64,000 nt of DNA from Gemmatimonadota bacterium (GCA_003222195.1 QHVB01000026.1:1-64000); one strand, 5' to 3'; positions 1-64,000 are shown, counted from the first letter of the stretch. Made by a program: numbers and translations. Notes: a model not told the origin generated them from the letters alone.

Positions 1-86
1 GAAAGACGCGGTACATACGAGTGTATCTCAAACGTCGCGGGCATTGGCAGAACGTGGCGGCTCAATCGGCGTTGATCACGCCATGA
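1..86 (+). CDS. DUF4440-like secreted protein, 3' end only
   Basis: The reading frame enters from outside the window (first full codon at 3) and stops at 84-86. It is identical to the end of the cassette gene at 7573-8004, so it is the C-terminal part of a second copy of that NTF2-like (DUF4440) protein. Identity with 7919-8114 continues through the attC site to base 196. Only the last 27 residues are visible, so the state of the rest of this copy is unknown. Confidence 0.8.
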   Translation, partial: KTRYIRVYLKRRGHWQNVAAQSALITP

Positions 87-93
87 GCGCGGC

Positions 94-195
94 GCCTAAC
101 ACGCGCCTGAAGCTGCCGGCGCCCGTCGTCTGTGGTAGAATTGCAATTGTGATTATTTCAGCTCGGCGCCGCAGCTTAGGCGCACCCCGTTAGGC
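94..195 (+). repeat. attC site (102 bp, long-loop class B)
   Basis: R'' GCCTAAC at 94-100 and R' GTTAGGC at 189-195 flank arms GCGCCTGAAGCTG and CAGCTTAGGCGC. The loop carries GTGGTAGAATTGC. It is base-for-base identical to the site at 8012-8113. Confidence 0.95.
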
Positions 196-221
196 GGCGG
201 CGAAAATAGGAGCGTGACCCT

Positions 222-638
222 TTGCCCATCTTGCCCCTCATGCCGAAAGGTGGCATTGATCGTCTCGCAGACGTTCCCATTCGCTGGCTTGTGTTGGGCT
301 TGCTGATCGCCGGGATCTGGATCTTTGCGAAGCTATGGATAGACCAGAATGACTCGGATCGATATGTCCTGCGCACCGAGGGCGAGACGCTGCGTATCGC
401 GGTGGGCCAGGAACTCGACCTCACATTCCAGACCATCGGACCCGGCGAGTATGAGAGTCGGCCGAGCATTTCGTCGTCATCGCTCCAGTTCCTCGACGTG
501 ACGGCCTTCAGGCCTGCGCCGCGGGCGGGTCTCGCACAACGCTTCCGGTTCAAGGGCGCAATCCCCGGCCAGGCAATTGTCGTTATCCATCACTCAGGCA
601 ACAGTCCCGTGATTCACGACACGGTGAACGTACACTGA
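222..638 (+). CDS. Small membrane-anchored protein, unknown function
   Basis: The TTG start at 222 is preferred because an AGGAG ribosome-binding site lies at 208-212, about nine bases upstream; an in-frame ATG at 240 is the alternative. The 138-residue product has one hydrophobic segment at about residues 25-43 (WLVLGLLIAGIWIFAKLWI), then a soluble part of about 90 residues ending in predicted beta structure. The segment after the helix contains many charged and Thr/Ser residues and looks like a small periplasmic beta-sandwich. I do not recognise the family. It is the only gene of its cassette, between the attC sites at 94 and 665. Confidence 0.75.
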   Translation: MPILPLMPKGGIDRLADVPIRWLVLGLLIAGIWIFAKLWIDQNDSDRYVLRTEGETLRIAVGQELDLTFQTIGPGEYESRPSISSSSLQFLDVTAFRPAPRAGLAQRFRFKGAIPGQAIVVIHHSGNSPVIHDTVNVH

Positions 639-664
639 CGGAGGCCGCGCCTTTTGTCGCCGCC

Positions 665-767
665 GCCTAACACGCGCCTGAAGCTGCCGGCGCTACGTCA
701 TCTCAGGTAGAATTGCGTTTGTGAACGTGAAAGCATCGCGCCGCAGCTTAGGCGCATCCCGTTAGGC
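665..767 (+). repeat. attC site (103 bp, class B)
   Basis: R'' GCCTAAC 665-671 and R' GTTAGGC 761-767, with inner arms matching the other class B sites and loop element GGTAGAATTGCG. Confidence 0.95.
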
Positions 768-798
768 GCTTTCGCCGCTACACCCGTACATTGGCTCA

Positions 799-1083
799 GT
801 GCCGTATCAATTCGAATGGGACGCAGACAAAGCTGCGGCGAACCTTCGTAAGCACGGTGTCTCTTTCGACGAGGCAGTCACAGCGTTTAATGACCGCCTC
901 TCCATCCTTCTGCCGGATCCCGATCACTCGGCCGGCGAAGAGCGTTATCTTGTGATGGGACTTTCAACCCGCGCTCGCCTCCTGGTTGTTGCCTTTGTCG
1001 AGCGCCCGCCACGAACCCGACTCATCACTGCAAGACTCGCTACCAAACGCGAGCGCCATGACTATGAAGAAGGCCAAAGGTAA
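799..1083 (+). CDS. brnT: BrnT family ribonuclease toxin
   Basis: A 94-residue protein with the hallmark BrnT opening FEWDADKAAANLRKHGVSF (residues 5-23), then a D-P-D-H turn and a C-terminal ITARLATKRERHDYEE helix. BrnT toxins are RelE-like endoribonucleases neutralised by a BrnA antitoxin encoded just downstream, as here. Start is GTG at 799; the reading frame overlaps the antitoxin start at 1058. The cassette has its own attC at 1310. Toxin-antitoxin cassettes are thought to stabilise large integron arrays by penalising cassette loss. The gene appears intact, unlike the related toxin at 9701. Confidence 0.88.
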   Translation: MPYQFEWDADKAAANLRKHGVSFDEAVTAFNDRLSILLPDPDHSAGEERYLVMGLSTRARLLVVAFVERPPRTRLITARLATKRERHDYEEGQR

Positions 1084-1297
1084 ACAGCAAGTACGAGAAG
1101 CGGATCGAGACACGATGCGTCCGGAGTATGACTTTTCAAAAGGCGCTCGCGGGGTCACGGGAGCTCGTTATCGTGAGGGGACCAACATCATCGTTCTCGA
1201 TCCAGAGTTGATGGATGTATTTCCCGATTCCGAAGCTGTGAATGAAGCGTTACGCGCTCTTGCACCTGTCCTCCGTCGGCGAAAACGGGTTTCGTGA
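1058..1297 (+). CDS. brnA: BrnA-type antitoxin
   Basis: A 79-residue product that contains MRPEYDFSKGARG, the usual BrnA N-terminal signature, followed by a region (NIIVLDPELMDVFPDSEAVN) that resembles the short beta strand plus helices of ribbon-helix-helix proteins. The frame overlaps the toxin gene by 26 bases; ATG codons at 1058 and 1064 are both possible starts. The family binds BrnT and represses the operon through DNA binding. The C-terminus is short and arginine-rich (RRRKRVS). Confidence 0.82.
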   Translation: MTMKKAKGKQQVREADRDTMRPEYDFSKGARGVTGARYREGTNIIVLDPELMDVFPDSEAVNEALRALAPVLRRRKRVS

Positions 1298-1309
1298 TTG
1301 CGGCGAAGC

Positions 1310-1399
1310 GCCTAACAAGCGCTTGAAGCTGACGGCGCGCGTAAATTGTGGAATGAATCTTTCTTCAGCGCGCCGCAGCTTAAGCGCCATCCGTTAGGC
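1310..1399 (+). repeat. attC site (90 bp, class A)
   Basis: R'' GCCTAAC 1310-1316, R' GTTAGGC 1393-1399. Inner arms GCGCTTGAAGCTG / CAGCTTAAGCGC; loop contains GAATGAATCTTTCTTC, the class A signature. Confidence 0.95.
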
Positions 1400-1425
1400 C
1401 GCCCCCGAGCTAGCTTGGAGGAAAA

Positions 1426-2007
1426 ATGAAACGATCTTCGGTCACCAGCTTGCTTGCCGCCTTCCTTACCCTTCCAAGCGTCCTGGTGAGTCAAACTGGC
1501 ACGCTAAAGACGCCCGTCACGAGAATCAGCGGAGTAGAGACCGTCCTGATCGCCCTCGAGGGGACGTGGCACTTCGATTTGTATTCACGTGGCAATACGC
1601 TTCCTATCGCTTCCGGTGAGCGCGAAATGCGGCTGCTGAGCGACTCTACCAAACTCGCCTGGACAGAGACTCCTGTCGATCGGCCACACGGCGGCACCAG
1701 CGTTCCGGGATCCTGGACGGCGACCAATGTTGGTCAGTCGCACGCTGGCAGCGGCTTTCTCGGGTATAACGGGGCGACGGATGCTTGGTACGTCTTGGGA
1801 ACGTACGCGCACGAACCCAATCCCCTCGTTCTGGTTGGGCGGGCCGACCGCTCAGGGCGCATCCTCATGTTCGCTCCACTGGAGATCACAAGCCGTCCAG
1901 GAACCTATGTGTCTTCCGAGCTCCGGCTCGTTGATGCCGAGCATTTCGAGTGGGTCGCATCGGACGGACGGTGGCGCGCAGTCTTCACGCGGGTCGGCCA
2001 CTCATAA
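1426..2007 (+). CDS. Secreted DUF1579-like protein
   Basis: ATG at 1426 follows a strong GGAGG site. The 193-residue product starts with a signal peptide (basic MKRSS, then LLAAFLTLPSVLVS, likely cleavage near residue 22). The mature part has the pattern L.GTWHFDLYSRG ... GFLGYNGATDAWYVLG, like the DUF1579 beta-barrel-like proteins in which a WxG strand pair is followed by a GYD-type turn. Function of DUF1579 proteins is unknown. A second cassette at 15891 encodes a protein of the same style. The family assignment is from motif pattern only. Confidence 0.72.
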   Translation: MKRSSVTSLLAAFLTLPSVLVSQTGTLKTPVTRISGVETVLIALEGTWHFDLYSRGNTLPIASGEREMRLLSDSTKLAWTETPVDRPHGGTSVPGSWTATNVGQSHAGSGFLGYNGATDAWYVLGTYAHEPNPLVLVGRADRSGRILMFAPLEITSRPGTYVSSELRLVDAEHFEWVASDGRWRAVFTRVGHS

Positions 2008-2018
2008 CACAGGCGGCG

Positions 2019-2154
2019 GTCTAACAAGCAGTTGCCGCTGCGGGCGGCCCGGTTTTGGGAAGAATTTCGTTTGTGCGCCAGCGCGCTCTGTCCGAGTCTC
2101 AACTGTCGCGGCGTCCCCGCAGGTGGCGCCGCAGCTTACGCGCTTCCGTTAGGC
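2019..2154 (+). repeat. attC site (136 bp, long class C)
   Basis: R'' GTCTAAC 2019-2025, R' GTTAGGC 2148-2154. The left arm (GCAGTTGCCGCTGCGGG) is more diverged than in classes A and B but the right arm GGCGCCGCAGCTTACGCG is clear. Confidence 0.85.
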
Positions 2155-2178
2155 CGCACCACCATGCAGGAGGAGATT

Positions 2179-2676
2179 ATGTCCAAAGCCCCCATCTTTC
2201 GAATTGCTCTTCCGTTGATGTTTGTGATTCCTTGCGCGATGGCCGCGCAGGTACCGGCCGCCCTCGCCAACGCCATAGGGACCCGAGATCGCGCCGAAAT
2301 GCTGCTCGACCCTGTGACGTGGAACCGACTGACCGCTGACGACTTCACGATCGTCCTCGCAGACGGCACCCTCATGACCAAGGCGCAGCGGCTCGCTCAA
2401 CTCACGAGTCAAGGACGCGTTCGCTGCGAAGCCTGTGTTCTGCGCCCCGTCTTTTACATCGACCGCATGCCAGTGTCCGAAGGTGTTGAGCTTTTGGAGC
2501 TGCTTCCCCGTGCTGAAGGGCGGGTTTCGGGCTACCCCCAAGTGCAAATCGCGCGACGCGGCAGCGTCTTCGTGCGCAGGTTCCATCGCGAGGGTAACTG
2601 GATTCTCGAGATTTGGGTCAAGGATCATGGAGAGTGGCGCGTTCAGATGGCGCAGATCACGTCTGCCGAGAGTTAA
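2179..2676 (+). CDS. Secreted NTF2-like (DUF4440) protein
   Basis: ATG at 2179 lies a few bases after an AGGAGGAG site (2168-2174), which decides against the upstream ATG at 2164. The 165-residue product has a signal peptide (FRIALPLMFVIPCAMAAQ, cleavage near residue 23). The mature part shows the DUF4440/SnoaL-like pattern: an N-terminal helix, LTADDFTIVLADGTLMTKAQRLAQL, then paired beta strands ending FHREGNWILEIWVKDHGEWRVQMAQIT. NTF2-like folds form a cone-shaped pocket that binds or isomerises small molecules; no substrate can be inferred. A related cassette is at 7573. Confidence 0.77.
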   Translation: MSKAPIFRIALPLMFVIPCAMAAQVPAALANAIGTRDRAEMLLDPVTWNRLTADDFTIVLADGTLMTKAQRLAQLTSQGRVRCEACVLRPVFYIDRMPVSEGVELLELLPRAEGRVSGYPQVQIARRGSVFVRRFHREGNWILEIWVKDHGEWRVQMAQITSAES

Positions 2677-2691
2677 CATCTCGGGGTTGCG

Positions 2692-2781
2692 GCCTAACAT
2701 GCGCTTGAAGCTGGCGGCGCGCGTAAATTAAGGAATGAATCTTTCTTCAGCGCGCCGCAGCTTAAGCGCGATTCGTTAGGC
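2692..2781 (+). repeat. attC site (90 bp, class A)
   Basis: R'' GCCTAAC 2692-2698, R' GTTAGGC 2775-2781, class A loop GAATGAATCTTTCTTC. Confidence 0.95.
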
Positions 2782-2841
2782 AGCAACGCACGTACCTAGA
2801 TCCTCTATCCCCGCGCTCTCATCCATGATGGGAACTAAGCG

Positions 2842-3963
2842 ATGGAGCGAATCGAACTGCCAGAGGCTGGACAGCATCGTGTCCTCGAGACCCTTCAGAT
2901 TTGGAAGCATGAACTTCCCGATACACGAAGTGCTGTGCTTCCGCCGAACACCCAAAACCCCAATCCACTCGTGATTGCTGATTCCGTCGTGGCCTCTGTA
3001 TTCTCTCCAGGCGCCATCTGTTCCGTTGACAAAGAGTCAGGGCGGCTGCAATGGGTACACAGACTCGACGGATATGGCGGGTCGTGTCTCTCGCACGCCG
3101 GTGGCAGGATCTACGCGAAATCAAGTCGGACCGTCTACTGCCTTGATGCGGCGTCGGGACATCCGTATTGGCAGTTCTCCCCCAGTTCCACGGGTAGAGA
3201 AACCACCTATTCGTTCCCAATAATTCATGGCGAGAGGGTCTTTTTTGGAGATCGAGCTGGAGTGTTTCACTGCCTTGATGCCCGTTCCGGTGCGCAGATT
3301 TGGGCTCAACAGGTTTCTACCGGGAAAAACAATCAGGTAAACTCAACAGCGGCAATCTACAGTGACCTGGTGGTTGTTAGCTCTAACGATGCTGTTGTCG
3401 CCGCCTACGATACCCAAACAGGTCGCGGAGTTTGGAGGCAGTCGACCGATGGACCGTGCATAACGGAGCTGCTAATGCAGGACGGGAAGATCTTTGTGGC
3501 AACCGCGGCATCAATCTATACCCTCGACGGGTCAACAGGAGAGACTCTTTTCAAGAAGAACTGGCAGAACCTGGATGTTCACTCATTCACCCGCTGCCCC
3601 GCGTCCCTAGTCGTCGTGCTCAAGGGGGCCGGTACACGTCAACCAAGTAGCCACGGTTCGAGCGGTCCGCCGCAACTGATCGCGTTGAGCGGCACTACCG
3701 AGATCTTCCGAGTCGCGGCGGCCGAGTTTATCGTCGGCATTCGCTTCGATAACGATTCTGGTCTCATCTTTGAGTCTCGTCTTGACGGAATCGGAATTGT
3801 TGACCCGTCCACCGGCCAACGGCTGCATAATATCTACTCTGAAAATGAGGTGGTCGGGTTTGGTCTGGTGGACGTAGATGATGGCCGTATCTATGCCATG
3901 GATATGGACAGAAACATGTACTGCTTGCGTAGCCCGACAAACCAGGTCGGCGTTGCTGCCTAA
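2842..3963 (+). CDS. PQQ-like beta-propeller repeat protein
   Basis: A 373-residue protein made of repeated blade motifs of the PQQ/quinoprotein-alcohol-dehydrogenase type: SGRLQWVHRLDG, SGHPYWQF, SGAQIWAQQVSTG, TGRGVWRQSTDG and STGETLFKKN, each preceded by a strand such as IYCLDA or VVAAYDTQ. There is no obvious signal peptide (MERIELPEAGQHRVLE), so it may be cytoplasmic, and no dehydrogenase domain. Such propellers usually serve as binding or scaffold units (compare BamB). The stop codon TAA is supplied by the R'' core of the following attC. Confidence 0.8.
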   Translation: MERIELPEAGQHRVLETLQIWKHELPDTRSAVLPPNTQNPNPLVIADSVVASVFSPGAICSVDKESGRLQWVHRLDGYGGSCLSHAGGRIYAKSSRTVYCLDAASGHPYWQFSPSSTGRETTYSFPIIHGERVFFGDRAGVFHCLDARSGAQIWAQQVSTGKNNQVNSTAAIYSDLVVVSSNDAVVAAYDTQTGRGVWRQSTDGPCITELLMQDGKIFVATAASIYTLDGSTGETLFKKNWQNLDVHSFTRCPASLVVVLKGAGTRQPSSHGSSGPPQLIALSGTTEIFRVAAAEFIVGIRFDNDSGLIFESRLDGIGIVDPSTGQRLHNIYSENEVVGFGLVDVDDGRIYAMDMDRNMYCLRSPTNQVGVAA

Positions 3964-4093
3964 CAAGCGCTTGAAGCTGGCGGGCGCTCTCGTTTTAGAG
4001 GAAGTCGTTGGGTCGTGCCGGACACGGGACCTTCGTCCACCACTCTTGCGCCGGCGGGCCGGTCGCCCGCAGCTTAAGCGCGATCCGTTAGGC
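3958..4093 (+). repeat. attC site (136 bp, class C)
   Basis: R'' GCCTAAC 3958-3964, R' GTTAGGC 4087-4093. Left arm GCGCTTGAAGCTGGCGGGCG and right arm GCAGCTTAAGCGCG are clear; the loop is longer than in class A. Confidence 0.92.
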
Positions 4094-4105
4094 AGCGCTA
4101 TCGAG

Positions 4106-4501
4106 ATGTCGTACGTCGTGGCGATTGTCGCACATCCAGACTTCGAGCCGTTGATACCGCTGGCGGAGCGAGTCCACGTATGGTTGGCCGACACGTCCGC
4201 AAATCGAACGCGCGCCCAAAACTACTGGCGGGCCCATCCCCAGAACTCGATAGAGCAGGGAGTCACGACTTTCAAGGTTGGTGTGCGCGATACTGCAGAG
4301 CAGATGGTCATTGGCGTTCTGGGCCCGGTTGATCTGCACCATGGTGAGCACGCGCACACGCCCCCCTGGGATACGCTGGAGATCTACGGAGCAGCGCCAA
4401 CCCCGTTGTTACGGAAGGCATTGACGGATTTTGGCATCAGCGATGTGCTTCCGATACCTGGTGGGTTTCGCGCGACTCGGGATCGTGGGAGCGCTGTCTA
4501 A
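4106..4501 (+). CDS. Hypothetical cassette protein (131 aa)
   Basis: ATG at 4106 is 12 bases after the attC; no strong ribosome-binding site is visible between them. The product begins MSYVVAIVAHPDFEPLIPLAERVHVWLADT, giving a beta strand followed by helices, and includes GVTTFKVGVRDTAEQMVIGVLGPVDLHHGEHAHTPPWDTLEIYG, an alternating strand pattern with a His-rich turn (HHGEHAH). I do not recognise the family; small cytoplasmic alpha/beta protein is the safest description. The stop codon is formed by the GTCTAAC core of the next attC. Confidence 0.68.
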   Translation: MSYVVAIVAHPDFEPLIPLAERVHVWLADTSANRTRAQNYWRAHPQNSIEQGVTTFKVGVRDTAEQMVIGVLGPVDLHHGEHAHTPPWDTLEIYGAAPTPLLRKALTDFGISDVLPIPGGFRATRDRGSAV

Positions 4502-4586
4502 CAAGCGCTTGAAGCTGGCGGCGCGCTGTAGATTATGGAATGAATCTTTTTTCAGCGCGCCGCGGCTTAAGCGCACCCCGTTAGGC
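4496..4586 (+). repeat. attC site (91 bp, class A)
   Basis: R'' GTCTAAC 4496-4502, R' GTTAGGC 4580-4586. Class A loop GAATGAATCTTTTTTC; right arm has CGGCTTAAGCGC, one change from the usual CAGCTTAAGCGC. Confidence 0.94.
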
Positions 4587-4613
4587 GGCACCCGCCGCAC
4601 GAGATCCGATGGC

Positions 4614-5591
4614 GTGAGAATCCTGGTCCTCGGCGGCACCCTCTTCCTCGGTCGGCACATTGTCGAAGCTGCGCTCGCCCGCGGCCATGATGTCGTTCTC
4701 TTCAACCGCGGCAAGCACAACCCGCATCTTTTCTCGCACATCGAAAAGCTGCGCGGCGATCGCGACGGGGACCTCGTTGCGCTTCGCGGCCGCCGCTTCG
4801 AGACAGTCATCGATCCATCCGGGTACCGACCGGAACACGTTCGGGCGGTGACAGACGTGCTGGGCGGCGCCATTGCTCACTACCTGTTCATCTCAAGCAT
4901 CTCTGTGTACAGAGACTTCCCTCCACACCGCTCGTTCGACGAGGACGCCCCGCTCGCAGAAGGCGACCAGGGTTACGGAGCGCTTAAGGCACGGTGCGAG
5001 GACATGCTCGAAGAGGCGCTGCCGGGTCGAGTCGCGCGCGTGAGACCCGGCCTCATCGTGGGGCCGCACGATCCGACCGACCGCTTCACGTACTGGCCCC
5101 GCCGGGTTGCACGCGGCGGCAGCGTGCTTGCACCCGGTCGTCCGGAACGGCCGGTTCAACTCGTCGACGTGCGTGATCTCGCCGAATGGTGCGTGCGGGG
5201 AGCCGAGCAGTGCCGTGTCGGAGTCTTCAACGCCGTCGGCCCTCGATCCACGCTGACGATGGGCCAGGTGCTCGAGGGCTGCGCCACGGTTACGGAGAGC
5301 GTCGCCCGTTTCAAGTGGGTGCCGGATGAGGATCTACTTGCGGCCGGCGTCAAGCCTTGGACGGAGCTCCCCCTCTGGATTCCGGAGAGCGACTCTCGGG
5401 TGGGCGGGATGCTGCTAGCTGACAACCGGCGGGCGGTGGCGGCAGGCTTGACCTTCCGGCCGCTCGCTGACACGATCCGCGCGACGCTCCAGTGGGACCG
5501 CCGTGAAGGTGCGGCCGGACACGATCTCCCGATTCGGGTCACGCCGATCCCTCCGGAGCGCGAGGCCGAGCTCCTTGCATACTGTGTATGA
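4614..5591 (+). CDS. NAD-dependent epimerase/dehydratase family protein
   Basis: A 325-residue extended SDR. The N-terminus MRILVLGGTLFLGRHIVEAAL carries the Rossmann GGTxFxGR nucleotide loop (residues 7-14), followed by VVLFNRGKHNP. The middle has YLFISSISVYRDF and a YGALKARCE segment matching the catalytic YxxxK, then RPGLIVGPHDPTDRFTYWPRR. This subgroup resembles plant CSP41-like and bacterial NAD-dependent epimerases; substrate unknown. The GTG start at 4614 overlaps the stop of a two-codon ATG-GCG-TGA mini-frame (4609-4617), a layout that could couple translation. Confidence 0.85.
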   Translation: MRILVLGGTLFLGRHIVEAALARGHDVVLFNRGKHNPHLFSHIEKLRGDRDGDLVALRGRRFETVIDPSGYRPEHVRAVTDVLGGAIAHYLFISSISVYRDFPPHRSFDEDAPLAEGDQGYGALKARCEDMLEEALPGRVARVRPGLIVGPHDPTDRFTYWPRRVARGGSVLAPGRPERPVQLVDVRDLAEWCVRGAEQCRVGVFNAVGPRSTLTMGQVLEGCATVTESVARFKWVPDEDLLAAGVKPWTELPLWIPESDSRVGGMLLADNRRAVAAGLTFRPLADTIRATLQWDRREGAAGHDLPIRVTPIPPEREAELLAYCV

Positions 5592-5615
5592 ACGGCCCGC
5601 GCCCAACCTGGTGCC

Positions 5616-5705
5616 GCCTAACAAGCGCTTGAAGCTGGCGGCGCGCGTAGATTAGGGAATGAATCTTTCTTCAGCGCGCCGCAGCTTAAGCGCGATTCGT
5701 TAGGC
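5616..5705 (+). repeat. attC site (90 bp, class A)
   Basis: R'' GCCTAAC 5616-5622, R' GTTAGGC 5699-5705, class A loop and arms. Confidence 0.95.
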
Positions 5706-5731
5706 GGCAACACAGCATTCGAGATCTAACG

Positions 5732-6187
5732 GTGCCCTCCATCGATGAGGTCCTGCAGATCGTCGATCCCACGCGTTTTTCCATCGCGCTTAGCGAGCTT
5801 ATTGCCCGGAGTCCTCGCAGCTTTGCCGAATCGCGGCCGGCAGAACGTGTGGCCTGGTGTGTTTCAGAACTCGAGGCAGAGGTCAACAACGGCGGCTTCT
5901 CCCTTTTCTTTATGAATTCCACGGGGGATCTTGCCGCCGAGACGGTGGACGCACTCGGTAGAATCGGCGCGTACAAGACCATGGCGCTCGTGAAGGAGGC
6001 GATGTCAGTGTTTCCCCCTCCTGGACCGGCCGCGGCGCGTCAGTCACGGGAGGCACAGTTGAAAGCGTTGCCGGCGTCTGCCCGGGCCACCTGGGATCGG
6101 CTCGATAAAGCATTCTTTGCGTACCCGGACGACCTTCCCACGTTGATGCGCTCCTTTGTGACCGCACATGCGGCGGACTTTCGGTGA
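5732..6187 (+). CDS. DUF4375 domain protein
   Basis: A 151-residue soluble protein starting GTG at 5732. It contains SELEAEVNNGGFSLFFMNSTGDLAAETVDALGRIGA, the E..NGGFxQxFxN signature of DUF4375, followed by helices KTMALVKEAMSVF and the closing LDKAFFAYPDDLPTLMRSFV. DUF4375 proteins are all-helical, cytoplasmic and of unknown role, often found as orphans in varied genomes. Length is normal for the family. No ribosome-binding site is evident between the attC and the start. Confidence 0.82.
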   Translation: MPSIDEVLQIVDPTRFSIALSELIARSPRSFAESRPAERVAWCVSELEAEVNNGGFSLFFMNSTGDLAAETVDALGRIGAYKTMALVKEAMSVFPPPGPAAARQSREAQLKALPASARATWDRLDKAFFAYPDDLPTLMRSFVTAHAADFR

Positions 6188-6194
6188 GGTTGCC

Positions 6195-6294
6195 GCCTAA
6201 CACGCGCCTGAAGCTGACGGCCCGGCGTCTGTGGTAGAATTCCATTTGTGATTATTTCAGTTAGGCGCCGCAGCTTAGGCGCGATCCGTTAGGC
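6195..6294 (+). repeat. attC site (100 bp, class B)
   Basis: R'' GCCTAAC 6195-6201, R' GTTAGGC 6288-6294; loop element GTGGTAGAATTCC. Confidence 0.95.
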
Positions 6295-6335
6295 GGCGGC
6301 TCGCCGGTCTAGTAAGTCCCAGCCATTCTTAACGC

Positions 6336-6569
6336 GTGTACTTCCGGATCCTCGGTGAAATCACCGACGTCGAGACGATTGCCACCGGGTCACGCATTCG
6401 TGAACTGGCGCGGCTGCGGCGGCGCCATGGCCGAGGCCGCTGGCGCAAACGGAAGGGAACAGCGCAGGTGGAGCTGGCTGGCGGCGTGATACGGATTGCC
6501 GAGCTGCACTGGTATGAGGCGGCGGGCATAGGTCAACGCGAATTCAAGATCAAGCGTTATCTTGATTGA
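6336..6569 (+). CDS. Conserved small protein, first of a two-gene cassette
   Basis: A 77-residue protein, GTG start at 6336. It has the pattern MYFRILGEI, VETIATGSRIREL, GRGRWRKRKG and HWYEAAGIGQREFKIKRYLD. I recall this as a small conserved protein seen with the same downstream partner in cyanobacterial and other genomes, with no known function; this memory is not checked. It is strongly basic (arginine-rich) with beta-strand character. Its stop is separated from the next ATG by one base, so the two are very likely co-translated, an arrangement also used by toxin-antitoxin pairs. Confidence 0.75.
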   Translation: MYFRILGEITDVETIATGSRIRELARLRRRHGRGRWRKRKGTAQVELAGGVIRIAELHWYEAAGIGQREFKIKRYLD

Positions 6570-6570
6570 T

Positions 6571-6798
6571 ATGGCAACGCGTGCGCGGCAACTCGTCCTC
6601 TGTCTGCGGAACCGGGGCTACGAGGCTTCCCTCGAGCGTCGGAAGCTGTACCAGGTTATTCCCGATCGGGACGCCGAGAAGCTTGGCCAGTTTCGGGTGA
6701 TCGATGAGTCCGGTGAGGATTATCTCTATCCGGCCACCTTCTTTGCCGTTGTCAAACTCCCGCCCCGCATTCGGCGTCGCGTTCTCGCCGCCGCCTAA
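6571..6798 (+). CDS. Conserved small protein, second of a two-gene cassette
   Basis: A 75-residue protein with the motif run LVLCLRNRGYEASLERRKLYQVI, DAEKLGQFRVIDESGEDYLYPATFFAVVKLP. The segment VIDESGEDYLYP is the strongest conserved block. The ATG at 6571 is chosen over the TTG at 6562 because it directly follows the upstream stop codon. Beta-rich with an acidic centre, it would complement the basic partner at 6336. Function unknown. The stop codon TAA is part of the attC R'' core. Confidence 0.75.
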   Translation: MATRARQLVLCLRNRGYEASLERRKLYQVIPDRDAEKLGQFRVIDESGEDYLYPATFFAVVKLPPRIRRRVLAAA

Positions 6799-6924
6799 CA
6801 AGCGCTTGAAGCTGCCGGCGCCCGTCCTCAACGAGTGCGGTGACGGGCCCGCGTTCGGTGTTGTAGAATTCCGTTTGTGAACCTTCTAATTCGGCGCCGC
6901 AGCTTAAAGCGCCATCCGTTAGGC
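6793..6924 (+). repeat. attC site (132 bp, class C)
   Basis: R'' GCCTAAC 6793-6799, R' GTTAGGC 6918-6924; arms GCGCTTGAAGCTGCCGGCG and GGCGCCGCAGCTTAAAGCGC (one inserted A). The loop includes GTTGTAGAATTCCG. Confidence 0.92.
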
Positions 6925-6974
6925 GGCGCCGCGCTGACGGCAGCCACACCCGAGCGTAGGAGAGGAGCGAGTTG

Positions 6975-7433
6975 GTGGTCACCGATGAGATGAATTGGCA
7001 GCGATTTTATTCTGGCACACGCGCAGACCTGAAACCGGGAGACCAATTCTACCACGGTACACGGGCTGACCTGACGCCGGGCGACCTCATCAAGCCTGGC
7101 CATCGCGCCAACTTTGGCAAGTTGGATAGGGTTACAACCTACGTGTACTTCAGCGCCACCTTGGACGCCGGTATCTGGGGAGCGGAGCTCGCAGGCGGCG
7201 AGGGCCCCGGTAGAATCTACCTAGTGGAACCGACCGGGCCGTTTACCGATGATCCCAATCTCACGGACAAGAGATTTCCGGGAAACCGCACTAAGTCGTA
7301 CCGCTCCCGAGAACCGCTGCGAGTCCTGGGCGAGTGCACGGGTTGGCAGGGGCACCCACCCGAAGTGCTTCAGGCCATGAAGGACCACCTTGCGCAACTC
7401 AAACAGCTTGGTGTTGAGCCAATCGATGACTGA
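6975..7433 (+). CDS. arr: Rifampin ADP-ribosyltransferase (Arr family)
   Basis: Arr enzymes inactivate rifamycins by transferring ADP-ribose from NAD+ to the antibiotic. The product shows the family signatures FYHGTRADLTPGDLI, VYFSATLDAGIWGAELA, GRIYLVEPTGPFTDDPNLTD and KRFPGNRTKSYRSREPLRV, with the active-site His/Tyr/Asp-Asp region present. GTG at 6975 lies seven bases after an AGGAGAGGAG site (6958-6967), the best ribosome-binding site in the array; TTG 6972 and ATG 6990 are alternatives. Odd feature: the NAD-binding opening motif is tandemly duplicated (FYSGTRADLKPGDQ then FYHGTRADLTPGD), about 42 bp. Related arr genes are known cassettes of clinical class 1 integrons. Confidence 0.9.
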   Translation: MVTDEMNWQRFYSGTRADLKPGDQFYHGTRADLTPGDLIKPGHRANFGKLDRVTTYVYFSATLDAGIWGAELAGGEGPGRIYLVEPTGPFTDDPNLTDKRFPGNRTKSYRSREPLRVLGECTGWQGHPPEVLQAMKDHLAQLKQLGVEPIDD

Positions 7434-7471
7434 TGCCGGAGTCGTTGGCGGGTCCAGCGAGATCGGGCGCC

Positions 7472-7561
7472 GCCTAACAAGCGCTTGAAGCTGGCTGCGC
7501 GCGTAGATTAGGGAATGAATCTTTCTTCAGCGCGCCGCAGCTTAAGTGCGATCCGTTAGGC
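7472..7561 (+). repeat. attC site (90 bp, class A)
   Basis: R'' GCCTAAC 7472-7478, R' GTTAGGC 7555-7561; left arm has GCTGGCTGCGCGC, right arm CAGCTTAAGTGCG. Confidence 0.95.
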
Positions 7562-7572
7562 GCCCGCGCAGC

Positions 7573-8004
7573 ATGCTAACAACGTTCCTCTTCCCGCTTG
7601 TTATGCTCGCGGCTCAAACCCCCGCTCAGGATTCCATCACGCACATGGTTCTGACGCTCGAAGCGCAGCGCCGGGCGGCTCACCTCAGCGGCAACGCCGA
7701 TCAGCTCGCCAGTATTCTGGCCGACGATTTCGTGGATATCGGCGCCAATGGTGGACGCCGGACGAAACAGCAGAATGTGGAAGAGACGCGAGCGCATGTG
7801 ATTCAGTGGACCACCTTAGTTGCCACGAATGAACGGGTTCAGGTATTTGATTCAACCACGGCGGTGGTAACGGGTGAACAAGAGGGGGCTGGTACCTATA
7901 ATGGTCAGCCATTTGGGCGAAAGACGCGGTACATACGAGTGTATCTCAAACGTCGCGGGCATTGGCAGAACGTGGCGGCTCAATCGGCGTTGATCACGCC
8001 ATGA
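7573..8004 (+). CDS. Secreted NTF2-like (DUF4440) protein
   Basis: A 143-residue protein. MLTTFLFPLVMLAAQTPAQ is a signal peptide. The mature domain has the DUF4440 layout: helix VLTLEAQRRAAHLSGNADQLASIL, ADDFVDIGANGGRRTKQQNVEETR, then strands AVVTGEQEGAGTY and TRYIRVYLKRRGHWQNVAAQSALI. ATG 7573 is used; an in-frame GTG at 7546 would begin inside the attC. The last 86 bases of the gene and its attC are identical to positions 1-196, so a second copy lies at the left window edge. Ligand unknown. Confidence 0.82.
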   Translation: MLTTFLFPLVMLAAQTPAQDSITHMVLTLEAQRRAAHLSGNADQLASILADDFVDIGANGGRRTKQQNVEETRAHVIQWTTLVATNERVQVFDSTTAVVTGEQEGAGTYNGQPFGRKTRYIRVYLKRRGHWQNVAAQSALITP

Positions 8005-8011
8005 GCGCGGC

Positions 8012-8113
8012 GCCTAACACGCGCCTGAAGCTGCCGGCGCCCGTCGTCTGTGGTAGAATTGCAATTGTGATTATTTCAGCTCGGCGCCGCAGCTTAGGCG
8101 CACCCCGTTAGGC
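8012..8113 (+). repeat. attC site (102 bp, class B)
   Basis: R'' GCCTAAC 8012-8018, R' GTTAGGC 8107-8113. Identical to 94-195. Confidence 0.95.
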
Positions 8114-8133
8114 GCCACGTCTCTCCACCAAGA

Positions 8134-8584
8134 ATGGCTGAACAAAAGAATCCGCGCTTCCAGCAGGCCGTCCGCGATAGCTTCGCCGCACAGCAATTGA
8201 TGGCGACGATCGGCGCACGGCTTACTCGCGTTGGCCCTGGGGAGATCGAGATCCGCGTGCCCTTTCGGCACGATCTGATGCAGCAGCACGGGTTCCTCCA
8301 CGCTGGGGTCGTGACCTCCGCGCTCGATAGCGCGTGCGGATACGCCGCATTCAGCTTGATGCAGGAGGGTGCCGGAGTACTCACGTTGGAATTTAAGACG
8401 AATTTCCTGGCTCCTGCTCGGGGAGAGGAGCTGATCGCGCGCGGACGTGTCGTGCGGGCAGGTCGCACGATCAATGGTGTGTCAGGGAGAGGCCTCAATG
8501 CTTACTGACGGTGCGGAGAACCCAGTGGCTACCATGCTTGCCACGATTATGACGGTTCGTGATCGTCCGGATGTCGTCGGCTGA
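8134..8584 (+). pseudogene. PaaI-family thioesterase, frameshifted
   Basis: The open frame from ATG 8134 stops at 8506-8508 (124 residues). It encodes a hotdog-fold thioesterase: LTRVGPGEIEIRVPF, QQHGFLHAGVVTSALDSACGYAAFS (the HGG/HAG active-site segment) and TLEFKTNFLAPARGEELIARGRVVRAGRTI. After residue 113 the normal family continuation is found in another frame, from GTG at 8477: VCQGEASMLTDGAENPVATM then LATIMTVRDRP, ending TGA 8582-8584. One extra base near 8473-8479 explains both frames. Hotdog thioesterases hydrolyse acyl-CoA thioesters. A sequencing error is possible but the pattern fits a cassette losing function. Confidence 0.82.
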
Positions 8585-8619
8585 ACGGGGGCGTATTGTG
8601 CGGTTCGGATGCGCGTGGC

Positions 8620-8712
8620 GCCTAACAAGCGCTTGAAGCTGACGGCGCGCGTAGGATATTGAATGACACCTTTTTCTTCAGCGCGCCGCAGCTTAAGTGC
8701 GATCCGTTAGGC
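8620..8712 (+). repeat. attC site (93 bp, class A)
   Basis: R'' GCCTAAC 8620-8626, R' GTTAGGC 8706-8712. The loop (GAATGACACCTTTTTCTTC) has a few extra bases compared with class A. Confidence 0.94.
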
Positions 8713-8731
8713 GCCCGCGTTCCTTCCATCC

Positions 8732-9565
8732 ATGACAATCCCGATGCTTTCCCCGTGTGCTCGCTGCGGGACCTCATTAGACCGAGCAACAGCCGAGCAT
8801 TGCGGCGTTTGCGATTATACTGTCTGCCCGAGCTGTCGCGCGACGACCGGCCCTATCTGTCCACGCTGCGGTGGCCTCGTGGCTGGACACATCTATGTAG
8901 GGATTATCGACGTCGTTCCCGCAAAGCGTGTCGATACTATTCTCGACGCAACGTTTGGGGCGTCGTTATTGGCCGATGGGTTCGCGCAAATCAGACACCG
9001 CGTCTGGGCGCGTGCACGCGTGCCGGATATCACCGACGTTTTCAACATCCAGGCGCTAAAGGGCGCGTCACTATCCGCAACCTGGGGCTTCTCGATCGCT
9101 TTCGTACCGCACGTCTCGGCCGGCAAGGTCAAGTGGCATCGCACGCTCAAGTCGGCCCGGTTAGACGTCCGTTACGACCCGAGGAACTTCCCAACACGCA
9201 AGGAGAGCCCGGACCTCCAGCTCGACACGCTGTATGGCGAAAGCGAGCTACGAGATCAAGGATCGGCGCTCGCCGCCCTTGCCATTCCCCAAGCGTTGCG
9301 TTTCTGGGGTGGCGTCAACCGAGTCGTCGATTTGCGCGACGTATTGGAAGGCTTGCGACAAAAGGACAAGGACGCCGTTGCTTTCGGATTCTACAACTAT
9401 ATCCAGCACCCCCTCGCTCTGGCGTTCACCCACGCGAGACTAGGCGACCGTGTCGCCGCCTTTGACGAGTTGTCTCGCAGTGCATGGTTTCAGAACGATC
9501 CTGCGGATCTCAAGGCTGCCCTTATTCAGGCGCTGGAGGCCGAACTGGCGGAACGCGGCGCCTAA
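8732..9565 (+). CDS. Zinc-ribbon protein of unknown function (277 aa)
   Basis: The N-terminal 50 residues contain four CxxC-like pairs (CARCG, CGVCDYTVCPSC, ICPRCGG), consistent with a double zinc ribbon. The remaining 220 residues have no motif I recognise; they include AGHIYVGIIDVVPAKRVDTIL, a strand-helix unit, and a C-terminal helical part rich in Asp/Glu/Leu (VVDLRDVLEGLRQKDKDAVAF and FDELSRSAWFQNDPADLKAA). Position in its own cassette and TAA stop taken from the attC core are normal for this array. No signal peptide or membrane segment is seen. Confidence 0.75.
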   Translation: MTIPMLSPCARCGTSLDRATAEHCGVCDYTVCPSCRATTGPICPRCGGLVAGHIYVGIIDVVPAKRVDTILDATFGASLLADGFAQIRHRVWARARVPDITDVFNIQALKGASLSATWGFSIAFVPHVSAGKVKWHRTLKSARLDVRYDPRNFPTRKESPDLQLDTLYGESELRDQGSALAALAIPQALRFWGGVNRVVDLRDVLEGLRQKDKDAVAFGFYNYIQHPLALAFTHARLGDRVAAFDELSRSAWFQNDPADLKAALIQALEAELAERGA

Positions 9566-9649
9566 CAAGCGCTTGAAGCTGGCGGCGCGCGTAGATTAAG
9601 GAATGAATCTCTTGTCAGCGCGCCGCAGCTTAAGCGCGCTCCGTTAGAC
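9560..9649 (+). repeat. attC site (90 bp, class A)
   Basis: R'' GCCTAAC 9560-9566, R' GTTAGAC 9643-9649; loop GAATGAATCTCTTGTC. Confidence 0.94.
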
Positions 9650-9700
9650 CGCGCAACTCCTCTCCCCTGTAGCGTACATACGTAGTATGTACATTGATCG

Positions 9701-9997
9701 GTGGCTGATCTTCGCTTCGAGTGGGATCCGGCCAAGGAGCAGGCCAATCGGCGCAAGCATAGGGTCTCGTTTCAGGAGGCCGAGAGTGTGTTCGCCGATG
9801 AACACGCGCGCTTACTTGACGATCCTGACCATTCGGAGGCCGAGGATCGGTTCGTACTCTTGGGCTTGAGTTGACGGTTCCGCGTGCTGGTGGTGGTGCA
9901 CACATATAGAGGGAATGAGGACGCGATTCGGATCATTTCGGCGCGCGGAGCGACGAGGACGGAACGCGCGTACTACGACGCGAGGTGGCAACGATGA
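9701..9997 (+). pseudogene. brnT: BrnT toxin gene with internal stop codon
   Basis: Read from GTG 9701, the frame gives LRFEWDPAKEQANRRKHRV then SFQEAESVF and LLDDPDHSEAEDRFVLLGLS, then TGA at 9872-9874, then RFRVLVVVHTYRGNEDAIRI and ISARGATRTERAYYDARWQR up to TGA 9995-9997. Both halves align to BrnT and to the intact toxin at 799, and the frame is conserved throughout, so a single nonsense change (for example CGA to TGA) inactivated it. The downstream antitoxin ATG overlaps the final stop as ATGA. The antitoxin gene is still open, the usual order in which a toxin is lost first. Confidence 0.87.
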
Positions 9998-10257
9998 GAC
10001 GTGAATACGATTTCTCCAAGTCCCGGCCGAACCCTTATGCCGAGCGCCTCAAGGAGTCGGTGACGATCCGCTTGGACACGCGGGCGCTGAAATATTTCAG
10101 AGAGCTGTCAGCGACCAGTGGAATTCCTTACCAGACGCTGATCAATCTTTATCTACGCGACTGTGCAACGACGGGACGCAAGTTGGATCTGCAATGGAAA
10201 GCGCCGAAGCGAGCGCGGTCTAACAAGCGCTTGAAGCTGACGGCGCGCGTAGATTGA
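9994..10257 (+). CDS. brnA: BrnA-type antitoxin (partner of a broken toxin)
   Basis: An 87-residue product opening MRREYDFSKSRPNPYAERL, the BrnA signature, followed by a ribbon-helix-helix-like section SVTIRLDTRALKYFRELSA, SGIPYQTLINLYLRDC. The ATG overlaps the toxin stop by four bases (ATGA). The frame has no stop before the attC, so the last dozen residues (SNKRLKLTARVD) are encoded by the left arm of the recombination site; any cassette rearrangement at that site keeps this tail, since the crossover point is further on. Expected to bind operator DNA and BrnT. Confidence 0.83.
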   Translation: MRREYDFSKSRPNPYAERLKESVTIRLDTRALKYFRELSATSGIPYQTLINLYLRDCATTGRKLDLQWKAPKRARSNKRLKLTARVD

Positions 10258-10307
10258 GGAATGAATCTTTCTGTAGCGCGCCGCAGCTTAAGCGCATTTC
10301 GCTAGAC
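10218..10307 (+). repeat. attC site (90 bp, class A) with altered R' core
   Basis: R'' GTCTAAC 10218-10224; the right core is GCTAGAC at 10301-10307, changing the second base of the normally invariant GTT at the crossover. Arms and loop are otherwise class A. Confidence 0.9.
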
Positions 10308-10337
10308 CGCCGAATCGATTTCCCTGAGTCTTGGAGC

Positions 10338-10781
10338 ATGAAGGTCGCAATTCGACGAGCGAAGGCTGAGGACGCGGCCGCGATCGCTGTCTGTCTTTCC
10401 GCACTTGGTTACGGTACATCGGCAACACTCGTGGCGGACAAACTGTCTGTGCTGAGGGACAGCTCTGCGGATACCGTGCTGGTTGCCGAGCATCCCTCTG
10501 CTGCGATCGTGGGCGTGGTAAGTGTGCACGTACTTCCACTATTCCACGCGCCCGGGAATCTTGCACGCCTAACTGCCTTGGCGGTCCCTCTCAATCATCA
10601 GCGGCAGGGTGTCGGTCGCGCTCTGGTCGCGGCCGCGGAAGCCTTCGCTTGGCAGCACGATTGCAGGCGAGTGGAGATCACAAGTGGAGATCATAGAGAG
10701 GATGCGCACGCTTTCTACCGAGCCTTAGGGTATGAAGTGGATGAGCGACGCTTTATCAAGCACCGTTCGTCGGCGGTCTAA
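10338..10781 (+). CDS. GNAT family N-acetyltransferase
   Basis: A 147-residue single-domain GNAT protein. Motif A is recognisable in ALAVPLNHQRQGVGRALVAAAEAFA (the Q/R-x-x-G-x-G/A acetyl-CoA pyrophosphate loop at QRQGVG), preceded by strand AAIVGVVSVHVLPLFH and followed by RRVEITSGDHREDAHAFYRALGY, the motif B tyrosine region. The family transfers acetyl groups from acetyl-CoA to small amines, antibiotics or protein N-termini; the substrate is not evident. Start ATG 10338 follows TTGGAG. The stop is supplied by GTCTAAC of the next attC. GNAT genes are common integron cargo. Confidence 0.88.
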   Translation: MKVAIRRAKAEDAAAIAVCLSALGYGTSATLVADKLSVLRDSSADTVLVAEHPSAAIVGVVSVHVLPLFHAPGNLARLTALAVPLNHQRQGVGRALVAAAEAFAWQHDCRRVEITSGDHREDAHAFYRALGYEVDERRFIKHRSSAV

Positions 10782-10868
10782 CAAGCGCTTGAAGCTGGCG
10801 GCGCGCGTAGAATATAGTATGACTACTTTTTCTTCAGCGTGCCGCAGCTTAAACGCGATCCGTTAGGC
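10776..10868 (+). repeat. attC site (93 bp, class A)
   Basis: R'' GTCTAAC 10776-10782, R' GTTAGGC 10862-10868; right arm CAGCTTAAACGCG. Confidence 0.94.
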
Positions 10869-11002
10869 TGCCCTCACTGCTTCCATGAACTCTGAGGCCA
10901 CTCTGAATCAAGTTGAAGGGCCTACCCGGGCGGAGGCTCTCGGAAAGACGCTGGAATAAATGCGCAGCATTCGTGGTCTAGGCAACCGGGAGGGACGACT
11001 CC

Positions 11003-11488
11003 ATGGTTGCTTCGACGGCAGTACCTCAGCTCCTTGCGCGCTGGGCGCACTTCTACGGCCACACGCCCGTGACCGCCGCGGTGACCTATCTCCACCTTGT
11101 CGGTATCCTGGTGGGCGGCGGCGTGGCGGTCGCAGCCGATCGGGCGGCGCTGCGGCTCTCACCCGCGACGCCCGACTGGCCCCAGGAGCTGGCCCGCCTT
11201 GCCAGCGTGCACCGCTGGGTGATCGCAGGCCTCGCGCTCATTTTCGCCACCGGTCTGTTGATGATGTTCGCGGAGCTCGACCGCGTTGCGACCTCCGTCG
11301 TGTTCTGGACCAAGATGTGGCTCATCGCCCTGCTGCTCGGCAATGGCTACATCCGGATGCGCGCAGAGCACGCGCTCGGACAGAACCGCGCCGCCGGATG
11401 GGGTCGGTTCCGGCGGGCATCGCTTGCCAGCCTCGTGTTGTGGTTCGCCGTCCTGCTGGCCGGCACGTTGCTCCACCTCACCACCTGA
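11003..11488 (+). CDS. Polytopic membrane protein (161 aa)
   Basis: ATG 11003 follows GGGAGGGA. Four hydrophobic segments are evident: VTYLHLVGILVGGGVAVAADRA, HRWVIAGLALIFATGLLMMF, VVFWTKMWLIALLLGNGYI and LASLVLWFAVLLAGTLLHL. A His in the first helix and another at the start of the second (HRWVIAG) recall the heme or copper-transfer proteins of the CopD/DUF2214 type, but this is only a pattern. A 24-codon frame at 10885-10959 precedes it and has no recognisable content. Function unknown. Confidence 0.75.
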   Translation: MVASTAVPQLLARWAHFYGHTPVTAAVTYLHLVGILVGGGVAVAADRAALRLSPATPDWPQELARLASVHRWVIAGLALIFATGLLMMFAELDRVATSVVFWTKMWLIALLLGNGYIRMRAEHALGQNRAAGWGRFRRASLASLVLWFAVLLAGTLLHLTT

Positions 11489-11580
11489 TGAACGCATCCG
11501 ATGCATGAAAGCCTCCGCGACATTCGTTCGTGCTCTGGACCACGCCCGGGTGTTGCCGTCTGGCTAACGGTGCGCGTGCA

Positions 11581-11683
11581 GCCTAACAAGCGCCTGAAGC
11601 TGCCGGCGCCCGGGTGTCTGTGGTACAATTCCATTTGTGAATTGCACAGGACGGCGCCGCAGCTTAGGCGCATCCCGTTAGGC
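11581..11683 (+). repeat. attC site (103 bp, class B)
   Basis: R'' GCCTAAC 11581-11587, R' GTTAGGC 11677-11683; loop GTGGTACAATTCC. Confidence 0.95.
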
Positions 11684-11690
11684 ATCACAA

Positions 11691-12068
11691 ATGCTCCGAG
11701 TGCTCGCAGGCATCCTAGCTGTCGGCTTCGGTGCCGCTCTCAAGGCATCTGCGCCTGAGCCGAAGGCCGCTATCGCCGGCGTCGTGATCGATAGTGCCAG
11801 CATGCGCCCGGTCTACCCTTCTCGCGTGGACATGATTGGGACAAACATCTTTGTGTTAGGCGACACTCTTGGGCGCTTCTTGCTTCCCGATGTCTCACCT
11901 GGGACGCATCAGCTGCGGGTTCGCGCCCTCCTGCATTTTCCTGACAGTCTGACGGTCACCGTCGGGACGGACACGGTGCGACTGAAGCCCATTCGATTGC
12001 GGCTCGACGTTCGCATGGATTCGATCTTGCGATCGGTCACGATTGTTGCCCCAGGCGAGCCACGGTGA
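11691..12068 (+). CDS. Secreted carboxypeptidase-regulatory-like domain protein
   Basis: A 125-residue protein. The signal peptide covers about residues 1-20 (LAGILAVGFGAALKASA). The mature part is one CarboxypepD_reg-like beta-sandwich: AIAGVVIDSASMRPVYPSRVDM, then IFVLGDTLGRFLLPDVSPGTHQLRVRAL, the typical G-V-V-x-D ... D-x-x-G-x-F-x-x-x-x-x-x-P-G-x-H pattern that precedes TonB receptors or stands alone. Here it stands alone, presumably periplasmic or surface exposed. ATG 11691 is only seven bases beyond the attC, with no ribosome-binding site between. Confidence 0.78.
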   Translation: MLRVLAGILAVGFGAALKASAPEPKAAIAGVVIDSASMRPVYPSRVDMIGTNIFVLGDTLGRFLLPDVSPGTHQLRVRALLHFPDSLTVTVGTDTVRLKPIRLRLDVRMDSILRSVTIVAPGEPR

Positions 12069-12075
12069 TGGTGAT

Positions 12076-12165
12076 GCCTAACAAGCTCTTGAAGCTGGCG
12101 GCGCGCGTAGATTATGGAATGAGTCTTTCGTCAGCGCGCCGCAGCTTAAGCGCGATCCGTTAGGC
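12076..12165 (+). repeat. attC site (90 bp, class A)
   Basis: R'' GCCTAAC 12076-12082, R' GTTAGGC 12159-12165; left arm AAGCTCTTGAAGCTG has one change. Confidence 0.94.
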
Positions 12166-12226
12166 CGCAGGGACAACTGCCTGAATCAAGGTCAGGGTAT
12201 TGGCTTCAAGAGGGAGGGAAGGAGAA

Positions 12227-12538
12227 ATGATCAAGGTCAGCGTGCTATATCCAGGTGGTGCTGGCACTACGTTCGATATGAGTTACTACCTTAACCGCCA
12301 CATCCCGATGGTGCGAGCAAAGCTTGGCGCGGCCTGCAAGAGTGCAGCTGTGGAACAAGGCTTGGGCGGTGCCACGCCTGGCGCACCACCAGCGTTTAGC
12401 GCCATGGGCCATTTGTACTTTGATTCCGTGGAGGCCTTTCAGTCTGCGTTCGGCCCACACGCCGGCGCGATCATGGATGACATTCCTAACTACACCAACG
12501 TCCAACCGACGATTCAGGTGAGTGAGGTGAAGCTATAA
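12227..12538 (+). CDS. EthD family protein
   Basis: A 103-residue dimeric alpha/beta-barrel type protein. It begins MIKVSVLYPGGAGTTFDMSYYL then NRHIPMVRAKLG, the EthD signature (V-x-Y-x-x-x-x-x-x-F-D-x-x-Y-Y-x-x-x-H-x-P), and ends with YFDSVEAFQSAFGPHAGAIMDDIPNYTN. EthD proteins accompany ether-degrading cytochromes P450 and are otherwise orphan small-molecule binding proteins. Start ATG 12227 follows GGAGGGAAGGAG, a strong site within the cassette. Confidence 0.9.
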   Translation: MIKVSVLYPGGAGTTFDMSYYLNRHIPMVRAKLGAACKSAAVEQGLGGATPGAPPAFSAMGHLYFDSVEAFQSAFGPHAGAIMDDIPNYTNVQPTIQVSEVKL

Positions 12539-12574
12539 TTCGGTTGGAGTTACTGCTCCTTTTTACAGCCTGCG

Positions 12575-12676
12575 GCCTAACACGCGCCTGAAGCTGCCGG
12601 CGCGCGTCATCTGTCGTAGAATTGCGTTTGTGAAAGTGAAGACTTGGCGCCGCAGCTTAGGCGCACTCCGTTAGGC
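12575..12676 (+). repeat. attC site (102 bp, class B)
   Basis: R'' GCCTAAC 12575-12581, R' GTTAGGC 12670-12676; loop GTCGTAGAATTGCG. Confidence 0.95.
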
Positions 12677-12880
12677 CGCCGCAGGCATTCGGGCACTGGC
12701 CGGCCCCTATTTCGAGCAAGCCTACCTCAAACGAGCGGCATTACGCACTACGAGCGGCGCCAGCGGCCTTATTCTTGCGCGGAACTCACACAGCTGCTCG
12801 AGGCTGCGGCCTGCGTGTGTCGTATTTGGTCCTCCTGCGAGAATCGCAGCCAGTACTACCTGCCGTAGGGAGTTAGCGCG
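12677..12880 (+). other. Non-coding stretch of cassette
   Basis: About 200 bases between the attC and the start of the transglutaminase-like gene. I see no convincing gene or known motif; short open frames lack family features. The length is unusual for this array, where genes usually start 10-60 bases after the attC, so it may hold the cassette's promoter or a gene remnant. Confidence 0.5.
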
Positions 12881-13627
12881 ATGGTAATCGTACAGGTCGT
12901 AGAAATGGCGTTTGCCCTTGTGCTTGGCGGCTTGATTGTTCACTGGGCAGTCGAGCGCCAGCGGCTTCGTCGGTTTGTTCAGAGCTTCGGTGTTCTCCCT
13001 GCCGACCCTCGTCGCCTTGCCCTTGAAGTGGCCGGCCGCCTCTTTACGCGACCGCATGGCGGTTCTGATCCTCCCTACTTGCTCAAGGCACTCGGTCCCC
13101 TTGGGGCTACTCCGAGCGCTCTGATTGACCGAGGCGGGTGCTGCTCCGGTACGTCCCGGCTCTACATTCTCTGCTTGTCGCAGCTCGAAATCCGAGCCCA
13201 TCAAATAACCCTATACCATCGCACGGGACTCGCTCGGCACTGCCTCGTCGAGGTTCGCCTCCCAGACGGTCCGCTGATCGCCGACCCATTTTACGGTCTG
13301 TACTACACTGACGAGACCGGACGGCCAATAGACCTCGACCGCTTGCAGAGTGGCGCCACGCCCCGCTTCGCCTCGCTGCCACACAGCGACCGCACCGCTT
13401 ACCCACCCCACGAGTACTACGATTTCGTTTTCACCCTTTCCAAGACGGCCAACTGGACCATGAGTTGGTGCAGGCGCCAAGCCTACCGCTTTCTAATCGC
13501 GGTCACTCGAGGTGGCATAGATCGACTACGTTTGCCAGTGATCTTTGAGTGGCCACAGGTCTTGCTCGGTACCATCCTGACGATAACGATCGGTGCCATG
13601 CAGGTCTTGGTGTGGGTGTTGCGGTGA
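12881..13627 (+). CDS. Transglutaminase-like membrane protein
   Basis: A 248-residue protein with an N-terminal helix (IVQVVEMAFALVLGGLIVHWA) and a C-terminal helix (VLLGTILTITIGAMQVLVWVL) around a soluble papain-like core. The core has a plausible triad: Cys in DRGGCCSGTSRLYI (about residue 88), His in RHCLVEVRL and Asp in IADPFYGLYY, which is the Cys-His-Asp order of transglutaminase-like proteins. The active site could hydrolyse or cross-link peptide amides; substrate unknown. It is longer than most neighbours and preceded by a 200-base gene-free stretch. Confidence 0.75.
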   Translation: MVIVQVVEMAFALVLGGLIVHWAVERQRLRRFVQSFGVLPADPRRLALEVAGRLFTRPHGGSDPPYLLKALGPLGATPSALIDRGGCCSGTSRLYILCLSQLEIRAHQITLYHRTGLARHCLVEVRLPDGPLIADPFYGLYYTDETGRPIDLDRLQSGATPRFASLPHSDRTAYPPHEYYDFVFTLSKTANWTMSWCRRQAYRFLIAVTRGGIDRLRLPVIFEWPQVLLGTILTITIGAMQVLVWVLR

Positions 13628-13661
13628 CCAAGCGCCGCCGAACTTGCGTTTGAAGGCGGCG

Positions 13662-13763
13662 GCCTAACGCGCGCCTGAAGGTGACGGCGCCCGTCATCTG
13701 CGGTAGAATTGCATTTGTGATCATTCCGGTCAGGCGCCGCAGCTTAGGCGCATCTCGTTAGGC
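13662..13763 (+). repeat. attC site (102 bp, class B)
   Basis: R'' GCCTAAC 13662-13668, R' GTTAGGC 13757-13763; left arm GCGCCTGAAGGTGACGG, loop GCGGTAGAATTGC. Confidence 0.95.
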
Positions 13764-13786
13764 CGCGCTCGTAAGAGGAGGGTGAA

Positions 13787-14590
13787 ATGCCTCTCGATGG
13801 CAAACACGCCTTGATCACTGGAAGCTCCCGTGGCATTGGCCGGGGAATCGCGCTGAAGCTCGCGGAGCATCGCGTGGGGATCGCCGTCCACTACTACCAG
13901 AACGAGCGTGCTGCCAACGACACGCTCGCTGAAGTCCGCAAACGCGGTTCTGACGGTTTCGTGGTCCAAGCCGATGTGTCGCGTCCAGACGAGATCAAGC
14001 AGATGTTCCGCAAGGTCCAGACGCAATTCAAGACGCTCGACGTTTTCGTGAGCAACGCGCGACCGGAGGTACCCGCCTTTTTCCAGGCACCCTTGGACAT
14101 CACCTTAGCGCAGTGGGACACGGCCTTCGATTCCCAGGCGAAGGCGTTCTTGGTCGGGGTGCGCGAGGCGATTCCACTCATGAGCGGCGGAGGACGAATT
14201 ATCGCCCTCACCTACGCTGAGGGGAGCCGCACGGGTGGACTCCAGCCGTGGGTAGGCATGGGCTCAGCCAAGGCGGCGCTCGAGTCGCTCGTGCGCTACT
14301 TCGCCGTGGCACTCGCCAAACGCGGCATCACGGTGAACGCGATCAGCCCCGGCTGGACCGAGAACAGCGTATTGAACACGCTGCCACCACAGGCCCAGGA
14401 TCTCATCAGGAATTGGCACGTGCGCGGTTGGACGCCCATGGGACGTTTGGGAACGCCGGAAGATGTCGGCAACGTGGTGACGCTCTTCTGTTCGGAGCAA
14501 GCCGGCTGGATCACCGGACAAGTGATCTACGCGGATGGCGGTGCCTCGTTGATGAATCCCGAGGTCCCCCCGGAGATACAACTGGGATAA
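13787..14590 (+). CDS. Short-chain dehydrogenase/reductase with altered active site
   Basis: A 267-residue classical-fold SDR: LITGSSRGIGRGIALKLAEH (TGxxxGIG, residues 10-17), QADVSRPDEI, VSNARPEVP in place of the usual NNAG, and a C-terminal WITGQVIYADGGASLM. The active-site helix reads PWVGMGSAKAALESLVRYFA. This resembles the enoyl-ACP-reductase pattern Y-x-x-M-G-x-A-K, but the tyrosine position is Trp; the lysine is kept. It may therefore act on a different substrate or be catalytically impaired. Start ATG 13787 follows GAGGGTGAA. Confidence 0.85.
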   Translation: MPLDGKHALITGSSRGIGRGIALKLAEHRVGIAVHYYQNERAANDTLAEVRKRGSDGFVVQADVSRPDEIKQMFRKVQTQFKTLDVFVSNARPEVPAFFQAPLDITLAQWDTAFDSQAKAFLVGVREAIPLMSGGGRIIALTYAEGSRTGGLQPWVGMGSAKAALESLVRYFAVALAKRGITVNAISPGWTENSVLNTLPPQAQDLIRNWHVRGWTPMGRLGTPEDVGNVVTLFCSEQAGWITGQVIYADGGASLMNPEVPPEIQLG

Positions 14591-14630
14591 CAGCGCGCCA
14601 GGAGCCAGCAAGGAGCAGGAGCAGTGCGCG

Positions 14631-14730
14631 GCCTAACAAGTGCCTGAAGCTGACGGCGCCCGTCGTCTATGGTAGAATGGCATTTGTGATCATTCGACCT
14701 TGGCCGCAGCTTAGGCGCGATCCGTTAGAC
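14631..14730 (+). repeat. attC site (100 bp, class B)
   Basis: R'' GCCTAAC 14631-14637, R' GTTAGAC 14724-14730; loop ATGGTAGAATGGC; right arm shortened at TGGCCGCAGCTTAGGCGCG. Confidence 0.94.
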
Positions 14731-14762
14731 GGCAGCGCACTGGTTCTTCTTCCAATTCTCCC

Positions 14763-15737
14763 ATGACGGTCGCGGTCGCCGATCGCATCCTCGGCTGCCT
14801 CAAGGGCATCGCCACTGGTGACGCCATCGGTAAGCAAACAGAGATGTTATCGCATGAGGACGTGCTCCACTGGTATCCTCACGGCATCCGAGGTTTCGAA
14901 GGCGCTCCCGGCTCCGTCATTCCTCGATACGTGGGGAACTCGAAGCACGAGTGGCGGATCGGTGAAACCACGGACGACACCGAAATGACTCTTGCCGTCG
15001 CGCGTGCCATCCTCATCGATCGGAACGTTTCGCACACGAGCATCGGTCGTGAACTGCTCCGATGCACGAAGTGTGTTCATCCGGGTCTCAAGTCCCTTTG
15101 GGAATTTCACCAGGCGGCCGATCCCGCGCGGATGGCAACGAACCATGATGGCTGTGGAGCCGCAATTCGGGTGGCGCCGGTCGGCATCTTCTTTACCTCT
15201 CACCGCGCAGAGGAACTCCTGAACGGCGCTCGTGAAGCGTCGGTTTCGACTCACGGTGGGTCACTAGCCATCGCGGCGGCAGCTGCCACTGCTGCCGCGG
15301 TCTCGGCGGCGATTGATGGAGCTTCTCTACCCGACGTTCTGGAGCTTGCCGAATGTGCTGCGGCCGAAGCCGAGCGTCGGTGGCCCGGCCCCGCCCCCTC
15401 CGCGTTCGCGAACGCGCTCCGTACGGTGCATGACGACCTGGGGCACTTCACCGCACTTCGAGCGGCAGAGATAGCCGCGCTTTACTTTCCGAATCAGCCG
15501 ATGACGATCGTGCCCCTGGCGCTGGGACTCGGAACACTGATGCAGTCGGCGGAGGAAGCGATCCGCCTGGCTGCGAACATTGGCGGAGATAGTGACTCCG
15601 TAGCCTCGATTGCCGGGGCGATCCTCGGGGCCATGTACCCAACGACTGTGAATCCCGACTGGTACGGCGCTGTCGAGGTGGTCAACGACCACAATCTGGT
15701 AACAATCGCCAACGAACTCGCCGAGTTGCGACACTGA
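14763..15737 (+). CDS. ADP-ribosylglycohydrolase family protein
   Basis: A 324-residue DraG/ARH-like hydrolase. Family hallmarks: GCLKGIATGDAIG at the N-terminus, TTDDTEMTLAVARAI (T69-D72, first metal-binding cluster), the central NHDGCGAAIRVAPVGIFF with G-x-x-x-R-x-x-P-x-G, and C-terminal ANIGGDSDSVASIAGAILGA (second metal-binding cluster GGDxDS/T). Such enzymes use two Mg ions to remove ADP-ribose from proteins, nucleic acids or small molecules. It shares the array with an ADP-ribosyltransferase (Arr at 6975), though nothing shows that they interact. ATG 14763 start. Confidence 0.92.
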   Translation: MTVAVADRILGCLKGIATGDAIGKQTEMLSHEDVLHWYPHGIRGFEGAPGSVIPRYVGNSKHEWRIGETTDDTEMTLAVARAILIDRNVSHTSIGRELLRCTKCVHPGLKSLWEFHQAADPARMATNHDGCGAAIRVAPVGIFFTSHRAEELLNGAREASVSTHGGSLAIAAAAATAAAVSAAIDGASLPDVLELAECAAAEAERRWPGPAPSAFANALRTVHDDLGHFTALRAAEIAALYFPNQPMTIVPLALGLGTLMQSAEEAIRLAANIGGDSDSVASIAGAILGAMYPTTVNPDWYGAVEVVNDHNLVTIANELAELRH

Positions 15738-15761
15738 TGTCTACAGCCCGAGAACGCTGCC

Positions 15762-15851
15762 GCCTAACAAGCGCTTGAAGCTGACGGCGCGCGTAGATTA
15801 GGGAATGAATTCTTTTTCAGCGCGCCGCAGCTTAGGCGCATCCCGTTAGGC
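15762..15851 (+). repeat. attC site (90 bp, class A)
   Basis: R'' GCCTAAC 15762-15768, R' GTTAGGC 15845-15851; a hybrid with class A loop and class B right arm (CAGCTTAGGCGCATCCC). Confidence 0.94.
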
Positions 15852-15890
15852 GGCAAACGAGTGGCGCTGTCCTGTTGTGACGAGGCAACC

Positions 15891-16403
15891 ATGACGAAGA
15901 CCACAGGCCTGTCCATACTCTTGCTGCTTGCCGCAGCGCAGCTCCCAGCTCAATCCCTGCCTGCCGACTCCCTCTTCGATCGTCTCATCGGTCATTGGGT
16001 GCTGCGCGGCACGATAGCACGGCAGTCCACGACCCATGATGTGGACTTCGAATGGATGTTGGGACGGGAGTACGTGAAGATGCACGAAGTGTCCCGTGAG
16101 CCGGGGCCGAACGGGGCGCCGCCATACGAGGCGGTCGCGCTATTCGGGCGCGATCCGCGCTCCGGTGAATATGCGGTACTGTGGCTGGATAACACGGGAG
16201 CCAGCGCATTCGACGCGGCCGGTATTGGGCGAGGCAAGGTGGCGGGCGATTCGATTCCGTTCGTCTTCAACTACACCGCCACCGACCGGTTCCATAACAC
16301 GTTCGTCTACAATCGCGCGACCGATTCCTGGCAGTGGCACCTGGACAATGACAGCTCGGGCGTGCGCCGGCCGTTTGCCCGGGTGACGCTGACGCGGCGC
16401 TAG
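15891..16403 (+). CDS. Secreted DUF1579-like protein
   Basis: ATG 15891 is preferred over an in-frame GTG at 15861 because it begins a clean signal peptide (MTKTTGLSILLLLAAAQLPAQS). The 170-residue product then has LFDRLIGHWVLRGTI, an opening L.G.W strand, DFEWMLGREYVKMHEVS, VALFGRDPRSGEYAVLWLDNTGA and the closing strand WHLDNDSSGVRRPFARVTLTR. The layout is that of small secreted lipocalin-like/DUF1579 beta barrels, similar in plan to the cassette protein at 1426. Ligand unknown. Confidence 0.75.
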   Translation: MTKTTGLSILLLLAAAQLPAQSLPADSLFDRLIGHWVLRGTIARQSTTHDVDFEWMLGREYVKMHEVSREPGPNGAPPYEAVALFGRDPRSGEYAVLWLDNTGASAFDAAGIGRGKVAGDSIPFVFNYTATDRFHNTFVYNRATDSWQWHLDNDSSGVRRPFARVTLTRR

Positions 16404-16430
16404 CCCATCGGCGGTGCATGGTCGTTTGCC

Positions 16431-16520
16431 GCCTAACATGCGCCTGAAGCTGACGGCGCGCGTACATTAAGGAATGAGTCTTTCATCAGCGCGCCGCAGC
16501 TTGAGCGCGATCCGTTAGGC
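16431..16520 (+). repeat. attC site (90 bp, class A)
   Basis: R'' GCCTAAC 16431-16437, R' GTTAGGC 16514-16520; right arm CAGCTTGAGCGCG. Confidence 0.94.
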
Positions 16521-16558
16521 AGCGCAAGCGCAGGATCAGGTTAAGAGAGAAAGGCCAC

Positions 16559-16807
16559 ATGGAACCACCTGTGTTTCTTGCCGCGCTCCTGATATTCGTG
16601 GGAATTCCCGCTCTCACGGTCCTCAAGATCGCTCGTCTGCGGGCTAATCGTCCTCAATCGCCATCGGCCGACGTCACTGAACGGCTCGAGGCAGTTGAAC
16701 ATCGTGTCGAGGACCTCCAACAGGAGTTGGCAGAAACACAGGAGCGTCTCGATTTCGCCGAACGTTTGCTCAGCAAGGCACGTGAAGAGCGGCGGATTGG
16801 CAGCTGA
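16559..16807 (+). CDS. Small membrane protein with coiled coil
   Basis: An 82-residue protein: a transmembrane helix at residues 5-24 (VFLAALLIFVGIPALTVLKI) followed by a heptad-patterned helix (VTERLEAVEHRVEDLQQELAETQERL) of about 45 residues. This is the overall plan of PspB-like and other small bitopic regulators, but sequence alone does not support a specific family. The ATG lies after GAGAGAAAGG. Single gene of its cassette. Confidence 0.75.
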   Translation: MEPPVFLAALLIFVGIPALTVLKIARLRANRPQSPSADVTERLEAVEHRVEDLQQELAETQERLDFAERLLSKAREERRIGS

Positions 16808-16828
16808 GGCGACTCTACGGAGTGCGCT

Positions 16829-16930
16829 GCCTAACATGCGCCTGAAGCTGACGGCGCCCGGAGTCTGTGGTAGAATTGCGTTTGCGATGATTCGAGTTAG
16901 GCGTCGTAGCTTAGGCGCATCCCGTTAGGC
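16829..16930 (+). repeat. attC site (102 bp, class B)
   Basis: R'' GCCTAAC 16829-16835, R' GTTAGGC 16924-16930; loop GTGGTAGAATTGCG; right arm GTAGCTTAGGCGC. Confidence 0.94.
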
Positions 16931-16991
16931 CGACCAAACCGAAGGAGAGTCCTTGTCGCAGGTTCGCTCGAAGGATTACGCTCCAGGTGGG

Positions 16992-17792
16992 CTAAAAATG
17001 AATGCCCGGCCCGAGAATCCCGACGAAGATCACCGACGCGATGCATCCGGCGACGATCCAGGCATAGCTACGTTCCAGTTCGGCTGGTTCTGCTGATCGC
17101 TTGCTGCCGCGCGTGAACTGGGTGAGCCAGAGCAGCCCCGAGGCGCCGCCAAAGGACGCCGCAGCAGCAGAGATCGCGATGAGGACGGGACCCACAGGAT
17201 TGAGCAATCCCGAGAGGCAGAAAAGCAGACCCCCGGCGACATATGCAGGGACGCTGAGCAGCCTGCTTCTCCTCATGGAGAGATCGTCGCTGCCGACAAG
17301 CGCACCCAACCATTGCCCCGATTGGCGAGCGAGAAGAAAATAGATCGCTCCCCCCAACACCGCCATTGCCGGACGCCAGATGAAGGGCGACACTGTGCCG
17401 CTTGCGACATCGGCCCAGTCGCCAATGTTCCCGACACCTGAGAAGAGGAAGTAGCCGGCTCCCATCAAAAGGTTCAGCGTAGTGAAAAGCCACAGAAAGT
17501 AGGAAATATGCGGCTTGCGCACCGGATTGGTCGCTTTAAGGGCGACGAGCCCAATTGCACCTGCGATGAAATTTACGATCGTGCCCGCTGCCGCGACGCC
17601 ACGACGGGCGAGCGCACTGATCGCTTCCTCACTGCAATCGAAGTGCACTGACGAGAGCACGTTGGGTTTCCCGCCGAGGGCCACGCAGGCTGCGCCATGC
17701 CCAACCGCCTCGTGCGAGACATTCGAAGCGGCGTACGCGACGAGCGCAATCGCCGTGACCGTCAGGAGGTCTGGGAGGGAGCGGTGCTGCAT
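16992..17792 (-). CDS. Polytopic membrane protein with HEAVGHG motif
   Basis: One of only two array genes I place on the minus strand context, and the only clear one. ATG at 17792 (minus) is preferred; a TTG at 17882 would add 30 residues without membrane character. The 266-residue protein has about six to seven helices. Near the N-terminus it carries SNVSHEAVGHGAACVALGG, an HE...H motif in a helix as in membrane-embedded metallopeptidases, but with three residues between HE and H instead of two, followed by VHFDCSEEA. Whether it binds metal is unknown. It diverges from the gene at 17897. Confidence 0.72.
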   Translation of the reverse strand: MQHRSLPDLLTVTAIALVAYAASNVSHEAVGHGAACVALGGKPNVLSSVHFDCSEEAISALARRGVAAAGTIVNFIAGAIGLVALKATNPVRKPHISYFLWLFTTLNLLMGAGYFLFSGVGNIGDWADVASGTVSPFIWRPAMAVLGGAIYFLLARQSGQWLGALVGSDDLSMRRSRLLSVPAYVAGGLLFCLSGLLNPVGPVLIAISAAAASFGGASGLLWLTQFTRGSKRSAEPAELERSYAWIVAGCIASVIFVGILGPGIHF

Positions 17793-17896
17793 TGGTCCAG
17801 TCCAGTCGGTGCGCACTGGCTGTTCAAACGTACGCGGTACCTCTCCCGTCGTGAGATCGCCAAAGCGGTCGAAATGATCCAAGATATCGCGCTGCC

Positions 17897-18994
17897 ATGA
17901 TGGAACGCCTTTCGTTCGTGTTGCTGGTGCTGCTCGCGGGATGCGCCCTCCAGAGCCGGCCGCAGACTGGTGACCGGCCCGTCGTGGTCGGCACCATCAC
18001 GGAGCAGCAGAGCCACGCGACGGCGCTCCTGCAGGCAGTGAGCGCAGTCGACGACAGCGTGGTGTGGGTCTCGGGGCACCAGGCAACCTGGGTCCGGACC
18101 GTTGACGGCGGTCGCACCTGGGTGCCCGGCGCGATGACGGGCCCGGATTCCGCGCTCGAGTTCCGTGACGTAGAGGCGGTGAGCACCACCACGGCGTACC
18201 TGCTGGCGGCCGGCCCCGGCGAGCAGTCGCGCATCTACAAGACCACCGATGCCGGGCGGAGTTGGCGATTGCAGTTCATGAACCGCGACTCGGCCGCCTT
18301 CTACGACTGCTTCGCCTTCTGGGACAAGACGCACGGGATCGCGGTGAGCGACGCCGTGCGTGGCAAGATGATCGTGATCCGCACCGACGACGGCGAGCAC
18401 TGGAGCGCGGTCGCCGAGGACGGGATGCCGCCGGCCTTGCCGGGAGAAGGGTCGCCAGCGGCTGGCGGCACCTGCCTCACCGTGCGGGGCCGTGCGCGGG
18501 CATGGTTCGGAACGGAGCCCCATGCCCGAGTCTATCGCTCCGACGATCAGGGCCGTCGCTGGGCCGTGGTGACGACGCCGATCGTGAGCGGCCAGGGCGC
18601 CGGCGTCGCCACACTGGCCTTCCGCGACGAGCAACACGGCATGGCGTTGGGTGGTCGTCTCCTCAAGGCTGACGACCGTAGCGACAGCGTGGCGGCGGTG
18701 ACCAGCGATGGCGGCGAAAAGTGGACGCTCGTGAACCGTCCGACGTTCAGCGGCGCAGTGTATGGCGCCACAGTCGTCCCCGGCATGCCGGGCTACGTCG
18801 TGGTGGCGGGGCCGAAAGGACTGGACTGGACAGGGAACGACGGTCGGTCTTGGACCAACCTCAGCGACTCGGCCTATTGGGCCGTCGACTGTACATCTCT
18901 CCATGCCTGCTGGGCGGTGGGGCCGCGCGGGCGTATTACCAGCGTCAGATTCGAGCCACCTGTGCGCTCACGCCAGCCGCCTATTGAACGCTGA
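17897..18994 (+). CDS. YCF48/BNR-repeat lipoprotein
   Basis: A 365-residue protein starting ATG-ATG at 17897. The signal ends in a lipobox (VLLVLLAGCALQ, Cys at about residue 16). The rest is a beta-propeller of photosystem-assembly (YCF48)/BNR-like blades: TWVRTVDGGRTWVPG, RIYKTTDAGRSWRLQF, VIRTDDGEHWSAVAE, VYRSDDQGRRWAVV, VTSDGGEKWTLVNR and DWTGNDGRSWTNLSD. Such propellers bind partners at the cell envelope. Divergent with the membrane gene at 17792, without an attC between them. Confidence 0.85.
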   Translation: MMERLSFVLLVLLAGCALQSRPQTGDRPVVVGTITEQQSHATALLQAVSAVDDSVVWVSGHQATWVRTVDGGRTWVPGAMTGPDSALEFRDVEAVSTTTAYLLAAGPGEQSRIYKTTDAGRSWRLQFMNRDSAAFYDCFAFWDKTHGIAVSDAVRGKMIVIRTDDGEHWSAVAEDGMPPALPGEGSPAAGGTCLTVRGRARAWFGTEPHARVYRSDDQGRRWAVVTTPIVSGQGAGVATLAFRDEQHGMALGGRLLKADDRSDSVAAVTSDGGEKWTLVNRPTFSGAVYGATVVPGMPGYVVVAGPKGLDWTGNDGRSWTNLSDSAYWAVDCTSLHACWAVGPRGRITSVRFEPPVRSRQPPIER

Positions 18995-19066
18995 AGCTGA
19001 TGGAACGATCGGGAAGTTGAGAACAAGCTTCGCACGTGCTCTCAACACCCGCAGGGCCCCCGTGCG

Positions 19067-19199
19067 GCCTAACCTGCGCTTGAAGCTGGCGGCGCCCGCC
19101 CTCAAAGGATCCGGTGGACCCTCTGAACCGCGGTGTATTAGCATTCCGTTTGTGAACTTTCACATTCTGCGACCGCAGTTTAAGCGCCATCCGTTAGGC
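19067..19199 (+). repeat. attC site (133 bp, class C)
   Basis: R'' GCCTAAC 19067-19073, R' GTTAGGC 19193-19199. Left arm GCGCTTGAAGCTGGCGGCGCC; right arm GACCGCAGTTTAAGCGCC is slightly diverged. Confidence 0.9.
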
Positions 19200-19231
19200 C
19201 GCACGCGAATACGCGAGGAGGCACCATCGCC

Positions 19232-19732
19232 ATGAACAGAGCCCACTACGGGGCCGTGGCAGCCGGGGCCCTACTGCTAACGCTTCCAGGGTCGCTTCGC
19301 CAGGAGCCGACGAATCCTGCGGCCGCCGTAGCAAAGGCGCCCATCATGGTGAGGGGGGACGAGCTGAGGTGGGAGGACTGCTCCGCTGCGATTCCTCGCG
19401 GACCCAAGTGCGCCACCCTCGAGGGCGATCGCACGGTGGCCAACGTCCCGTTCACTTACCGGCTGAAGCTACCCGACGGCTACCGCGTTCCGCCACACGT
19501 CCACCCAGCCGACGGGCACCTCACCGTCATCGCCGGCACGCTTAACATGGGTTGGGGCGACAAATTCGACGTGAAGGCAACCAAACCTATGCCGGCCGGA
19601 AGTTTCATCGTCATCCCGAGAGGAGCTCGCCATTTTTATTGGGCTCAGGGCGAGACGATCGTCCAGTCGCACGGCATTGGCCCCTGGGGGGTGACCTACG
19701 TCAATCCTGCGGATGACCCGAGGAAGAGGTAG
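19232..19732 (+). CDS. Secreted cupin-domain protein
   Basis: A 166-residue protein with a signal peptide (AVAAGALLLTLPGSLRQ). The cupin core is YRLKLPDGYRVPPHVHPADG then HLTVIAGTLNMGWG (motif 1 with G-x-x-x-P-x-H-x-H-P) and IVIPRGARHFYWA (motif 2, P-x-x-x-x-H). The three metal-ligand histidines are present. The C-terminus GPWGVTYVNPADDPRKR matches the downstream paralogue. The ATG at 19232 follows GAGGAGGC. Its attC is reduced to the right core at 19731-19747. Confidence 0.88.
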   Translation: MNRAHYGAVAAGALLLTLPGSLRQEPTNPAAAVAKAPIMVRGDELRWEDCSAAIPRGPKCATLEGDRTVANVPFTYRLKLPDGYRVPPHVHPADGHLTVIAGTLNMGWGDKFDVKATKPMPAGSFIVIPRGARHFYWAQGETIVQSHGIGPWGVTYVNPADDPRKR

Positions 19733-19747
19733 CGCAATCCGTTAGGC
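19731..19747 (+). repeat. attC fragment: right end only
   Basis: GCGCAATCC followed by GTTAGGC (19741-19747) directly abuts the cupin stop codon. The R'' core, left arm and loop are missing, so the two cupin cassettes are now fused. Confidence 0.85.
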
Positions 19748-19850
19748 GGCGCTGCGGCCTCCCGTCAGTGCGATGGTGCATCGCCCCTCTTCCGGCCGTC
19801 TGTCCGCCGCCCGATCTTGGGGGCACCACTCACGATCCCTCGGAGATCCT

Positions 19851-20318
19851 ATGCGCATCCTCACCGTCCCGGCGTGCCTCATGCTCATGGCCGCCTCCCC
19901 ACTTCACTCCCAGGCCGCACCTCAGGCCACGCCGAGCGCGCCGCACTGGGGCTCGGCCCCGGCGGTCTTTCCCCCGGGCGCCAGGATGGCCGTGCTGAGC
20001 GGTGACCCCGCTAAGGCGGCGCCGTTCACGGTCGAACTCGCCTTCCCAGCCGGCTACAAGATCCCGCCCCACTTCCATCCCACGACGGAGACGGTCACGG
20101 TCAAGAAAGGGACGCTCCTCGTCGGCATGGGGGATACCTTCGATGCCTCGAAGGCCAAGCCGATGCAGGTCGGCGACTCGGGGTCCATCCCGGCGAACGC
20201 CCACCACTTCGCCGCCGCGAAGGTTCCCACGTTCATTACGGTGGGCGCGATGGGTCCATTTGCAATGACGTACGTCCACGCAGCGGACGATCCTCAAAAG
20301 GCGGCGGCCAAGCCGTAG
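19851..20318 (+). CDS. Secreted cupin-domain protein (paralogue)
   Basis: A 155-residue protein; ATG 19851 starts a signal peptide (MRILTVPACLMLMAASPLHSQA). The cupin motifs GYKIPPHFHPTTETVTVKKG and SIPANAHHFAAAK are present, ending GPFAMTYVHAADDPQKAA. It aligns over the whole mature part with the preceding cupin (shared GY+xPPHxHP, GTL, GD+FD, KPM, GP, TYV, ADDP), so the pair are paralogues from one lineage of cassettes. Probable periplasmic metal-binding protein; substrate unknown. Confidence 0.87.
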   Translation: MRILTVPACLMLMAASPLHSQAAPQATPSAPHWGSAPAVFPPGARMAVLSGDPAKAAPFTVELAFPAGYKIPPHFHPTTETVTVKKGTLLVGMGDTFDASKAKPMQVGDSGSIPANAHHFAAAKVPTFITVGAMGPFAMTYVHAADDPQKAAAKP

Positions 20319-20333
20319 CATGTGGGGGGCGCC

Positions 20334-20421
20334 GCCTAACAAGCGCCTGAAGCTGCCGGCGCACGTAGATAAGGAAGAGAAGCCTAGTGTGGCGCCGCTG
20401 CTTAGGCGCAGTCCGTTAGGC
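20334..20421 (+). repeat. attC site (88 bp), last near-complete one
   Basis: R'' GCCTAAC 20334-20340, R' GTTAGGC 20415-20421; arms GCGCCTGAAGCTGCCGGCGC and GTGGCGCCGCTGCTTAGGCGC; shorter loop than other sites. Confidence 0.93.
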
Positions 20422-20447
20422 GGCGCCTCCAAGTGCCGAGGTCATTT

Positions 20448-21077
20448 ATGCAGATACATTCTTCGTTCATCAGGCTCGCGATCATTGCGCTCGTTGTCTT
20501 TGTCCCTTCGCGAGTTGTTAGTCAGACGCGCGTCGAGGGTGGACCGCTCCTCGGCCTGTACTCACCCGCTGGCAGCTTTCAGCCTGCGCCGTACTACTCA
20601 ACGGCTCTGCCGAATGCCCCTAGCGCGCTCACCGGCGCGGCGATGGGAGGCCAAGGACGCATCTGGTTCAGCCGACGGCTCGGTCTACAGCTGCAGGTCG
20701 CTTGGGCGTCCAGTAGGGTGGGCGGAGGCAATACTCCAGCGGGCACCGCACCCAGCACGCCGGCTAGCGTCCTGACGTCAAGTGTCCAGGCTCTCTTTGT
20801 TCTCTCTCACCCATCTCAACGGATTCAGCTCTGGCTCAGTGCGGGGCCGGGACTGGTGCGTCATGGCGGCGAAGCCTACGCCCGGTATGGCTCGCCGGTC
20901 CAACTGGCAACCACTCTGGGGTTTGGTTCAGCCATTCCGATGGGGAGCCATCTGAGCCTCAACCTGGGAGCGACCACGTTTCTGTACAACATTGACGTCG
21001 CTGACAGTGCGGGCACCAGCCTTGAGCATGGGTTTCAGGTGGACCCGTTATTTCATCTTGGGCTTAGCGTTCGCTGA
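20448..21077 (+). CDS. Outer-membrane beta-barrel protein
   Basis: A 209-residue protein; ATG 20448 lies six bases after GAGG and is preferred to GTG 20433. Signal peptide MQIHSSFIRLAIIALVVFVPSRVVSQ. The mature part alternates short amphipathic strands with turns (RVEGGPLLGLYSPAG, MGGQGRIWFSRRLGLQLQVAWAS, IQLWLSAGPGLVRHG, HLSLNLGATTFLYNI) and ends LFHLGLSVR, an alternating pattern with penultimate valine as in barrel C-termini. Likely 8-stranded OMP of unknown function. Confidence 0.8.
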   Translation: MQIHSSFIRLAIIALVVFVPSRVVSQTRVEGGPLLGLYSPAGSFQPAPYYSTALPNAPSALTGAAMGGQGRIWFSRRLGLQLQVAWASSRVGGGNTPAGTAPSTPASVLTSSVQALFVLSHPSQRIQLWLSAGPGLVRHGGEAYARYGSPVQLATTLGFGSAIPMGSHLSLNLGATTFLYNIDVADSAGTSLEHGFQVDPLFHLGLSVR

Positions 21078-21177
21078 CGTCAGGTCGAGTGGCGCGCGTC
21101 ATGAGAAACAACAAGCCATCGATAATGATCTTGCGTCGGCTTGGGGGTTGGCGTTTTGGCTCGGATTCCTCCCTACA

Positions 21178-21246
21178 CGTACCCGAAGCTGCCCAACGGT
21201 TGGCTTGCGAGGCATGACCCCTTAGCTTAGGCCAACGTCGTCAGGC
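21178..21246 (+). repeat. attC relic, degenerate
   Basis: Fragments CGAAGCTG, TTAGCTTAGG and a right core GTCAGGC (21240-21246) sit where an attC is expected between two cassette genes. The R'' core is gone and the arms no longer pair well. Confidence 0.55.
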
Positions 21247-21259
21247 TGCGTCTAGGCAC

Positions 21260-22042
21260 ATGTCACCTCTAGCCGTTCGCGTCGGTGCGGGCGTCCTCGC
21301 GCTCCTCGCTCTTATCGCCCTGCGCGGCAAGAGTTGGGCCTACCTCGCATTCGTCGTGCTCGGGCTGCTCTATTTTCCCGCGCAAACCCACTTCCGCGTG
21401 CACGCCCCGAAGTGCGAGCAGCTCCTTCCCACGATTCAGGTGCTCGTCCTCTCGCTGCACGACTACGCGCACATCGCGCTGTTCGCCGGCTTCTACTGGA
21501 TGTCGTGGGTACAGTTCCGGAGGTCTGGCGCGCGCAGCGTCTGGGCGCTCCTCGCGACGCTGCTCGTGGGAGCCCTCGTCGAGATCGCCGAGGGCATGAC
21601 GGGGCGGGGACATTGCCGCGTGCGGGATCTCGTACCGGACGCCGCGGGGGCGTTGGGCGCGGCGCTGCTGCTCGCTGTCTGGTCCCGGCTCCGCCGGAAA
21701 CCGGCCTACGTCAGACTCGTCAGGCCTCACGCAGCGGCCGCTCGACTCCCGGCCGCGCCCACCGCCCGTGCTGTCGTTCCTCCGCGCGGTGTCGTTCCGC
21801 CCCCGCCCCCCCGGGGTCTACCGGGGCTGTACGTACCTCCGCCCCCTCCCCCGGACTTTTCACCGGGCCCAAGCCCTGTCACGCCAGCGGCGGACTTGGC
21901 TCCGACGCAGGAGGTCGCGCCGAAGGGGGGCGCGGCGATCGCGGCGCGTGCAGCGGTCGTGCAACGCCTGCAGGCGATGCTGGGACGTCTCAGGGAAATG
22001 TTAGAACGCCTGTGGGTGACCATACGTGGACGTCGCCGCTGA
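21260..22042 (+). CDS. VanZ-like membrane protein with proline-rich tail
   Basis: A 260-residue protein. The first 135 residues hold four helices (VGAGVLALLALIAL, WAYLAFVVLGLLYFPA, AHIALFAGFYWMSWV, LLATLLVGALVEIAEG) and the VanZ-like end VEIAEGMTGRGHCRVRDLV then PDAAGALGAALL. A long Ala/Pro linker with two runs of six or so prolines (VVPPPPPRG and YVPPPPPPDF) leads to a C-terminal basic helix (RLQAMLGRLREMLERL). VanZ-like proteins are integral membrane proteins; VanZ itself affects teicoplanin resistance by an unknown mechanism. The C-rich DNA tract at 21800-21860 reflects the proline runs. Confidence 0.8.
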   Translation: MSPLAVRVGAGVLALLALIALRGKSWAYLAFVVLGLLYFPAQTHFRVHAPKCEQLLPTIQVLVLSLHDYAHIALFAGFYWMSWVQFRRSGARSVWALLATLLVGALVEIAEGMTGRGHCRVRDLVPDAAGALGAALLLAVWSRLRRKPAYVRLVRPHAAAARLPAAPTARAVVPPRGVVPPPPPRGLPGLYVPPPPPPDFSPGPSPVTPAADLAPTQEVAPKGGAAIAARAAVVQRLQAMLGRLREMLERLWVTIRGRRR

Positions 22043-22171
22043 GACACTGGTGCGCGCGCGCGAGTCGTTCTGTTCGGCCCGCGACTGGTCTTCAGACTCC
22101 GTCACGTTCGTTCCGGCGCTCCAGCCCGTTAACCTGGGCACAATCACGTTGCGGCCGATTCGATAGGCGCC

Positions 22172-22229
22172 GCCTGACAAGCGGCTGAAGCTGACGGCGC
22201 CCGTCGCGTGCTTCTGCATCCCGTTCATA
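22172..22229 (+). repeat. attC relic with internal deletion
   Basis: A mutated R'' (GCCTGAC, 22172-22178) and good left arm (GCGGCTGAAGCTGACGGCGCCCGTC) run straight into GCATCCC-GTTCATA (22223-22229), where the right core is damaged; the loop and right arm are deleted. Confidence 0.75.
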
Positions 22230-22297
22230 TCCCTAGTGGGATTCCGATATCCCGGTACATTCGTGCGACACGTACTTCTACCAACGCGGGAGGTCGT

Positions 22298-22822
22298 ATG
22301 CGCCAAAGGACTTTTTCACTCGGATTCGTGCCGGTCGCTTCGTTCCTCGTCGCGTGCGCCGAGCCTCAGCTGACGGCACCTGCGAATGTCGCTAACCTGG
22401 CTGCCTCGGCTCAGCAGCTCGCGGCACCACCGGCCTGCGAGCACGTGAGTGGGGCGTTTGTTTTTACGACATTTCAGTTCACAAGCCAGACGACCGCCGT
22501 CGGCGCCGGCACATTGCTGGGGGACCTGTCCGGGCGATTTAGCGCCGAGTACTTCGATATCCAGCAGCGGGGCAGCGGTGTAATCCACATGCTGGCCCAT
22601 CACACGATGACGAGGAGCACCGGGACGATCAGGACGTCCGACGAGATCTTGCTTCTCCCAGATCAGGATCCAGCCGTGGGCCGACCCAATTCGCGCCTGG
22701 ACGTGATCGGCGGAACGGGTGCGTATGACGGAGCGACAGGCCTCCTCCACACCCACGGTCAACTGAACCTCGCAACGCTGGCTGGGTCTCTCCAGTATAG
22801 GGGACAGGTTTGCGTCCCGTGA
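22298..22822 (+). CDS. Lipoprotein, possibly DUF3224/allene-oxide-cyclase-barrel-like
   Basis: ATG 22298 follows GGGAGG. The 174-residue product has a lipoprotein signal (SLGFVPVASFLVACAEPQ, Cys near residue 18). The mature domain ends with SRLDVIGGTGAYDGATGLLHTHG, and the G-G-T-G-x-Y-x-G-A-x-G motif is typical of small beta barrels such as DUF3224, dirigent-like and allene-oxide-cyclase-like proteins. The following cassette (23029) encodes a clear DUF3224 protein. Start, signal and motif are clear; the family placement is a suggestion. Confidence 0.72.
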   Translation: MRQRTFSLGFVPVASFLVACAEPQLTAPANVANLAASAQQLAAPPACEHVSGAFVFTTFQFTSQTTAVGAGTLLGDLSGRFSAEYFDIQQRGSGVIHMLAHHTMTRSTGTIRTSDEILLLPDQDPAVGRPNSRLDVIGGTGAYDGATGLLHTHGQLNLATLAGSLQYRGQVCVP

Positions 22823-22861
22823 ACCACGCAGGTGTAGGACTGAGAGGCCACCGGGAGCGCT

Positions 22862-22948
22862 GCTTAAGCGCTTGACGCTGACGGCGCGCGTAGATTGAGG
22901 AATGAGTCTTTCTTCAGCGCGCCGCAGCTTAGGCGCACTCCGTTAGGC
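22862..22948 (+). repeat. attC site (87 bp, class A) with damaged R''
   Basis: The left core reads GCTTAAG (22862-22868) instead of GCCTAAC, as if a two-base deletion joined R'' to the arm; R' GTTAGGC (22942-22948), loop and right arm are normal. Confidence 0.88.
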
Positions 22949-23028
22949 AGCGCCACTCAATCGCATTTGGCGCCTGCAGACTGTAGCCTCGGAAATCCTG
23001 TTTCCGATCACCTGGCCGAGGGAGAAAC

Positions 23029-23427
23029 ATGAAGAACGTTGCGAACTCCCGATTCACCATCAAGAGCTGGGACGAGAAGACTTATGGTGAAGGCCAGGGC
23101 CTACCAAAGCTGACTCGGGCCGCCGTCACAAAGTCGTTCAGCGGCGATATCGCGGGCGAAGGTCACGTCGAATACTTGATGATGTACCGCAGCGACGGCT
23201 CGGCCACGTTCGTCGGCATCGAGCGGTTCGTCGGGCACATTGCAGGGAAAGCGGGCAGCTTTGTGCTCCAACGCATGGGAGTATTCGAGAACGGCGTGGC
23301 GAAGGAGTCCTATTCCGTCATCCCTGGCTCCGGAACCGGAGAGCTTCGAGGCCTGCGCGGCGAGGGCACCTCGGGCGTTGGGCACGGGACTGAGCATCCT
23401 CTAACATTGCAATATGAGTTGGAATAG
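23029..23427 (+). CDS. DUF3224 family protein
   Basis: A 132-residue soluble protein. It matches DUF3224 throughout: FTIKSWDEKTYGE, LTRAAVTKSFSGDIAGEGHV, YLMMYRSDGSATFVGIERFV, GHIAGKAGSFVLQRMGVFE, and the closing VIPGSGTGELRGLRGEG. The fold is a small beta barrel; no enzymatic role is established. ATG 23029 follows GGGAGAAAC. It has no signal peptide, unlike many array neighbours. Confidence 0.9.
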   Translation: MKNVANSRFTIKSWDEKTYGEGQGLPKLTRAAVTKSFSGDIAGEGHVEYLMMYRSDGSATFVGIERFVGHIAGKAGSFVLQRMGVFENGVAKESYSVIPGSGTGELRGLRGEGTSGVGHGTEHPLTLQYELE

Positions 23428-23473
23428 CTTGGCGCCGTTCAGATCCTCCATCTAAAGCGCAACAAACACCTCC

Positions 23474-23638
23474 ATGAAAACAGTCTTCTGCAAGCTCATT
23501 CCGCCTCGTCCCACCTTTCCACAGGATATGTCGCCGGCCGAAGCCAAGCTGATGCAGGATCATGCGGCGTACTGGAGAGCGGGCGCGGGGTTCCGAGTCT
23601 ATATCACGAAGTACGCTGCAGTAGAATTGCGTTTGTGA
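23474..23638 (+). pseudogene. YciI-like gene remnant with internal deletion
   Basis: ATG 23474 opens MKTVFCKLIPPRPTFPQDM, SPAEAKLMQDHAAYWR, a good YciI-like N-terminus (VFCKLIPPRPTF and HAAYWR are typical). It then jumps to AGAGFRVYITKY, which resembles the family's far C-terminus, and runs into attC loop sequence (AVELRL) to stop at 23638. The expected middle (about 45 residues, including the conserved D-P and catalytic-like His/Asp region) is missing. No complete attC separates it from the DUF3224 gene upstream. Confidence 0.72.
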
Positions 23639-23663
23639 ACCTCCTAGGCACACTCCGTTAGGC
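23612..23663 (+). repeat. attC relic: loop and right core
   Basis: CAGTAGAATTGCGTTTGTGAA is not quoted in full here; the class B loop block starts at 23619, then TAGGCACACTCC and R' GTTAGGC (23657-23663). Left half and much of the right arm are missing. Confidence 0.82.
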
Positions 23664-23668
23664 AGCCA

Positions 23669-23959
23669 ATGTCGGCACTACTCGTCTTATCAGAAGCGCG
23701 TATTGCTCAGGAGATTCGGCAGGCGGAGGAAGTCATGGTTGCCGCAGCCCAGTGGCGTCGCGCGTGGCGCCGGCGGGTGTTTTTCCTGACGCTCCGTTGC
23801 GCCGCCATCTACGCGGTTGGTGGCGCGCTCGCATGGGCGAGTCTCGGTCTGACGGGCGACGCTGCTCAGATCGCCTTGTGGAGCGGTTTGCTCCTGAGTA
23901 ACGCGGGGCCGGCTCTATTCGCTTATGCGTTTTGGATGCGTGAGCAGGGCAGTTGGTGA
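23669..23959 (+). CDS. Small two-helix membrane protein
   Basis: A 96-residue protein starting ATG six bases after the attC core. An amphipathic, charged N-terminal helix (EARIAQEIRQAEEVMVAAAQWRR is not quoted whole; it spans residues 9-31) precedes two transmembrane helices, about residues 38-59 (FLTLRCAAIYAVGGALAWAS) and 66-89 (IALWSGLLLSNAGPALFAYA). No family recognised. Single-gene cassette. Confidence 0.7.
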   Translation: MSALLVLSEARIAQEIRQAEEVMVAAAQWRRAWRRRVFFLTLRCAAIYAVGGALAWASLGLTGDAAQIALWSGLLLSNAGPALFAYAFWMREQGSW

Positions 23960-23981
23960 ATTCTCGCGATCTAGGTCGGCT

Positions 23982-24083
23982 GCCGAACACGCGCCTGAAG
24001 CTGACGGCGCCCGTCGGCTGTGGTAAACTTGTGTTTATGAACTGTCCAGCACGGCGCCGCAGCTTAGGCGCACCACGTTAACC
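23982..24083 (+). repeat. attC site (102 bp, class B) with both cores mutated
   Basis: Left core GCCGAAC (23982-23988) and right core GTTAACC (24077-24083); arms and loop (GTGGTAAACTTG) still class B. Likely poorly recombinogenic. Confidence 0.88.
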
Positions 24084-24102
24084 TGCTGAACTGTGACCGA
24101 CT

Positions 24103-24549
24103 ATGCCTTCAATCTTTGACCCTGGAGTTCGGGCTGCGATTTTGGATCGGATCGCCCGACTGACACCCGAGCGCAAGCCGGTCTGGGGTCGATTCACGGC
24201 GCCGGAAATGGTGTGTCATATAAGCTGCGATCTGCGGCAGGGGCTCGGTGAGCTCGAGGCCGGTCCACCATCCGGACCTCTGGCGCGTTTTCCACTGAAT
24301 TGGCTCGCGATTCACGTCCTACCATGGCCGAAAGGGAAAGGGAAAAGCCCGCCTGAGTTCCTCGCGACCCGTCCTACCACCTGGGCGGCCGACGTAGGTC
24401 GACTGCGCGAGCTGATTCAGCGCTTCGGGGCGCGTGGCCCGGCCGCAGCCTGGCCGGCGAGCCGGGTCTTTGGATCCATTTCCGGGCCGAGCTGGGGTGC
24501 CATGGAGTACAAGCATCTGGATCATCATTTGCGTCAGTTTGGTGTGTGA
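24103..24549 (+). CDS. DUF1569 (DinB-like) protein
   Basis: A 148-residue helical protein. It has the DUF1569 signature: W-x-R-F-T-A-P-E-M-V-C-H-I (residues 29-41), the proline-rich PWPKGKGKSPPEF, and the C-terminal FGSISGPSWGAMEYKHLDHHL with the HxxHHLRQF end (YKHLDHHLRQFGV). Histidines at about 39, 139 and 143 could form the DinB-type metal triad. DinB-like proteins are four-helix bundles, often thiol-dependent transferases. Start ATG 24103. Confidence 0.87.
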   Translation: MPSIFDPGVRAAILDRIARLTPERKPVWGRFTAPEMVCHISCDLRQGLGELEAGPPSGPLARFPLNWLAIHVLPWPKGKGKSPPEFLATRPTTWAADVGRLRELIQRFGARGPAAAWPASRVFGSISGPSWGAMEYKHLDHHLRQFGV

Positions 24550-24586
24550 GCCGGTGCCGTGCGCCGTTTTGCTGTTGTCGTCTTCT

Positions 24587-24637
24587 AGTTGTGAATATTC
24601 CAATCAGGCGCCGCAGCGTAGGCGCACCCCGTTAGAC
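24587..24637 (+). repeat. attC relic: right half
   Basis: GTTGTGAATATTCC, AGGCGCCGCAGCGTAGGCGC and R' GTTAGAC (24631-24637) are the right half of a class B site; no R'' is found upstream. Confidence 0.83.
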
Positions 24638-24653
24638 CGCCCCACGGGCCTCA

Positions 24654-24953
24654 ATGCACGTCATGCTTGAAGCGATGGACAAGGAACCCAGCCTCCGGGC
24701 AATTTGGGCCGGTGCCGCCGTGCTAGGACTGGTCGGCTACGCGGCCGTGCGCTTTCGACGCTGGCTGGTTCTCCCAGCGCTAGCCCTCATCGCGGTGGCG
24801 GCTTGGACGCAGCTCGGCGATCTCCTCGACCCACAGGTCGGCCCGGCCATCATGCAGCAGGCGGGTCGGTGGTACGTTGGACAAGCGGGCGCGGCTGTCG
24901 CTTTGGCCGTGATCCTGTGCGTGCTGGGCCTGGCTCCGAGGCGTGCGGTCTAA
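24654..24953 (+). CDS. Small membrane protein (99 aa)
   Basis: Starts ATG 24654 (24663 and 24669 are alternative ATGs in frame). Three hydrophobic segments: AIWAGAAVLGLVGYAAVRF, WLVLPALALIAVAAWTQLG and AGAAVALAVILCVLGLAP. No family recognised. The TAA stop is in a GTCTAAC core that is otherwise without an attC. Confidence 0.7.
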   Translation: MHVMLEAMDKEPSLRAIWAGAAVLGLVGYAAVRFRRWLVLPALALIAVAAWTQLGDLLDPQVGPAIMQQAGRWYVGQAGAAVALAVILCVLGLAPRRAV

Positions 24954-24960
24954 CAAGTGC
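24948..24960 (+). repeat. attC relic: R'' core only
   Basis: GTCTAAC plus AAGTGC is all that remains; the next gene's GTG start (24957) lies inside it. Confidence 0.75.
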
Positions 24961-25415
24961 ATCATCTCCTCCTCCTGCTCGGGACATTCGCCTTCTGCGT
25001 GGGCAGCGCCGTAATTCCAGTGTTGCACGCCGAGACGTATCTGATCACCGCCTCGCTACTCGCACCGCCGGAGCTCCGCTGGCTCCTGGTCATCGCGGCT
25101 ACCAGCGGTCAGATGCTCGGCAAGGTCGGCATGTACTACGCCGGGCGGGGTATGAAGCTGATTCCGGGCGAACGCATGCAGCGTCGGATCCAGTTGGCGG
25201 CGGCGCGATACGGCGACAAGCGACAGATCGGCAACGCCTTGGTGTTCGTGAGTGCGACGTCGGGGTTCCCGCCGTTCTATCTCGTGAGCATCGCGGCGGG
25301 CATGCTCACATTCCCACTCATGCCGTTCATCATCTTCGGCGTCGCCGGTCGCTTGATCCGGTTCGCGGTGGCCGTCTTCCTTCCTCACTGGGGAATGGCA
25401 GCAACCGCGGCGTGA
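24957..25415 (+). CDS. DedA/VTT-like membrane protein
   Basis: A 152-residue protein beginning GTG 24957 within an attC remnant. It carries AVIPVLHAETYLITASLL, then an amphipathic re-entrant region with VIAATSGQMLGKVGMYYAGR, and NALVFVSATSGFPPFYLVSI AAGM-type glycine-rich helices, the pattern of the VTT (DedA/SNARE-associated) domain: acidic E in a P...E start, G-x-x-x-G and F/Y-x-x-G-R. VTT proteins include flippases and scramblases for lipid carriers. The frame may have lost an N-terminal helix when the attC was deleted. Confidence 0.72.
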   Translation: MHHLLLLLGTFAFCVGSAVIPVLHAETYLITASLLAPPELRWLLVIAATSGQMLGKVGMYYAGRGMKLIPGERMQRRIQLAAARYGDKRQIGNALVFVSATSGFPPFYLVSIAAGMLTFPLMPFIIFGVAGRLIRFAVAVFLPHWGMAATAA

Positions 25416-25432
25416 GTTTGGGTGAAGCCGCT

Positions 25433-25464
25433 GCCTAACATGCGCCTGAAGCTGACGGCGCCCG
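25433..25464 (+). repeat. attC relic: left half
   Basis: R'' GCCTAAC (25433-25439) followed by TGCGCCTGAAGCTGACGGCGCCC; the loop and right half are missing and the next gene starts 20 bases later. Confidence 0.85.
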
Positions 25465-25483
25465 GTCTCTGAGGAATTTCACA

Positions 25484-27580
25484 ATGAGACTCCAGCGCAC
25501 CACAAGCGCCTTCATCGCCTCCGTCTGTCTGGTTGCGGGATCACGAGCGTTCGCTCAAACAGCTGACTCGGGCTGGGTCGGACAGCGCATCGTCATGCTG
25601 AGCGGCATGGGGGAGGTGCACAGTCCGCTTGATAGCATGCAGGTCGCATCTCAAGTTGGCATCAATCTGGTCATGCCGGTCACGCGGGTTGAAGGACGGC
25701 GATTGTGGGTTGTTTCGACAAGCGGGGGCGACTCGGGGTGGGTGGACAGTGACGCAGTGCGTCGACTGCCTGAGGCAATTCCGTACTTCACGCACCTGAT
25801 CGAACGCGAGCCAAGCAATTGGGATGCGTACCTCCGTCGAGCGGAGGCCGAGCATGCCCTGAATCAGCGAGACGCAGCCACGGCGGACTACAGCAAAGCG
25901 ATCGAGCTTCATCCGGCCGAGGCGTTTCTCTATCTGCGGCGTGGAAGGCACTACAACAGCCTGCGTGCCTGCGACCGGGCGCTGAGCGACTTCGATAAGG
26001 CCATCACGCTCGCGCCGACCTCGGCGCCCCAGGGCTACAATCTCGTGGTCGAGCTGTACAGCCTCGAGTCTAGTGTCTATTCCGGGTGCGCAGATTCCAC
26101 GCTTCGGGATCCCCGGCGCGCTATTGCCACAATTCAGCACGCCATCGCGCTTGATTCCACTCGGGCCACGTTCTTCGTGATTCTTGCCGGTGCGTATGCC
26201 AGCGGTGGCAATCTCACCGCTGCGGTTGACGCATTGAAGCGCGCGCTGGCATCTCCTGGGGCGGCACCGTCGTATCGCCCGTATTGGCAACGGCAGCTTG
26301 ATGAGTACGAGCGGGCGTTGGCGACACAGAGGGTGAAGCGACAAGGCTCGTCGGCGTCCGACAGTGCAATGGCGCTCAATCGCACGGGACGCTGGTCCGA
26401 GGCTGCCGATCAGGCCCGTCGCTACCTCGCGTCGGCACGGCTCGGATCGCGGGACGAAAGCTGCCGCGTGCGAGTCATGCTCGCATACTCGGAAATGCAG
26501 CTTGTGCACCAAGACAGTGCCAACGCCGTGCTCGCTAGCGCCGATTCTACCTGCGAAGGCACTAGGGCAAAGGAAGAGATGGCCCACGATCTCGCGCAGT
26601 TGCATCGAAACGTGCCCGGCCTGGCCAGGCTAGGCGCGTCGCCGAGCTCCGATGGATCCTGGGCAACCGGAGATCCTCGAACCCTCGGTCTGAATGTTAG
26701 AGCGCTTGAAGGTCACCTGAGTATCTGCGAGAGGACTGGGGCCGACGCGTGCTTGGTGGTTTATCGCGATACGATTGTCCAGGAGTGGTATTCACCACGT
26801 TATCGAGAACCGATGTACGCGATGTCGTCGACAAAGTCCATCACCGCATTGTTGGTTGGCATGCTGCTCGACGAGGGACGGCTCAAGAGCCTCGATGACC
26901 GCGTCTGCACCTACGTGCGTAACTGGTGCGATGGCCTTCGGGCACGTGTCACCTTGCGTCACCTCCTCAGCATGACTTCAGGGCTTCCCCGCATGTACGC
27001 AAATGGTGTTGGCTACACGAGTGACAAAGACAAATTCGTCGAGGATCTGACTCCGACGAATGAGCCGGGCAGTTCGTGGGCGTACAGCAATGAAGGGGCA
27101 CAACTCCTGTCTCCCATCCTCGATGCGGCGGCGGGTGAACCGATTCAAGACTACGCCCTTCGCCGACTCTTCCGTCCACTCGGGATGGACCACACGCGGC
27201 TACACGCGGATGGGAAGGGCCACGCCTGGACCTATGCGGACGCGGAGACCACACCGCGCGATCTCGCGCGTCTGGGGCGCTTGATCCTCCACAAGGGACT
27301 GTCAGACGGCAGGCGGATCGTCAGTCAAGCCTGGATCGAGACCGCCACACAACCATCGCAACAGATGAACCCCCGCTATGGCTTGCTGTGGTGGATCGAT
27401 CCCGAGGCGAAGGCGATCGCCATGCACGGTCATCTTGATACGGACGTGCACATCCTGCCGGATCTCGCTTTGGTGGTGGTACGAATGCAGACAAGGCCCT
27501 TCGCCGGCGTGCCCGAGGGGACATACGAGCGCGAAGCTGTTCCTCTATATAGAGAATTCGTTGCGCGCGAGGCCCATTGA
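25484..27580 (+). CDS. Secreted TPR - beta-lactamase-fold serine hydrolase fusion
   Basis: A 698-residue protein, the largest cassette gene. Signal peptide about residues 1-25; an SH3-like beta region (residues 30-90, WVGQRIVML ... GGDSGWVDSDAV); TPR repeats from about 95 to 310 (NWDAYLRRAEAEHALNQRD, ATADYSKAIELHP, LYLRRGRHYNSL, AVDALKRALASPG); then a class C beta-lactamase/DD-peptidase-like domain from about 410 with S448-S-T-K451 as SxxK, Y534-S-N536 and the C-terminal MHGHLDT block near 650. The family includes esterases and peptidases. The TPR part may bind a partner. ATG 25484 follows GAGG. Confidence 0.87.
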   Translation: MRLQRTTSAFIASVCLVAGSRAFAQTADSGWVGQRIVMLSGMGEVHSPLDSMQVASQVGINLVMPVTRVEGRRLWVVSTSGGDSGWVDSDAVRRLPEAIPYFTHLIEREPSNWDAYLRRAEAEHALNQRDAATADYSKAIELHPAEAFLYLRRGRHYNSLRACDRALSDFDKAITLAPTSAPQGYNLVVELYSLESSVYSGCADSTLRDPRRAIATIQHAIALDSTRATFFVILAGAYASGGNLTAAVDALKRALASPGAAPSYRPYWQRQLDEYERALATQRVKRQGSSASDSAMALNRTGRWSEAADQARRYLASARLGSRDESCRVRVMLAYSEMQLVHQDSANAVLASADSTCEGTRAKEEMAHDLAQLHRNVPGLARLGASPSSDGSWATGDPRTLGLNVRALEGHLSICERTGADACLVVYRDTIVQEWYSPRYREPMYAMSSTKSITALLVGMLLDEGRLKSLDDRVCTYVRNWCDGLRARVTLRHLLSMTSGLPRMYANGVGYTSDKDKFVEDLTPTNEPGSSWAYSNEGAQLLSPILDAAAGEPIQDYALRRLFRPLGMDHTRLHADGKGHAWTYADAETTPRDLARLGRLILHKGLSDGRRIVSQAWIETATQPSQQMNPRYGLLWWIDPEAKAIAMHGHLDTDVHILPDLALVVVRMQTRPFAGVPEGTYEREAVPLYREFVAREAH

Positions 27581-27780
27581 TACTCAATGGTGCTGGCAAC
27601 CAGACCCGCTTCCTTCGGGTCCCGTCCGCTGATATCCTGGCGCGGCCGGATGTCGAGGCGCTGATAACCGCCGCGGTCGCTCGGTCCAAGACGCCATTTC
27701 GAGATATCGGGCGACACGTTCTGATTATCCGCTCAATATCGGCCAAGCAGCGTCCGCGTCGCAGGGCCCGTGCCGCCTAA
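27577..27780 (+). pseudogene. C-terminal fragment of a DUF1801 protein
   Basis: The frame has no ATG; a TTG at 27577 overlaps the preceding stop. It reads SADILARPDVEALITAAVAR, SKTPFRDIGRHVLIIRSISA, KQRPRR, which I recognise as the usual end of DUF1801/YdhG proteins (R-P-D/E-V-x-A-L-I-x-x-A, V-x-G-R-x-x-L-V-I-K-S-V-S-A-K-Q-R-P-R). The N-terminal two thirds are absent. The stop is in the attC core at 27775. A complete DUF1801-type protein is encoded at 55649. Confidence 0.72.
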
Positions 27781-27823
27781 CAGGCCGGGTGCGCCGCCGC
27801 ACCTTAGGCGCACTCCGTTAAGC
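27775..27823 (+). repeat. Compact attC-like site (49 bp)
   Basis: R'' GCCTAAC (27775-27781) and R' GTTAAGC (27817-27823) flank only 35 bases, with CCTTAGGCGCACTCC as the right arm. Much shorter than other sites; either a deletion product or a minimal hairpin. Confidence 0.82.
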
Positions 27824-27882
27824 GCGCCGCTCCTCTCTCCCCAACGCCGCAGCGCAAGTCCTCTACTGTAGGAGCCCCCAGT

Positions 27883-28365
27883 ATGTCCGCTCACGTCGTC
27901 ACACCTGGTGATCGGTCGCTCGCTCCATCCCCCGAGCTCGGCGCCAAGCTCGTCGCGCTCGCTGGAATCGGGCTGGTTGGCTACGGACTGATGTTCCTCA
28001 TCCGGAACTTTACCAGGTTCATTGAACTCGGCCTCACGCCGGAGCAGGTCGGCGGCACGCCCGAGCAGATCCGTGCGTTCAGCCCGCACCTCTTCTACTA
28101 TATCAGTCACCTGCAAGCAGCGGTGGCCGGTTTCCTCATCGCCCTTGGGGTCGCGGTGATTCTGCTGGCGTGGCGAGGGATTCGCGCCGGGCAGCGCTGG
28201 GCTCTGTGGACGGCACTCCTCGTGCCCGTGATTGCGCTCGCCTTCGGGTTGCCTCTGCACTACGTCTATGGCCTCGCCACCCTCGGCCATCTCGGACCCA
28301 TCTATCTCGATGTGGCTATCTTGCTTGTCGGAACCCTGCTCGCGCGGAGGGCCTTCGCGCGATGA
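27883..28365 (+). CDS. Four-helix membrane protein (160 aa)
   Basis: ATG 27883 follows TAGGAGCC. Helices at about 24-42 (VALAGIGLVGYGLMFLIRNF), 80-98 (AAVAGFLIALGVAVILLAW), 109-126 (ALLVPVIALAFGLPLHYV) and 134-153 (GPIYLDVAILLVGTLLA). A short loop between helices one and two includes the segment EQVGGTPEQIRAFSP. No family is recognised. The stop overlaps the start of the next gene (ATGA). Confidence 0.75.
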   Translation: MSAHVVTPGDRSLAPSPELGAKLVALAGIGLVGYGLMFLIRNFTRFIELGLTPEQVGGTPEQIRAFSPHLFYYISHLQAAVAGFLIALGVAVILLAWRGIRAGQRWALWTALLVPVIALAFGLPLHYVYGLATLGHLGPIYLDVAILLVGTLLARRAFAR

Positions 28366-28661
28366 ATCTCGTTCTTCAAAGCACGGATCGCGTGCTGATC
28401 GAAAGCGTTCGGCTCGCGCTCGCAGGTGAGGGCATCGAGGTCGTGCTGAATGACGAATCGGGCGCCGCCCTCCCATTCGTCCCGGTGAAGGTGCTTGTCT
28501 CGAGCGTCGACTTTAAGCGGGCTCGCGAGATTGTACGGGATCTCGTGCCCACCTCTCCATCCTCAAGCGTCCCACGTGCGAATCGCCGGTTTTGGAGCGT
28601 CGTACTTCTGGCGCTGGCGATCTTGCTGCTCATTTTCTTCGGCAACATCTTGATCGGATGA
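28362..28661 (+). CDS. DUF2007-like protein with C-terminal membrane anchor
   Basis: A 99-residue protein translated from ATG 28362, which overlaps the upstream stop. Residues 1-66 show the DUF2007 (putative signal-transducing) pattern: LVLQSTDRVLIESVRLALAG, EGIEVVLNDESGA, then VKVLVSSVDFKRAREIVRDL, an ACT-like beta-alpha-beta fold. A C-terminal helix (SVVLLALAILLLIFFGNILI) anchors it in the membrane. Co-translation with the membrane protein upstream suggests they act together. Confidence 0.78.
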   Translation: MNLVLQSTDRVLIESVRLALAGEGIEVVLNDESGAALPFVPVKVLVSSVDFKRAREIVRDLVPTSPSSSVPRANRRFWSVVLLALAILLLIFFGNILIG

Positions 28662-28668
28662 GCGCGCT

Positions 28669-28710
28669 GTCCGACAAGCGCCTGGAAGTTGGCGGCACCG
28701 GCGCCGGCTG
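28669..28710 (+). repeat. attC relic: left half
   Basis: A mutated R'' (GTCCGAC, 28669-28675), then AAGCGCCTGGAAGTTGGCGGC; the right half is missing. Confidence 0.7.
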
Positions 28711-28719
28711 CGAGTGATT

Positions 28720-28735
28720 GTTGCATTCATGCAAC
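28720..28735. promoter_or_regulatory. Near-perfect dyad, possible operator
   Basis: GTTGCAT-TC-ATGCAAC is a 7-bp perfect inverted repeat with a two-base centre, 63 bases upstream of the lipoprotein start at 28798 and just after an attC relic. Its size fits a small dimeric regulator; no regulator is identified. Confidence 0.4.
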
Positions 28736-28780
28736 GAAACTTGGATGAGGGTCGTACCGTTCAGAGCCTCCAAAGTCCAA

Positions 28781-28799
28781 ATAATGCCGGAGGCATTAT
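28781..28799 (+). promoter_or_regulatory. Hairpin enclosing ribosome-binding site and start codon
   Basis: ATAATGCC (28781-28788) and GGCATTAT (28792-28799) are perfectly complementary around a GGA loop. The Shine-Dalgarno GGAGG is 28789-28793 and the start codon is 28798-28800, so both would be held in the hairpin in the mRNA. Confidence 0.6.
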
Positions 28800-29166
28800 G
28801 ACAGCTGCTGAGAATGCTCCTGCCGTAAAGCTGGTCTCCATTGCAAGCCCTGTGGTTGTCGTCACATGTGTGTGCGCCGCGATGGGCTGTGCAAGCCTGA
28901 GGTCGGCTGCTGAGTCTGCAGGACTCGTTCCGCTCGACAGCGCTCGGGCAGTGGCGGTGGCAGAGCACAACGTCTGCGGGGACGTATCCCCGGGTGATAC
29001 GACCTGCGTGCTCCGGGGGTATCGTCGCTCTGGTGGCCGGTTTGAGATCTTGCTCGATCGGCGTCCGCCGGTGGGCAACGACCGCGTCCTTGTCGCGATA
29101 CAGGGCAATGGTTCGCGAATCGACGTGACGCCGGTCGATACGGCGTCTGCGCGGCCTCAGCGCTGA
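28798..29166 (+). CDS. Small lipoprotein
   Basis: A 122-residue product from ATG 28798, directly after GGAGG. A hydrophobic stretch (ASPVVVVTCVCAAMGCASL) ends in a lipobox-like AMGCAS, so lipidation at about residue 31 is likely. The mature part includes ALDSARAVAVAEH-type helix, a disulfide-capable pair (NVCGDVSPGDTTCVL) and strands GRFEILLDRRPPVGNDRVLV. Unknown family. Translation may be controlled by the hairpin at 28781. Confidence 0.72.
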   Translation: MTAAENAPAVKLVSIASPVVVVTCVCAAMGCASLRSAAESAGLVPLDSARAVAVAEHNVCGDVSPGDTTCVLRGYRRSGGRFEILLDRRPPVGNDRVLVAIQGNGSRIDVTPVDTASARPQR

Positions 29167-29179
29167 CCGAGAGGTTGCC

Positions 29180-29542
29180 GTGAACCAAAAGGAATTGCGG
29201 ACCACGTTCGCTCATCCTACGCCGGAGCTCCCAGTGGAGGACGTAGAGCGGGCGCAGCAGCATTACCGCGATGCGCTCGGCTTCGAGATCCGTTGGCTCT
29301 ACCCAGGAGGCGATATCGGTGCCGTCTCCCGTGACAACGTCGCGATCTTCTTTCGCAGAAGAGCGCGTCCATTCGAACCTGCCGTTCACTGGGTATTTGC
29401 GGCGGAAATCGACGCCACGTACGAGGAATTGCGCTCCCTGGGCGCCCGAATCGTGGAGCCCCTCGAGAAAAAACCCTGGGGTTTGCGTCAGTTCACCGTG
29501 GAAGATATCGATGGAAATCGCTTCTACTTTCACTGCGACTGA
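29180..29542 (+). CDS. VOC (glyoxalase/bleomycin-resistance-like) protein
   Basis: A 120-residue single VOC domain from GTG 29180. It has the typical order PELPVEDVERAQQHYRDALGF, then WLYPGGDIGAVSRDNVAIFF, VHWVFAAEIDATYEELRSLG, EKKPWGLRQFTVEDIDGNRF. The final DxxGN...F block with a Glu/His pattern suggests a metal or substrate site. VOC proteins include glyoxalases, dioxygenases and antibiotic-binding proteins; the ligand cannot be read from the sequence. Confidence 0.87.
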   Translation: MNQKELRTTFAHPTPELPVEDVERAQQHYRDALGFEIRWLYPGGDIGAVSRDNVAIFFRRRARPFEPAVHWVFAAEIDATYEELRSLGARIVEPLEKKPWGLRQFTVEDIDGNRFYFHCD

Positions 29543-29552
29543 GCGGCAGGTT

Positions 29553-29573
29553 CTTAGGCGCACTCCGCTAGAC
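29553..29573 (+). repeat. attC relic: right end
   Basis: TTAGGCGCACTCC followed by GCTAGAC (29567-29573), a mutated right core, after the VOC stop. No left part. Confidence 0.7.
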
Positions 29574-29608
29574 GGCGGCATCACTCGCAGGTATAAGGAG
29601 ACCCCGTC

Positions 29609-29674
29609 ATGTGGCTGCTCGTGATCGCCTTCGTCGGCCTTCTCGTGGGTGATGGCCTGTTCCTCTTCTCGTGA
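29609..29674 (+). CDS. Tiny membrane peptide (21 aa)
   Basis: ATG 29609 after a good TAAGGAGA site encodes MWLLVIAFVGLLVGDGLFLF then S, a single hydrophobic helix, stopping at 29674. The stop overlaps the GTG of the next gene (GTGA), so the two may be co-translated. Too short for family assignment; supported by the ribosome-binding site and by the overlap. Confidence 0.5.
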   Translation: MWLLVIAFVGLLVGDGLFLFS

Positions 29675-30021
29675 AGACATTTCCTCTATTCATCGCTGCC
29701 TGGGTCCTCGCAGGGCTCGGCGCGGTCGTGGGGTCCGTCCTTGGCAACGGTGCAGGGAAGACCGGATTGTTCGCCGGAGCAGTCATCGGAGGACTGGTCG
29801 GCATCGGTGCGGCCGTTGTGATCGCTTCCAAGCTGCGGTGGCTTCCAGGTGCTGATCGTCTGGCAGCTTTTTTGGGCGGGAGCGTTGGCTTCGCGATAGC
29901 CTCCCCGATCGCGGTGTCCAATCTCCATACTCCCATTACCCCGATACTCATCTGCGCGCTTGCTGGAGTCGGTTCGCTGCTCGGCCTCGGCGTCGCACGC
30001 GGTTGGCGGGCAAGCCGCTGA
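29671..30021 (+). CDS. Small membrane protein with glycine-rich helices
   Basis: A 116-residue product from GTG 29671. Three to four helices rich in Gly/Ala (FIAAWVLAGLGAVVGSVLG, AGAVIGGLVGIGAAVVIAS, GGSVGFAIASPIAV, LICALAGVGSLLGLGVA). Glycine-zipper-like spacing suggests tight helix packing. No family assigned. Last gene before the end of the array. Confidence 0.68.
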   Translation: MKTFPLFIAAWVLAGLGAVVGSVLGNGAGKTGLFAGAVIGGLVGIGAAVVIASKLRWLPGADRLAAFLGGSVGFAIASPIAVSNLHTPITPILICALAGVGSLLGLGVARGWRASR

Positions 30022-30039
30022 CGAAATCTTGGTCCGTCG

Positions 30040-30076
30040 CTAGCGCCCGAAGGTGTCGGCGGGCGTAGATTGACGG
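30040..30076 (+). repeat. attC relic at the array/chromosome junction
   Basis: GCTAGCGCCCGAAGGTGTCGG and GGGCGTAGATTGACGG follow the left-arm order of class A sites (GCGCTTGAAGCTGGCGG, GCGCGTAGATTGAGG). It abuts the rhamnosidase ATG; nothing like it occurs beyond. Confidence 0.65.
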
Positions 30077-32815
30077 ATGCGGCACATCCTGATCGGCGCT
30101 CTGACGGCCCTTGCACCGGCGCAGGTATTCGCTCAGGTCACGGTCGCTGGACTGCGCGTCGAGTACCTCACCAGCCCCATCGGCATCGACGTGGCGCAGC
30201 CGCGCCTGAGCTGGCGAATCGAAAGCAACCGGCGCAACACGGTGCAGGCGGCCTATCAGCTGCAGGTCGCGACCGGCGAAACGAGCCTCGTGCGCGGCGC
30301 GAACCTGCTGTGGGATTCCGGGAAGATCGCCTCGGATGCATCGGTATTCGTGAACTACGGCGGTCCGCCCGCGCTGTCGCGGACACGCTATTACTGGCGC
30401 GTGCGCGCCTGGGACGCGGGCAGCGGGGCGTCTCCCTGGAGCGCGCCGGCGTTCTGGGAAACAGGACTGCTGCAACCCGCCGACTGGACCGCGCAGTGGA
30501 TCGGCCCGCAACAAACCACGACGGATAGCCTGCCAGCTCCGTCGCCATTATTGCGACGGTCCTTCCGTGTCGACGACCGCGTGCGTTCCGCGCGTCTCTA
30601 CGTCACGAGCCTCGGCCTCTACGAGGTCTATCTCAACGGACAACGGGTCGGCGACCAGCTCTTCGCGCCCGGCTGGACCTCATACCGCCGGCGGCTGCAG
30701 TACCAGACCTACGATGTGGCCTCGCTGCTGCGACCGGGCGCCAACGCCGTCGGCGCGATGCTGGGCGATGGCTGGTATCGGGGAAATCTCGGGTTCTTCG
30801 GCCAACGCAATCTCTATGGCCGGCGGCTGGCCCTGCGCGCGCAGCTCGAGATCCGCTATGAGAGCGGACGCACCGCGCGCGTGGTGACGGACACCGCCTG
30901 GCGGATGACGCCGGGACCGGTGCTCGCGTCGGACATCTATGGCGGCGAAACTTACGACGCGCGGCGAGAGCTTGGCGGCTGGGTGAGCGCGCCCTTCGAC
31001 GACCACGCATGGAGCGCGGTTGCGCTGCTCGATCCGCCGGCGGCTGCGCTCGTGGCGTCCCTGTCGCCACCAGTGCGGCGCGTGCGCGAGCTGCGCCCGG
31101 TGAGCATCCGTCGCGCGCCGTCGGGTGAAACGCTGTTCGATTTGGGGCAAAACTTCACTGGTTGGGCCCGTCTCAGCGTCCAAGGGCAGGCCGGCACGAC
31201 GGTGACACTCCGCTTCGGCGAGGTCCTCGACCGCGACGGCAATCTTTACACCGCCAATCTGCGTGCCGCGGCTCAGACGGACCGCTACACCCTCGGTGGA
31301 AAATCGCGGGAAGTATACGAGCCGCATTTCACATTTCACGGTTTTCGCTATGTGGCGGCCCGAGGACTTCCCGCTCCGCCGGACTCGACGACGATCACGG
31401 GCATCGCCGTGTCATCCGACCTCGCGCAGACGGGAAGCCTGCTGACCTCCGACTCGCTGCTGAATCAGCTGCAGCGCAACATCGTCTGGGGTCAGCGCAG
31501 CAACTTTCTCGATGTGCCGACCGACTGCCCGCAGCGCGACGAGCGCCTGGGATGGACAGGCGATGCCCAGGTGTTCGCGCGGACCGCGGCATTCAACATG
31601 GACGTCAACGGCTTCTTCGCGAAGTGGCTCGCCGATGTCGCAGCCGATCAGGACCCGAGCGGCAGCGTCCCGTGGGTGATCCCGAATCCCCTGGGGGGCG
31701 ACTCTGTCCGCTTCGCGGGCACCGCCGGTTGGTCCGACGTCGCCGTCATCATCCCCTGGACGATGTACCTCACGTACGGCGACCGGCGCCTGCTCGAGCG
31801 GCAATATCCGAGCATGCGCGCGTGGGTTGATTACGCGCGCCGCCGGGCGGGCACAGATATGATCTGGAGACCGGGATGGCAGTTCGGCGATTGGCTCGCG
31901 CTGCACAGCGACGATCCGTCCTACCCCGGTGCGACGACGGGCACAGACCTGATCGCGACGGCGTTCCTGGCCCATTCCACCGATCTGGTCGCGCGGGCGG
32001 CGGCAGTGCTCGGGCGCGCAGACGATGCAGCCGCCTATCATGAGCGCTTCCGCGCGATCCGCGAGGCGTTTGACCGGGAGTTCGTGTCGCGTACGGGCCG
32101 AGTGGGCGAGAACACGCAGACGGCGTACGCACTGGCGATCGCGTTCGATCTCCTGCCCGATTCACTGGTTCCGGCTGCTGCCGGCCGACTCGCTCGGGAC
32201 GTGGAAGCGCGCGACCACCACCTTACGACTGGGTTCCTCGGGACGCCGTACCTCCTGCACGTGCTCGCCGGAAGTGGGCACATCGAGGACGCGTTCGCGT
32301 TGCTGACGCAACGCACCTATCCGTCGTGGCTGTATCCGATCACGCGCGGGGCGACGACGATGTGGGAGCGGTGGGATGGCATTCGGCCCGACAGCTCGTT
32401 CGAAGATCCTGGGATGAATTCGTTCAATCACTATGCATTCGGCGCGGTCGGCGACTGGATGTATCGGAATATCGGCGGCATCGATGTCGATTCTGCAGGG
32501 CCGGGGTATCGACGGTCACGCATCGCGCCGCGGCCGGGAGCGGGCCTGACGAGCGCGAGCGCGTCCCTCGAGACCGGGTACGGGACGCTGTCTTCCGCGT
32601 GGCGACTCGATGGAAAGCGATTCGTCCTCGATGTCACCATTCCGGCGAACACATCGGCGGAAGTGACTTTGTGGGACGCTCGCCTGGATCAGGTTCGGGA
32701 GGGGAGTGCGCCCATCAACGCGAGCGCCGGTGTGCGCGGCGCGCGGCAGCGCGGCAAGGATGTCGTCGTTGAGCTCGGTTCGGGGCGGTATAGTTTGGCG
32801 GTGCCGGCTCCGTAG
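30077..32815 (+). CDS. Alpha-L-rhamnosidase, GH78 family
   Basis: A 912-residue secreted enzyme that removes terminal L-rhamnose from glycosides and pectin-like polymers by an inverting mechanism. Signal peptide RHILIGALTALAPAQVFAQ; N-terminal Fn3-like and jelly-roll domains (VAGLRVEYLTSPIGID, LFAPGWTSYRRRLQYQTYDV); then the (alpha/alpha)6 barrel with the hallmark DCPQRDERLGWTGDAQ (D483 onward, the catalytic acid region) and TMWERWDG with E764. The C-terminal beta sandwich ends LGSGRYSLAV. First core gene to the right of the integron; its ATG lies in attC-derived sequence, so the true promoter may be lost or new. Confidence 0.95.
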   Translation: MRHILIGALTALAPAQVFAQVTVAGLRVEYLTSPIGIDVAQPRLSWRIESNRRNTVQAAYQLQVATGETSLVRGANLLWDSGKIASDASVFVNYGGPPALSRTRYYWRVRAWDAGSGASPWSAPAFWETGLLQPADWTAQWIGPQQTTTDSLPAPSPLLRRSFRVDDRVRSARLYVTSLGLYEVYLNGQRVGDQLFAPGWTSYRRRLQYQTYDVASLLRPGANAVGAMLGDGWYRGNLGFFGQRNLYGRRLALRAQLEIRYESGRTARVVTDTAWRMTPGPVLASDIYGGETYDARRELGGWVSAPFDDHAWSAVALLDPPAAALVASLSPPVRRVRELRPVSIRRAPSGETLFDLGQNFTGWARLSVQGQAGTTVTLRFGEVLDRDGNLYTANLRAAAQTDRYTLGGKSREVYEPHFTFHGFRYVAARGLPAPPDSTTITGIAVSSDLAQTGSLLTSDSLLNQLQRNIVWGQRSNFLDVPTDCPQRDERLGWTGDAQVFARTAAFNMDVNGFFAKWLADVAADQDPSGSVPWVIPNPLGGDSVRFAGTAGWSDVAVIIPWTMYLTYGDRRLLERQYPSMRAWVDYARRRAGTDMIWRPGWQFGDWLALHSDDPSYPGATTGTDLIATAFLAHSTDLVARAAAVLGRADDAAAYHERFRAIREAFDREFVSRTGRVGENTQTAYALAIAFDLLPDSLVPAAAGRLARDVEARDHHLTTGFLGTPYLLHVLAGSGHIEDAFALLTQRTYPSWLYPITRGATTMWERWDGIRPDSSFEDPGMNSFNHYAFGAVGDWMYRNIGGIDVDSAGPGYRRSRIAPRPGAGLTSASASLETGYGTLSSAWRLDGKRFVLDVTIPANTSAEVTLWDARLDQVREGSAPINASAGVRGARQRGKDVVVELGSGRYSLAVPAP

Positions 32816-32825
32816 CCCTCCCGCT

Positions 32826-33599
32826 TCAGGATGAAGTCGCTTTGACCTCATCCCACAACTTGTCCAGCTCTTCCAGCGAGGCCCGCCCCATTTCCAGGCC
32901 ACGCTCCTCGGCGAGCTTCTCCACTCTTTCGAAGCGCTGCATGAATTTCAGATTCGAGCGCTCGAGTGCCTGACCGGCCTCGATGCCGTGCTTGCGCGCG
33001 AGATTCACCGCGGCAAACAATAGATCGCCGATTTCTTCTTCGATGGTTTCCCGCCTGCCGTTTCCCGTTTCCCGTTCCAATTCCGCGGTCTCTTCTTTCA
33101 CTTTCGCCAGCGGTCCCTTCGCATCGGGCCAATCGAACCCGATCCCCGCGGCGCGCTCCTGCAGCCGAAAGGCCATCAGCAGCGGTGGCAGTGTGGGCGG
33201 CAGTCCGGCGAGCGTGCTCCGCTTGCCCCCCGTGCGCGGCTCCCGCCGTTTCACCAGTTCCCACCCGGCGTGATCATCACGGCGCGCGCGACCTTCGCCG
33301 AAGAGGTTGGGATGACGCCGCCACAGCTTCTCTTCCAATGTGCGCGTCACGACTTCCGCGTTGAACTGGGACCGCTCTTCGGCGATCACGATCTGGAACG
33401 CGAGATGCAGGAGCATGTCGCCCAGCTCGTCGCGCATCGCTTCTGGATCGTCGGTCTGAATGGCGTGATCGAGCTCGAGAGCTTCTTCGACGAGGTAGGG
33501 ACGGAGCGTCTGGGGAGTCTGCGCGCGGTCCCATGCGCAGCGTTGCCGCAGTTCGCGCACGAGTCCCAGAGCACGTCCAAGCGCTGAATCGCCTTGCAT
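32826..33599 (-). CDS. mazG: MazG nucleoside triphosphate pyrophosphohydrolase
   Basis: A 257-residue tandem-domain MazG that hydrolyses non-canonical or damaged NTPs to NMP and pyrophosphate. Each domain has the metal-binding EExxE ... ExxD helices: YLVEEALELDHAI / MRDELGDMLLHLAF in the first and VKEETAELERE / IEEEIGDLLFAAVNLARKH in the second. Odd feature: between the second pair, an ERETGNGRRETIEE stretch is encoded by G-rich heptamer repeats (33046-33078). Convergent with the rhamnosidase, divergent from alr. Confidence 0.95.
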   Translation of the reverse strand: MQGDSALGRALGLVRELRQRCAWDRAQTPQTLRPYLVEEALELDHAIQTDDPEAMRDELGDMLLHLAFQIVIAEERSQFNAEVVTRTLEEKLWRRHPNLFGEGRARRDDHAGWELVKRREPRTGGKRSTLAGLPPTLPPLLMAFRLQERAAGIGFDWPDAKGPLAKVKEETAELERETGNGRRETIEEEIGDLLFAAVNLARKHGIEAGQALERSNLKFMQRFERVEKLAEERGLEMGRASLEELDKLWDEVKATSS

Positions 33600-33613
33600 T
33601 TAGCCTCCGGGCC

Positions 33614-33626
33614 GGGTATCATACCC
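33614..33626. promoter_or_regulatory. Divergent dyad promoter candidate between mazG and alr
   Basis: GGGTAT-C-ATACCC is a perfect dyad in an otherwise GC-rich 33-base gap. It offers TATCAT (33617-33622) as a -10 element on + and TATGAT (33618-33623) on -. Start points about seven bases beyond would fall just before alr GTG 33633 and about 12 bases before mazG ATG. Confidence 0.55.
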
Positions 33627-33632
33627 GCGCCA

Positions 33633-34709
33633 GTGAGCGTGTCAACGAGAGGCGAGGCCTGGGTGGAAGTGGACGTGGAAGCCCTCGTCGACAACGCTCG
33701 AACGGTAGCAAAGATAGCAGGCACGCGGCTCCTCCCTGTCGTCAAGGCGAATGCGTACGGGGTCGGAGCCGTCCTAGTATCCAAGGCCCTCGAGCAGCTC
33801 GACCCCTGGGGCTACGGCGTCGCCACGATCGAAGAAGGTGCGGAGCTGCGCGCGGCCGGCATCACGCGGCCCATCCTCGTGTTCATGCCGGCGCGCGCGC
33901 GACTGTTCGACCCGTACGACCGCCACGAGCTGACGCCGGCGCTGGGCGACGCCGGCAGCATCCTCGAGTGGACCACGCGTGGCGACCGTCCGTTCCATGT
34001 CGAGATCGACACGGGGATGGGGCGCGCCGGTGTCCGGTGGGACGAGGTAGACGAGCTGGGCGAAGCGGTCGACACGGCGTCGTTCGAGGGGTGCTTTACG
34101 CACTTTCACTCGGCCGAGCGGCGCGACGGCACTGCGGAGCAGCAGCTGGAACGGTTTCTCGGCGCCGTCGCTCGCTTGCCGCGGCGGCCGGCGCTGCTCC
34201 ATGTCGCGAACAGCGCCGCGGCGCTGAGAGGGAAGCAGTTCGCGTTCGATTTGGTGCGGCCCGGAATCTTTCTGTACGGCGGTGCGCCGGCGGATGGTTT
34301 GCCCGAGCCACGCCCGGTGGTGAGTGTCCGGGCGCGCGTGCTGAGCGTGCGGCGCATCCGTCGCGGCGAGAGCGTGAGCTACGATGCCAGCTGGACGGCA
34401 CCGCGTGACACCGTGGTCGCCACGCTGCGCTGCGGGTACGCCGATGGGCTGCGGCGCATGCTGGGGGCGACCGGAGGAGCGTGCGTGTTACTGCGCGGAC
34501 AACGCCGTCCGATCGTGGGATTTGTGCAGATGGATATGGCGCTCGTCGACACCGGAACGCTGGAAGTGCAGGTGGGCGACATCGCGACCATCGTGGGCGA
34601 AGACGCGAAGCAGCGCATCACCCTGAGGGAGATGGCCGAGTGGAGTGCTGAGGTACCACACGAGTTTCTCACCGGGCTTGGCGCGCGCTTGCCGCGAATT
34701 CCGGTGTGA
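33633..34709 (+). CDS. alr: Alanine racemase
   Basis: Interconverts L- and D-alanine with PLP for peptidoglycan. The 358-residue protein has the PLP lysine in PVVKANAYGVGA (K38), the pyruvoyl/phosphate-binding HxNS (LLHVANSAAAL), and the second-domain catalytic region GESVSYDASWTAP (Y250 in this numbering) with TLRCGYADGLRR. GTG 33633 is chosen because longer starts would run into mazG; GTG 33639 is possible. Overlaps the deoB start by four bases. Confidence 0.94.
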   Translation: MSVSTRGEAWVEVDVEALVDNARTVAKIAGTRLLPVVKANAYGVGAVLVSKALEQLDPWGYGVATIEEGAELRAAGITRPILVFMPARARLFDPYDRHELTPALGDAGSILEWTTRGDRPFHVEIDTGMGRAGVRWDEVDELGEAVDTASFEGCFTHFHSAERRDGTAEQQLERFLGAVARLPRRPALLHVANSAAALRGKQFAFDLVRPGIFLYGGAPADGLPEPRPVVSVRARVLSVRRIRRGESVSYDASWTAPRDTVVATLRCGYADGLRRMLGATGGACVLLRGQRRPIVGFVQMDMALVDTGTLEVQVGDIATIVGEDAKQRITLREMAEWSAEVPHEFLTGLGARLPRIPV

Positions 34710-35890
34710 AATACGGGACGGGGCGCGCGGCGATCATCGTGCTGGATGGGCTCGGCGCCGGGCCGGCGCCGGACACGGCGGCGTACGGCGATACGGGATC
34801 GGACACGCTGGGCAACGTCGCTCGCGCCGTCGGTGGCCTGAAGCTGCCCAATCTGGAGCGGCTTGGATTAGGAAAATGCCGGGAGGGTTTCGTGATCCCC
34901 GGGCTTGCGCCGGGGGTCAGCCCCACAGCCGCGCACGGGATAGCTCAGCCGGCATCGGCGGGGAAGGATAGCACCACAGGGCACTGGGAACTCTGCGGCG
35001 TGCTCCTGGAGAAGCCGTTTCGGACGTATCCGCGCGGGTTTCCCGTTTCCCTGTTGGACGAGTTCGCGCGACGCACGGGGCGTGGCTGGCTGGGCAACAA
35101 GGCGGCGTCGGGCACGGCGATTATCGACGAGCTGGGCGCCGAGCATCAACGCACCGGGAAGTGGATCGTCTATACGTCCGCCGATTCGGTCTTTCAGATC
35201 GCGGCGCACGAGCAGACGGTGCCGTTGGCGGAGTTGTACCAGGCCTGCGCGGTCGCGCGCGGCATGCTGACGGGCGAGCAGGCCGTCAGTCGCGTCATTG
35301 CGCGCCCGTTCGAAGGCAGGGCGGGGGACTACCGCCGCACACCGCGTCGCAAGGATTTTTCGATCGCGCCGCCGGGAACGACGCTGCTGGATCTGATGGC
35401 GGACGCGGGCGTCGAGCGCATCGGCATCGGCAAGGTGGACGACCTGTTCGCGGGGCGAAACATCACGAGCGAGCACACCCCGACCAACGCCGATGCCTAC
35501 CGGCTCATCGAGCGGGCGCTCGACACGCTCGAAACGGGATTTGTCTTCGTGAACGTGATCGAATTCGATCAAACGTGGGGGCACCGTAATGACGTGCCGG
35601 GGTTTCATCAGGGTCTCAAAGAGCTGGATGCGTGGATTCCGCGCTTGCTGGCGCGGCTGCGAGCGGACGATCTCGTGATGCTCACGGCGGACCACGGCAA
35701 CGACCCGACGACGCCGTCGACCGATCATTCGCGCGAGGTCGTCCCGGTGCTCGTCGTGGGCCCCGGCGTGCATCCCGTCCCGCTGGGTACCCGGCGGACG
35801 TTCGCTGATCTGGGGCAGACCGTCGCGGCGTACTTCGGCCTGCCGGCGCTCGCCGCGGGATCGTCGTTTCTCCAGGACGTTGCGGCATGA
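34706..35890 (+). CDS. deoB: Phosphopentomutase
   Basis: Interconverts ribose-1-phosphate and ribose-5-phosphate in nucleoside salvage. The 394-residue protein belongs to the alkaline-phosphatase superfamily: IIVLDGLGAGPAPDTAAYGD (metal site), the catalytic Thr region GKDSTTGHWELCG (family GKDT/STTGHWE), and the C-terminal MLTADHGNDPTTPSTDHSRE metal ligands. GTG start overlaps alr stop. A 10-bp imperfect inverted repeat (34893-34919) lies in the linker encoding VIPGLAPGVSP. Confidence 0.96.
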   Translation: MKYGTGRAAIIVLDGLGAGPAPDTAAYGDTGSDTLGNVARAVGGLKLPNLERLGLGKCREGFVIPGLAPGVSPTAAHGIAQPASAGKDSTTGHWELCGVLLEKPFRTYPRGFPVSLLDEFARRTGRGWLGNKAASGTAIIDELGAEHQRTGKWIVYTSADSVFQIAAHEQTVPLAELYQACAVARGMLTGEQAVSRVIARPFEGRAGDYRRTPRRKDFSIAPPGTTLLDLMADAGVERIGIGKVDDLFAGRNITSEHTPTNADAYRLIERALDTLETGFVFVNVIEFDQTWGHRNDVPGFHQGLKELDAWIPRLLARLRADDLVMLTADHGNDPTTPSTDHSREVVPVLVVGPGVHPVPLGTRRTFADLGQTVAAYFGLPALAAGSSFLQDVAA

Positions 35891-36273
35891 ACGATCTGGT
35901 GAAACGGGCGCGTGAGGCAATGCGCCACGCCTGGGCGCCCTACAGCAGCTTTCATGTGGGAGCCGCCATCGAAGCGGCGGACGGGAAGGTATACGTCGGC
36001 TGTAATGTGGAAAGCGCGTCGTATGGGCTCACGATCTGTGCGGAGCGGATGGCCCTCGGTGCCGCAGTCGTGGGTGGCGCGCGCCAGCTGAAGCGCATTG
36101 TGGTCACGACCGATGTCGATCCGCCCGCGGCACCGTGCGGGGCGTGTCGCCAGCTGCTGGCGGAATTCGGCCTCGGTCTGGAAGTGATTGCCGTCGGACC
36201 GTCGACGGAGAAACGCTGGACGCTGGCGGCGCTGTTACCGGATGCTTTCACGAAGGAGACGTTGGATCGGTGA
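35887..36273 (+). CDS. cdd: Cytidine deaminase
   Basis: Deaminates cytidine and deoxycytidine to (deoxy)uridine. The 128-residue protein has the zinc ligands C51 in TICAERMALGAA with proton-shuttle E53, and C84/C87 in PCGACRQLLAEF, plus the substrate-binding N40-V-E42 in GCNVESASYG. Typical homotetrameric length. ATG overlaps the deoB stop as ATGA, consistent with one nucleoside-salvage unit. Confidence 0.96.
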   Translation: MNDLVKRAREAMRHAWAPYSSFHVGAAIEAADGKVYVGCNVESASYGLTICAERMALGAAVVGGARQLKRIVVTTDVDPPAAPCGACRQLLAEFGLGLEVIAVGPSTEKRWTLAALLPDAFTKETLDR

Positions 36274-37595
36274 TGCGTCGATTCGGTTGGCTCGTGCTCT
36301 TGCTTGCCGCGGGGGCCTGTACCGAGAATGTGACCGCGCCCGGCGTTTGCCCGACCTTTTGCCCGAGCGGATCGATCAGCATTCACGATACGATCTTCGC
36401 CGCCATCATCGGCCGCGATTCGTCATTCTCCGGCTACCTCCAGGGTTACCAGTCGACCCTCATGGCCGCGGCGGACAGTCCTGGAGTGATCGACAGCCGG
36501 CCGTTCTTCACGTCACAGACGATGATCAGGCGTATCAAGAGGGCGGTCGACACGACGACCGTGCCGATCTCGGTGGACTCCCTCCGGCTGCGGCTCATCA
36601 TCGCGCAACGCAGCAAAGAGGCGACCAACCTGCGTCTCAAGCTGTTCACGCTGCCTGTGACAGTGGACTCGACATCTGATTTTGCCTCGCTCGATCCATA
36701 CTTCACTGCACCACCGGTCGACAGCGTGAGCGTCAGTGGTTTGCTGGCAACGCCTGGGAGCACGGATACAGCGCTCACGCAGTTTTGGCGGGGCGCACAA
36801 GGCATCTGTCCGGCGTGCATCGACTCTGTTCGCGTGGACAGCGCCGGCAATGTGCTGCTCATGCAGGCGGACTCGTCGCTGCTCGTTTATCTGAAGCTCG
36901 ATACGTTGCAGGCGCCGCTCAGCGAACCCGATTCCGGCCGGCTCGCGTTCGGGATTCGCGTGGCGGCGGACTCGTTTGCGAGCGTGCGTCTGGCAACGGA
37001 GCAAAGCTCGGTTGGTGGCGGGGCGCAGCTCAATTGGTACTTTCATTTCGCTGACAGCGTCGGCACGAAGCCCGACAGCGTGTCGCACAGCAAACAGACT
37101 GTGACGACGCGCTTCGATAGCTTCGTCTTCAACCCGCCTTCGCCGGCCATCGACTCGAACCTGACGGTCGGCGGCGTGCCGTCGGTGCGGAGCCTCCTGC
37201 GCGTCGCGCTGCCGGCATTTCTGCACGACAGCATCGATCTCGTTCGTGCGACGCTCATTCTCGTACCGGTGAGTCCGGTGCCGGGCGTCCCGAGCGACTC
37301 ATTCGCGATCGAGGGCCGCAACGTGACCACCGATCTGGGCGCGAAATCCCCGCTCGGATCGACGTTCAATACCACGTTCGTCCACATCGGCTCGGCGGAC
37401 ACCGTACGGCTCGAGCTAACAAACCTCGTGCGTGCGTGGACGCTGGACACGACACAGGTGACATCCCTGTTCCTGCGCCAGCTGCCTGAGGCCGCCTCGT
37501 ACACACAGGCGCGCTTCTATTCCTCCCGCGCGCCGGCATTTCGGCCGTCGCTGCACGTGACGTATGTGAAGCGCTTCGCGTTCGGGGCGCCATGA
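36273..37595 (+). CDS. Lipoprotein of unknown function (440 aa)
   Basis: ATG 36273 overlaps the cdd stop. Lipoprotein signal WLVLLLAAGACTENVTAP (Cys at about residue 16). The mature part is Ser/Asp-rich and strand-rich, with four regions of the style VDSLRLRLIIAQRS, VLLMQADSSLLVYLKL, RATLILVPVSPV and VTSLFLRQLPEAASYTQARF, resembling the DNRLRE/DUF4270-like repeat proteins of the outer surface. No specific family is recognised. Next gene encodes an outer-membrane protein, so the pair may act together at the surface. Confidence 0.78.
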   Translation: MRRFGWLVLLLAAGACTENVTAPGVCPTFCPSGSISIHDTIFAAIIGRDSSFSGYLQGYQSTLMAAADSPGVIDSRPFFTSQTMIRRIKRAVDTTTVPISVDSLRLRLIIAQRSKEATNLRLKLFTLPVTVDSTSDFASLDPYFTAPPVDSVSVSGLLATPGSTDTALTQFWRGAQGICPACIDSVRVDSAGNVLLMQADSSLLVYLKLDTLQAPLSEPDSGRLAFGIRVAADSFASVRLATEQSSVGGGAQLNWYFHFADSVGTKPDSVSHSKQTVTTRFDSFVFNPPSPAIDSNLTVGGVPSVRSLLRVALPAFLHDSIDLVRATLILVPVSPVPGVPSDSFAIEGRNVTTDLGAKSPLGSTFNTTFVHIGSADTVRLELTNLVRAWTLDTTQVTSLFLRQLPEAASYTQARFYSSRAPAFRPSLHVTYVKRFAFGAP

Positions 37596-38737
37596 AAACA
37601 GCGGTTGGGCGGTTGGGCGGTTGGGCGGTTAGGGTCGGCGTCCTGGTGGCGGTGTTCCTAGCCGCTCAACCGCCGAACCGCCTAACCGCCCAGGACTCCC
37701 AGTTCGGCATCAAGGGTCTCGGCACACCGGGCCGGTGGGAGAGCGTGCGCGCCAGAAGCACAGGCGGTGCGTTCGCGCCGTTCGACGCCTTCTCGCCGCT
37801 CACCGATGCCTCGCTCGCCGATGCGCGCCGGATGAGCGCGAGTATTGCCGGTGGCACGTCGTGGCGCACGCTCGAGCCGACCGGCGCAGCCCAGGCTTCG
37901 CTGCGCGCGACGCGCTTTCCCGCGCTCGTCATCGCGGGACCCGTCACGCCGCGGATCGTCGTGGGCGGCGGCTTTGCCACCTATCTCGATCGCACCTTTG
38001 GTGTGAGCATCCAGGACACGATCAACCTGCGCGGGGTCCAGGAGCCGATCACAGACGAGATCACGAGCGACGGGGCCGTCTCGGACTTGCGACTCGGCGC
38101 CGCGGCCCGACTGCACCGCCGGCTCGCGCTCGGGTTCGGCTTTCATCTGTTGACCGGTTCGTCGCGGGTCATTGCCACGCGCAGCTTCGCCGACAGCACG
38201 AATTACCGGACCTCCACCGCCCGCGACGAGGTGGCGTATTCCGGAACAGGCGGCTCGGCGAGTCTGCTGCTCGATGTGACGCGGGATGTGCGGCTGGCCG
38301 GCTGGCTGCGCACCGATTCAAGACTCCGGGCCGACATCGGTGGCCGCCAGGTCGCCGAAAATAATCTGCCGCGGACCTATGGCGCCGGCCTGCAATGGCG
38401 TGCGGGAACCCAGGCGGCGTTTGCGGGGACGGTCATGTGGCGCAACTGGCGAGGGGCCAGCCCCGCGGATTCCAACTCGCACGACACATTCAATTGGTCG
38501 GTTGGGGCCGAGCTCGGCTCGCTGGGTACGCCCATTCGTTTCGGCGTGCGCGGCGGGCAATTGCCGTTCGGCGTCGGCAAGACACCCAGCGAGGTCGGGT
38601 ACTCCGCAGGGCTCGGCCGGCAGTTCTCGGGTGGACGCGGCCGACTCGACATCGGTCTCGAGCGTCTGGAGCGCAAAGGAACGGGGCTGACCGAGCGGGT
38701 CTGGACATTCCTGGTCGGCCTCACCGTACGGCCGTGA
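37592..38737 (+). CDS. Outer-membrane transporter-like protein
   Basis: A 381-residue probable porin-type barrel. The signal peptide region (residues 1-33) is odd: it is encoded by GGTTGGGC octamer repeats (37603-37634) and their complement (37665-37691). The mature part has amphipathic strands with FGVSIQDTINLRG, ARLHRRLALGFGFHLL, VAYSGTGGSASLLLDV, QAAFAGTVMWRNW and terminates in VWTFLVGLTVRP. ATG overlaps the lipoprotein stop (ATGA). Function unknown. Confidence 0.78.
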   Translation: MKTAVGRLGGWAVRVGVLVAVFLAAQPPNRLTAQDSQFGIKGLGTPGRWESVRARSTGGAFAPFDAFSPLTDASLADARRMSASIAGGTSWRTLEPTGAAQASLRATRFPALVIAGPVTPRIVVGGGFATYLDRTFGVSIQDTINLRGVQEPITDEITSDGAVSDLRLGAAARLHRRLALGFGFHLLTGSSRVIATRSFADSTNYRTSTARDEVAYSGTGGSASLLLDVTRDVRLAGWLRTDSRLRADIGGRQVAENNLPRTYGAGLQWRAGTQAAFAGTVMWRNWRGASPADSNSHDTFNWSVGAELGSLGTPIRFGVRGGQLPFGVGKTPSEVGYSAGLGRQFSGGRGRLDIGLERLERKGTGLTERVWTFLVGLTVRP

Positions 38738-39972
38738 GGGTCTACTTCCACACCTTCGGGTGCAAGGCCAACCAGTACGACACCGAGCGGGTGCGCCAGG
38801 CATTCGACGCGAGGGGTGCCGTCGTGGTCGATGATCCTGCCCTGGCCGATCTTGCCGTCGTGAATTCCTGCACCGTCACGCACGAGAGCGAAGTCAAGCT
38901 GCGCCGCTTCGTGCGACATGTGGCGAAGGGCAGCCACGCGCGTACGATCGTCATGGGATGCGCCGCGGCGCTCGATGATGGCTCGATCGCGGCGTTGCCG
39001 TCGGTGCGCGCGGTGGTGGCGAATGCAGTGCCGGCAGATGTGTTGCGGGCGGCGGGGGTCGATGTAGGGGCGCAGCATGCTGCGCTAGCCGCTGGTACCA
39101 AATCCCGTGCGTTATTGAAGATCCAGGACGGCTGCGACGAGCATTGCACGTTTTGCGCGACGACGTTGGCCCGCGGCGCGAACCGGTCGCGGCCGGTCGA
39201 TGACCTTATAGAGGAAGCGCGCGCCTTGGCGGAGCACCACGCGGAGATCGTGCTCACGGGTGTGCACATCGGAACCTGGGGCCTAGGGGCTGGGGATCGG
39301 GGAGTGGAAACCCCAGCCCCCAGGCCCCAGGTCCGCACTCTGGGCCAGCTCCTAGAAGCGCTCATTGCCGCAGTGCCCGAGGTCCGCTTCCGCCTCGGCA
39401 GCGTCGAAGCCACCGAAGTCGACGACACACTCGCCCGCCTGCTCATCGAGGCGCCGCGTCATCTCGCCGCGCATCTGCACGCCCCGTTGCAGTCGGGCTC
39501 CAACCGCGTCCTCAAGCGCATGGGCCGGCACTGGTATACCGCCGAGTCGTATCGGGCACGGGTCGAATGGCTGGTGGAACGGTTGCCGATTCTTGGTTTG
39601 GGCGCCGATGTCATCGCCGGATTCCCCGGAGAGACGGACGAGGACCACCGCGCCTCGATTGCGCTGGTCCGCGCCTTGCCGTTCACGTATTTGCACGTCT
39701 TTCCGTTTTCGGTTCGTCCCGATGCAGCGGCGGCACGACTGTCCGGCCAGCTGCCGCCGGTCGTCATTCGCGACCGCGCCCGCGAGCTCCGGGAGCTTGG
39801 TGAGGCCAGGGCGGCCGAGTATCGTGCGCACCGCCGAGGCCAGACGGCGGATGGCGTGGTCTCCGGCCGCCAGCAGGGCCGCCTGGAGGTGATGACGGAA
39901 GATTATCTGAGCGTCTATCTTGATACGGACGAGTGGGACGGGCGTCCCCGGTTCGAGGTGACCGTCAACTAG
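38734..39972 (+). CDS. mtaB: tRNA t6A37 methylthiotransferase
   Basis: Adds a methylthio group to N6-threonylcarbamoyl-A37 of tRNAs for ANN codons. The 412-residue protein has the N-terminal UPF0004 domain with three cluster cysteines (HTFGCKANQYD, VVNSCTVTHESE, IVMGCAAALDD), the radical-SAM C134-x3-C138-x2-C141 in DGCDEHCTFC, and a C-terminal TRAM domain. A roughly 20-residue insertion at GTWGLGAGDRGVETPAPRPQ is encoded by a 21-bp inverted repeat. GTG start overlaps the previous stop. Confidence 0.93.
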   Translation: MRVYFHTFGCKANQYDTERVRQAFDARGAVVVDDPALADLAVVNSCTVTHESEVKLRRFVRHVAKGSHARTIVMGCAAALDDGSIAALPSVRAVVANAVPADVLRAAGVDVGAQHAALAAGTKSRALLKIQDGCDEHCTFCATTLARGANRSRPVDDLIEEARALAEHHAEIVLTGVHIGTWGLGAGDRGVETPAPRPQVRTLGQLLEALIAAVPEVRFRLGSVEATEVDDTLARLLIEAPRHLAAHLHAPLQSGSNRVLKRMGRHWYTAESYRARVEWLVERLPILGLGADVIAGFPGETDEDHRASIALVRALPFTYLHVFPFSVRPDAAAARLSGQLPPVVIRDRARELRELGEARAAEYRAHRRGQTADGVVSGRQQGRLEVMTEDYLSVYLDTDEWDGRPRFEVTVN

Positions 39973-39974
39973 CG

Positions 39975-41300
39975 ATGCGCACCGTATACATCGAGACCTA
40001 CGGCTGCCAGATGAACGTCTCGGATTCCGAGCTGATGTTCGGCGTCCTGGGACGCGAGGGGTACGTGCGGACCGAGGACCCGGCCGCCGCGGACGTCCTG
40101 CTCGTCAACACCTGCGCGGTGCGCGATCACGCCGAGCAGCGCGTGTTGGGCCGCATGGGTGAGTTGAAGCGCTACAAGCGGCCCGGTGACGTTATGGGAG
40201 TGGTCGGCTGCATGGCCCAGCGACTCGGTCCTAAGCTCCTCGAGCGCGTGCCGCAGGTGGATCTCGTGATCGGGCCGGACGGCTATCGAGCGCTGCCGGA
40301 GCTGATCGCACGCGCGCGCGATGGCCAGCGTGCCGCCGAGGTCACGTTCAAGCAGTGGGAGCACTACGAGGATGTCCCGCCGGCACGTGACAACCCGACC
40401 TCGGCGTTCGTGACCGTGCAACGCGGCTGCGATTATCGGTGCACCTTCTGCATCGTTCCGATGACGCGCGGGCCCGAGCGGAGCCGCAAGTTGGCCGACG
40501 TGGTGGGCGAAGTCGCCCGGTTGGCCGCCGGCGGTACCAGCGAGGTCACGCTCCTTGGGCAGACAGTCAACAGCTATCACGACGGCGAGCACGACTTCGC
40601 CGATCTGGTGCGCGCCGTGGGCGCCGTGGACGGCATTCGCCGGCTGCGCTTCACCTCGCCGTACCCCACGGACTTCACACCGCGGGTGCTCACGGCGATG
40701 GCGGAAACACCCGCCGTCTGCGAGTACGTGCATCTTCCCGTCCAAAGCGGCAGCTCGCGCACCCTCAAGCGGATGCTGCGGCGCTACGACCGGCAGCAGT
40801 ACCTCGACGTCGTGGCGGCGTTGCGCGGCGCGGTGCCAGGTCTCGCGCTCTCGACCGACATCATCGTCGGCTTCCCGGGCGAATCGGAAGCGGATTTCCA
40901 GGAGACCTTGTCGCTGGTCGAGCAGGTCGCATTCGACGACGCGTACACCTTCAAGTACTCGGTCCGCGAGGGTACACCCGCCGTCAAGATCAAAGATCAC
41001 GTCCCCGAGGAGCTCAAGACGGAGCGGATCGGGCGGCTCATCGACGTGGTCCGCCGCGTCGCGAAGCGGAAGAACATGGGGCTGGTGGGCACGACACACG
41101 AAGTGTTGGTCGAAGGACCGGCGAAACGCGGCGACCTGTTGCAGGCGCGCACGCGGACGAACAAGATCGCGCTGCTGGAGGGACCCGCGGGCTGGATCGG
41201 GACCTACCGGCGCGTGCGGTTCACCGGCACCACCGGATCGACGTTCACGGCCTGGCCGCTGGAGAAGGAGCCCGAGGAGCTCGTCACCGCGTGGCGGTAA
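39975..41300 (+). CDS. miaB: tRNA i6A37 methylthiotransferase
   Basis: Converts i6A37 to ms2i6A37 in tRNAs reading UNN codons. The 441-residue protein has ETYGCQMNVSDSE (C11), LLVNTCAVRDHAE, GVVGCMAQRLG for the auxiliary cluster and RGCDYRCTFC (C152, C156, C159) for the SAM cluster, then the TRAM domain with VLVEGPAKRGDLLQARTRTN. It starts two bases after mtaB stops, so this operon encodes both major A37 methylthiolases in tandem. Confidence 0.95.
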   Translation: MRTVYIETYGCQMNVSDSELMFGVLGREGYVRTEDPAAADVLLVNTCAVRDHAEQRVLGRMGELKRYKRPGDVMGVVGCMAQRLGPKLLERVPQVDLVIGPDGYRALPELIARARDGQRAAEVTFKQWEHYEDVPPARDNPTSAFVTVQRGCDYRCTFCIVPMTRGPERSRKLADVVGEVARLAAGGTSEVTLLGQTVNSYHDGEHDFADLVRAVGAVDGIRRLRFTSPYPTDFTPRVLTAMAETPAVCEYVHLPVQSGSSRTLKRMLRRYDRQQYLDVVAALRGAVPGLALSTDIIVGFPGESEADFQETLSLVEQVAFDDAYTFKYSVREGTPAVKIKDHVPEELKTERIGRLIDVVRRVAKRKNMGLVGTTHEVLVEGPAKRGDLLQARTRTNKIALLEGPAGWIGTYRRVRFTGTTGSTFTAWPLEKEPEELVTAWR

Positions 41301-41575
41301 CGAACGTGGCGCTGGAAGTCGTGCAGCGCGAATACCAGAGCCTGCGCGCGGCGTTTCCGAAATTCTGCGGCTGCGACATCTGCCGGAGCGACGTCCTCGT
41401 CTATGCCCTCAATCGCCTCAGTCCCCACTACGTGTCGACGCGCCAGGGCGAAATCCTGACGGAGCTGTCGCTGGGAAGCGATCAGGAGAAGGCCAGGCTG
41501 GATGTCGCGCTCGTGGAAGGCATCCGCAAAGTCGCGCTCGCCCCCCGCTGCGGAGCAAAACCCACGCAGCTGTAG
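41291..41575 (+). CDS. ComFB-like late competence protein
   Basis: A 94-residue protein; GTG 41291 overlaps miaB, and a GTG at 41306 is possible. It matches ComFB: ALEVVQREYQSLRAAFPKFC, then CGCDICRSDVLVYALNRLSP, HYVSTRQGEIL. Two CxxC-type cysteine pairs (FCGCDIC) likely bind zinc. In Bacillus comFB sits between comFA and comFC; here it is directly before comEC, supporting a competence role. Function is unresolved in the family. Confidence 0.85.
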   Translation: MAVTNVALEVVQREYQSLRAAFPKFCGCDICRSDVLVYALNRLSPHYVSTRQGEILTELSLGSDQEKARLDVALVEGIRKVALAPRCGAKPTQL

Positions 41576-41587
41576 TCTAGGCCGGCG

Positions 41588-43798
41588 GTGCGCCCGCCGA
41601 TCCTGTATCTCACCATTGCTTTCGCCGCTGGATTGGCGGCGGCGCTCCAAGGCGCGGAGCTGCGCGTAACGGCGCTGCTCGTGTTGGGCGGCGCGGCGGT
41701 GCTGTGGCGCCGAGCGCCGCTCGGCGCGGCAGTGGGCGTGATGCTGGTCGCCGGCGCGCTATGGGGCGGCGCCGCGCTGCGCGAACGGAGAGCGTCGTGC
41801 GCGGGACAGTGGGGAGAGGCTCGCGTAGGCTTGCTGAAACCCGACACGCGCGCTGCGATCGTCCAGCTCACCGATCCCGTTCCGGCGCGCGGCGGCATCG
41901 TCGACGCAGCCGTGCACGGGGCCAGCTGTCACGGCTCGCTCACCATTCGTTGGCCGGATGGCCATCCCGCCAACGGCGGCACCACGTGGGTTGTCGCCGG
42001 TCGCTTCCTCCCGGATGCGAGAGGCGGGATTCTCGTCGCTCGGCGTGTGCGGGAGATCGACGCGGTGCCGCGCGGCCGCGGCGCGCTGCGCGATCGGATC
42101 GCCGAACGCAGCCGCCGGCTGTTCGGCAGACGCGCGCCGCTCGTCGACGCCCTGGTTATCGCGCGCCGCGCGGAGCTCGACGCCGAGTTGCGCGAGCGCT
42201 ACACGCGGTCGGGACTCGCGCATCTCCTGTCGATCTCGGGGTTGCACGTCGGCTTCTTCGCGGCCTGGCTCGGCGTTCTCCTCAAGCGACTGCGGCTTGG
42301 CACGCGCGCCCGATTCTGCGCGGGGACCACGGTGATGCTCGCGTACGTCTGGCTGCTGGGTTTTCCCGCGCCCGCGACGCGGTCGGCGGCGATGCTGGCG
42401 CTGCTCAACATCGGGCAGTTGCGGCAACGCGTCGTCGCGCCCAGAGGGATCGTTGCACTCGCGGCGCTATGCGTGATGCTCGGCGATCCGTGGTCCGTCC
42501 AGTCCGTCGGTGCCTGGTTGTCGGTGGCCGCTGTGGCGGCGGTGATCTGGGCGGGCCGGGCGACCGAGCGCCACCCCAAGGTGGTGCGCGCGCTCGCTCC
42601 GGCGGCGGCGGCGACTCTCCTCACCGCGCCGATTACCGCCTACGCATTCGGCACAGTCGCCCCAATCGGTGTGTTGGCGAACCTCGCCGCCATTCCGCTG
42701 GCGGGGCTCGCTGTCCCCGGCCTCATGGTCGCGCTCCTGCTGTCATCCAGCTGGTTGGCGGCTGGCGCAGGACTGTGTCTCGCGCTGCTTGATGCCGTCG
42801 CCCGCACAGCGGCGGCGCTGCCCGGCGGCCATTTCGTCATGATTGCGGGCCCTCAGGCTGCCGCGCTGTGGCTCGGAATCCTCGTTCTCGCCTGGTGGCT
42901 CTGGAACTCACCCCGGCGGCGCTGGACCATCGCGGCACGGCTCGCATTCGTCGCCGCGCTTGCGACACTTGGGGCGTCTTTCGGCGCCCTCCGGCGTCTT
43001 TCAGATTGTCAGTGCCTCACCGTAAGTTTCCTAGACGTCGGCCAGGGCGACGCGATAGCGTTGCGCAGTCCGGCGGGGCGTTGGGTCTTGATCGATGGTG
43101 GGCCGCGCGGGCCACGGGGTGATGCCGGCCGGCGTGTCGTCGTGCCGTTTCTGCGGAGTCACGGCGCGACCCAACTGGCCGCGATCGTCGCGACGCACGC
43201 GCATCTCGACCATTTCGGCGGCTTGCCGGCAGTGCTCGAGGCGTTCGATCCGGGTTATGTCCTGGAGCCTGGTCAGCCGGTGCCGGATGTCGGATATCTC
43301 GAGTTCCTCGGCGCGGTCGAGAGCGATGGAGCGGAGTGGCGCCCCGCGCGACGCGGCGATCGGCTCGACGTCGATGGCGTCACGCTCGACGTGTTGAGTC
43401 CGGACTCGGCGTGGGCGGCGAGCCAGACGGATATCAACGAAGAGTCGGTCGTGCTGCTCGTGAGCTACGGCGGCACGCGATTGCTTTTCGCGGGCGACGC
43501 GGGGATGCCGACCGAGGCGCATCTTGCGGGGCAGGTCGGGCGGGTGACGTTGTTGAAGGTCGGACATCACGGGTCCCGCGGCGCGACATCAGACCGCTGG
43601 CTCGATGAGCTGCGGCCGGCCGAGGCGGTCATCAGCGTGGGAGCGAAGAACCGCTACGGGCATCCCGCGCCCGAGGCGATCGCCCGGCTGCGAGGACATG
43701 GGGTCACCGTGCTTCGGACCGATCAGCGGGGCACGATCACATTCACCGTCTCGAGTCATGGCACGCTCGCAATCGCCGACGTCGGTCATCACGATTGA
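41588..43798 (+). CDS. comEC: ComEC/Rec2 DNA-uptake channel
   Basis: The inner-membrane channel for single-stranded DNA during natural transformation. The 736-residue protein has the N-terminal OB-like DUF4131 region (residues 60-150), the polytopic competence domain (residues 195-460; [20 protein letters not shown] is the family signature), and a C-terminal metallo-beta-lactamase domain with [12 protein letters not shown] and H537-A-H-L-D-H542 followed by the [16 protein letters not shown] motif. All parts are present, so it appears complete. GTG start 41588. Confidence 0.95.
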
Positions 43799-43808
43799 GC
43801 GCTTCATC

Positions 43809-44779
43809 ATGGAGCAGGAACGGCTCCATCCTGAGGCCACGGGTGAGCTGTCGAACCTGCTCTACGATCTCTGTCTCGCCGCGAAGATCATCTCCCGCCA
43901 GGTGCGACGCGCCGGGCTCACCGACATCCTCGGCGAATTCGGGGCGATCAACGTGCAGGGCGAGGTGCAGCAAAAGCTGGACGTGTTCGCCAACGAAACC
44001 GTGCGGCACAGCGTCGAGCACACCGGCCGGGTGTGCGTGGTCGCGTCGGAGGAAGACGAGCACCCGATCCCCGTGCAGGTGCGCGAGAACCAGCGCGGCG
44101 GCAAGTACGTGCTCATGTACGATCCGCTCGACGGCTCGACCAACATCGGCGTCAACGTCTCGATCGGCACGATCTTTTCCATTCATCGGCGTAGCGCAAC
44201 GAAGAAGGGGCCGGGCACGCTGGCCGACTGTCTGCAGAAAGGCCGCGCGCAGGTCGCCGCCGGTTACATCCTGTATGGTTCCAGCACGATGCTCGTGTAC
44301 ACCACGGGGCAGGGGGTGCACGGCTTCACGCTCGACCCCACCATCGGGGAGTTCCTGCTGTCGCACCCCGACATCCGCTCGCCCGACGTCGGCACCTATT
44401 ACAGCGTCAACGAGAGCCACTGGAACAAGTGGGCTCCGGGCATCCAGCGTGTCGTGGGTGCATTCAAGAATGGCGATGGCGGCCGCGTCGAAGCGAAGAA
44501 CGCGCGGTACATCGGCTCCCTCGTCGCCGACATTCATCGCAACCTGATGTCGGGCGGCGTCTTTCTCTATCCTGCCGATACGATCTCGCCTCAGGGCAAG
44601 CTGCGGTTGCTGTACGAAGCGGCGCCGCTCGCCTACGTGGTCGAGCAGGCCGGGGGAGCGGCCATCGATGGCGCGCGTGACATCCTCGACATCAAACCCA
44701 CGGAGCTGCACCAGCGTACGCCGCTGATCATCGGCTCCAAACAGGATGTGGCGTTCGCCCGCGCCGTGCTCGCAAAGCC

Positions 44780-44783
<4 letters not shown>
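43809..44783 (+). CDS. fbp: Fructose-1,6-bisphosphatase class I
   Basis: Gluconeogenic phosphatase converting fructose-1,6-bisphosphate to fructose-6-phosphate. The 324-residue protein has [11 protein letters not shown] (metal-binding EED), the family signature [20 protein letters not shown], and the sugar-phosphate-binding [43 protein letters not shown] 43809 overlaps the end of comEC region by only a short gap of ten bases. Its stop overlaps the next ATG. Confidence 0.96.
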
Positions 44784-46327
<1,544 letters not shown>

Positions 46328-46330
46328 GTC

Positions 46331-47716
46331 ATGAATTTCCTCTTCGCTTTGCTCCTGCTCGCTCAGAGCGACACGACGGCGATCAATCGGTTCGTGCAGG
46401 CCGAGATGGAACGCCAGCACATCCCCGGTCTCTCGCTTGCCGTGCTGCGCGGAGACCAGGTGCTCCTGGCCCGCGGCTACGGGTACGCGAACGTGGAGCT
46501 CCACGTGCCGGCGTCCGACAGCACGGTCTACCAATCGGGATCCATGGGGAAGCAGTTCACCGCAGCGCTCGTGGAAATGCTCGTCGACAACCATCTGTTG
46601 CGCCTGGACGACTCGATCGTGCGGTGGTTTCCGGAAGGGGCGACCGTCTGGCGTGGCATTTCCGTCCGGCATCTCCTGACCCACACCTCCGGCGTGGCCG
46701 AGTATACCGATTCCACGTTCGACTATCGCAAGGATTACACCGAGGACCAGCTGGTGAAGTTCGCGGCCTCGCGGCCACTCGATTTCCCACCGGGCGAGCG
46801 CTGGAGTTACAGCAACACCGGGTACTTGCTGTTGGGCGCGCTCATTCACCGCGTCACCGGTCACTTCTATGGTGATCTGCTGCGCGATTCGGTTTTCCAG
46901 CGGCTGGGGATGCGCGATTCTCGGGTGATCTCGGAAGCCGACATCGTGCCCAACCGTGCGGCGGGGTACCGTCTCGAGAACGGCGCGCTGCAGAACCAGG
47001 AATGGGTCGCCCCGTCACTCAACACGACCGCGGACGGCGCGCTCTACTTCACGATTCGTGACCTGACGCGCTGGGCCGTCGCGCTGAATCATCGGCGTGT
47101 GCCCAGTGCCGCGGCACTCGATACCGCGTGGACGCCGGTGCGGCTCAACGACGGTGCCACGTATCCCTACGGATTCGGCTGGGGGATTTTCAACCAGCGG
47201 GGCCACCTGCGCATTTCGCACGGCGGGGCATGGCAGGGATTCAAGACCGCCATCGCCCGCTATCCGGAGTCCGGCCTTACCGTGATCGTGCTCGCGAATC
47301 TTGCCCAGGCGCAGACGAGCGCGATGGCGTATGGGATCGCCGGGATCCTCGACTCAACACTCGCGGCCCCGCAGCTCGCTACCTGGCGGGGCCCTCAGCC
47401 GCCGGCACCCGTTGTCGATCTCCTCCGCGCTATCGCAACTCGGCCGGACAGCGCGCGTATCACATCGCGGTTCCGCCGTTTCCTCAGCCCCGACTTGCAA
47501 GACTTCTATCGCGCCGTCGCGAACGGCGACCGGCAGTGGTCGCTCGCGGGATGCGATGATGTGACGCGTCGCGGCATCTCCTACCTCGGCTCTCGAATCG
47601 CGTATATCTGTCACGCCCGGGCGGCGCGACGGAATGGTGGGGGCGGGGGCACGCTGATTTCGGTTCTCTATTCATCTGACTGGACGGCTGCAGGAGTTGA
47701 AGGATACGGGTATTGA
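46331..47716 (+). CDS. Secreted beta-lactamase-fold serine hydrolase
   Basis: A 461-residue protein with a short signal peptide (NFLFALLLLAQS). The class C beta-lactamase/DD-peptidase-like domain shows S71-M-G-K74 (SxxK), HLLTHTSGVAEY, Y160-S-N and HGGAWQGFKTAI (the HxG/KTG-like box). A C-terminal segment of about 90 residues adds RFLSPDLQDFYRAVA and a poly-Gly stretch (NGGGGGT). Substrate unknown; the family includes esterases, D-amino-acid peptidases and lactonases. Same fold as the C-terminal part of the 25484 cassette protein. Confidence 0.9.
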   Translation: MNFLFALLLLAQSDTTAINRFVQAEMERQHIPGLSLAVLRGDQVLLARGYGYANVELHVPASDSTVYQSGSMGKQFTAALVEMLVDNHLLRLDDSIVRWFPEGATVWRGISVRHLLTHTSGVAEYTDSTFDYRKDYTEDQLVKFAASRPLDFPPGERWSYSNTGYLLLGALIHRVTGHFYGDLLRDSVFQRLGMRDSRVISEADIVPNRAAGYRLENGALQNQEWVAPSLNTTADGALYFTIRDLTRWAVALNHRRVPSAAALDTAWTPVRLNDGATYPYGFGWGIFNQRGHLRISHGGAWQGFKTAIARYPESGLTVIVLANLAQAQTSAMAYGIAGILDSTLAAPQLATWRGPQPPAPVVDLLRAIATRPDSARITSRFRRFLSPDLQDFYRAVANGDRQWSLAGCDDVTRRGISYLGSRIAYICHARAARRNGGGGGTLISVLYSSDWTAAGVEGYGY

Positions 47717-48129
47717 TGATTCGCGTCGTTCGCCTCGGTACACCCCGTGCTTCGAATGAAGGCCTGCGGCTAGGTACGGTCCGCCGCCCGCCCCGCGGTG
47801 TGCTAAGGGCCGATTATGCGCGGCACGACTTTTATGATGTGTGGCTCCCCGAACTGGCGCCGAGTTCCCAGCTTTTTGCGTGGATCAAGTCCCGGCCGCT
47901 GACGGACGCACGGTGGCGCACCTACGCCCGCCGCTATCGCGCCGAGATGAAACGGCCGGAAGCGCAGCGACTCATCACACTCCTTGCGGCGCTCTCGGTG
48001 CGCACCAACTTCTCGGTCGGCTGTTACTGTGCAGACGAAACGCGCTGCCACCGCTCTCTGCTCCGAGAGTCGCTGCTCGAAGCCGGCGCGCGCGTCGCCC
48101 CCGCTGCCAAGATGAGGAGCTCCGAATGA
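47716..48129 (+). CDS. DUF488 family protein
   Basis: A 137-residue protein starting ATG 47716, overlapping the previous stop. It has the DUF488 pattern: VRLGTPR, YARHDFYDVWLPELAPSSQ, WRTYARRYRAEMKRPEAQRL and the conserved FSVGCYCADETRCHRSLLRE with a Cys-x-Cys...Cys-His cluster. Often encoded near DNA-repair or stress genes; biochemical role not established. Overlaps the next ATG by four bases. Confidence 0.92.
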   Translation: MIRVVRLGTPRASNEGLRLGTVRRPPRGVLRADYARHDFYDVWLPELAPSSQLFAWIKSRPLTDARWRTYARRYRAEMKRPEAQRLITLLAALSVRTNFSVGCYCADETRCHRSLLRESLLEAGARVAPAAKMRSSE

Positions 48130-48659
48130 GGACTGCCGTGAGTTTGCTGGCCGTCTGTGCGCTCGCCAATTGCGCCCCGAGGGCTACGGGGGAAGGCATC
48201 GACCGAGAACGGATGTTCACCGTCTGGTCTCGAAAAGATGTGAGCCACTTCAGCGGCGTTCTGCCCACCGCTGTGGACTCGGTCTGGCGGATCGTCCCCA
48301 TCGCGTTTCAATCCCTGCATTTTCCGGGTGCTCCATCGGTATACCCTGACGAGCGCGTGTATCTCACACCGTATCTGAAGATCGAGCAGCGCTTGTACGA
48401 GGGCGAGCCGAACTCGCTGTACCTCAACTGCGGATTCACCTCGGTTGGCGAGCCGGCGGCCGACGTGTATCGGGTGACCTTCGCAATGATCGCGCGGCTG
48501 CTGCCGCACTCCGCTGGTGGGACCGAAGTCGATATCGTGGTCGATGGCACCGCGCAGAACATGGTTGAGCGCCAAGCGCCAGTGCGTTGCACCGGGACGG
48601 GCAAGCTGGAAACGGCCGTGTTCCAAATTCTGCAAGACAGCCTGCGCGTTCACCATTAA
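48126..48659 (+). CDS. Lipoprotein of unknown function
   Basis: A 177-residue product; ATG 48126 overlaps the DUF488 stop. The signal ends in LAVCALANCAPRA, giving a lipobox (LANC). The mature domain alternates strands: FTVWSRKDVSHFSGVLPTAV, IAFQSLHFPG, SLYLNCGFTSVGEPAADVYRVTF and VDIVVDGTAQNMVE. No family recognised, but the plan looks like small envelope-associated beta proteins. Confidence 0.75.
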   Translation: MRTAVSLLAVCALANCAPRATGEGIDRERMFTVWSRKDVSHFSGVLPTAVDSVWRIVPIAFQSLHFPGAPSVYPDERVYLTPYLKIEQRLYEGEPNSLYLNCGFTSVGEPAADVYRVTFAMIARLLPHSAGGTEVDIVVDGTAQNMVERQAPVRCTGTGKLETAVFQILQDSLRVHH

Positions 48660-48673
48660 CCAGGGAGTGGACC

Positions 48674-49435
48674 GTGCTGCATTGCTTGCTGGTCGTGACG
48701 GCGCTGCTCAGCGCGCAGCGCCCCGAAACCGGATTCCTCGATCGGACCATTACGGTCGGCAGCGGAAGATATCACTACCAAGTCTACATCCCCGCGGATT
48801 ATGCCTCGAAGGCGAGCTGGCCGGCGATCCTCTTCCTGCATGGTGCCGGCGAACGGGGCGACGACGGTCTCGTTCAGACCAACGTCGGCCTGGGTCCCGC
48901 GATCCGGCAGAACCCGTCGCGCTATCCCGCGATCGTCGTGTTCCCGCAGGTACCGCGCGATTCCCAGTGGGTGGGAACGCCCGGCGATATGGCTGTCGCG
49001 GCGCTGCAACAGACCATGCGTGAATTTCATGTCGATCCGAGTCGCGTCTATCTCACCGGGCTCTCAATGGGCGGACACGGGACGTGGTACGTCGCCTACC
49101 GGCATCCCGAGCTCTTCGCGGCCATCGTGCCGATCTGCGGATGGGTGCGGGAGTTCCCCCAATTCCGCGGCTCGGTTCCCGTGGTGCCGGGGGATAGTGC
49201 CTCGATCATGCCCAATCTGGTTCAGCGCCTCGGCAAACTTCCGATCTGGATCTTCCACGGCGAAGTGGACCAAGTCGTCAATGTAAATGGGTCACGCGAG
49301 CCGGCGGCGACACTCAAGGCTGCGGGCGCCGACGTGCACTACACGGAGCTGCTCGGCCTTAATCACAACGCCTGGGATGCCGCGTACGCGTCCGAGGAGT
49401 TCAGGAACTGGCTGTTCGCCCAGCAGCGGCATTGA
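48674..49435 (+). CDS. Secreted alpha/beta-hydrolase (esterase/phospholipase type)
   Basis: A 253-residue alpha/beta hydrolase; GTG 48674 lies six bases after GGGAG. Short signal LHCLLVVTALLSAQ. The oxyanion segment ILFLHGAGERGDDG, the nucleophile elbow TGLSMGGHGTWYVAYRHPE (G-L-S-M-G), the acid in WIFHGEVDQVV and the histidine in LGLNHNAWDAAY make a full triad. It resembles the LpqC/polyhydroxybutyrate-depolymerase-like and peptidase-S9-adjacent secreted esterases. Substrate unknown. Confidence 0.9.
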   Translation: MLHCLLVVTALLSAQRPETGFLDRTITVGSGRYHYQVYIPADYASKASWPAILFLHGAGERGDDGLVQTNVGLGPAIRQNPSRYPAIVVFPQVPRDSQWVGTPGDMAVAALQQTMREFHVDPSRVYLTGLSMGGHGTWYVAYRHPELFAAIVPICGWVREFPQFRGSVPVVPGDSASIMPNLVQRLGKLPIWIFHGEVDQVVNVNGSREPAATLKAAGADVHYTELLGLNHNAWDAAYASEEFRNWLFAQQRH

Positions 49436-49521
49436 CCCAGGCATTGTGTCGCTTGGCGCCGGCACCTTGCTGGAGCCGGTACAAGTTGTGAGAGTTGAAT
49501 AGAACCCCTCAGGAGGCGTTG

Positions 49522-50091
49522 ATGCGGGTCTTCATCGCTGGTGTGGCGTTCGTTCTCTGCACAACCACTGGCCTCGCGCAGGAGCCGAGCCGCTGGACGG
49601 TCTCGGTAGGGCCGGAATGGACGCAGGCGGGTCCCTACGCCCACTTATGGGGCGCACGGCTGCGTGCGGAGTATGATCTCACCAGGCCCAGTAGGTTGTT
49701 CGGGTTGCGGCTCGAAGGTGGGGCGCGGTGGGGGCCGACGCAAAGCTACTTCTACGAGTCGGGACCGCGCAGCCAGGGCGGTGTCGATCAGTCAGCAGAC
49801 ATCATGCTTGGCCTCTCGGGCGCGATCTCACCATTTCCTCGGGGGCGCTTCACTCCGTACGTCACGATGGGCGTCTTCGGCCGTCAGACGTGGAGACAGG
49901 GCTCACTGTTCGTCCACGATTCGACCTTCCTGTCCTGGGATGTTCCGAACTTCAGATCTTCGCGTGGTGATATCATTGGCACGCTCGGGCTCGGACTGCG
50001 GGCGCGGCTTGGCGGTCGCTCGTTTCAATTGGAACTGCGCCGCATTTACGACCACCACGGGCTGACTTTCGGAACCCGACTCCCCTTCTGA
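49522..50091 (+). CDS. Outer-membrane beta-barrel protein
   Basis: A 189-residue protein; ATG 49522 follows AGGAGG. Signal RVFIAGVAFVLCTTTGLAQ. Alternating amphipathic strands: RWTVSVGPEWTQAGP, LFGLRLEGGARWGPTQS, VDQSADIMLGLSGAI, FTPYVTMGVFGRQTWR, ATLGLGLRARLGGRSFQLEL, ending GLTFGTRLPF. Likely an eight-stranded barrel of unknown function. The C-terminal Phe fits outer-membrane insertion. Confidence 0.8.
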   Translation: MRVFIAGVAFVLCTTTGLAQEPSRWTVSVGPEWTQAGPYAHLWGARLRAEYDLTRPSRLFGLRLEGGARWGPTQSYFYESGPRSQGGVDQSADIMLGLSGAISPFPRGRFTPYVTMGVFGRQTWRQGSLFVHDSTFLSWDVPNFRSSRGDIIGTLGLGLRARLGGRSFQLELRRIYDHHGLTFGTRLPF

Positions 50092-50106
50092 CGAGCAGAC
50101 GACGGC

Positions 50107-50134
50107 GGCCCGCTGGCGAGATGGCCAGCGGGCC
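50107..50134 (+). terminator. Hairpin after outer-membrane gene, probable terminator
   Basis: GGCCCGCTGGC (50107-50117) and GCCAGCGGGCC (50124-50134) form a perfect 11-bp stem with a six-base loop between two genes. There is no T-run after it, so it may be an intrinsic-like or attenuating hairpin rather than a classical terminator. Confidence 0.6.
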
Positions 50135-50179
50135 GATTACGTGTCAAGTTAGAGCACTCTCTTCACGAGGAATCACTTG

Positions 50180-50722
50180 ATGAACCGGCGTGAAGTGTTG
50201 CTTCTGCTCGCCGGGACGGCCGCGGTCCCCGATCGCTTGCTGGCCATCGGACGCACCGTCCACCAGCGAGTGCGGGCAGGCACTCTCAGCGCGTTGAATC
50301 CCCACCAGAATGAAACCGTCGCCACCATTGCCGAACTGATCATTCCCAAGACCGATACGGCGGGAGCGCGCGAGGCGGGTGTGCCCGCGTTCATCGACGT
50401 CATGGTCGCCGACTGGGGCGACGACGATCAGCGCAAAATGTTCACGGCGGGACTGGCAAACGTGGACGAACGGGCGCGTGGGATGTTCGGCAGAGAATTC
50501 ATCGGATGCAGCGCCGCGCAGCAGACCCAGATCCTCACGGACCTCGACGCCGAGCTGGCGCGGTTGCGGGATACGAAGGCCGACACCTCCAAGAATTTCT
50601 TCAATGCCATGAAATGGCTGACGCTGACCGGTTACTACACGTCCGAAGTCGGCGCGACGACCGAGCTGCACTACCGCGTCGTGCCGGGCCGCTACGAACC
50701 CTGCTACCCCCTCGAGCCATGA
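50180..50722 (+). CDS. Gluconate-2-dehydrogenase subunit-3-like, Tat-exported
   Basis: A 180-residue protein beginning MNRREVLLLLAGTAAVPDRL, a twin-arginine signal. The domain matches gluconate_2-dh3: LNPHQNETVATIAELIIPKT, AGVPAFIDVMVADW, FFNAMKWLTLTGYYTSEVGA then the terminal Y-x-x-x-P-G-x-Y. These small subunits escort a GMC oxidoreductase across the membrane and assist its assembly. The GMC gene follows with overlapping start, and itself lacks a signal, supporting hitchhiker export. Confidence 0.9.
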   Translation: MNRREVLLLLAGTAAVPDRLLAIGRTVHQRVRAGTLSALNPHQNETVATIAELIIPKTDTAGAREAGVPAFIDVMVADWGDDDQRKMFTAGLANVDERARGMFGREFIGCSAAQQTQILTDLDAELARLRDTKADTSKNFFNAMKWLTLTGYYTSEVGATTELHYRVVPGRYEPCYPLEP

Positions 50723-52377
50723 AGACCTACGACGCCATCGTAGTCGGGTCCGGCATGTCCGGCGGGTGGGCGGCCAAGGAGCTGACCGAGCGCGGGCTGC
50801 AGACGCTCGTGCTCGAGGCGGGGCGGCCGATCGTTCCCGAGCAGGACTACGTCGAGCACATCCCGATGTGGGAGATGAAGTTCCGCGGCATGGGCGATCG
50901 CAAGCGCCTGTCCCGGGAACAGCCGATCCAGCAACAGTGCTACGCCTGCGACGAGATGGCCTACAAGTTCTTCGTCAGCGACCTCGAAAACCCCTACACC
51001 ACGCCTTCCGACAAGCCGTTCTCCTGGATCCGCGGCCGCCAGGTCGGAGGGCGCTCGATCATGTGGGGCCGGCAGGTCTATCGCTGGAGCGACCTCGACT
51101 TCGAAGCCAATGCCCGCGAGGGCATCGGCGTCGATTGGCCGATTCGGTACGCCGACATCGCGCCGTGGTACGATCACGTCGAGCGGTTCGTCGGCATCAG
51201 CGGTCAGGCGGAGGGGTTGCCGCAGCTGCCTGACGGCCAGTTCCTCAAGCCGATGGCGCTGAACTGCGGCGAGCAGGTCGTGCGCGATGCCGTAGCGCGC
51301 GCCTGGCCCGGCGAGCGCCTAGTGACGATCGGCCGCTGCGCGGTGCTGACCGAGGCGCACAACGGGCGGGCCGCGTGCCACTATTGCGGTCCGTGCCACC
51401 GCGGCTGCATCACCCGCTCGTACTTCTCGAGCGTGAACGCAACGCTGCCTGCCGCCCAGGCGACCGGCCGGCTGACGCTCCGTCCGTACAGCGTCGTGCA
51501 CAGCATTACGTACGACCGCAAGACTGGCCGGGCGACCGGTGTGCGGGTGATCGACGGCCAGACGAAGCACGCGATCGAGTTCAAGGCGCGGATCGTGTTC
51601 CTGTGCGCTTCCACGATCGAGTCGGCGCGGATCCTCCTGCTCTCGGGGATCGCGAATTCCAGCGGGCAGGTCGGCAAGAACCTGATGGATCACATCATGG
51701 GCGGCGGCGCGAACGGCCGCATCGACGCGCCCGTCGATCGCGACACGATCGGCAACCGGCCCAACGGGATTTACGTGCCGCGCTTCCGTAACATCGGCAA
51801 AGGCAAGTCGCCGTTCCTGCGGGGGTACGGGTTCCAGGGTGGCGCCGGCCGCTCCGACTGGGGCCGCGGCGCGGGGCAGACGGGCTTCGGCGCCGATTTC
51901 AAGAAGTCGCTGCGCAAGCCGGGTCCGTGGGGATTCGGACTCTACGGCTTCGGCGAGATGCTCCCGAAGGAAGAGAATTTCGTCGAGATCGACAAGAACA
52001 AGGTCGATGCCTGGGGCATTCCGGTCGCCCGGATCAGCTGCGCCTATGGCGAAAATGAGAAGGCGCTGCTCCACGACATGTCCATCACCGCCGCGGAGAT
52101 GCTCGCCGAGGCGGGCGCGCACGAGATTGAGCCGTACACGAGCGACAATCCGCCCGGACTCGTGATCCACGAGATGGGCACGGCGCGCATGGGGAAGGAT
52201 CCCAAGACGTCCGTGCTCAACGCGCACAATCAATGCTGGGATGTGCCGAACGTGTTCGTCACCGACGGCGCCTGTATGGCGTCGACGGCCTGTCAGAATC
52301 CATCGATCACCTATATGGCTCTCACGGCGCGGGCCGCGGCGTATGCGGTCGACGCCATGAAGCGACACGAGCTGTGA
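50719..52377 (+). CDS. GMC family FAD oxidoreductase
   Basis: A 552-residue flavoprotein: AIVVGSGMSGGWAAKELTER (GxGxxG), VLEAGRP, WIRGRQVGGRSIMWGRQVYR, IVFLCASTIESARILLLSG and the C-terminal GTARMGKDPKTSVLN, GACMASTACQNPSITYMALT. A Cys-rich motif (ACHYCGPCHRGC) recalls the Fe-S ligands of bacterial FAD glucose dehydrogenases and glycoside 3-dehydrogenases. Together with the small subunit it probably oxidises sugars at C3 or C1 in the periplasm. Overlaps the small-subunit gene by four bases. Confidence 0.92.
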   Translation: MKTYDAIVVGSGMSGGWAAKELTERGLQTLVLEAGRPIVPEQDYVEHIPMWEMKFRGMGDRKRLSREQPIQQQCYACDEMAYKFFVSDLENPYTTPSDKPFSWIRGRQVGGRSIMWGRQVYRWSDLDFEANAREGIGVDWPIRYADIAPWYDHVERFVGISGQAEGLPQLPDGQFLKPMALNCGEQVVRDAVARAWPGERLVTIGRCAVLTEAHNGRAACHYCGPCHRGCITRSYFSSVNATLPAAQATGRLTLRPYSVVHSITYDRKTGRATGVRVIDGQTKHAIEFKARIVFLCASTIESARILLLSGIANSSGQVGKNLMDHIMGGGANGRIDAPVDRDTIGNRPNGIYVPRFRNIGKGKSPFLRGYGFQGGAGRSDWGRGAGQTGFGADFKKSLRKPGPWGFGLYGFGEMLPKEENFVEIDKNKVDAWGIPVARISCAYGENEKALLHDMSITAAEMLAEAGAHEIEPYTSDNPPGLVIHEMGTARMGKDPKTSVLNAHNQCWDVPNVFVTDGACMASTACQNPSITYMALTARAAAYAVDAMKRHEL

Positions 52378-52391
52378 CCACAGGAGGCAAG

Positions 52392-53228
52392 ATGGACCGC
52401 CGCGAATTCACGAAGGGTCTCGCTGCAGCTGGACTCGCCGTCGCGTTCCCTCGCGTTCTTCGCTCCACAGGGCGCGTCGCTCGCATCGAGAAAGTCGGTC
52501 TGCAGCTCTATACGGTGCGCGACAAGATGAAAGAGGATTTCGAGGGCACGCTCGCCCACGTCGCCGAGATCGGCTACAAGGAAGTCGAGTTCGCCGGCTA
52601 CTTCAATCATTCGCCGGCCGAGGTGAAGGCGATCCTCGACCGACACGGACTCTCGGCCCCCTCCACGCACGTCCCGTTCGCGAGCGACGAGCAATGGAAG
52701 GTGGCGCTCGACGCGGCCAAGACGATCGGGCACGAGTACATCGTCATGCCCTGGATTCCCGCGGAACGGCGCAAGACACTCGACGACTGGAAGAACTTCG
52801 CGCAGGTCTTCAACCACGCGGGACAGGCCGCGCACGATGCCGGAATCCAGTTCGCCTATCACAACCACGATTTCGAGTTCCCGAAGCTGGACGGGCAGGT
52901 GCCCTACGATCTGCTGTTGCAGAGCACCGACCCGCAGCTCGTGAAGCTCGAGATCGACCTGTACTGGATCACCAAGGCCGGACAGGATCCGCTCAACTAT
53001 TTCGCGCGCTGGCCGGGCCGCATTCCGCTCGTGCACGTCAAGGATTCCGCCGGCGCGCCGGAGCACAAAATGGCCAACGTGGGGCAGGGGAAGATCGACT
53101 GGAAGCGCATCTTTGCGAAGCGGGATCAGGCCGGCATCAAGCACTTCTTCGTCGAGTACGATCAACCGCCGCAGCCGTTCGATGACATTGCGGCGAGCTA
53201 CAAATACTTGAAGGGGCTGGAATTCTAA
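52392..53228 (+). CDS. Tat-exported sugar-phosphate-isomerase-like TIM barrel
   Basis: A 278-residue xylose-isomerase-like barrel with a twin-arginine signal (MDRREFTKGLAAAGLAVAFP). Motifs: VGLQLYTVRDKMKEDFEGTL, EIGYKEVEFAGYF, YHNHDFEFP (metal-ligand His/Glu region), LEIDLYWITKAGQDPLNYF and RIPLVHVKDSAG (H-x-K/D) ending FVEYDQPPQPF. Ligands E, D/H, E are present. Likely acts on oxidised sugars made by the preceding GMC oxidoreductase. ATG 52392 follows AGGAGG. Confidence 0.9.
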   Translation: MDRREFTKGLAAAGLAVAFPRVLRSTGRVARIEKVGLQLYTVRDKMKEDFEGTLAHVAEIGYKEVEFAGYFNHSPAEVKAILDRHGLSAPSTHVPFASDEQWKVALDAAKTIGHEYIVMPWIPAERRKTLDDWKNFAQVFNHAGQAAHDAGIQFAYHNHDFEFPKLDGQVPYDLLLQSTDPQLVKLEIDLYWITKAGQDPLNYFARWPGRIPLVHVKDSAGAPEHKMANVGQGKIDWKRIFAKRDQAGIKHFFVEYDQPPQPFDDIAASYKYLKGLEF

Positions 53229-53229
53229 G

Positions 53230-54120
53230 ATGCGTTGGAAGGTTGGACGGTTGGAAGGTGACCTGGTAACTCGTCGGGACGCGTTGCGGACCGCGGCGGC
53301 CGCCGTCACGGCGTCGCTGCTTCCAGGGGCCACCGTCCAACCTTCCAACCGTCCGACCGTCCGACTGAAGCAGTCCGCCAGCCGCTGGTGCTACCGGTCG
53401 ATTTCCCTGCCGGATCTGTGTAAAGCCGGGAAAGCCATGGGCCTTGCCGGCATCGACCTGCTCGCCCCGGAGGATTGGCCGGTCGTCCGTCAGAACGGAT
53501 TGGTCTGCTCCATGGGGTACGCGGCGATCCGTGACGACTTCATCCCGCGCGGCTTCAACGATCCGGCGAACCACGATCTGCTCGTCGGCGAACTGGAGCG
53601 CGCGCTGCCGCTGGCGCAGCAGCACGGCGTACCCAATCTCATCGCGATGTTCGGCAACCGGCAGGGACGCAGCGACGCGCAGGCCACGGAGGCGTGTGTG
53701 ACGGGGCTCAAGCGGGTCGCGCCGTCAGCCGAGCGCTACGGGGTGACGATCTGTGTGGAGCTGCTCAACAGCAAGGTCGACCACAAAGACTACCAGGGCG
53801 ATCGGACGGCGTTCGGCGCCGCGATCATCGAAGCGATCGGCTCGCCGCGCGTGAAGCTGTTGTACGACATCTACCACATGCAGATCATGGAAGGCGATGT
53901 CATTCGAACGATCCGGCAGCATGCCGCCCACATCGGACATTTCCATACCGGCGGCGTGCCGGGTCGTCACGAGCTGGATGACACACAAGAGCTGAATTAC
54001 CACGCGATTGCACGAGCCATCGCGGATACGGGCTTCACCGGCTTCGTGGCGCATGAATTCGTGCCGACGCGGGACCCGCTGACCTCGCTGAAGCAGGGCG
54101 TGGAGGTCTGTTCGGTCTAA
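53230..54120 (+). CDS. Hydroxypyruvate-isomerase-like TIM barrel
   Basis: A 296-residue protein of the Hyi family. After an unusual start (below) it has GIDLLAPEDWPVVRQNG, NLIAMFGNRQGRSDAQATEA, ICVELLNSKVDHKDYQGDRT (metal Glu), LYDIYHMQIMEGDVIRTIRQ, IGHFHTGGVPGRHELDDTQE and GFVAHEFVP (second Glu). Tat-type Arg pair in TRRDALRTAAAAVTASLLPG suggests export. Odd: the coding sequence carries a perfect 18-bp inverted repeat (53234-53251 with 53332-53349), so residues 1-12 and 36-42 are repeat-derived. Confidence 0.88.
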   Translation: MRWKVGRLEGDLVTRRDALRTAAAAVTASLLPGATVQPSNRPTVRLKQSASRWCYRSISLPDLCKAGKAMGLAGIDLLAPEDWPVVRQNGLVCSMGYAAIRDDFIPRGFNDPANHDLLVGELERALPLAQQHGVPNLIAMFGNRQGRSDAQATEACVTGLKRVAPSAERYGVTICVELLNSKVDHKDYQGDRTAFGAAIIEAIGSPRVKLLYDIYHMQIMEGDVIRTIRQHAAHIGHFHTGGVPGRHELDDTQELNYHAIARAIADTGFTGFVAHEFVPTRDPLTSLKQGVEVCSV

Positions 54121-54166
54121 GGGCAGTGTGTCCGGCACGCGGTTTGCAGAGTCTTGTTGGGAGCAC

Positions 54167-54667
54167 ATGCTCCCGTCCAACACGCGCCCGCTCGCCCGCC
54201 TCGTCCTGGTCAGCCTGCTGCTGACGTTCATCGCAGCACGACTCATCAGCGTCCTCATGACGCTGCACCGCATGCCGGACATTCACCTTCATGTCAGCGA
54301 CACCCACATCCATCACTTGAACTACGGCATCTTCCTGCTCGCCGGGGTGGGCGCCTATCTCCTCTTCAATCCTGCGCCGCTGGCGCCGGCGGCCGCCGCA
54401 GTCTACGGCATCGGGCTGGGCCTCACCTTCGACGAATTCGGGATGTGGCTGCACCTGAACGGCGATTACTGGCAGCGCGCCAGCTTCGATGCGGTGATCG
54501 TACTCGCGGCGGCCCTGGGGCTCGCCGGCTTCGCCCCACCGCCGGCGCGCTGGCGGCCGAAACAGTTTGCGATCGCCCTTCTCCTCGTTCTCCTGCTGGC
54601 GGGGTCCTTCCGACTCGCCGCGCGCGTCCAGCCGCGGCTCGAACGCTGGGAGCAGGGCGTCCCGTAA
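54167..54667 (+). CDS. Membrane protein, unknown
   Basis: ATG 54167 follows GGGAG and is preferred over GTG 54128. Four to five helices: LVLVSLLLTFIAARLISVLM, GIFLLAGVGAYLLF, AAAAVYGIGLGLTFDEFGMW and DAVIVLAAALGLAGFAPP. A His-rich loop (HLHVSDTHIHHLNYG) between the first two helices could bind metal, and an acidic D-E pair sits in helix three. No family recognised. Confidence 0.75.
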   Translation: MLPSNTRPLARLVLVSLLLTFIAARLISVLMTLHRMPDIHLHVSDTHIHHLNYGIFLLAGVGAYLLFNPAPLAPAAAAVYGIGLGLTFDEFGMWLHLNGDYWQRASFDAVIVLAAALGLAGFAPPPARWRPKQFAIALLLVLLLAGSFRLAARVQPRLERWEQGVP

Positions 54668-54732
54668 CACGTCCTTGCCAGGGGCGCGGGCGGCAGCATC
54701 TCTTAAGACGCCCTGACCCTCGAGAAGGACGG

Positions 54733-55137
54733 ATGATGGCCCGCGAATACGGAGGACTGCTGCTCGGCATCGCGATCGGCATCGTGATCGCGTGGCTTTA
54801 TTTTCTTGTTTGGAAGTTCCGCTATACCGCGTCCATTCGCGAAGACGCCGTGCAACGCAGCCTCGCCGTGACGGCGGGGAAGGTGCACGAGCAGCTGGTG
54901 CCCTATCTCCCCGAATTCGGTTTCAATCCCAAGGACGCGCGCTTTCTCGGTAGTCCCGTGGATCTCGTGATCTTCGACGGTCTGGCCGCCGGCAACGTGC
55001 GGCGCGTCGTATTTCTCGAGGTGAAAACGGGGAGCAGCGGAGGCGCCCCACTCAACGCGCGCGAGCGCCAGGTGCGAGATGTGATCGAAGCCCGGCAGGT
55101 CGCGTGGGCCGAGCTGCGGCTCACGCGCCCTACTTGA
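54733..55137 (+). CDS. Endonuclease-like Holliday-junction-resolvase-type protein
   Basis: A 134-residue membrane-anchored nuclease-like protein. After MMAREYGGLLLGIAIGIVIA (helix) the domain reads SIREDAVQRSLAVTAGKVHE, QLVPYLPEFGFNPKDARFLG, SPVDLVIFDGLAAG and FLEVKTGSSG, matching the Endonuc_Holl (PF10107-like) pattern with the E-x-K/D-x(n)-E-V-K nuclease residues. ATG 54733 is used (an ATG-ATG pair). Whether it resolves Holliday junctions is unknown. Confidence 0.8.
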   Translation: MMAREYGGLLLGIAIGIVIAWLYFLVWKFRYTASIREDAVQRSLAVTAGKVHEQLVPYLPEFGFNPKDARFLGSPVDLVIFDGLAAGNVRRVVFLEVKTGSSGGAPLNARERQVRDVIEARQVAWAELRLTRPT

Positions 55138-55315
55138 CGCTGGTGGTTCGGCCGCGCCGTTCGAGCACTGAAATCAGCACGATGAGCAACACCAAGACGA
55201 TGATACCGATCGCAATCCAGATGGGCTGCGTGTACCACGCTCCCTGAGGGTCGTGCGTGGTGACGTCGATTTTTGTTTCCTGCGCCGCAGTCAGCACCTG
55301 CTTGATGAAACGCAT
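55130..55315 (-). CDS. Small bitopic membrane protein
   Basis: Minus-strand ATG at 55315, preceded by TGGAG on that strand. The 61-residue product has an amphipathic N-terminal helix (RFIKQVLTAAQETKIDV) and a long transmembrane helix (PIWIAIGIIVLVLLIVLISV) ending in a basic tail (ERRGRTTSVK). Convergent overlap of eight bases with the endonuclease-like gene. Confidence 0.68.
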   Translation of the reverse strand: MRFIKQVLTAAQETKIDVTTHDPQGAWYTQPIWIAIGIIVLVLLIVLISVLERRGRTTSVK

Positions 55316-55372
55316 AGGTACTCCAGAGGAAGTGACCGGATAATCGAGGCCAGCGCCAGGCATTAGCTAATT

Positions 55373-55381
55373 TGCTACATT
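55373..55381 (+). promoter_or_regulatory. Extended -10 promoter candidate
   Basis: TGCTACATT (extended -10 TGnTAcAtT) in an AT-rich patch (ATTAGCTAAT palindrome at 55362-55371) between a minus-strand gene and the small plus-strand gene at 55410. Transcript start would be about 55388. Confidence 0.45.
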
Positions 55382-55409
55382 GGAGGCTCCTCGAACCTGG
55401 GACAGGGTC

Positions 55410-55631
55410 ATGAAGAGCATTTTCTGGGGCGCGGTGATCATCGCGATCGGATTGGTCCGGGGAGATTCGGTTTTCCGTGGCGATTTCAACGTGATCAGCA
55501 TCTTCTTCGACGCCCTCGGTGTGTTCTTCATCATCCGCGGCATCATCGCCCTGTATCAGGCGAAGCACCAGGAGGCTGCGGTACCTCCGGCGGCTCCTCC
55601 GCAATCCCCTCCGGCATCGAGGCCCCGCTGA
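55410..55631 (+). CDS. Small membrane protein with proline-rich tail
   Basis: ATG 55410 (a TTG at 55380 would add ten residues). The 73-residue product has two helices (SIFWGAVIIAIGLVRG and FFDALGVFFIIRGIIALYQA) and a Pro/Ala tail (VPPAAPPQSPPASRPR). No family recognised. Confidence 0.65.
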   Translation: MKSIFWGAVIIAIGLVRGDSVFRGDFNVISIFFDALGVFFIIRGIIALYQAKHQEAAVPPAAPPQSPPASRPR

Positions 55632-55648
55632 ACGGATGATTCGGAAGC

Positions 55649-56098
55649 ATGGCGCGCAGCGCGGCCAAGACGCCCGACGAGTACCTAAAGTCGCTACCTG
55701 CTGACCGGCGCGCGGTGATCGCCGCCGTCCGGGCTGTAGTCAACAAGCACATGCCCGCCGGCTACCAGGAAGCGATGAACTGGGGCGCCATCATGTGGGA
55801 AGTGCCGCTCATGCAATTTCCCAAGACCCCCAACGGCCAGCCGCTGTGTTATGTGAGCCTGGCGGCGCATAAGAACTACTGCACGCTGTACCTGATGGGT
55901 GCGTACTCCAACTCGGCAGAGTACGCCGCGTTGCGAGCGGCGTTCGCCAAGGCAGGAAAGAAATTCGACATGGGGAAGTCCTGCCTGCATTTTACGACGC
56001 CCGAGGATCTCGAGCTCGACGCGATCGGCACGGTGATCGCGAGATATTCGCCCGATCAGTGGATTGCCGTCATGGAGCAAAGCCGGCGGCGCCGCTGA
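55649..56098 (+). CDS. DUF1801/YdhG-like protein
   Basis: A 149-residue protein with the DUF1801 layout: KTPDEYLKSLPADRRAVIAA, VRAVVNKHMPAGYQEAMNW (W-x-x-P/G-Y-x-E), GQPLCYVSLAAHKNYCTLY, KKFDMGKSCLHFTTPEDLEL and the closing AIGTVIARYSPDQWIAVMEQ. Often called iron-chaperone-like in databases without strong evidence. Complete here, unlike the cassette fragment at 27577. Confidence 0.88.
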   Translation: MARSAAKTPDEYLKSLPADRRAVIAAVRAVVNKHMPAGYQEAMNWGAIMWEVPLMQFPKTPNGQPLCYVSLAAHKNYCTLYLMGAYSNSAEYAALRAAFAKAGKKFDMGKSCLHFTTPEDLELDAIGTVIARYSPDQWIAVMEQSRRRR

Positions 56099-56110
56099 AC
56101 CGTCACGTTC

Positions 56111-56119
56111 TGTTAGATT
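56111..56119 (+). promoter_or_regulatory. Extended -10 promoter candidate, leaderless layout
   Basis: TGTTAGATT (extended -10) ends seven bases before the ferredoxin ATG at 56126, the expected distance to a transcription start, so the mRNA could begin at the start codon. Confidence 0.5.
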
Positions 56120-56125
56120 CTGCGC

Positions 56126-56353
56126 ATGCCAAAGAAGCGCCAGACCTACGAAGCCGACGAGATCATCGTCACTTTCGACCCGGATGTCTGCATCCACTCG
56201 GGCGTCTGCGTCATGGGATTGCCGGATGTTTTCGACATCAAGCGCAAGCGGTGGATCCGCCCGGAGCTGCAACCGCCCGATGTCGTGGCTGCGCAGGTGA
56301 TGCGCTGTCCTTCCGGCGCGCTGCAATTCGTGCGTAAGCAAAAGACTGATTAA
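56126..56353 (+). CDS. Ferredoxin-like Fe-S protein (divergent mono-cluster)
   Basis: A 75-residue protein with DPDVCIHSGVCVMGLPDVF and AAQVMRCPSGALQFVRKQ: three cysteines in C-x5-C ... C-P-S-G-A-L, the divergent [4Fe-4S] or mono-cluster ferredoxin (Fer4_19-like) pattern. Acts in one-electron transfer, partner not indicated. A candidate leaderless promoter lies at 56111. Separated by 11 bases from the following fmdB gene. Confidence 0.85.
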   Translation: MPKKRQTYEADEIIVTFDPDVCIHSGVCVMGLPDVFDIKRKRWIRPELQPPDVVAAQVMRCPSGALQFVRKQKTD

Positions 56354-56364
56354 GTTGTCCGCCG

Positions 56365-56655
56365 ATGCCGACCTATGAATACAAGTGCCCGAAGGGGCAC
56401 GTCTTCGAGAAAACGTTTCCTCGCATCACGAGTAAGCGCCACGCGAAGTGCCCCGTGTGCGGCAAGCGCGCGGAGCGGCTAATCTCGGGCGGCGCCGGCG
56501 TTCATTTCAAGGGCTCCGGGTTCTACGCGACCGATTACAAACGGCCCGCGGGAACAACGGAGAAGGCCGACAATACGGCCGAGAAAGCCGAGCAGACTGC
56601 GAAGCCCGGCGACTCGAAGCCGTCGCCAAAGAAAGACTCAAGCTCCGACAAGTGA
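56365..56655 (+). CDS. FmdB-type zinc-ribbon protein
   Basis: A 96-residue protein opening MPTYEYKCPKGHVFEKTFPR, then KRHAKCPVCGKRAERLISGG: one zinc ribbon (C-x2-H...C-x2-C) of the FmdB/regulatory type. The C-terminal half is low-complexity Lys/Glu/Asp/Ser (TEKADNTAEKAEQTAKPGDS) and probably disordered. Often near ribosome-associated genes. Stop overlaps argS GTG by four bases. Confidence 0.9.
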   Translation: MPTYEYKCPKGHVFEKTFPRITSKRHAKCPVCGKRAERLISGGAGVHFKGSGFYATDYKRPAGTTEKADNTAEKAEQTAKPGDSKPSPKKDSSSDK

Positions 56656-58292
56656 CGGCACTCGAGACGATCCGTGCGGCGCTGGCACACGCGGCGTCAC
56701 GATTGGGCGCGTCCGATGTTGAAGTCGCCCTCGAACGCCCCCGCGATCCGACGCATGGTGACGTTGCCACCAACCTCGCCCTGACGCTGGCCAAGACGTT
56801 GGGGCAAAAGCCGCGCGCCATCGCGGAGCGGCTCGTCGCGACGCTCGAGCTGCCGCCCGGTCTCGTTCGGAAGACCGAGATCGCGGGGCCGGGATTCATC
56901 AATTTTTTCCTGGCAGGGGAGCAGGTCGTCGGCGTGCTGCCATCCATCATCGCGGCGGGCAAGGATTATGGAAAGAGCGATGTCGGTCGGAAGGCGAAGG
57001 TGAATGTTGAGTTCGTCTCCGCCAACCCTACGGGTCCGCTGCACGTGGGCCACGGCCGCGGGGCCGCGCTCGGCGACGGCATCGCGGCGCTCCTCGCGTG
57101 GACCGGCTGGTCAGTGACGCGAGAGTTCTACGTCAACGACGCGGGCACCCAGATCGATAAGATGGCCCGGTCTCTGTGGGCACGGGTACAGCAGCAAGCG
57201 GGGCGGCCGGGCGCCATCCCCGAGGGTGGCTACCACGGCGAATACCTGAACGAGCTGGCCGCCACGATTCTGAAGAAGGAAGGAAAGCGCTTCGCCGACC
57301 TCCCCGAGGACGAAGGCGTGCGCCGCAGCCGGGAGATTGGCGTGAGTGCGCAACGTGCCGAGCAGGACCAGGATCTGCGTGAGTTCGGTGTGCGGTTCGA
57401 CGTCGTGTCCCGCGAATCGACGATCTACGAGCGGCGCTTGATCGACGCCACCCTCGCCGAGCTGGCCGCCAAAGGCCATACGTTCGAGGCGGACGGGGCA
57501 CTCTGGCTTCGCACGACCGCGCTCGGCGATGACAAAGATCGCGTACTCAAGAAGAGCGACGGGACGTATACCTATCTCGTTCCCGACATCGCCTATCACC
57601 GCGACAAGCATCAACGCGGCTTCGTGAAAGCGATCGACGTCTGGGGCGCGGACCACCACGGCTACATCCCGCGCATGCGCGCGGCGTTACAGGCCCTCGG
57701 GTATCCCGGCGACTTCTTCCACGTCGAGATCGTGCAGCTCGTGCGCGTGATGCGGGGTGGGGAAGAGGTGCGCTTCTCGAAACGGAGCGGGGAGTTCGTC
57801 TCGTTGCGTGATCTCTTCGAGGAAACCGGCGTGGACGCGGCGCGCTACTTCTTCCTGATGAAGCGCGGCGATTCCCAGTTCGTGTTCGACGTCGATCTCG
57901 CGAAGAGTCAGACCGAGGAGAATCCAGTCTTTTACGTGCAGATGGGCCATGCGCGCATGTCCGGCATCTTTCGCGTGGCCGGACGGGAGCCGGGCAGCGT
58001 GCGGGCGGATGGGGTTGACCTGTCCGTCCTGACCCAGCCGGAAGAGATCGAGCTCGTGAAGGAGCTCGCCGAGTTTCCCGACGTGTTGCGGCGTGCGGCG
58101 GCGGCCTACGAGCCTCACCGCGTCACGGGATACCTCGAGGGACTGGCCCGGATCGCGCACGCGTGGTATCACAAGTACCGCGTGCTGGGCGAGCCTGAGG
58201 AAGCCGCCCGGCTCGTGCTCGCGCGCGCCGTCCAGCAGGTGCTCGCGACTGGCCTCTCACTTTTGGGGATCCGCGCCCCGGAACGGATGTGA
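56652..58292 (+). CDS. argS: Arginyl-tRNA synthetase
   Basis: Charges tRNA-Arg. The 546-residue class I synthetase has an N-terminal additional domain, FVSANPTGPLHVGHGRGAAL (HIGH motif), KVHFIDVWGADHHGYIPRMR-type GADHHGYI, and the KMSKS position as VRFSKRSGEFVSLRDL, then the anticodon-binding DALR domain with MGHARMSGIF and IAHAWYHKYRVL. GTG start overlaps fmdB. Appears complete. Confidence 0.96.
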   Translation: MTALETIRAALAHAASRLGASDVEVALERPRDPTHGDVATNLALTLAKTLGQKPRAIAERLVATLELPPGLVRKTEIAGPGFINFFLAGEQVVGVLPSIIAAGKDYGKSDVGRKAKVNVEFVSANPTGPLHVGHGRGAALGDGIAALLAWTGWSVTREFYVNDAGTQIDKMARSLWARVQQQAGRPGAIPEGGYHGEYLNELAATILKKEGKRFADLPEDEGVRRSREIGVSAQRAEQDQDLREFGVRFDVVSRESTIYERRLIDATLAELAAKGHTFEADGALWLRTTALGDDKDRVLKKSDGTYTYLVPDIAYHRDKHQRGFVKAIDVWGADHHGYIPRMRAALQALGYPGDFFHVEIVQLVRVMRGGEEVRFSKRSGEFVSLRDLFEETGVDAARYFFLMKRGDSQFVFDVDLAKSQTEENPVFYVQMGHARMSGIFRVAGREPGSVRADGVDLSVLTQPEEIELVKELAEFPDVLRRAAAAYEPHRVTGYLEGLARIAHAWYHKYRVLGEPEEAARLVLARAVQQVLATGLSLLGIRAPERM

Positions 58293-59212
58293 GCGTGGGT
58301 GTACTCGTCGTCGGCTCGATCGCCCTGGATTCCGTCATCACGCCCTTCGGCGAGACCGCCGACGCGCTCGGTGGGGCCGCCGTGTTCTTCGCGATGGCGG
58401 GAGCGGTGCTGGCACCCGTCCAGGTCGTCGGCGTCGTCGGGAGCGACTTCCCGCAGGCACATCTCGAGAAGCTCGCCGCGCGCGGGGTCGACCTCGCCGG
58501 TGTGGAGCGGCAGCAGGGCGAGTCGTTCCGCTGGAAAGCCCGGTACTCCTACGATCTGAACAGCCGCGAGACGCTGGAGACGCGCCTCGGGGTGTTCGCG
58601 CAATTCCAGCCCCGCATTCCCGACAAGTTTCGCGACGCGAAGTTCGTCTTCCTTGGCAACATCGATCCCGAGCTCCAGCTGAACGTGCTCGATCAGGTGA
58701 AGCAGCCGAAGCTGGTGGCCTGCGACACCATGAACTACTGGATTCAGGGCAAGAAGGACCTGCTGCTCGAGTTGCTACGGCACATCGACATTCTGATGGT
58801 CAACGATTCCGAGGCGCGCGAGCTGTCCGGCGATTGGAACGTCTATCGCGCGGCGCACTGGATCCTCGGCCGCGGTCCCAAAATGGTCGTGATCAAGCAG
58901 GGCGAGCACGGGGCGTTGCTCGTCGATCCCGACACGACGTTCAAGGTGCCGGCGTATCCGTTGCAGCAAGTGTTCGATCCGACCGGCGCCGGCGATGCAT
59001 TCGCGGGTGGGTTCATGGCCCACGTGGCCCGCACCGGCGATCTGACGTTCCCCAACCTGCGGCGGGCGATGGTCTACGGATCGGCGATGGGATCGCTGGC
59101 GGTCGAAGCGTTCGGTGTCCAGCGCCTCGAGCAGATCACGCTACAGGAGGTCCGCGGTCGCGTAAAGGCGTTCCGCGATCTCGTGCATTTCTCCCTGGAC
59201 GGCGAGGAATGA
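58289..59212 (+). CDS. PfkB-family carbohydrate kinase
   Basis: A 307-residue ribokinase-fold kinase: VGVLVVGSIALDSVITPFGE, GGAAVFFAMAGAVL, ILMVNDSEARELSGD (first signature, NxxE), and FDPTGAGDAFAGGFMAHVAR (second signature with catalytic Asp), then GSAMGSLAVEAFGVQRL. Phosphorylates a sugar or nucleoside; the substrate is not indicated. Its lid and N-terminus resemble adenosine-kinase-like members. Overlaps argS and purM by four bases each. Confidence 0.92.
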   Translation: MSVGVLVVGSIALDSVITPFGETADALGGAAVFFAMAGAVLAPVQVVGVVGSDFPQAHLEKLAARGVDLAGVERQQGESFRWKARYSYDLNSRETLETRLGVFAQFQPRIPDKFRDAKFVFLGNIDPELQLNVLDQVKQPKLVACDTMNYWIQGKKDLLLELLRHIDILMVNDSEARELSGDWNVYRAAHWILGRGPKMVVIKQGEHGALLVDPDTTFKVPAYPLQQVFDPTGAGDAFAGGFMAHVARTGDLTFPNLRRAMVYGSAMGSLAVEAFGVQRLEQITLQEVRGRVKAFRDLVHFSLDGEE

Positions 59213-60252
59213 CGAAGACCGATCGCTACGCGGCGGCCGGCGTCAGGTTGGACACGGCGGATGAGGCGAAGCGGCGCATCGCCCAGCTGGTCAGCGCGAC
59301 GCGGACGCCGCTCGCTCGCGGCCGAGTCGGCGGCTTCGGTGGGATGGTCCGCGTGCCCGAAGGCTACAAGAAGCCGGTGCTCGTGATGTCGACCGATGGT
59401 GTCGGGTCGAAAGTGCTCGTCGCCGCGGCGGCGGGCGTGCACGACACGGTCGGTGAAGATCTCGTCAATCACTCGGTCAATGACATCCTGGTGCACGGCG
59501 CCACGCCGCTCGCGTTCCTCGACTATATCGCAGCCGGGAACCTCGTGGCGGAAATCGCCGAGCAAATCGTGTCGGGCGTGGCGCGCGGCTGCCGGGCGCA
59601 CGACATGACGCTGGCCGGCGGCGAGACGGCGCAGATGCCTGATCTCTATCAGCCGGGGCACTACGATCTGGCAGGGTCGATCGTCGGGGTCGTCGAAGAG
59701 GACACGGCGCTGGATGGGGACCGCGTGGTCACGGGCGATCAACTCATCGGCTATGCCTCGACGGGCCTGCACACCAACGGCTACACGCTCGCCCGCAAAA
59801 TCGTCTTTGACCGGATGAAGCTGACGATCGACGATCCCTTTCCCGAGACCGGGCAGTCGGTGGGGCAGGTCCTGCTCGCGGTCCACCGCAGTTACGCCAC
59901 GGCCCTGCGGCCGGTGCTCGGCACCGTCCACGCGCTCGCGCACGTCACCGGTGGGGGGATTGCCGGAAACCTGGTCCGCGTATTGCCGCCCGGTGTGGAG
60001 GCGGTCGTGGACTCGGGCAGCTGGCCCTGGCCGCCGCTCTTCCGCGTTCTCATGCGCGCGGGCCAGGTCGGGCGAGAGGAGATGCGGCGTGTGTTCAACC
60101 TCGGCGTCGGGATGATTGCGCTGCTGGCGCGCGATGATGTCGAGGCGGCCGTCCGCGCGGCCGAGCGGGCGCACGTGCCCGCGTGGATCATCGGCGAGAT
60201 CCTGCCGGCGCGCGCAGGGACCTCTGCGACGGTTCGGTTTGAAGAAAGATAG
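59209..60252 (+). CDS. purM: Phosphoribosylformylglycinamidine cyclo-ligase
   Basis: Makes 5-aminoimidazole ribonucleotide in purine synthesis; this product also feeds riboflavin genes by pathway proximity. The 347-residue protein has STDGVGSKVLVAAAAG, EDLVNHSVNDILVHGATPLA, LAGGETAQMPDLYQPGHYDL, YASTGLHTNGYTLARKIV and HVTGGGIAGNLVRVLPPGVE, all AIR-synthase motifs, with the C-terminal half ending RVFNLGVGMIAL. ATG overlaps the kinase stop. Confidence 0.95.
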   Translation: MTKTDRYAAAGVRLDTADEAKRRIAQLVSATRTPLARGRVGGFGGMVRVPEGYKKPVLVMSTDGVGSKVLVAAAAGVHDTVGEDLVNHSVNDILVHGATPLAFLDYIAAGNLVAEIAEQIVSGVARGCRAHDMTLAGGETAQMPDLYQPGHYDLAGSIVGVVEEDTALDGDRVVTGDQLIGYASTGLHTNGYTLARKIVFDRMKLTIDDPFPETGQSVGQVLLAVHRSYATALRPVLGTVHALAHVTGGGIAGNLVRVLPPGVEAVVDSGSWPWPPLFRVLMRAGQVGREEMRRVFNLGVGMIALLARDDVEAAVRAAERAHVPAWIIGEILPARAGTSATVRFEER

Positions 60253-61339
60253 AGAGCTCGACGCGATGCGCCGCGCGCTCGAGCTGGCCTGGCGCGGCTG
60301 GGGACGCGTTTCCCCGAATCCCATCGTTGGTGCCGTCGTGTTGCGCGGCAACGACATGGTCGCCGAAGGCTGGCACGCCGAATTCGGCGGACCTCACGCG
60401 GAGCTGAACGTGCTGCACGCGGCGGGCGACAAGGCCCGGGGCGGAACGCTGGTCGTGACGCTCGAACCGTGCGCGCATCACGGCAAGACACCCCCGTGCA
60501 CCGATGCGATCCGCGCCGCCGGCGTACGACGCGTCGTCGCGGCGGTCCGCGATCCCGATCCCGAGGCGCGCGGCGGCGCCGAGGTGCTCAAGCGTGCCGG
60601 CATCGACGTTCACGTCGGATTGCTCGCGGAAGAGGCCGCGGCGCAAAACGCCCCCTTCCTCTTTACCAGACAGCAGACCGAGCGTCCCTTCGTCGCGCTC
60701 AAGCTCGCCACGTCCATCGACGGCCGGATCGCGGACGCCCGGGGCAGCTCGCAATGGATCTCGGGCCCCGAGGCGCGCGATCATGTGCATTGGCTGCGCG
60801 CCGGATTCGACGCGATCGCGGTCGGCGGCACCACCGCCCTCACCGACAACCCGCAGTTGACGGCCCGCGGCGGGCTCACGCCGCGGACACCGCCGGTGCG
60901 GATCGTGTTCGACCGGCGCGCCATGCTGAATCTGGGCGTGTCCCTGGTCCAGACGGCGCGCGAGGTGCCCACGTGGGTCGTCGCCTCGCCGGAGGCGCCG
61001 ATGGCCAACGTGTCGGTGCTCGAGGGCAACGGCGTGCGCGTGTTTCGCCCCGAGGGACTGGCGCAGGCGTTCGCGCAGTTGCGGCTCGCAGGGATCCAGT
61101 CGTTGTTATGTGAGGGCGGGGGCGCGCTGGGCACCAAGCTCCTTACCGAAGGGCTGGTCGATCGCTTGTACTGGGTGCAGTCGCCGGTCTGGCTCGGAGA
61201 GGGCGCAGTGCCGGCTTTTCCAGGCATTCCGGCATATCCGCTCGCCGACGCCCCGCGCTGGGTGGTCGTGGAGCGGCGCTCGCTGGGCTCTGATACATTG
61301 TTGGTCTTGGATCGGCGGCTATGTTTACCGGAATCGTAG
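60239..61339 (+). CDS. ribD: Bifunctional pyrimidine deaminase/reductase of riboflavin synthesis
   Basis: Deaminates and reduces the pyrimidine intermediate in two steps. N-terminal zinc deaminase: RVSPNPIVGAVV, HAELNVLHAAG and TLEPCAHHGKTPPCTDAI; C-terminal reductase from about residue 145: VALKLATSIDGRIAD, SQWISGPEARDHVHWLR and LLCEGGGALGTKLLTEGLVD. TTG 60239 gives the usual DREL-x-M-RRALELA lead; ATG 60266 is the alternative start. Overlaps purM and ribE. Confidence 0.93.
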   Translation: MKKDRELDAMRRALELAWRGWGRVSPNPIVGAVVLRGNDMVAEGWHAEFGGPHAELNVLHAAGDKARGGTLVVTLEPCAHHGKTPPCTDAIRAAGVRRVVAAVRDPDPEARGGAEVLKRAGIDVHVGLLAEEAAAQNAPFLFTRQQTERPFVALKLATSIDGRIADARGSSQWISGPEARDHVHWLRAGFDAIAVGGTTALTDNPQLTARGGLTPRTPPVRIVFDRRAMLNLGVSLVQTAREVPTWVVASPEAPMANVSVLEGNGVRVFRPEGLAQAFAQLRLAGIQSLLCEGGGALGTKLLTEGLVDRLYWVQSPVWLGEGAVPAFPGIPAYPLADAPRWVVVERRSLGSDTLLVLDRRLCLPES

Positions 61340-61908
61340 CAGCGGTGGGCAGGTTAGCGGCGGTGAGCCAGAACAACGGCGCAGCACTGCGCATCACTGC
61401 GCCGTTTCGCGCCGTAAAGAAGGGCGAGAGCATCGCCGTCAACGGGGCCTGTCTGACCGTGGAGCGGGTGGTAAAGGGGGGTTTTACCGTCCAGGCAGTC
61501 GGGACGACGCTTGGACGCACCCTGATCGGTGAGTGGCAAAAGGGCCAGGCCGTCAACTTGGAGCGCGCCCTACGCGCGAGCGACCGCCTGGGCGGCCATT
61601 TCGTCCAAGGCCATGTGGACGCCGTCGGGACTGTTGACGGCGTGACAGCGAATGGAGACGCGTTAGTCGTCGACGTTCGTGTGCCGCGCGAAGTCGCAGA
61701 GACGACGGTTCTGCACGGCTCGATCACGATCGACGGTGTGAGTCTGACGGTGAACGCGATTCTCCGGCCCGGCGTTCTGCAGGTGTCGCTGGTGCCGTTT
61801 ACGCGTGAACACACGACGTTGGGAAAACTCAAGCAGGGTGACCGAGTGCACGTCGAAGCGGACGTGCTGGGGAAATACGTGAGGCAGCTATGTCGTTCAG
61901 CGCAGTAG
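61321..61908 (+). CDS. ribE: Riboflavin synthase, alpha chain
   Basis: Dismutates two 6,7-dimethyl-8-ribityllumazines to riboflavin. The 195-residue protein begins [16 protein letters not shown] and has two lumazine-binding repeats: [20 protein letters not shown] / [20 protein letters not shown] and [15 protein letters not shown] / [20 protein letters not shown]. Normal length. Overlaps ribD by 19 bases and ribBA by 19. Confidence 0.95.
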
Positions 61909-63095
61909 AACAGGCGATCGCGGACATCCGCGCCGGGAAGCTCGTCATTGTGGCCGATGACGAGCGGCGCGAGAACGAAGGGGATCTGGTTGGCGCGGCG
62001 GAGAAGGTCACCGCCGACACGATCAACTTCATGGCGACGCACGCGCGCGGGCTGATCTGCATGCCGCTCACGCCCGAGCGCTGCCAGGCCCTCGGCCTGC
62101 CGCAGATGACCGAGCACAACAACGAATCGCACGAGACCGCGTTCACCATCAGCATCGACGCGGCGACCCGCTTTGGCGTGACCACGGGCATCTCGGCTGC
62201 GGATCGCGCCGCTACGATTCGCGTCGCGATCGATCCTTCGACCGTGCCCAGCGACCTGCGTCGGCCCGGGCACGTCTTCCCCTTGCGCGCGCGTCCCGGC
62301 GGGGTGCTGCAGCGCGTCGGCCAGACCGAAGCGAGCATCGATCTCGCGCGCCTCGCGGGACTGTATCCTGCCGGCGTCATCTGCGAAATCCTGAATCCCG
62401 ACGGAACGATGGCGCGGCGTCCCGACCTCGAGCGGTTTGCGCAGGAGCACGGCCTCACGTTCATCACCGTCGCGCAGCTGGTCGCCTACCGGCTGAAGCA
62501 CGAGCGGCTCGTCCACCGGGCCGCCGAGGCCCGGCTGCCCACGCCGTTCGGCGAGTTCCGGATCATCGGATATCGCAACGATGTCGACGCGGCCGAGCAT
62601 CTCGCCCTCGTCTACGGCAACGTGGCGGGCAAGCAGCAGGTGCTGGTGCGGATGCACTCGAAATGTCTCACCGGCGACGTGTTCGGCTCCGCGCGCTGCG
62701 ACTGCGGCTGGCAGCTGCACAGCGCCATGCGGATGATCGCCGAAGCTGGGGCGGGCGTCGTTGTGTACCTCGATCAGGAGGGCCGCGGGATCGGGCTCCT
62801 GAACAAGTTGAAGGCTTACGAGCTGCAGGATCAGGGCCACGATACCGTCGAGGCCAACGAGAAGCTCGGCTTCAAGGCCGACCTCCGCAATTACGGGATC
62901 GGCGCGCAGATTCTGCTCGACCTGGGACTCTCGTCGATTCGCGTGCTGACGAACAATCCAATGAAGCTGGTCGGTCTCGAAGGCTACGGGCTCGAGATCG
63001 TGGAGCGGCTGCCCATCGTGCCGCCGCCGTCGGACGAGAATCGGGCCTATCTCGACGTCAAGCGGGACAAGCTCGGCCACTTCCTCACCCACTGA
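61890..63095 (+). CDS. ribBA: Bifunctional DHBP synthase/GTP cyclohydrolase II
   Basis: The 401-residue enzyme supplies both four-carbon and pyrimidine precursors. N-terminal Rib[82 protein letters not shown]-terminal Rib[54 protein letters not shown], with the three zinc Cys (C in [15 protein letters not shown]). Both halves look complete. Confidence 0.96.
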
Positions 63096-63097
63096 TC

Positions 63098-63571
63098 GTG
63101 CCACACAAAGCCCCATCCGCGGCGCGCACCTCCAGCCGCCAGCGGCGCGTGGCGATCATTGTCAGCCGCTTTCACGAGAACATCACGACGAAGCTCCTCG
63201 ATGGTGCGCGCGCAGCGCTGCGGCGTGGCGGCATCGCGGACAGCAACGTCGAGGTTACATGGGCGCCCGGTGCGTTCGAGCTCCCGGTGCTGGCGGAGGC
63301 GGCTGCGGCGAGCGAGCGCTTCGATGCGATCGTGGCGCTCGGATGCGTGATCCGCGGCGAGACGCCGCATTTCGAGTACGTCGCGGGGGAAGCCGCGCGG
63401 GGGCTCGGCAACGTCGCGCTCGCGCATCGCATCGCGGTGGGATTTGGCGTGCTGACCACGGAAACCGAGGCTCAGGCGTTGGCGCGACTCAGTAAAGGCG
63501 CCGAGGCGGTGCAGGCGGCGCTGGAAACCGCCGACGCGCTCGAGAGGCTCGGTGCAGCGCCCCGAGACTAA
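63098..63571 (+). CDS. ribH: 6,7-dimethyl-8-ribityllumazine synthase
   Basis: Condenses the RibBA and RibD products to lumazine, which RibE uses. The 157-residue protein has VAIIVSRFHENITTKLLDGA, EVTWAPGAFELPVLAEAAAA, VALGCVIRGETPHFEYVAGE and VGFGVLTTETEAQALARL, with the phosphate-binding GE-T/S and catalytic His (PHFEYV) present. GTG 63098 follows the ribBA stop by two bases. Overlaps nusB. Confidence 0.95.
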   Translation: MPHKAPSAARTSSRQRRVAIIVSRFHENITTKLLDGARAALRRGGIADSNVEVTWAPGAFELPVLAEAAAASERFDAIVALGCVIRGETPHFEYVAGEAARGLGNVALAHRIAVGFGVLTTETEAQALARLSKGAEAVQAALETADALERLGAAPRD

Positions 63572-63986
63572 GGCCCGCGCGCGCGCCCTCCAGCTGTTGT
63601 ATGCGTGGGAGCTGTCCGGCAGGCCGACGATCGAAACCGTGATTGCGCGCGTGGCGGTGATCTATGGCCGCGCGCCGCGCGGGGGCGGGGGGGGCGGGGG
63701 GGGCTACGACCGCGGCGCGGATCTCGCGGCCAAGGCCATCGCCGGGCTGCCCGAATTCGATCGGCGGATCGCCGATGCCGCGGAGCACTGGCGGCTGGAG
63801 CGCGTGGGCGCCGTCGAGCGGAACATCCTGCGCCTCGCCCTCGCGGAGCTCGACGAAGCCTCGACGCCGTCGCGCGTGGTCATCGATGAGGCCGTCAAAC
63901 TCGCGCATTGGTTTGCCGGATCGCGCGCCCCCGCCTTCATCAATGGCGTCCTCGATGCCATCGCGCACGAGACCGGCGCGCTGTGA
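63552..63986 (+). CDS. nusB: Transcription antitermination factor NusB
   Basis: A 144-residue NusB: KARARALQLLYAWELSGRPT, RIADAAEHWRLERVGAVERN, ILRLALAELDEASTPSRVVI, DEAVKLAHWFAGSRAPAFIN, GVLDAI. NusB with NusE (S10) binds boxA RNA for rRNA antitermination. Odd feature: residues around 43-50 are a run of eight glycines encoded by three G runs (5, 8 and 8 bases) interrupted by single C (63681-63703). Overlaps ribH by 20 bases. Confidence 0.93.
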   Translation: MQRPETKARARALQLLYAWELSGRPTIETVIARVAVIYGRAPRGGGGGGGGYDRGADLAAKAIAGLPEFDRRIADAAEHWRLERVGAVERNILRLALAELDEASTPSRVVIDEAVKLAHWFAGSRAPAFINGVLDAIAHETGAL

Positions 63987-64000
63987 GAATCCTGCTGGTC
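63983..64000 (+). CDS. Start of next gene (partial)
   Basis: GTG 63983 overlaps the nusB stop (GTGA) and reads MRILLV to the window edge, a common start for glycosyltransferase or Rossmann-type genes. Too short to identify. Confidence 0.4.

Follow-up and report, generated by a model that had tools for sequence, protein, structure and literature searches.

Abrupt decay of attC sites at the distal end of a chromosomal integron between rtcB and mazG in a Gemmatimonadota bacterium

Integrons are often said to supply genes that later become permanent, and to our knowledge the intermediate stages toward permanence have rarely been displayed. The closest described systems are the sedentary chromosomal integrons (the Vibrio superintegron and those of Xanthomonas and Treponema), with which the locus described here shares an intI gene at one end, a long array on one strand, and highly similar attC sites that fold on the bottom strand. 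It differs from them in that its distal 10 kb contains no fully intact site and its intI is frameshifted. As in the integrons of Treponema, for which co-directional intI and cassettes have been reported (PMC3607928), intI and the cassettes share one reading direction. Integron remnants left after the loss of intI have been described in Treponema phagedenis (PMC3607928). The rtcB locus of the closest relative, the sister species G009, which has attC sites and cassettes and no working integrase, fits such remnants and the CALINs (defined in PMC8618304), but in the genome studied here (G000) the decayed part is still joined to an intact array and to a recent intI pseudogene. In the fused class 1 cassettes blaGES-1/aacA4, partial loss of attC fixes a cassette pair (PMC4670013), whereas here two frames have merged into a 698-aa protein in a chromosomal array. 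Frameshifts are also known to inactivate intI1 (PMC3510236), although the integrase frameshifts reported here come from species comparison and not from experiment. In a search that covered mostly openly accessible papers, we found no account of a distal end eroded stepwise for which sister species provide intermediates. The element is of a known kind, and the evidence on the erosion of its old end is unusually complete.

The window analyzed, 64,000 nucleotides long (contig C95:1-64000 of a 3.5-Mb genome in 95 contigs), contains the distal part of the integron locus. As an Rfam search of the region gave no family match, a purpose-built attC model was required. Arm models (one position weight matrix per arm) were trained on 21 sites, all outside the window, from contigs C80, C43, and C67 of the same genome and from two relatives, and were used at a threshold that gave 0 matches in 123 kb of control DNA; a covariance model, R1, was likewise trained outside the window. 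R1 fits order-level relatives poorly (best score of 64 bits, 0 matches in 3/8 genomes), so the trend in site quality was assessed within the genus. A comparison of the attC sites with plasmids found no match. The relatives named are soil Gemmatimonadetes MAGs, and the genomes compared are fragmented, MAG-like assemblies, with G009 being 75% complete.

Between positions 1 and 32000 of the window, the arm scan returned 64 matches on the plus strand and 0 on the minus strand. All cassettes lie on the plus strand with an attC after each gene, which is the organization of an integron, and the consensus orientation of the sites runs from R'' GCCTAAC to R' GTTAGGC. This orientation, together with the rtcB-intI-array end found on contig C80, places attI to the left. 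The match at 29250, which falls inside a glyoxalase-type gene, was rejected as chance. The features are listed in Table 1.

Table 1. Features of the integron locus in the window (positions counted from the first nucleotide).
Feature	Position	Strand	Evidence
Putative young layer, cassettes with 26 both-arm attC sites	1..20421	+	arm scan and covariance model R1
Left both-arm attC sites, starts (first part)	94, 665, 1310, 2019, 2692, 3958, 4496, 5616, 6195, 6793, 7472, 8012, 8620	+	
Left both-arm attC sites, starts (second part)	9560, 10218, 10776, 11581, 12076, 12575, 13662, 14631, 15762, 16431, 16829, 19067, 20334	+	
NTF2-like cassette, 3' end, identical to 7919-8114	1..196	+	
attC, both arms, mutated R' core GCTAGAC, left of the step	10218..10307	+	
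R-half attC scar immediately 3' of stop codon, step position	19718..19747	+	
L-half attC, R'' mutated to GCCTGAC	22172..22205	+	
attC, both arms, R'' destroyed (GCTTAAG), 81 bits	22859..22948	+	
R-half attC, only loop and R' core	23612..23663	+	sequence
attC, both arms, both cores mutated (GCCGAAC, GTTAACC)	23982..24083	+	
R-half attC, 21 bits, R' core GTTAGAC intact	24554..24637	+	
Small cassette-type gene, dN/dS 0.22-0.39	24654..24953	+	
R'' stub GTCTAACAAG, overlaps stop codon of 24654-24953, weak alone	24947..24957	+	
VTT-domain gene, collinear in G009 (87% nt) and G001	24957..25415	+	
L-half attC, 5 nt upstream of next ATG	25433..25483	+	comparison with G008 L047
Gene for 698-aa TPR and beta-lactamase-fold fusion protein	25484..27580	+	
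49-nt attC, both cores, most of both arms and loop gone	27775..27823	+	
DUF2007 gene, collinear in G009 (90% nt)	28362..28661	+	
L-half attC, core GTCCGAC	28669..28703	+	
R-half attC directly 3' of stop codon, R' mutated to GCTAGAC	29544..29573	+	
Membrane-protein gene, collinear in G009 (92% nt)	29671..30021	+	
L-half attC and loop, ends in rhamnosidase ATG	30034..30079	+	same scar in G009
Alpha-L-rhamnosidase gene (912 aa), last gene of the locus	30077..32815	+	
mazG, right border of the integron locus	32826..33599	-	

Site quality changes abruptly along the array. Of the 27 sites located left of 20.43 kb, all but 19731 have both arms, and 25 combine both arms with both cores, a combination seen in none of the 11 remnants to the right (Fisher P = 6e-8). 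These 25 sites have the R'' (RYYYAAC) and R' (GTTRRRY) cores and foldable arms of a chromosomal integron, a pattern absent from the right side. Covariance-model scores are 58 to 113 bits on the left, save for the unusually long site 2019 (21 bits), and 81, 67, 21, and 15 bits or no score on the right. Folded as bottom-strand DNA, all left sites have paired cores (5 to 7 pairs), and most right sites show no pairing. Setting site scores against position, a check proposed in an earlier note on this DNA, shows them falling at ~19.7 kb, with the best changepoint at 19731.

The decay of attC sites is therefore a step near 19.7 kb and not a gradient. A continuous age gradient, in which distance from attI reflects the time of insertion and site quality falls steadily, would account for the overall rank correlation between site score and position (-0.62, P = 5e-5). 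However, no trend with position is seen in scores from 1 to 19.7 kb (rho = -0.14, P = 0.5), and a step leaves a smaller residual sum of squares (23553) than a line (29244) or a flat fit (56351). Damaged sites also adjoin the integrase gene itself, as L005:3588-3674 lacks R' and L005:1696-1785 has an R' of GTTAGCA. We consider a steady gradient highly improbable.

The decay toward the distal end described in the earlier note is confirmed, as sites at the right end are indeed half-deleted or core-mutated. Some of its details need correction: the 26 of 27 left sites said to have both cores and both arms have both arms, but only 25 have all four elements, as the R' core of 10218 is mutated; the mutated motifs at 23982 and 24077, real as they are, form the core pair of a single site; 27775 has lost most of its loop, as claimed, and most of both arms as well, with both cores kept in only 49 nt; and the half-deleted site at 24948 comes down to a 10-nt match that is weak alone.

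The surroundings of the array were compared across the genus. On contig C80 the integrase gene comes right after rtcB and is followed by ~10 attC sites, and the order rtcB-intI is also found in G002 and G003, there with an open intI. G009 has, on a single contig, rtcB, an 8-kb eroded array without intI, the rhamnosidase gene, and the right flank (91% identity). In G008 rtcB is 1.66 kb from the right flank, with a lone R' scar (CATCCGTTAGGC) in the gap, and in G007 3.7 kb separate the two. In two outgroup MAGs without an integron, rtcB and mazG are convergent neighbors whose matched parts lie 6 and 92 bp apart, so the rtcB-mazG locus is a fixed site that is used in the genus and empty in the outgroups. 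Given this layout, C80 and C95 can be regarded as the two ends of one locus bordered by rtcB and mazG. A duplicated NTF2-like cassette bridges them, as the end of C80 (L005:1-187) corresponds to 7556-7650 and window positions 1-196 to 7919-8114; since the 5' end of this cassette is the end of C80, we join C80 to C95 at window 1-196, a join that rests on a repeat and on synteny, not on one contig. The array does not qualify as a CALIN, which has no integrase gene nearby, because the intI pseudogene on C80 is joined to C95. Contig C43, with 3.7 kb of cassettes, is unplaced.

An abrupt step would also be expected if the right segment had never been in the array, being ordinary chromosome or an older attC cluster that was joined to it by a large deletion or by off-target insertions. 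The G009 locus, with its eroded segment only, and the small separate attC clusters of G000 on C67 and C87 are consistent with such an origin. All genes and remnants of the segment lie, however, on the array strand and between the locus borders rtcB and mazG, and some of its genes have homologs inside intact arrays of relatives (that of 23029 in G001:C228 and that of the N-terminal half of 25484 in G008:C5). We regard an origin outside the array as unlikely.

Most eroded sites miss one arm, and the best-resolved breaks lie at the neighboring gene. The left arm and loop of 25433 stop just before the next ATG, with a GAGGA 8 nt from that ATG, and the homolog of the downstream gene in G008 is preceded by an intact attC, while the right arms of 19731 and 29553 begin at a stop codon. 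The attC upstream of the 24654 gene has a different lesion in each of G000, G001, G004, and G008. The half-site 30034 is common to G000 and G009, so this scar is older than their split; immediately upstream, 18 nt preserve the 3'-terminal codons of a gene that is intact in G009 and deleted in G000. Values of dN/dS between 0.09 and 0.45 indicate that the distal genes are under purifying selection. Because the breaks stop at start and stop codons of genes under selection, we interpret the half-sites as deletion scars; slippage or illegitimate recombination at the hairpin sites may have produced them. Deletion has also fused genes. The 698-aa protein is an in-frame fusion, with the junction near 26345, of TPR and beta-lactamase-fold genes that are separate in G008, and the deletion took a stop codon, an entire attC, and the signal peptide encoded by the next gene. 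Across the genus (ten genomes), the fusion was found in G000 alone.

The relatives show a similar distribution, with 98 complete and 11 half-sites inside arrays versus 4 complete and 7 half-sites at three distal-type ends (P = 1e-4); these ends (G007:C55, G009:C59, and G002:C55) were picked after the pattern had been seen, so that the comparison is support and not a blind test, and contigs were assigned to a distal end by the strand of their attC sites and their layout. Two other contigs that look like array ends, G004:C190 and G008:C5, are suggestive only, and the latter is mostly intact up to its last site.

The age of the two sides was assessed by gene order and by dS. G009 holds the distal genes 24957, 28362, and 29671 in the same order (87 to 92%), with distal dS values against this genome of 0.19 to 0.28 (computed for two of the three collinear genes) versus 0.15 to 0.45 for core genes. 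Since order and a half-attC are common to both genomes and dS is near that of the core, the distal layer predates the G000-G009 split. G001 keeps the order 24103-24654-24957. No cassette from the left of 20 kb was found in place at the G009 locus, and the few also present in G009 or G008 sit elsewhere, in other orders or with other spacings; one of them, 13787, has a dS of 0.045, far below the core. Nevertheless, the two sides do not differ in dS relative to the core (median ratio of 0.44 on the left versus 0.55 on the right, P = 0.3). Nor does dS rise with distance, which also speaks against the steady gradient, and the ratio was dropped as an age measure, together with a simple age map. When G001, G004, or G008 is the reference, dS of several distal genes is far below that of the core, so these genes still moved after the deeper splits, and turnover is high in G009 too, which keeps 3/14 distal genes in place. 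Of the claims made earlier about age, then, that distance from the integrase maps it is not supported, given the step and dS ratios that do not differ between the sides. That distal cassettes are older agrees with the shared order and half-site but finds no support in dS, and comparison with G009 found no left cassette in place and only 3 of 14 distal ones. The cassettes had also been said to be becoming fixed chromosomal genes, for which purifying selection argues, although "fixed" is too strong in view of those 3 of 14.

The integrase gene on C80 is of the integron type, with a TIGR02249 match that extends across three frames. Two frameshifts set it apart from G002 and G003, one from a deletion of 7 nt and one from an additional G within a G run. 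For the remainder, dN/dS against intact orthologs is 0.10 to 0.12 and dS against G002 is near the core value, so intI was lost recently. From the frameshifts, the integrase of G000 would no longer be working, and the whole array, including the young layer, is probably frozen now. G009 carries a different intI with a 22-nt deletion, which is presumably inactive too. A GTTAGAC core upstream of the first cassette ORF, as read from the sequence, is a candidate attI core.

These lesions in the intI genes of G000 and G009, and the remnants that T. phagedenis keeps after intI loss (PMC3607928), could suggest that sites decay because the integrase died, regardless of their position. Such a loss would leave every site exposed from the same time on, but the left side has stayed nearly intact, and the low dN/dS of intI points to a recent loss. 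It is very doubtful that a dead integrase accounts for the pattern, with a variant in which intI died twice being possible.

The observations are best explained, and with good probability, by a two-layer chromosomal integron with an eroding old end between rtcB and mazG in a soil Gemmatimonadota. The old layer (about 20 to 30 kb) would have been present before the split from G009. Its attC sites would no longer have been maintained, so that they acquired point mutations in the cores and, mainly, short deletions that removed arms and stopped at the neighboring start or stop codon, the genes being kept by purifying selection. Old-layer genes could then no longer be excised singly, and the deletions also eliminated or fused some of them. 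The young layer (C80 and window 1 to 20 kb) would have been built later at attI by the integrase, after which intI gained its two frameshifts and the young layer was probably frozen too.

A more tentative idea, a lead that we hold to be improbable, is that half-attC sites are kept as gene starts, with the loop lending an initiation signal to a fixed cassette gene. The attC loop of the genus has a conserved TAGAWT (TAGATT or TAGAAT) followed by ATG or GTG, and the frame opened there ends at a TAG in R' in 98/99 sites, after 14 codons in 85. In several eroded sites the start codon of the loop, or its AAGGA or GAGGA, lies exactly at the start of the downstream gene (the rhamnosidase gene at 30077 of both G000 and G009, the homologs of 24654 in G008 and G004, and the hydrolase gene of G008); sequence similarity among sites accounts for part of this pattern. 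A leaderless promoter in the loop was also considered, but the enrichment of TANNNT at long ORFs outside arrays lies ~9 to 10 nt before starts versus 5 to 7 nt in loops. A sigma-70 scan gave 9 matches versus 5.1 expected, and with this count and the spacing mismatch the promoter idea is only a lead. Selection on the mini-ORF peptide was ruled out, as second codon positions vary. If the idea were true, erosion would give each fixed cassette gene an initiation signal from the recombination site.

Some once-mobile genes are now ordinary chromosomal genes as a result of gene-sparing deletions of their sites. A single locus in this genus and its outgroups presents an empty site, an array with an intact intI, a two-layer array, a fully eroded relic, and a near-empty scar, so that each stage in the conversion of a mobile cassette into a fixed gene, gene fusion included, can be compared between species.

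The first cassette ORF beside intI in our genome has a homolog in the closest relative, G009, where it lies in the eroded distal part. Within the array, one cassette carries overlapping ORFs on both strands and is present in many relatives; its forward ORF shows dN/dS values of <0.15 in most comparisons, and the reverse ORF looks like a shadow frame of it. Another cassette gene of this soil Gemmatimonadota integron belongs to the Arr family of rifampin ADP-ribosyltransferases (PF12120, E value of 9e-46).

Positions of the features discussed (L005, intI end of the array; L007 and L008, other loci of the same genome; L014, locus in G009; unprefixed, window)
Feature	Coordinates	Strand
First cassette ORF	L005:5900-6230	-
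Its G009 homolog	L014:6337-6666	
intI	L005:6419-7349	-
Arr-family gene	6972-7433	
Overlapping ORFs	16541-16837	-
	16559-16807	+
Rhamnosidase	30077-32815	
Small attC cluster	L007:9969-14323	
Small attC cluster	L008:1795-3430	

At the right end, the rhamnosidase gene is not followed by an attC site; homologs occur in most of the genus, and among its genomes the gene was found between rtcB and mazG in ours and G009 only.

Two more attC clusters were found in the same genome, the one on contig C87 consisting mostly of half-sites, remnants with one arm gone. The related genome G006 (97% complete) has 112 matches to the attC model (L063-L073), with no integron integrase found at an E value of ≤1e-30.

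In the usual integron layout, intI is divergent from the cassettes. In our genome, by contrast, intI and the cassettes are codirectional, an orientation also reported for Treponema (PMC3607928).
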